Source of the DNA: Paracoccaceae bacterium | GTDB taxonomy: Bacteria; Pseudomonadota; Alphaproteobacteria; Rhodobacterales; Rhodobacteraceae | NCBI GenBank assembly: GCA_029881635.1 | Contig: JAOUMG010000006.1 | Coordinates: 1-15,718, forward strand | Direction of reading: 5' to 3' | DNA: 15,718 bases | Part shown: positions 1-15,718 of the stretch, in pieces | Layout of the letters: each line of letters starts with the position of its first letter | Numbering within the stretch: position 1 is the first letter of the stretch | Made by a program: the position numbers and the translations under genes | The notes under the pieces: generated by a model | What the model saw: only the letters and a program-made list of their open reading frames with translations | The model's database searches: none | Told to the model about the DNA's origin: nothing

Positions 1-23
1 TAAACGATTGTGACTTCAGCCAT
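1..23 (-). CDS. Possible 5' end of a divergent gene, cut by the window edge
   Basis: On the minus strand an ATG at 21-23 opens a frame reading M-A-E-V-T-I-V before the window ends. It is preceded, seven bases upstream, by a purine-rich GAGGGG (32-37 on the plus strand complement) that would make a good ribosome binding site. Only seven codons are visible, so neither the product nor the reality of the gene can be judged. If real, the interval 24-302 is a divergent promoter region between it and the phosphatase gene. Confidence 0.35.
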
Positions 24-302
24 GACGAATCCCCTCGTGTTGGCCCTTCAATACTGCGCGTTCTACGACAAACGACGGCGGATTTCGACACTGTGCGCTG
101 CCAGAGCGACTTGTCGTTCAAGGGAAAGATGGTTGTCCTATGAATTTGCCAGCATTTAACAAGGCGAAAACTCCAGCAGGCTACTGTTGAAAGGAAAAAG
201 CAACCTAATCGCCGGGGCCTGCGTCAAAGTGATGTCGTGCCGCTTGCTTGACGCTGCCGCTGGGTCTAATCTGAACCCAACAGAAGATTGGAGGGCGCAA
301 CC
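24..302. other. Intergenic region upstream of the phosphatase gene
   Basis: No convincing gene lies here. A -35-like TTGACG at 248-253 and a TTGCTT at 244-249 are followed by TCTAAT at 265-270, but the spacings (11 or 15 bp) are poor for a sigma-70 promoter, so no promoter is called. The short open frames on the minus strand lack ribosome binding sites and recognisable sequence. Confidence 0.5.
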
Positions 303-1415
303 ATGGCGCCCAGGCGTCCCAGGGGTGCGGGCGCGTTCCCAAGATCGGTAGAGCCGCCAACCACCCCAAGACCGGATCCCGCGCAGCTTTATGCGGCGTT
401 GGATCTGGGTACGAATAGTTGTCGCATGTTGATCGCTCAGCCAAAGGGCAGTCAGTTCCATGTGGTCGACAGTTTTTCGAAATCTGTCCAGCTTGGCAGC
501 GGGTTGGAGGCGTCAGGCCGTTTGGGCCGGGCATCCATTTCGCGTACCGTGCAGGCCCTGCAGATCTGCCGCCGCAAGCTGGAACAGCATAAGGTTATGC
601 GAATGCGGTTGGTTGCGACCGAAGCGTGTCGCAGGGCGGTCAATGCCGATGAGTTTCTGCGCCTGGTTCGTCGCGAAACCGGTTTGCGCCTGGAAATCAT
701 CCAGACAGAAGAAGAGGCGCGGCTGGCGGTCGTGTCCTGCGCGCCGCTCGTATCGGTCAAGACTGAGCAATTGCTGGTCGTCGATATTGGGGGAGGGTCC
801 ACTGAACTGGTCTGGATTGACCTTTCGGCCGTGGCGCCACCAGAGCGACCACGTGCGATCATGCGGCTTCATGCCGGATTTCATCCGCCCGAAAGCCCGT
901 TTCCGGCGGCAAAGGTTGTGGACTGGATTTCGGTGCCGCTGGGTGTCGCAACCTTGAAGGACCAGTTTGCTGACGTCGACGACGACGCTGGGCGCTTTGC
1001 GCTGATGAGTTGGTTTTTCGAAGAGAACCTGGCGAAATTTTCGCCCTATAGTGCCAGCCAACCACGTGAGGGGTTTCAGATAATCGGGACGTCGGGAACC
1101 GTGACAACAGTTGCCGCCAGTCATCTGGGGCTGAAACGCTATGACCGGACAAAGGTTGACGGGTTGCGCATGACCAGCGACCAGATTGACCGGGTCATTC
1201 GCGAATACCTGAGCCTTGGGCCCGAAGGGCGACGTAGCGACCCGCGCATCGGACGCGACCGGCATTCGCTGATCATGTCAGGGGCCGCAATATTACAGGC
1301 CCTGATGCGCATCTGGCCGACCGACCGGCTTTCCGTCGCGGATCGCGGGTTGAGGGAGGGGCTGTTATACGCACAGATGTCTGCCGATGGCGTTTTGGAG
1401 GACGGTCCGTTTTGA
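303..1415 (+). CDS. ppx: Ppx/GppA family phosphatase (exopolyphosphatase-like)
   Basis: Enzymes of this ASKHA-fold family remove terminal phosphate from inorganic polyphosphate or from the alarmone pppGpp in the cytoplasm. Visible motifs are the phosphate-1 loop DLGTNS (residues 34-39), TEACRRA (107-113), a Glu cluster 136-138 where the family's catalytic Glu lies, the phosphate-2 loop DIGGGSTELV (161-170) and GTSGTVTTV (262-270). It is 370 residues, so it has the two-lobed catalytic region but not the C-terminal HD-like region of the ~500-residue E. coli enzymes. ATG at 303 was chosen because GGAGG at 290-294 sits eight bases upstream; an in-frame TTG at 288 overlaps that site. About 30 Pro/Arg-rich residues precede the fold. 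It is followed 100 bp later by rlmE, a pairing often seen in alphaproteobacteria. Polyphosphate versus pppGpp preference cannot be told from sequence. Confidence 0.9.
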   Translation: MAPRRPRGAGAFPRSVEPPTTPRPDPAQLYAALDLGTNSCRMLIAQPKGSQFHVVDSFSKSVQLGSGLEASGRLGRASISRTVQALQICRRKLEQHKVMRMRLVATEACRRAVNADEFLRLVRRETGLRLEIIQTEEEARLAVVSCAPLVSVKTEQLLVVDIGGGSTELVWIDLSAVAPPERPRAIMRLHAGFHPPESPFPAAKVVDWISVPLGVATLKDQFADVDDDAGRFALMSWFFEENLAKFSPYSASQPREGFQIIGTSGTVTTVAASHLGLKRYDRTKVDGLRMTSDQIDRVIREYLSLGPEGRRSDPRIGRDRHSLIMSGAAILQALMRIWPTDRLSVADRGLREGLLYAQMSADGVLEDGPF

Positions 1416-1515
1416 TCAGCTGTGGATTTATAGATTTCACAGGTGATTGCGGCGGCGGTCCGGAGTGTCTATCTGCAGGTCAAGCCGCAAACGACCCGAA
1501 GGGCACAAATCTCAG

Positions 1516-2244
1516 ATGGTGAAGTCACCGACAAAAAACAATTCTGGCCGCGGTGCCCGCGATCTGAGGGTTCGGGTGAAGACCGCGAAAGGGCGTAAGC
1601 TGTCTTCGACGCTCTGGCTCGAACGGCAGTTGAATGACCCTTACGTGCAACGTGCCCAAAAGGAAGGCTATCGTGGCCGCGCCGCATACAAGATCCTCGA
1701 GCTTGACGATAAATTCAGGTTTCTGGTGCCGGGCGCCCGTGTGGTTGATCTTGGCTGTGCACCGGGTGGATGGTGTCAGGTTGCCGTCACACGGGTGAAT
1801 GCCCAAGGAGTCAGGTCGAGCAAAAACCAGGGCAGGGTGCTCGGCGTTGATATTCAAGAGGTCGAACCGATTGCGGGGGCGGAAATCCACGTGCTGGACT
1901 TTTTGTCGGACGGCGCGGATGAAAAGGTTAAGGAGTGGCTGGGCAGCAAGGCCGACGTGGTGATGTCCGATATGGCTGCATCAGCGTCCGGTCATAAGGG
2001 AACGGATCACTTGCGGATCATTGCCCTTTGTGAGGCCGCGGCCCTATTCGCCTTTGATGTTCTGGAAGAGGGTGGCACTTTCGTGGCCAAGGTACTGGCC
2101 GGGGGGGCAGAGGGCGAATTGCAATTGCTTTTGAAAAAAGCGTTTACCAAAGTTACCCATGTCAAGCCGCCGGCTAGCCGGTCGGACAGTTCCGAAAAAT
2201 TCGTGATAGCCACCGGTTTCCGGGGGCGTCCGGAAATGAATTGA
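1516..2244 (+). CDS. rlmE: 23S rRNA (uridine-2552 2'-O)-methyltransferase RlmE (FtsJ/RrmJ)
   Basis: RlmE uses S-adenosylmethionine to 2'-O-methylate U2552 in the A loop of 23S rRNA during late 50S assembly. The 242-residue protein has the SAM-binding motif DLGCAPGGW (78-86) and the K-D-K-E catalytic tetrad: Lys59 (in RAAYKI), Asp152 (SDMA), Lys192 (FVAKVL) and Glu227 (SSEKF). The N-terminus is basic, with the GRGARDLRV stretch usual in alphaproteobacterial members. The reading frame is open upstream to a TTG at 1447, but homologues begin with a sequence like MVKSPT, and GAAGGG at 1498-1503 is an acceptable, slightly distant ribosome binding site, so ATG 1516 is preferred. It probably shares a transcript with the upstream phosphatase gene, and it converges on the Hint-domain gene with only 22 bp between the stop codons. 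Confidence 0.95.
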
Positions 2245-2266
2245 CGCGCCCCAAAGAGTAGTTGGT

Positions 2267-2812
2267 TTATTGGATAACGCTGACCCAAATGCCACCCACG
2301 CAGACGGTCACGGGCACCGTGCAGTGAAACTGGTAATAGGTCAGCATAGTATCCAGCTTTCGCGTGATGCCGGGCATATCCACAAGGTCGCGCGCCAGAC
2401 GAAAATCCTGACGAAACTGTACCGGGCTGACATTCACCTTTTGATGTGGCGACACGGTTAGATTGGCGATCGGCAAATTGTGCCCCAGCGCACCAGCAGA
2501 AATTGTCACCGGCCGGGCGTCGGGATGTGAATTCAGGAATTCCTCGTCAAGGTGGACCTTGTTGATCCATCCGACAGTTGCGATTGAACCTGATACGGTT
2601 CTTAGCGGGTCACGCAACCGAAGTGCCTCTATCGGCAGGTCACCGAAATTGGTGGTTACTTTGGCATTCCCGCAAAAGCCGGACAAAGTCCATTGCGTAT
2701 CCCTAACAGGAAGAGAACCTGCCGGGCGTCTGCGAGAGTAGGGATCGGTAGAAGTCGGAACGGGTTCAGGATTTCTGCCCGGAAATTGGAAATATCTATA
2801 TGTCGGTTCCAT
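2267..2812 (-). CDS. Small Hint-domain protein, eroded
   Basis: Residues 45-181 resemble the Hint (Hedgehog/intein) domains of many Rhodobacterales secreted or calcium-binding proteins. Recognisable elements are a Cys at the domain start (Cys47), GDLPIEALRLRDPLRTV (57-73), PVTISAGALG (101-110), LTVSPHQKV (118-126) and TYYQFHC (158-164). Compared with the usual pattern, the SPQHRV block reads SPHQKV, so the conserved His is displaced, and the D-x-HEVV block reads TVPVTV, so that His is lost. The protein stops right after the motif that corresponds to W-x-E-S-F, without the usual tail. It has 181 residues, a Pro/Arg-rich N-terminus and no signal peptide. The start at 2812 has only a weak purine stretch upstream. 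Self-processing activity looks doubtful; the gene may be degenerating or may have drifted to a binding role. Confidence 0.6.
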   Translation of the reverse strand: MEPTYRYFQFPGRNPEPVPTSTDPYSRRRPAGSLPVRDTQWTLSGFCGNAKVTTNFGDLPIEALRLRDPLRTVSGSIATVGWINKVHLDEEFLNSHPDARPVTISAGALGHNLPIANLTVSPHQKVNVSPVQFRQDFRLARDLVDMPGITRKLDTMLTYYQFHCTVPVTVCVGGIWVSVIQ

Positions 2813-2850
2813 ATTTACTCATTTACTCAATACGCAGTCAGTTCGCCGAC

Positions 2851-2880
2851 ATGCCGGGGCGGAGCTGCTCGCCCCGGCAT
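2851..2880. repeat. Strong GC-rich inverted repeat (11-bp stem)
   Basis: The arms ATGCCGGGGCG (2851-2861) and CGCCCCGGCAT (2870-2880) are perfectly complementary, with one further G-T pair and a six-base loop. Neither side has a T-tract, so it is not a standard intrinsic terminator in either direction. It lies 38 bp upstream of the Hint-domain start codon on the minus strand, so it could be in that gene's 5' leader, or be a REP-like element. Confidence 0.7.
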
Positions 2881-3187
2881 GAAAGCGCGGTTGTATTTGC
2901 GCTGACAACATGTCTTTCCCACCTGCACGCAAGTGGTAACAACCGCACTCGTTACATGATCAGGAGAAATTCCCGATCGGCACTTCTGATCAGAAGCGAT
3001 CCAAATCGGGCTAGCATAAGGCGGCAATACCCCAAAATCTGGTGTGAATGGTGGCGCAGATTATGGCACTTTATGTCGAATTCTCGCCTCAAGTATCCTT
3101 TGGCGAAACAATGATCCGTCTGCGAGAAGGCTACCTTCGAAAACATCGAAAGAATCGGAGCAATTGTACACGAATTGAAGCCGTTCA

Positions 3188-3203
3188 TTAACCTTACTGT
3201 AAC
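3188..3203. promoter_or_regulatory. Possible CtrA-type binding site
   Basis: The bases TTAAC-N6-GTAAC match the alphaproteobacterial CtrA consensus TTAA-N7-TTAAC except at one base of the second half. It lies in the non-coding stretch, about 330 bp upstream of tgt. Such a short motif can occur by chance and no promoter was identified next to it. Confidence 0.25.
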
Positions 3204-3298
3204 ATTTAAATGTGGCGCGACTGCCCGAATGTGGTTGTTTGCCATTTGGAAACACAGAGTTTTTGGTTAGCTCAGGAGTAAACGATTCCACCAGTTCG

Positions 3299-3317
3299 CC
3301 CATACGTTGTGTATGGG
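3299..3317. repeat. Small perfect hairpin
   Basis: CCCATAC and GTATGGG form a perfect 7-bp stem around the five-base loop GTTGT. There is no following T-tract. It lies about 220 bp upstream of the tgt start and has no assigned role. Confidence 0.4.
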
Positions 3318-3534
3318 ATTTGGGACGAAGCAATATGTTGACGCGTCTTTCATCTGAGTCGGTTGTAGATTGTCAGGAGATGATCGATTGGTTTGATGCC
3401 GCATGTGCCCAGACAAGAACGCTCGCCCAAACGAGACCGCCTACAACATAGTTAAATCCTCTCAGCTTGAGTTTCTCCTTTCAATCTCGGTGTCGGACCT
3501 AGGAATGCGCCATTGGCTGGGCTATGAGGCCGAC

Positions 3535-4665
3535 ATGACAAAGCGGATATCATTTTTCATCGCGGGTACTGAGGGACGTGCCCGGACCGGCGTGATTTCG
3601 ACGCCACGCGGCGATATCCGTACGCCGGCCTTCATGCCAGTGGGCACGGCTGCAACTGTAAAGGCGATGTTGCCGGAGAACGTTCGGGCGACGGGTGCGG
3701 ATATCCTTCTTGGCAATACCTATCACCTGATGCTGCGTCCGACCGCTGAGCGGATCGACCGGCTTGGCGGATTGCATAAGTTCATGAACTGGCAAGCGCC
3801 CATTCTGACCGATAGCGGCGGCTTTCAGGTCATGAGCCTCGCCAGCCTTAGAAAGATGAGCGAGGAAGGGGTACGGTTCAAATCGCATATCGACGGTTCT
3901 GCGCATCATCTGACTCCGGAAAGGTCGATGGAGATACAGCGGCTGCTCGGCAGCGATATCGTAATGGCCTTTGATGAATGCACCCCCTTTCCGGCCGACG
4001 AGGCGACCGCACGGGCGTCGATGGAATTGTCGATGCGCTGGGCGCAGCGGTCACGCGATGCGTTCGGCGACAGACCGGGTCACGCCTTGTTCGGTATCCA
4101 ACAAGGCAGCATCTACCGCGATCAGCGTCAGGAAAGCGCCGAAAAACTGCGCGAGATCGGCTTTGACGGCTATGCGGTTGGCGGGTTGGCAGTGGGAGAA
4201 GGGCAAGAGCAGATGTTTTCGGTTCTTGATTATGCCCCGGAAATGCTGCCAGCGGAAAAGCCGCGCTACCTGATGGGGGTCGGCAAACCCGACGACATCG
4301 TCGGCGCGGTGGAACGCGGGATTGACATGATGGACTGTGTTCTGCCTTCCCGCTCGGGGCGGACAGGGCAGGCTTTCACCCGAAGGGGTGTTGTTAACAT
4401 CAAGAATGCCCGCCATCAGGATGACCCGCGCCCACTGGACGAAGAATGTGAATGCCCCACATGTCGCGAATACTCACGCGCCTATCTCCATCATGTATTC
4501 CGGACTGGCGAAATCATCGCATCGATGCTGATGACCTGGCACAACCTGCACTATTATCAGGAACTGATGGCTGGCTTGCGCCAGGCGATAGTTGAAGGCA
4601 GGCTGGCGAATTTTGTAGCCGATTTTCATGAAACACGCGCTGAGGGTGATATCGAGCCATTGTAG
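3535..4665 (+). CDS. tgt: Queuine/preQ1 tRNA-ribosyltransferase (tRNA-guanine transglycosylase)
   Basis: Bacterial Tgt exchanges guanine-34 for the queuosine precursor preQ1 in the GUN anticodons of tRNA Tyr, His, Asn and Asp. The 376-residue protein has the usual family length. Asp93 in TDSGGFQ is the general acid/base position and Asp267 in MMDCVLP the nucleophile that forms the covalent tRNA intermediate. FDEC (146-149) and GGLAVGE (216-222) line the base pocket. Cys305, Cys307, Cys310 and His336 form the zinc site (C-x-C-x2-C, later H). ATG 3535 was chosen because GAGG at 3526-3529 precedes it by five bases and the protein then starts where homologues do; the frame stays open upstream to 3403, with another ATG at 3505 that lacks such a site. 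It is followed by lon after 179 bp, with a separate promoter likely between them. Confidence 0.96.
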
Positions 4666-4740
4666 TTGATTGAAAACGCCGAGCAAAGCTGCCCGCAATG
4701 ACAAAGCCCGGCTCTGTCAGAAGTGCTCTTGCGGGTGAGG

Positions 4741-4769
4741 TTGAAGCGTGATGGCATTCTGACTAAATA
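4741..4769 (+). promoter_or_regulatory. Candidate lon promoter
   Basis: TTGAAG at 4741-4746 and TAAATA at 4764-4769 are separated by 17 bp. That fits a sigma-70 promoter moderately and also recalls the TTGAA-type -35 element of RpoH (heat-shock) promoters. Transcription would start near 4776, leaving a leader of about 70 bases before the lon ATG. Lon is a heat-shock gene in many bacteria, which makes this plausible but not proven. Confidence 0.4.
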
Positions 4770-4844
4770 GAGTGCACGAAACGGGGAGAGCCGGATGCCG
4801 CCGAAAATCGGGGCTGGGTGTTCTCCTGCCACAAAGGAATACAA

Positions 4845-7253
4845 ATGTCTGAGAGTCTTGCCGCCAGCTATCCGGTTTTGCCGTTGCGCGATATCGTGGT
4901 TTTCCCGCATATGATCTTTCCGCTCTTTGTCGGGCGTGAGAAATCCGTGCGGGCCCTCGAAGAAGTGATGCGGGAAGACAAGCAGATATTGTTGTCGTCA
5001 CAGGTAGATCCGACGGTTGATGACCCCACGACCGAGGGGATCTATAAGGTCGGCGTTCTGGCGAATGTGCTGCAGCTTTTGAAACTGCCAGACGGCACCG
5101 TAAAGGTACTCGTCGAAGGCAAGTCGCGCGTCCGTATTGTCGAATTCATTGAAAACGAATCCTATTTTGAAGCGAAGGCAGAGCTTCTGACGGAAACATT
5201 GGGGGATGCGGCAACTGTTGAAGCGTTGTTGCGATCCGTGCCAGAAGAATTCGAGCGTTACGCCAAGATCAAGAAGAACGTTCCGGAAGAGGCGCTGGCC
5301 GCTGTTGCGGAAAGCCGCGAATCTGCGCGATTGGCAGACCTCGTGTCTGGTCACCTTGGTATAGAAGTCAGCCAGAAGCAGGAGCTGCTGGAAACGCTGG
5401 ACGTTGCTGAACGCCTGGAAAAAGTCTTTGGCCTGATGCAGGGCGAAATGTCTGTCTTGCAGGTCGAAAAGAAAATCAAGACCCGCGTCAAATCCCAGAT
5501 GGAGCGCACCCAGCGCGAATACTATCTGAACGAGCAGATGAAAGCCATTCAGAAGGAATTGGGCGACGGCGAGGAAGGCCAGAACGAGATCAATGAACTG
5601 GTTGAAAAGATCGCCAACACCAAGTTCTCCAAAGAAGCACGCGACAAGGCCGAAGCAGAGCTGAAAAAGCTCAAATCCATGTCGCCAATGTCAGCCGAGG
5701 CGACTGTTGTGCGCAACTATCTTGATTGGTTGCTGGCACTGCCATGGGGTGTCAAATCCCGGGTGAAGAAGGATTTGAACGCAGCCCAGAAAGTTCTTGA
5801 TGACGACCACTATGGCCTTGAAAAGGTCAAGGAACGGATCGTTGAATATCTTGCTGTGCAGCAACGCTCGGTCAAGATGAAGGGTCCGATCCTGTGCCTG
5901 GTCGGTCCTCCGGGGGTCGGTAAAACGTCGCTGGGCAAATCCGTGGCCCGCGCCACGGGGCGAGAATTCATTCGCATCAGTCTGGGCGGTGTGCGCGACG
6001 AATCTGAGATCAGGGGCCATAGGCGTACTTACATCGGCTCGATGCCCGGAAAAATCATTCAGGCGCTTAAGAAAGCGAAAACCACCAACCCGCTGATCTT
6101 GCTGGATGAGATTGACAAGATGGGTCAAGATTTTCGGGGCGATCCGGCAAGTGCCATGCTTGAGGTGCTGGATCCGGAACAGAATGCCACCTTCGTGGAT
6201 CACTATCTGGAAGTCGAATATGACCTTTCCAATGTGATGTTTTTGACCACAGCCAACAGCTACAACATGCCGTCCCCCTTGCTGGACCGGATGGAGATCA
6301 TTCCGCTCGCCGGATACACCGAGGACGAAAAGCGTGAGATTGCCAAACAGCATCTGATCCCCAAGCAGATCAAGAACCATGGCTTGCGCAAGCAAGAGTT
6401 TCGTCTGTCGGACGCTGCCCTGCAAGAGATCATCCGCACCTACACGCGCGAAGCCGGTGTGCGAAATCTGGAGCGCGAAATCTCCAAATTGGCGCGCAAG
6501 GCGCTGACACGGATTGTCCGCAAGGATACCGAACGGGTGGAAATCACGCCGGAGCAACTGGAAGAATTTCTGGGTGTCAAACGGTTCCGTTACGGTTTGG
6601 CCGAACAGGAGGATCAGATCGGTGTTGTCACCGGTCTGGCATGGACCTCTGTCGGAGGCGATCTTCTGTCGATCGAGGCATTGCAGTTGCCGGGCAAGGG
6701 CCGGATGAAGACGACCGGCAAGCTGGGCGATGTGATGAAGGAAAGCATTGATGCGGCCGCGAGTTTTGTGCGCTCCATCAGCCCGGAAATCGGTGTGAAG
6801 CCACCGCGGTTTGAAAAGGTTGATATTCACGTTCACGTGCCAGAAGGGGCGACCCCCAAGGACGGTCCTTCTGCGGGTGTGGCGATGGTAACCTCCATCG
6901 TATCGGTCCTGACCCAGATCCCGGTGCGCAAAGACATCGCGATGACCGGTGAGGTGACTTTGCGCGGCAATGTCCTGGCTATCGGTGGTTTGAAAGAAAA
7001 ACTTTTGGCGGCACTGCGAGGCGGTATCAAAACGGTTTTGATCCCGCAAGAAAACGCAAAGGACCTGACCGAAATCCCCGACAACGTAAAATCGGGGCTG
7101 GAAATCATCCCGGTATCGCATGTCCGGGAGGTTCTCAAACTTGCCTTGTTGCGTGTTCCCGAACCAATTGTTTGGGACGCCGAAGCAGAGGAAGCCGCTG
7201 CCAACGCAGCGGTCAAGGGTAGTGGTGACGGGACGACCGCCACAACACATTAA
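4845..7253 (+). CDS. lon: ATP-dependent protease Lon (LonA)
   Basis: Lon is a cytoplasmic hexameric AAA+ serine protease that unfolds and degrades misfolded and regulatory proteins. The 802-residue product has the N-terminal LAN substrate-binding domain (from about residue 7, PVLPLRDIVVFP), a helical coiled region, the AAA+ module with Walker A GPPGVGKT (354-361) and Walker B LILLDEID (417-424), and a C-terminal protease domain with the Ser676-Lys719 dyad (KDGPSAGVAM and GGLKEKLLAA). All match the E. coli spacing. ATG 4845 has AAGGA at 4834-4838 six bases upstream; a GTG at 4818 in the same frame would add nine unlikely residues. The C-terminal tail after about 785 is Ala/Gly/Thr-rich and variable. 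It is followed by an HU-like gene, the same neighbour type that lon has in E. coli. The gene appears intact. Confidence 0.98.
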   Translation: MSESLAASYPVLPLRDIVVFPHMIFPLFVGREKSVRALEEVMREDKQILLSSQVDPTVDDPTTEGIYKVGVLANVLQLLKLPDGTVKVLVEGKSRVRIVEFIENESYFEAKAELLTETLGDAATVEALLRSVPEEFERYAKIKKNVPEEALAAVAESRESARLADLVSGHLGIEVSQKQELLETLDVAERLEKVFGLMQGEMSVLQVEKKIKTRVKSQMERTQREYYLNEQMKAIQKELGDGEEGQNEINELVEKIANTKFSKEARDKAEAELKKLKSMSPMSAEATVVRNYLDWLLALPWGVKSRVKKDLNAAQKVLDDDHYGLEKVKERIVEYLAVQQRSVKMKGPILCLVGPPGVGKTSLGKSVARATGREFIRISLGGVRDESEIRGHRRTYIGSMPGKIIQALKKAKTTNPLILLDEIDKMGQDFRGDPASAMLEVLDPEQNATFVDHYLEVEYDLSNVMFLTTANSYNMPSPLLDRMEIIPLAGYTEDEKREIAKQHLIPKQIKNHGLRKQEFRLSDAALQEIIRTYTREAGVRNLEREISKLARKALTRIVRKDTERVEITPEQLEEFLGVKRFRYGLAEQEDQIGVVTGLAWTSVGGDLLSIEALQLPGKGRMKTTGKLGDVMKESIDAAASFVRSISPEIGVKPPRFEKVDIHVHVPEGATPKDGPSAGVAMVTSIVSVLTQIPVRKDIAMTGEVTLRGNVLAIGGLKEKLLAALRGGIKTVLIPQENAKDLTEIPDNVKSGLEIIPVSHVREVLKLALLRVPEPIVWDAEAEEAAANAAVKGSGDGTTATTH

Positions 7254-7285
7254 CTATAGCCTGTAGGCAATTGATATTAAATTGA

Positions 7286-7310
7286 ACATGGCGCCGGTAT
7301 GGCGCCGTGT
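7286..7310 (+). terminator. Hairpin downstream of lon, possible terminator
   Basis: A 10-bp stem (one G-T pair) is formed by bases 7286-7295 and 7301-7310 around a five-base loop; its core is the self-complementary GGCGCC occurring twice. It starts 33 bp after the lon stop. The following bases, CACGTATTGT, are not a real T-tract, so termination would be weak or it may serve to stabilise the 3' end of the mRNA. Confidence 0.45.
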
Positions 7311-7464
7311 CACGTATTGTCAGATCTGGACGAGAATTCATGTTCCAGGGGACTGTTACTCCTTTGTCAGTTTAGTGGTGCCGTATAGGGATGAGTCTGA
7401 CCGTTTCGAATGGGCAGAGCCCTACGGTAGCTGTTCGGAAAATTAGGAAAATTATCTCGATCAG

Positions 7465-7493
7465 TGGTGGATTGTGTAAATTCTGGTTATAAT
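7465..7493 (+). promoter_or_regulatory. Candidate promoter of the HU-like gene
   Basis: A perfect -10 hexamer TATAAT lies at 7488-7493, with a poor -35 (TGGTGG, 7465-7470) 17 bp upstream. Transcription would begin near 7500. That would exclude the in-frame ATG at 7492 as a start codon and support the ATG at 7531. Confidence 0.45.
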
Positions 7494-7530
7494 GTTGGGA
7501 AGGAATAAACCACAAAAGGGCAGTCGAGAA

Positions 7531-7974
7531 ATGACAACCAAGAAATCAACGACCACTCGGGCAAAATCCACAGCGGCCAAACCCGCCAAAAAAGCCGCAC
7601 CGCGGTCAACGCCAAAGGCAATCTCGGAAAAGACCACAACTCTGGTCAAGGAGCAGGAGACCGAAGACACATCTTTGACGGTCGAACTGCAGCCAGTTCT
7701 GCGTAAGAAAGAGCTTTTTGAGCGTGTGGTAACCCTGTCGGGAGCTAAAAAGCGCGACGTCAAAGCAATTGTCGAGGCGACATTGCAAGTTTTGGGGGAT
7801 TCGCTTGCCGCAGGTGAATCATTGGCCTTGCCACCCTTCGGCCGTGCCAAGGTGAATCGTCAGAAAGACCTCGCATCGGGCGAGATGATGATGGTACGCT
7901 TGCGCCGAACCGCCGAGAATGCCGAAGGTGGGATCGCGCCTGCCAATGCTGCTCTTGCCGAGACAGACCAATAG
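7531..7974 (+). CDS. Atypical HU/IHF-family DNA-binding protein with basic N-terminal tail
   Basis: Residues 57-127 resemble the HU/IHF fold: LRKKELFERVV, then DVKAIVEATLQVLGDSLAAGESLALPPFGRAKV, where HU has I-x-GFGTF. HU-type proteins are dimeric nucleoid proteins that bend DNA. Two things are odd. First, some 50 residues rich in Lys, Ala and Thr precede the fold, resembling histone-H1-like or HU-extended tails. Second, the stretch after PPFGRAKVNRQKD is short: the long flexible DNA-binding arm with its R-N-P motif is missing or much reduced. The protein has 147 residues against about 90 for standard HU. ATG 7531 fits a start downstream of the TATAAT at 7488-7493 and has AAAGGG at 7515-7520 ten bases upstream. 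The gene lies after lon and 19 bp before tRNA-Val, which may be read from the same transcript. Confidence 0.8.
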   Translation: MTTKKSTTTRAKSTAAKPAKKAAPRSTPKAISEKTTTLVKEQETEDTSLTVELQPVLRKKELFERVVTLSGAKKRDVKAIVEATLQVLGDSLAAGESLALPPFGRAKVNRQKDLASGEMMMVRLRRTAENAEGGIAPANAALAETDQ

Positions 7975-7993
7975 CGCTAGGAACCTCGCCGAT

Positions 7994-8068
7994 GGGTGAT
8001 TAGCTCAGTGGTAGAGCGCTTCGTTCACATCGAAGATGTCAGGGGTTCAAATCCCTTATCACCCACCA
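7994..8068 (+). tRNA. tRNA-Val, anticodon CAC
   Basis: The sequence folds as a full cloverleaf of 75 nt with encoded CCA. The acceptor arms GGGTGAT (7994-8000) and ATCACCC (8058-8064) pair perfectly, followed by discriminator A8065 and CCA at 8066-8068. The D arm is GCTC/GAGC. The anticodon stem CTTCG/CGAAG (8019-8023 and 8031-8035) encloses the loop TTCACAT, giving anticodon CAC at 8026-8028, which reads the Val codon GUG. The T arm carries GGTTCAAAT. It starts 19 bp after the HU-like gene. Confidence 0.96.
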
Positions 8069-8099
8069 ATAACGATGGTTTAACCTCTGGAGCCCAACA

Positions 8100-8888
8100 C
8101 TAGCTTAGGGTCTTACGGGCCCTGAGATGCGTAGGGCAATGTTCGCCCGAGTTCAGAACAACCAGCATCTTTCCCCAGATGCCGATGTTTTCGTCAACGA
8201 ATTCTTGGCCAACGATGCTGGCGGCTTTATGGCCGATCGGTCCCTTTAGCCGTGCAAGTTCGGTTTTGGCTGTTTCCTTGTACCATTCGTTGCGGCTGAC
8301 AACCTCGATATCGGTAAAACCCGCAGCTTTCATCGCGTCGGCATATCTTTTCCCCGAGGCCATGCCGAAGTCCAAGCCTTCGGATGCAATGTATTCGGCC
8401 ATTTCCGGGCTGGGTGTCCCGTCATGCCCGATGAGCCAATCTGACGCTACGAACCGGCCACCAGGTTTCAGCACTCGAAATACTTCGCGCATCAAGGCAT
8501 GTTTGTCAGGGATATGAACAATGGAATCCTTGGAAAAGACGATATCGAAAGTATCGGGAGGAAAGGGCAAAGGACCCGGCACTACTTTGAGGCAACCAAT
8601 GCGCGGGGTCAGGTTTACGGCACTGATCAGCTCGCGCGCGCGCGATAGAACAGTGTCCTCCACATCAATCCCGCAGACATATGCGGCGCCATGGTTTTGC
8701 ACCAAGGCCATGTCGATGCCACCGGCACCGCATCCGACATCTAGCACATTCGCACCGGTGAAATCAGTGCCCGCCACCAGCCGGGCGATTTCGTCCGGAC
8801 CGCCTGGGGATAGGAACCCGGTTCCCCAGATTGCTTCCAACATGCCGATCAGCTTGCTGTGATAGAGCTCACCGCCTTCTGCTTCCAT
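8100..8888 (-). CDS. SAM-dependent methyltransferase, phosphoethanolamine N-methyltransferase-like
   Basis: This 262-residue class I methyltransferase has the SAM-binding motif VLDVGCGAGG (48-57), an acidic residue ending the next strand in CGIDVED, and SKDSIVHIPDK plus VLKPGGRFVASDW further on. The block GTGFLSPGG before motif I, the S-K/R-D-x-I-x-H-I-x-D-K motif, and the later stretch with TPSPEMAEYI resemble plant-type phosphoethanolamine N-methyltransferases (PMT) from memory of that family; glycine/sarcosine methyltransferases are an alternative. It is the last gene of the transporter-oxygenase operon, 41 bp after the cupin gene, with AAGGA seven bases before the ATG. The likely role is methyl transfer to a small amine or acid connected to the imported compound; the substrate is unknown. 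No intrinsic terminator follows, and its stop lies 31 bp from the convergent tRNA-Val. Confidence 0.8.
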   Translation of the reverse strand: MEAEGGELYHSKLIGMLEAIWGTGFLSPGGPDEIARLVAGTDFTGANVLDVGCGAGGIDMALVQNHGAAYVCGIDVEDTVLSRARELISAVNLTPRIGCLKVVPGPLPFPPDTFDIVFSKDSIVHIPDKHALMREVFRVLKPGGRFVASDWLIGHDGTPSPEMAEYIASEGLDFGMASGKRYADAMKAAGFTDIEVVSRNEWYKETAKTELARLKGPIGHKAASIVGQEFVDENIGIWGKMLVVLNSGEHCPTHLRARKTLS

Positions 8889-8929
8889 GGTGTTTTCCTT
8901 TCAGCTTCGGTGGATTGATAGGACGGTGC

Positions 8930-9823
8930 TTACGTACCCAGATGCAATGCTTCGAGTTCGGGCCAGTCATTGGCCGGAATGACATGCGCGATTTCCTCCA
9001 CATCGCGGGTCCAGCCGTAAATACACAAGAACGGCGTTGGGCCAACTTTGGTCATATGGGGGGCGAGCGGCTCATTCCAGACCGGCTCATGCGCCGGTTT
9101 GATGATCAGCGGTTGATCAGGTCCAAATCGCCAGCCATGCGGGCCTGTCAGTGGTGCGTAAAGCTCGGGCGCCGGATGGTAGTGATCACGGTAAAGAATA
9201 TGCGGCGAGATCAAAAACAAGCCCAGATCGAATTCTTTTGCCGGTATCGGCGCACCGTGCCCGATGAGAGGGGCGAAGGCGTGGTTGTGCAGGAAACTCT
9301 CGCCGATTTTTTCGGGCGGATATTCATCATAGGTGATCCATTTCAGATGCGGCGTTGTTTCGGCGATGACCGCAGCAAGAGCCGGATGGCTGACTGAAAG
9401 TTCGGAAAGCGCAGTTTCCAGGTAACGGCCCACCAGCGCATTGGCGGGCGGTGGCACCAGTTTTACATCCCCGTGTCTGTGCCGCGCGATGCCGCTTCGA
9501 ACCTCTGCCACGCCTGGCCCGGCCAATTCGCCCAGATAGCGGTCCACTTCCTCCACCAGCAGCCGCAACCTCAGCGCAGGGTCAATCGGCCGCTCTGGCA
9601 GCAAGCTGAGCTTGATGCCACGCTGGCTAAGCAAGGTCGCCGGATCTTCGGCGTCATCGGCAGAACAAATGCGGTAAACCTCCAGCGCGTCGTCGGAGAT
9701 CAGGCCTTGACGGTTGAAGTACATCGCCGCTGCATAGCGCAGGCGGCCCGATCCCGGCTGGCCGAATGCAGTCTGCAGATGCGCAAGTGCGCGTTGATCC
9801 TTCTCTGATGTCTGGTTCGGCAT
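8930..9823 (-). CDS. DMSP-lyase-like cupin (DLL superfamily), long form
   Basis: The C-terminal half is a cupin with the metal site of dimethylsulfoniopropionate (DMSP) lyases of the DddQ/DddL type: Tyr211, His214, His216, Glu220, Tyr222 (Y-R-D-H-Y-H-P-A-P-E-L-Y) and, on the second motif, His256 (in APHMTKVG), followed by FLCIYGWTRDV. The spacing of the first five residues equals that recalled for DddQ (Y120, H123, H125, E129, Y131). Those enzymes cleave DMSP to dimethyl sulfide and acrylate, with a metal and a Tyr base. The protein has 297 residues; DddQ and DddL are about 200-230, so an extra N-terminal, probably helical region of roughly 100 residues is present. Many cupins of this superfamily are not DMSP lyases. 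ATG 9823, 7 bp after the permease stop, was chosen over an ATG at 9862 that would overlap the permease gene by 32 bp; its ribosome binding site is weak, so coupling to the upstream gene is likely. Confidence 0.75.
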   Translation of the reverse strand: MPNQTSEKDQRALAHLQTAFGQPGSGRLRYAAAMYFNRQGLISDDALEVYRICSADDAEDPATLLSQRGIKLSLLPERPIDPALRLRLLVEEVDRYLGELAGPGVAEVRSGIARHRHGDVKLVPPPANALVGRYLETALSELSVSHPALAAVIAETTPHLKWITYDEYPPEKIGESFLHNHAFAPLIGHGAPIPAKEFDLGLFLISPHILYRDHYHPAPELYAPLTGPHGWRFGPDQPLIIKPAHEPVWNEPLAPHMTKVGPTPFLCIYGWTRDVEEIAHVIPANDWPELEALHLGT

Positions 9824-9830
9824 GATACGG

Positions 9831-10670
9831 CTACTTGTTATCCCGATAGGCCAGTTGTGCATCCAGTTCGCGCCGTCGTTCGGCGCGATTCAGCAGCCAT
9901 CCGGCGATTGCGACCCCGATGCCGACGATCAGAACCGTAATTGTCGCCAGCGCGTTGATGTCGGGGGTTACCCCGAGTTTCACCTTCGACCAGATCAGAA
10001 TGGGAAGGGTTGTAGCGCCGGGGCCAGTGGTGAAATTGGTTATCACGACGTCATCGAGCGAGATCGTGAATGCCAAAAGCCAGCCGGACAGAATGGCGGG
10101 TGAAATAACGGGTAAGGTAATGTCCTTCATTACCTGCCAGGGGCGCGAGCCAAGATCCATCGCTGCCTCTTCGATATCATCGTCGGCTTGTACCAAGCGC
10201 GAATGAACGATGGTGGTCACGAAAACCATAGAAAAGGTGATATGGGCGAGAGTGACGGTGGTGAACCCGCGCTTTGACGGCCAGCCCAGGTATTCCGCCA
10301 TCAGGATGAACAGCATCAATGAAGCGATGCCGGTAATCACCTCGGGCATGACCAGAGGTGCGGTCACGAGGCCGGAAAACAATGTTCGCCCGCGAAATTT
10401 CTTGAACCTGGCCAAGGCAATACCGGCCATGGTTCCCAATATCGTCGCCATGGTGGCACTGACAACGGCGATCTTGATCGACAATATTGCAGCGGCCAGA
10501 ACCTGTTTGTTTGAAAACAGAGAAATATACCACTTGGTGGAAAACCCGCCCCAGACAGTGGCAAGGCGCGATCCGTTGAACGAATAGACCATCATCGACA
10601 GGATCGGGATGTAAAAGAATGCGAACCCGAAACAAAGCATCGTGATCAAGAAGACAGGGCGGCGGTTCAT
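9831..10670 (-). CDS. ABC transporter permease, PotI/PotC-like
   Basis: This inner-membrane permease of a spermidine/putrescine-type importer has 279 residues with about six membrane segments (roughly 9-31, 60-85, 99-124, 138-157, 191-212 and 240-261). The EAA loop that contacts the ATPase is EEAAMDLGSRPWQVMKDITLP (near 167-187). The sequence resembles PotI, including the start MNRRP, FAFFYIPILSMMVYSFN and the SLDDVVITNFTTGPG stretch. Its ATG overlaps the stop of the other permease gene as ATGA (10667-10670), implying translational coupling and a heterodimer with that protein. The substrate is set mainly by the binding protein and is not known. Confidence 0.92.
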   Translation of the reverse strand: MNRRPVFLITMLCFGFAFFYIPILSMMVYSFNGSRLATVWGGFSTKWYISLFSNKQVLAAAILSIKIAVVSATMATILGTMAGIALARFKKFRGRTLFSGLVTAPLVMPEVITGIASLMLFILMAEYLGWPSKRGFTTVTLAHITFSMVFVTTIVHSRLVQADDDIEEAAMDLGSRPWQVMKDITLPVISPAILSGWLLAFTISLDDVVITNFTTGPGATTLPILIWSKVKLGVTPDINALATITVLIVGIGVAIAGWLLNRAERRRELDAQLAYRDNK

Positions 10671-11617
10671 GCGTCTGCCCCCCCACTGCTCTTGATCTTC
10701 TCATGGGCCTTGCCGTCGAAGTAGGTATAGACCATCAGCGGAACCACCAGCAAAAGCAGCAAAGCCACGGCAACCGCAGAAGCCATGGGCCAATCACGGG
10801 CCGAAGCAAATTCATCCGAGATAACTCTGCCAATCATCGGTCTGGAGGAAGACCCGACAAGTGACGGAATGATCAATTCGCCAGAAGCGGGAATGAAGAC
10901 CAGCATGCTGCCGGCAATGATGCCGGGTACCGATTGCGGTAATGTCACATCCAGAAAGACGCGTGATGGGCGTGAACCAAGATCCATCGCCGCTTCGTTA
11001 AGTGTGAAATCGAGTTTTTCGAGGTTGGCAAAAAGCGGCAGGATCATGAATGGCAGGTAGGAATATACCGTGACAAGAACGACCGCAAAATTGGTGTTCA
11101 TCATCGGAATATAGCGCAGCGCATCTTCCGCCGGCACCAGATAGTTATAGCCCGAAGTGATCAGCTTGTTGAACCAGCTGTTGGTGCCCATCAGCCCCAT
11201 CCAAGCGTAAACGCGCAAAAGAAACGAGGTCCAGAATGGCAAGATCACCAGCATCAGCAAAATGTTGCGCCAGGATTTGCTGACGCGGGTAAGCCCGAGC
11301 GCCATCGGATAGCCGATGAGAAGACACATCAGCGTTGCGATGACCGCGTTGAAAATCGATGTCAGGTAGGCGCGAATATATAGGCTGTCTTCGACCAACC
11401 GGTGATAGGTCCGTGTATTCAAAAGCGGATAGTCGCCACCAAAGGAAAAGGGAGGGGCGGTAGGGGTGCGGGTCGCGAAGCTCATCGCCAGGACGATGGC
11501 GAAAGGCAGAAGGAAAAACAGGATCAACCAGACATAGGGCGTGGCGATGGTAATCTTGATCCAACCTCGACGATTGAACCAGCGTTGAAAACGGCTGTCG
11601 TGATGTGGCTCGTTCAT
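10667..11617 (-). CDS. ABC transporter permease, PotH/PotB-like
   Basis: This is the first permease of the importer: 316 residues, an N-terminal cytoplasmic stretch, and about six membrane segments (roughly 22-46, 83-107, 118-141, 176-198, 232-253 and 280-300). The EAA loop is NEAAMDLGSRPSRVFLDVTLP (near 207-227). The motifs LPFWTSFLLRVYAWMGL and FIPASGELIIPSLVGS are typical of PotH/PotB. The start is three bases after the ATPase stop, with AAGGA seven bases upstream, so it belongs to the same transcript. Together with the PotI-like protein it should form the channel of a cation-type (polyamine or onium) importer. Confidence 0.93.
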   Translation of the reverse strand: MNEPHHDSRFQRWFNRRGWIKITIATPYVWLILFFLLPFAIVLAMSFATRTPTAPPFSFGGDYPLLNTRTYHRLVEDSLYIRAYLTSIFNAVIATLMCLLIGYPMALGLTRVSKSWRNILLMLVILPFWTSFLLRVYAWMGLMGTNSWFNKLITSGYNYLVPAEDALRYIPMMNTNFAVVLVTVYSYLPFMILPLFANLEKLDFTLNEAAMDLGSRPSRVFLDVTLPQSVPGIIAGSMLVFIPASGELIIPSLVGSSSRPMIGRVISDEFASARDWPMASAVAVALLLLLVVPLMVYTYFDGKAHEKIKSSGGADA

Positions 11618-11620
11618 CGG

Positions 11621-12778
11621 TCAATCCTTCAGCAGAATTGCTGAATTAGGATCGAAGGAAAGCCAGACTTCATCTTCCCAATCTGCGACGCGCTCATTTT
11701 CACCGATACGGCGCGCATTGACCGAATTTACCGAAACAATATGCCCCGAGGGCAAAGCGACACGGTAAAGCGAGTCCTTTCCAAAATAGGCAAGGTCCCG
11801 CACGATACCACGAATGCTGTTGGCGCTTTGGGGGTTTGTGCGCGAAATTGTCAGTTTTTCTGGGCGGATAGCCAGCGAAATCTGCGCGCCGTCCTCAATA
11901 CCCTCCACGCTGCGCGCCTCGATATCACCGCCAAATTCAGGGACATGGACCCGTGTGGTGGTATCGCCAATCGAAACTACCTTGCCGTCAAAGATATTAA
12001 TTGAGCCGATGAAACCGGCCACAAAGCGGCTTTGCGGATATTCATAAACACTGGTGGCGGTCCCGATCTGCATTATCCGGCCCTTGTCCATCACCGCAAG
12101 CCGCGACGAGAGTGTCATCGCCTCTTCCTGATCGTGGGTGACGACGATGAAAGTGGTGCCGGTTTTGTCCTGAATATCCATCAGTTCGAACTGTGTATGT
12201 TCGCGCAGTTTCTTGTCGAGCGCCGCCAATGGTTCATCAAGCAACAGCAGTTTCGGTTGGCGGGCCAGTGCGCGCGCCAGAGCGACCCGCTGACGTTGGC
12301 CACCTGAGATCTGATGAGGTTTGCGCGCCGCAAAATCGGTAAGCTGAACAAGATCCAGCATGTTGCGCACGCGGTCGTCCCGTTGGGCGGCGGTCATGCG
12401 TTCATGTTTCAGGCCATAGGCTATGTTTTTGGCCACTGTCATATGCGGGAACAGCGCATAGGACTGAAACATCATATTCACGGGGCGTTCGTAAGGTGGC
12501 AGGTCGGTCATATCCTGACCGTCAATGTAGATGCGACCGGCAGTCGGTTCTTCGAACCCGGCAAGCATCCGCAGCAATGTGGTTTTGCCACAACCCGAAC
12601 CGCCGAGAAGGGAGAAAATTTCCCCCTTCTCGATTTCCAGTGTGACAGAGTTGACTGCGGTGAAACTGCCAAATTTCTTGGTGACGCCCTCGATCCGGAT
12701 GAAGGATGGTTCTGCACTTTTTTTTACCGACGCAGATTGTAAATCTGCGTCGATGGTTATGGCAGGTATGTCAGTCAT
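11621..12778 (-). CDS. ABC transporter ATP-binding protein, PotG/PotA-like
   Basis: The ATPase powers the importer on the cytoplasmic face of the membrane. Visible elements in the 385-residue protein are Walker A GGSGCGKTT (59-67), the Q loop (Gln105), the ABC signature ISGGQ (157-161, with Ile in place of the usual Leu), Walker B LLLLDEP (177-183), the D loop AALD (185-188) and the switch His215. From about residue 265 there is a TOBE-type regulatory domain, as in PotA/PotG. About 25 non-conserved residues precede the nucleotide-binding domain; their coding DNA carries an 11-bp perfect hairpin and a run of eight A. GGAG lies upstream of the ATG, at a spacing of about 11 bases. The gene follows the binding-protein gene after 53 bp. 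Confidence 0.95.
   Translation of the reverse strand: MTDIPAITIDADLQSASVKKSAEPSFIRIEGVTKKFGSFTAVNSVTLEIEKGEIFSLLGGSGCGKTTLLRMLAGFEEPTAGRIYIDGQDMTDLPPYERPVNMMFQSYALFPHMTVAKNIAYGLKHERMTAAQRDDRVRNMLDLVQLTDFAARKPHQISGGQRQRVALARALARQPKLLLLDEPLAALDKKLREHTQFELMDIQDKTGTTFIVVTHDQEEAMTLSSRLAVMDKGRIMQIGTATSVYEYPQSRFVAGFIGSINIFDGKVVSIGDTTTRVHVPEFGGDIEARSVEGIEDGAQISLAIRPEKLTISRTNPQSANSIRGIVRDLAYFGKDSLYRVALPSGHIVSVNSVNARRIGENERVADWEDEVWLSFDPNSAILLKD
12718..12752 (-). repeat. Perfect hairpin and A8 tract inside the start of the ATPase gene
   Basis: On the coding strand the 11-bp arms CGACGCAGATT and AATCTGCGTCG enclose the loop TAC (12728-12752), and two bases later comes a run of eight A (12718-12725) in the codons GTA-AAA-AAA-AGT. 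The element lies 27-61 bases into the coding sequence. It is not a terminator in either direction, because no T-run follows the stem. A stable stem this close to a start codon could lower translation of the ATPase, and the A-run could allow polymerase slippage. Confidence 0.6.
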
Positions 12779-12831
12779 TTCAACGATATCTCCGTCAATC
12801 TTAACAAGGGCGTCAATTGGCTATCCGTTGT

Positions 12832-13935
12832 TCAGCCGGATTTGATCGTCTGCCATGCGCGGGTAATTGCGCGGTCCTGTTCTTCGGAGAATGGTTTGGG
12901 TGCCCACATCCGCGCGATGGTCTCTGCATCCGGGTAGACCGCCGGATCATTGAGAACCTCAGGCAGCACAAACTCCCGCGATGGGATATTGGCATTGGCG
13001 TAGTAGGTGTAGTTTGTACAACCTGCCGCCACTTCCGGATCCATCATGAAGTTCATGAACTTGTAGGCGTTGTCGCGGTTTGGCGCATCCGACGGGATGG
13101 CCATGCAGTCAACCCATGCCGGGGCACCGGTTTTCGGAACGAAATAGGCCAGATTGATCTCGACCCCAGCTTCGGCCGCACGGCCCGCGGCGGTAGCATA
13201 GTCGCCTGACCAATTGTTGATGGCGCAAAGTTCACCGTTCGGAATTGCATTTAGGTAGTTGGTGTTGTCGAAGGTGCGGATGTATTCACGGATCGGTTTG
13301 AACGCCTCAACCACCTTGTCGTAATCCGCAACATTCGTCGTGTCGCCGTCAAGCCCGAGGTACTTCAATACCATCAGCATGATGTCGGTCGGGCTGTCGA
13401 GGATCGAGATACCGCAATCGGCCAACAAGACCGCGTTTTCGGGTTTGAAGATCAGATCCATCGAGGACATGTCGGCGTCCGGGATGCGTTCCTTGACCAT
13501 ATCGACATTATAGGTGAAGCCGACTGAACCCCACATATATGGCATGCCATATTGGTTGCCCTCATCCCAGCCCGCAAGAATACGCAGGATTTCGGGATCA
13601 AGATTGACCCAGTTGGGCAGCAATGCCTTGTCCAGCTTTTCATAAATTCCGGCAGCGATGGCACGGGGCATGTCGATGCCTGCGTGATCAACAACATCAT
13701 ACCCGCTTGATCCGGCCAGCATCTTTGCCTGCATTTCTTCCGCGGAAGAATAGGTGTCATAGACGACGCCGATACCGGTGGCGGCCTCAAAGTCCTGAAG
13801 TGTGGTTTCCCCGATGTAGTCCGCCCAGTTATAAACATTGACTGTCCCGGACTGAGCCCAGGAAGGGCGGACATAGGGCATGGCCAGGGCTGCGCCAATG
13901 GCGGTGAGAGTGGTACGTCTGGTGACGTTTTTCAT
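12832..13935 (-). CDS. Periplasmic binding protein of a PotF-like ABC importer
   Basis: This 367-residue protein resembles the putrescine-binding protein PotF along its whole length. The N-terminus has a Tat-like signal: TRRTTL (5-10), a hydrophobic stretch and a likely cleavage site after SWA (25-27), so it is exported to the periplasm. Compared by memory alignment with E. coli PotF, Trp37 and Asp39 (NWADY), Trp242 and Asp245 (NWSGD) and Asp276 (AWVD) match residues of the binding pocket, and Asp184 replaces a Glu. The Ser of PotF position 85 reads Ala and the aromatic residue next to Asp276 reads Val. A cationic ligand is thus likely but need not be putrescine. A strong GAGGAG precedes the start by about nine bases, consistent with the high expression binding proteins need. 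It follows the Rieske gene after 37 bp. Confidence 0.92.
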   Translation of the reverse strand: MKNVTRRTTLTAIGAALAMPYVRPSWAQSGTVNVYNWADYIGETTLQDFEAATGIGVVYDTYSSAEEMQAKMLAGSSGYDVVDHAGIDMPRAIAAGIYEKLDKALLPNWVNLDPEILRILAGWDEGNQYGMPYMWGSVGFTYNVDMVKERIPDADMSSMDLIFKPENAVLLADCGISILDSPTDIMLMVLKYLGLDGDTTNVADYDKVVEAFKPIREYIRTFDNTNYLNAIPNGELCAINNWSGDYATAAGRAAEAGVEINLAYFVPKTGAPAWVDCMAIPSDAPNRDNAYKFMNFMMDPEVAAGCTNYTYYANANIPSREFVLPEVLNDPAVYPDAETIARMWAPKPFSEEQDRAITRAWQTIKSG

Positions 13936-13972
13936 TTCTTCTTCTCCTCTGTTGGTCTCTTTTTTCGTTTAG

Positions 13973-15193
13973 TTAAGCAGTATTTTTTGTATCGCGAAAC
14001 ATTTCCTTGTTGGTTGCGTTGATTTTGTCTTCGTCGGGTGCGTCAGGCAGTTTCACGACCGGCAGAATTCGCCTGATCTGATCGTGATGGGCGCGGACGC
14101 CATATTCCATGTCTGACAGATGAAAGCCGTCAAATGCAGTCGATTTCATCGACTCGTTGGACCAGATCGACAACTGTTGGTCTTCGGCCGAGGTTTCGCG
14201 GTCGATGCGGTAGGCCAGATAGCGCGCGGCGCGCATTTCGCGGGTTTCATGCGCCCGGCGATAGATGCGACCCGTAACACGTGTTTCCGTCAAGGATATC
14301 GGGATGTCCTGGTAGAACTGCGCGCTTTCAGGGGTGAAGGCGATCACGGCATTGGGAAAAACGCCGTAATAGGTCCAGGCCTTGCGCAAGTTGGCTGGCA
14401 GCCATTCAAGCGGTTGTGAGGTTTCGATATACTTGCGCACCGACCAGCGCCGACCTGGCTGATCGCCGAAGACGGCATGAGAGCTGGTTAAACCCCCCGG
14501 ATGAACTCGATCATGGTAGCTGCGACCGTAAAGATCCTGCAGCGCGGGATGGGCCATCGCGACGTGATACCCTTCGTTGTCGACATCGCGCACCGATTTC
14601 CAGTTTACCGGCAATACAGCACCCCAGCCCGGCGCCTCTGCGGGCAGGAGCTCATGCGCGCGGTATCCGGTGAATTCATCGTCATAGTCCGCGAGCATGG
14701 TTTTGACCGGCGGTTGATCGCTGGGCAGAAACCGAATGAAAATGAAGCCGTGCCAGATTTCCATTTCAATCGGCTTCAGCCCGAAATCCTTGCGATCGAA
14801 GTCACCAAACGTCTCGGGACGCGAAGGTCCCCTCAAGGTGCCATCAAGGTTATAAACCCACCCGTGGAAGGGGCAGATCATCGCGTTCTTGCAATGCCCG
14901 GCAGCACCATCCGCAAGTCTGGCTCCCCGGTGGCGGCAAAGATTGTGAAAGGCCCTCACCTCACCGTCTTTCCCCCGCATAATGAGGGCGCGTTCGTCGA
15001 GAATGTCGAATGTCAGCCAATCGCCGGGTGCGGGCAAATCATTGATATGACCGGCGATTTGCCATGACTTCAGGAAAAGCTCGGTTTTTTCGAGATCGAA
15101 TAGCGCGGGCGAATGATAGGTCCAACCGGGAAGACCGCTGCGATCCCAATTCTTCGGTACAGTCTGGGTTTTCATTGTTAGGGGCTTATTCAT
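13973..15193 (-). CDS. Rieske non-heme iron oxygenase, alpha subunit (quaternary-amine oxygenase type)
   Basis: The 406-residue protein has an N-terminal Rieske [2Fe-2S] domain with Cys86-x-His88 and Cys107-x2-His110 (CRHRG and CPFHGW), and a C-terminal catalytic domain whose mononuclear iron ligands are probably His210, His215 (NEGYHVAMAH) and Asp338. The residue three before the first His, which bridges electrons between centres, is Glu207. In enzymes such as carnitine oxygenase CntA and glycine betaine monooxygenase GbcA this position is also Glu, while classical aromatic-ring dioxygenases have Asp. That favours oxidation or demethylation of a quaternary-amine-like compound. ATG 15193 overlaps the previous gene's stop as ATGA and has GGAG eight bases upstream, so the two are coupled. 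A partner reductase is needed but is not in the window. The exact substrate is unknown. Confidence 0.88.
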   Translation of the reverse strand: MNKPLTMKTQTVPKNWDRSGLPGWTYHSPALFDLEKTELFLKSWQIAGHINDLPAPGDWLTFDILDERALIMRGKDGEVRAFHNLCRHRGARLADGAAGHCKNAMICPFHGWVYNLDGTLRGPSRPETFGDFDRKDFGLKPIEMEIWHGFIFIRFLPSDQPPVKTMLADYDDEFTGYRAHELLPAEAPGWGAVLPVNWKSVRDVDNEGYHVAMAHPALQDLYGRSYHDRVHPGGLTSSHAVFGDQPGRRWSVRKYIETSQPLEWLPANLRKAWTYYGVFPNAVIAFTPESAQFYQDIPISLTETRVTGRIYRRAHETREMRAARYLAYRIDRETSAEDQQLSIWSNESMKSTAFDGFHLSDMEYGVRAHHDQIRRILPVVKLPDAPDEDKINATNKEMFRDTKNTA

Positions 15194-15718
15194 GTCTTGT
15201 CTCCGGGTAGTGCCGCCATCTGGGCGCGCACCCATTGATGAAAATGGTGAATGTCAAACTCCTGCGGCATCAGCCGCGCTTGTCGAAAGCGTTGGGACCT
15301 CAGGCCGCGCTGGTTCATTTCGCAGGCCAAACCATCCTGTTGCATGACGATCGTAGCGAACTCTGCGACCTGTTCCGCCGAGAAACCGGGTTGTGCCAAC
15401 GTTTCTTCGGAGAAAAGCCATTCCGCTTTCAGACGCGTTCGCTCCGGGCCCATCGGGGTCAGTGTGACGCAGCGGACATGGTCAATGTGGGCAATGATAT
15501 ACATCGTCGGGTAAACCGTGACGAAGTTGAAACCATTCGCCCGCTCATCAGGGGTCAGGTCGGGAAACTCCGGCCCGCAAGGGGCACCTGTCATCGTCCA
15601 GGATCGCGCACCCTCTTTCAGCGCAGGTGGGTTGGGCGTATCCGGTGTCCAGCCTTGGGATTCTTGCGCGGACATGATGCCTTTGCGGTAGATTGGTACC
15701 ATGTCGCACAATTCCGGG
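15190..15718 (-). CDS. Second Rieske oxygenase alpha subunit, C-terminal part only
   Basis: The frame is open to the window edge, so the N-terminal Rieske domain lies outside. The visible 175 or so residues begin with P-E-L-C-D-M-V-P-I-Y-R-K-G, the segment that in GbcA/choline-oxygenase-like Rieske proteins follows the iron-binding His pair. They continue with GFNFVTVYPTMYIIAHIDHV and the VMQQDGLACEMNQRGLRS motif, whose Asp (in QQD) is the likely third iron ligand. The end FDIHHFHQWV is typical of the family. The apparent TTG at 15709-15711 is an internal Leu codon, not a start. The TGA overlaps the ATG of the next Rieske gene by four bases. Two adjacent alpha-type genes are unusual: they could form one mixed oligomer or act on successive intermediates. 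Confidence 0.85.
   Translation of the reverse strand, partial: PELCDMVPIYRKGIMSAQESQGWTPDTPNPPALKEGARSWTMTGAPCGPEFPDLTPDERANGFNFVTVYPTMYIIAHIDHVRCVTLTPMGPERTRLKAEWLFSEETLAQPGFSAEQVAEFATIVMQQDGLACEMNQRGLRSQRFRQARLMPQEFDIHHFHQWVRAQMAALPGDKT

Follow-up and report, generated by a model that had tools for sequence, protein, structure and literature searches.

Methylated amines and sulfonium compounds make up large marine nitrogen and sulfur pools. A locus that joins two Rieske oxygenases, a PotFGHI-like importer, a DMSP-lyase-like cupin, and a methyltransferase raises the question of which compound these genes serve, and whether they serve it together. We addressed this question in the window—the whole 15,718-nucleotide stretch analyzed—by computing gene families, order, conservation, co-occurrence, and active-site and ligand residues. 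The combined features suggest, with a probability of about one half, a TetR/BetI-type-regulated catabolic operon for a polyamine-like small cation carrying N-methyl groups.

Extent and Order of the Operon

Eight genes lie on the minus strand between positions 8100 and 15718 (Table 1), and Pfam and NCBIfam models bear out the families given to them in the initial annotation. Its gaps of −4 to 53 bp hold when internal ATGs are taken as the likely starts of RO2 (15193) and of the cupin, CUP (9823; Met14); the longest open reading frames give larger overlaps between window genes. The eight-gene unit it proposed proved too short: The operon spans 12 genes plus a regulator, and only its downstream end falls within the window. 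RO1 is truncated at the window and contig end, with 175 of its 382 codons inside, and its Rieske half is readable only on contig C543 via a 126-base contig overlap (C543 bases 1–126 equal window positions 15592–15717; base 15718 differs). Upstream of RO1, C543 carries AMT, FAD2, FAD1, and AT3, followed by a divergent TetR/BetI-type gene. Judging by spacing, the genes AT3-FAD1-FAD2-AMT-RO1-RO2-potFGHI-cupin-MT are probably transcribed as one unit; no promoter was detected when the region around the start of AT3 was scanned.

Table 1. Genes of the operon in the window and on the overlapping contig C543 (locus L003)
Feature	Coordinates	Strand	Assignment
MT	8100..8888	-	SAM-dependent methyltransferase; Methyltransf_11 70 bits
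CUP	8930..9862	-	DMSP-lyase-like cupin with extra N-terminal helical domain; PF16867 64.2 bits
potI-like	9831..10670	-	ABC permease; PRK10592 PotI 325 bits, below cut-off 476
potH-like	10667..11617	-	ABC permease; PRK10683 PotH 292 bits, below cut-off 489
potG-like	11621..12778	-	ABC ATPase; PRK11607 PotG 433 bits, below cut-off 613
potF-like	12832..13935	-	Periplasmic binding protein; PDB PotF 7oyv 315 bits
RO2	13973..15235	-	Rieske oxygenase alpha subunit, carnitine-monooxygenase-like; Rieske and Ring_hydroxyl_A
RO1 (C-terminal 175/382 residues)	15190..15718	-	Rieske oxygenase alpha subunit; Ring_hydroxyl_A
AMT (C543)	757-1953	-	GcvT-like folate protein
FAD2 (C543)	1950-3518	-	Amine-oxidase/CrtO-like flavoprotein
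FAD1 (C543)	3496-5109	-	Amine-oxidase/CrtO-like flavoprotein
AT3 (C543)	5106-6458	-	Class-III aminotransferase
TetR (C543)	6630-7328	+	Divergent TetR/BetI-type regulator gene

The order from AT3 through the cupin is found again in other genera of Alphaproteobacteria, including Fuscovulum, which argues against a chance grouping. Among 198 genomes of the family, AT3, the fused cupin, and the remaining set occur together in seven, the source genome counted (G000, G034, G068, G093, G104, G155, and G175; the G155 set is split over two contigs, and G104 was read from an F. ytuae plasmid sharing its coordinates). Three Defluviimonas loci and one Hyphomicrobiales MAG also carry the set, for the parts that those loci hold. 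Co-occurrence across the 198 genomes lies far above expectation: The cupin is accompanied by RO1 in 9 of 9 genomes, by FAD1 in 8 of 9, and by AT3 in 7 of 9, and FAD1 is accompanied by MT in 20 of 23. MT, the commonest FAD1 companion among four partners tested, occurs with it in 20 of the 198 genomes against 3.1 expected. Co-conservation in related genomes is thus what the check proposed for one functional unit returned. Partial sets also exist: G077 has RO1-RO2-potFGHI-cupin without FAD1, FAD2, AMT, or AT3; G129 has the cupin without AT3; and G124 has AT3 without the cupin. FAD1 relatives at 35–43% identity sit in other contexts, without the set, at four plasmid loci (L037–L040). Neighborhoods were inspected for 15 of the matches H1–H74.

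Importer and Enzyme Families

The four importer genes follow the E. coli order potFGHI. The PotG-like protein exceeds the TIGR01187 polyamine ATPase cut-off (387.5 vs. 355.6 bits), and all four proteins miss the NCBIfam putrescine equivalog cut-offs (335 vs. 636 bits for PotF; Table 1 for the others); we therefore class the system as a polyamine-type importer, not a putrescine importer. Its binding pocket agrees with this class, and with the initial call of a PotFGHI-like system, in keeping E. coli PotF residues W37, D39, W244, D247, and D278—the Trp box and the amine-clamping aspartates, with roles as given in the relevant passages of PMC8666671. All five are conserved in the window protein and in 13 of 13 other orthologues, where covered. 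Relative to E. coli PotF, the window protein has Trp at 276 and Asp at 185, and S85 and S87 are replaced in 11 and 14 of 14 orthologues, respectively, the window included. Binding proteins of a wider set of loci lack D39, D247, and D278, and related loci retain the Trp box; one fused-cupin locus (L051, on the same contig as L007) also lacks the three aspartates. The earlier view that the sequence favors no substrate can be refined at the pocket, which would suit a polyamine-like dication better than DMSP or a simple betaine.

A bridging Glu instead of Asp is a mark of quaternary-amine Rieske monooxygenases. Both oxygenases carry the Rieske C-x-H/C-x-x-H ligands and this Glu, in keeping with their first description as quaternary-amine-type: C83/H85, C104/H107, and E199 in RO1 and C100/H102, C121/H124, and E221 in RO2, each in at least 95% of 19 aligned rows. 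The best PDB match of RO2 is CntA (6y9c, 115 bits); those of RO1 are 3n0q (134 bits), 3vca (130 bits; presumably the stachydrine demethylase Stc2), and 4qup (130 bits). RO2 misses the GbcA equivalog cut-off (134 vs. 670 bits), and the window part of RO1 scores 29 bits. RO1 and RO2 share Rieske and catalytic domains and the bridging Glu with CntA (6y8j) and Stc2 (3vca), but differ from them in forming a paralogous pair within a single operon (29% identity over 208 residues), with no adjoining reductase gene. A PF00970 search of the 89.6%-complete source genome found no dedicated Rieske reductase; its two matches are, in our reading, NqrF-like and Fpr-like.

AMT finds its best match, over nearly its full length, in the folate domain of TMAO demethylase (Tdm). 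It retains the DDGTLFR motif (of 33 aligned rows, 31 read DDGTLF and two DDGTIF) but, unlike the Tdm domain, stands as its own protein and lacks the N-terminal part of Tdm. A DmdA-type methyl transfer was considered for AMT and rejected at 118 bits against the NF009133 cut-off of 410. NCBIfam cut-offs were likewise missed for all eight AMT models, for GntE/HemL, and for BetI. A Shinella aminotransferase was set aside as an AT3 orthologue at just 27% identity over 311 residues. No aldehyde dehydrogenase was found among the operon genes seen.

The closest solved relatives of MT are phospho(methyl)ethanolamine N-methyltransferases (PMTs; 5wp5, 131 bits), as its PMT-like label implied. PMTs use a Tyr-His dyad. 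MT keeps the His of the SKDSIVHI/SRDTILHI motif but has Leu in place of the motif Tyr of the aligned plant PMT in 27 of 27 rows (L007 and L051 being one contig). It is not obvious why a pathway that removes methyl groups would include an enzyme that adds one.

CUP clears the PF16867 (DMSP_lyase) cut-off of 27 bits, and its fold and active site are DddQ-like, as the initial annotation had it. With an AF2 model of mean pLDDT 88.8, the top six Foldseek matches are all DddQ entries (TM 0.71–0.74 by target length); one matched structure names a DddQ Y131A mutant in its title. In the alignments, CUP residues Y224, H227, H229, E233, Y235, H269, and W284 match the seven DddQ active-site positions, which we take to be Y120, H123, H125, E129, Y131, H163, and W178. 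Six are invariant among 17 sequences, and H269 is present in at least 90%. CUP nevertheless differs from DddQ in being only 15–20% identical to its structures, in an extra N-terminal helical domain at approximately residues 25–83, and in its setting beside Rieske, Pot, and aminotransferase genes. This helical domain, which is undescribed and unnamed, is also encoded by a small gene of its own; it stands alone at four loci in Rhizobiaceae and is retained at two loci that have neither the cupin nor AT3. In a class-wide search, 8 of 385 genomes matched; the fused form was confined to the source genome, the other seven lacking the N-terminal domain. Cupins about 50% identical, without that domain, sit outside such operons (L009, L011, and L031).

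According to its title, Lei et al. 2018 finds enzymes of unknown function within the DMSP lyase-like cupin family. Neighborhoods of other such cupins gave no substrate clue: In S. meliloti and Ensifer, they are surrounded by genes for ABC transporters; in Phaeobacter and Leisingera, their neighbors encode a CoA ligase, a hydroxyacyl-CoA dehydrogenase, and a thiolase; and on a Mesorhizobium plasmid, the cupin gene lies alone, near oxidoreductase and conjugation genes.

Candidate Pathway and Alternatives

From these features we infer the substrate, step order, regulation, the role of MT, and a joint action of FAD1, FAD2, and AMT with the small helical domain. The substrate would be a polyamine-like cation, probably with quaternary N-methyl groups, such as a trimethylated diamine, imported by PotFGHI. 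RO1 and RO2 would hydroxylate N-methyl groups, lost as formaldehyde that AMT would capture on tetrahydrofolate; the flavoproteins FAD1 and FAD2 may oxidize the partly demethylated amine, and AT3 may remove a primary amino group. The cupin would eliminate an onium or amine leaving group from the β-substituted product, much as DddQ releases DMS from DMSP. Several observations weigh against this pathway: the missed NCBIfam cut-offs, the failure of the PF00970 search to find a dedicated Rieske reductase, the lack of an aldehyde dehydrogenase among the genes seen, the presence of MT, the binding proteins without the three aspartates, the partial gene sets, and the cupins of about 50% identity outside such operons. 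An earlier sequence of import, demethylation, and cleavage had been taken from gene order, from which reaction order is not readable. The cupin is missing from the wider family of loci and is therefore probably not their common last step. A more specific and quite improbable version makes the cupin a nitrogen analogue of DMSP lyase: Once AT3 has taken off the primary amine, the cupin would eliminate a trialkylamine, breaking C–N instead of C–S, from the β-ammonio product of a methylated diamine, with the fused helical domain coupling it to the FAD1/FAD2/AMT demethylation enzymes.

Several other readings draw on the same genes. A betaine or alkyl quaternary ammonium substrate (carnitine-, stachydrine-, or aromatic-betaine-like), with the PotF residues merely inherited, would suit the nearness of RO2 to CntA and of RO1 to 3vca, the binding proteins of related loci that keep the Trp box without the clamping aspartates, and the OYE-type flavoprotein that some of those loci carry; conservation of the aspartates across genera in the window-type orthologues covered, and the company of AT3 and cupin, make it unlikely. 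We regard as quite unlikely a sulfonium substrate—DMSP-amine, an S-methylmethionine-derived compound, or another DMSP relative—whose amine AT3 would turn into an aldehyde before the cupin, as a true DMSP lyase, yields DMS and acrylate. The matching active site, the DddQ folds, and an AcuI-family gene above the TIGR02823 cut-off elsewhere in the source genome speak for it, but the two Rieske proteins, which resemble N-demethylases, and the likeness of AMT to Tdm suggest N-methyl groups, and both the DmdA score and the low identity to DddQ weigh against it.

The frequent pairing of MT with FAD1 would fit a biosynthetic or salvage operon in which a polyamine is taken up, methylated by MT, and tailored by the products of the remaining genes. 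This is very unlikely given an importer, two oxygenases, folate one-carbon capture, an aminotransferase, and a BetI-type regulator, which together look catabolic, and given that the genes seen include none for export and none for a ligase. Plain putrescine or spermidine use with unrelated passenger genes, to which the strong PotF similarity and the class-III aminotransferase might point, is also very unlikely: Passengers are not expected to hold one order across genera, and neither polyamine has N-methyl groups for the Rieske or AMT enzymes.

Like the initial annotation, we found no described pathway with this gene set among the papers listed by literature searches that covered few subscription journals. 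Passages on related terms in PMC5770400 and PMC10203303 do not describe the operon. Homarine catabolism was considered as a candidate (2026 Nature Microbiology paper, as cited in a passage of PMC13390433).

With a context of 12 co-inherited genes, the function of one DMSP-lyase-like cupin branch becomes testable; the same context reveals an unnamed helical domain that recurs alone in Rhizobiaceae. The operon suggests a route by which bacteria may process N-methylated, polyamine-like compounds. Were the cupin to cleave C–N bonds as suggested, one DMSP-lyase-like branch would gain a physiological role, and methylated polyamines a pathway.

Extent of the operon and its coordinates

The initial annotation proposed a candidate eight-gene operon. 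Its eight genes are present in the window on one strand with gaps of −4 to 53 bp, as it stated, taking starts of 15193 for RO2 (the second Rieske oxygenase) and 9823 for CUP (the DMSP-lyase-like cupin). The unit is not limited to these eight: the first 126 bases of a second contig, C543, equal the window bases ending at 15717, so the gene run carries on into C543. The window itself is contig C82 in a 682-contig assembly of 3.14 Mb (completeness 89.57%). The break falls within the first Rieske oxygenase, RO1, and window position 15718 reads G versus A at G000:C543:127. Joined across both contigs, RO1 is a stop-free 382-aa protein, uninterrupted in relatives. The TetR gene on C543 scores under the BetI cut-offs. 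A tRNA-Val gene adjoins the downstream end of the operon and is possibly an insertion site.

Features of the operon and of related loci
Feature	Coordinates	Strand	Remarks
MT, CUP, potI, potH, potG, potF, RO2, truncated RO1 (in this order)	window 8100-15718	−	eight genes
RO1 N-terminus, AMT, FAD2, FAD1, AT3, then TetR	C543, past the overlap		TetR divergent, BetI-type
tRNA-Val (anticodon cac)	window 7994-8068	+	between HU-like gene and MT
Ppx/GppA phosphatase, FtsJ-type methyltransferase, Hint_2 protein, queuine tRNA-ribosyltransferase, Lon protease, HU-like protein	window 288-7974		mostly housekeeping
Stand-alone N-domain genes	L032:10010-10255; L041:14386-14631; L036:17388-17639; L034 about 10001-10192		~80 residues; match to cupin N-domain
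Two adjacent DMSP-lyase-like cupin ORFs	L010:139-1394		one MAG contig
Cupin gene of S. meliloti/Ensifer	L042:8926-9594; L043:8725-9396		flanked by ABC transporter binding-protein and permease genes

Recurrence across genera and family genomes

A cupin-query scan returned 26 loci. The Fuscovulum ytuae plasmid carries AT3 (aminotransferase), FAD1 and FAD2 (flavoproteins), AMT (a GcvT-like folate protein), RO1, RO2, potFGHI (the polyamine-type importer), CUP, an amidohydrolase and MT (methyltransferase), in that order; the window has no amidohydrolase gene between CUP and MT. Three Defluviimonas loci (Paracoccaceae) run from FAD1, at the flank end, through to MT and the amidohydrolase, and a Hyphomicrobiales MAG contig (L008) starts within RO2 and reaches CUP, amidohydrolase and MT. 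In L007, RO1-RO2-CUP is accompanied by MT, AMT, FADs and an ABC system that has diverged, and L012 is a contig end holding part of CUP and MT. The remaining loci place the cupin in different settings, without the operon's gene set.

We counted genes over 198 genomes of the family, including the window's own; the family is inferred to be Paracoccaceae from G104, which shares the F. ytuae plasmid coordinates. FAD1 gave 27 matches at E ≤ 1e-100 (23 with ≥59% identity used; four at 39–40% dropped) and RO1 gave 19 at E ≤ 1e-80 (17 with ≥53% used; two, at 38% and 46%, dropped). The cupin profile gave 13 at E ≤ 1e-20: nine full-length with the extra N-terminal helical domain (N-domain), three cupin only and one N-domain only. 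AT3 occurs in 8 genomes and MT in 27. One TGA was flagged in each of three matches (RO1 of G034 and G148, AT3 of G175); the fetched stretches of G034 and G175 place theirs in stop-free frames.

Joint occurrence exceeded expectation for FAD1 with MT (20 genomes versus 3.1), FAD1 with RO1 (16 versus 2.0), CUP with FAD1 (8 versus 1.05) and AT3 with FAD1 (7 versus 0.9), and RO1 is present in 9/9 CUP genomes (0.8 expected); hypergeometric P values, that for CUP with AT3 included, span 9e-7 to 1e-18, ignoring relatedness and including the prompting genome. Seven genomes have MT but no FAD1, and three have FAD1 but no MT. AT3 and the fused cupin, which carries the N-domain, coincide in 7 of the 9 cupin genomes (0.4 expected), which ties both to one sub-branch.

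Gene maps of 26 fetched stretches (L045–L070) show the AT3-to-cupin order unbroken in L045, L046, L047 and L049, and divided between two contigs in L067/L068. MT follows the cupin in L045 and L047 and is located elsewhere in G068 and G175; the MT search found none in G155. There are exceptions: L065 (G077) has only TetR-RO1-RO2-potFGHI-CUP, L051 (G129) carries the fused cupin but no AT3, and L066 (G124) has TetR-AT3 plus MT-like pieces. L048 and L050 carry the gene set without AT3, their cupin gene reduced to the N-domain. Because FAD1 of L048 nests inside the fused clade (support 0.993; FastTree, midpoint-rooted, as for the RO2 and AMT trees), this locus probably lost its cupin domain and AT3; the FAD1 and RO2 trees both place L050 outside that clade, but the AMT tree puts it next to L046.

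A wider set (L052–L064, Parasedimentitalea L035, Rhizobium L036, Shinella L032/L041 and Ensifer L034) shares FAD1 (58–73%), FAD2, AMT and Pot-like ABC genes and lacks the cupin. TetR lies within the stretch in nearly all, and many carry MT, a different aminotransferase and Rieske genes. All four of its Rhizobiaceae loci, two of them from the same species, encode the N-domain on its own in a small gene 3′ of AMT; the domain also occurs without a cupin, next to FAD/AMT genes. The L032 copy had no Pfam match at E ≤ 5, with filters that remove most weak matches.

Protein families and the PotF pocket

The AlphaFold2 model of CUP (mean pLDDT 88.8) retrieved DddQ as all of its top six Foldseek matches, and CUP shares seven conserved DddQ active-site positions. 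Among PDB entries, RO2 is closest to CntA, and RO1 to 3n0q, 4qup and 3vca, the stachydrine demethylase Stc2; both oxygenases have Glu at the bridging position. AMT is closest to the TMAO demethylase folate domain (165 bits), then GcvT (152 bits). FAD1 and FAD2, 33% identical, belong to the Amino_oxidase/CrtO superfamily, AT3 resembles HemL/GntE (under both cut-offs), and MT is PMT-like, with Leu where the PMT motif has Tyr.

PotF matches an engineered Escherichia coli PotF chain in 142/342 alignment columns. PMC8666671 assigns D39 and D247 to the proximal site and W37 and W244 to the box. These four and D278 are retained in the window and in 13/13 other orthologues where covered (L048 lacks positions 37–39; L008 lacks 182–185). 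Window-type PotF has Trp at 276, as in PotD, and Asp at 185; S38 is Ala in 9/13 covered rows, and S85 and S87 are replaced in 11/14 and 14/14, window included. Wider-set binding proteins (19 rows; L007 and L051 are one contig, with a fused cupin) retain W37, W244, W276 and D185 and carry Gly, Thr/Ser and Cys at 39, 247 and 278. These residues suggest that window-type PotF binds a dicationic ligand and that the wider-set proteins bind an onium with a single charge.

Novelty and proposed pathway

The component families are all known already. Among the open-licence papers listed by full-text searches, none recognizably describes this operon; the gene combination, the cupin's genomic context and its fused N-domain appear undescribed. 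In the proposed pathway, PotFGHI would bring the substrate in, RO1/RO2 would N-demethylate it, FAD1/FAD2 would oxidize via flavin and AMT would capture formaldehyde; AT3 may then transaminate, and the cupin may carry out β-elimination.
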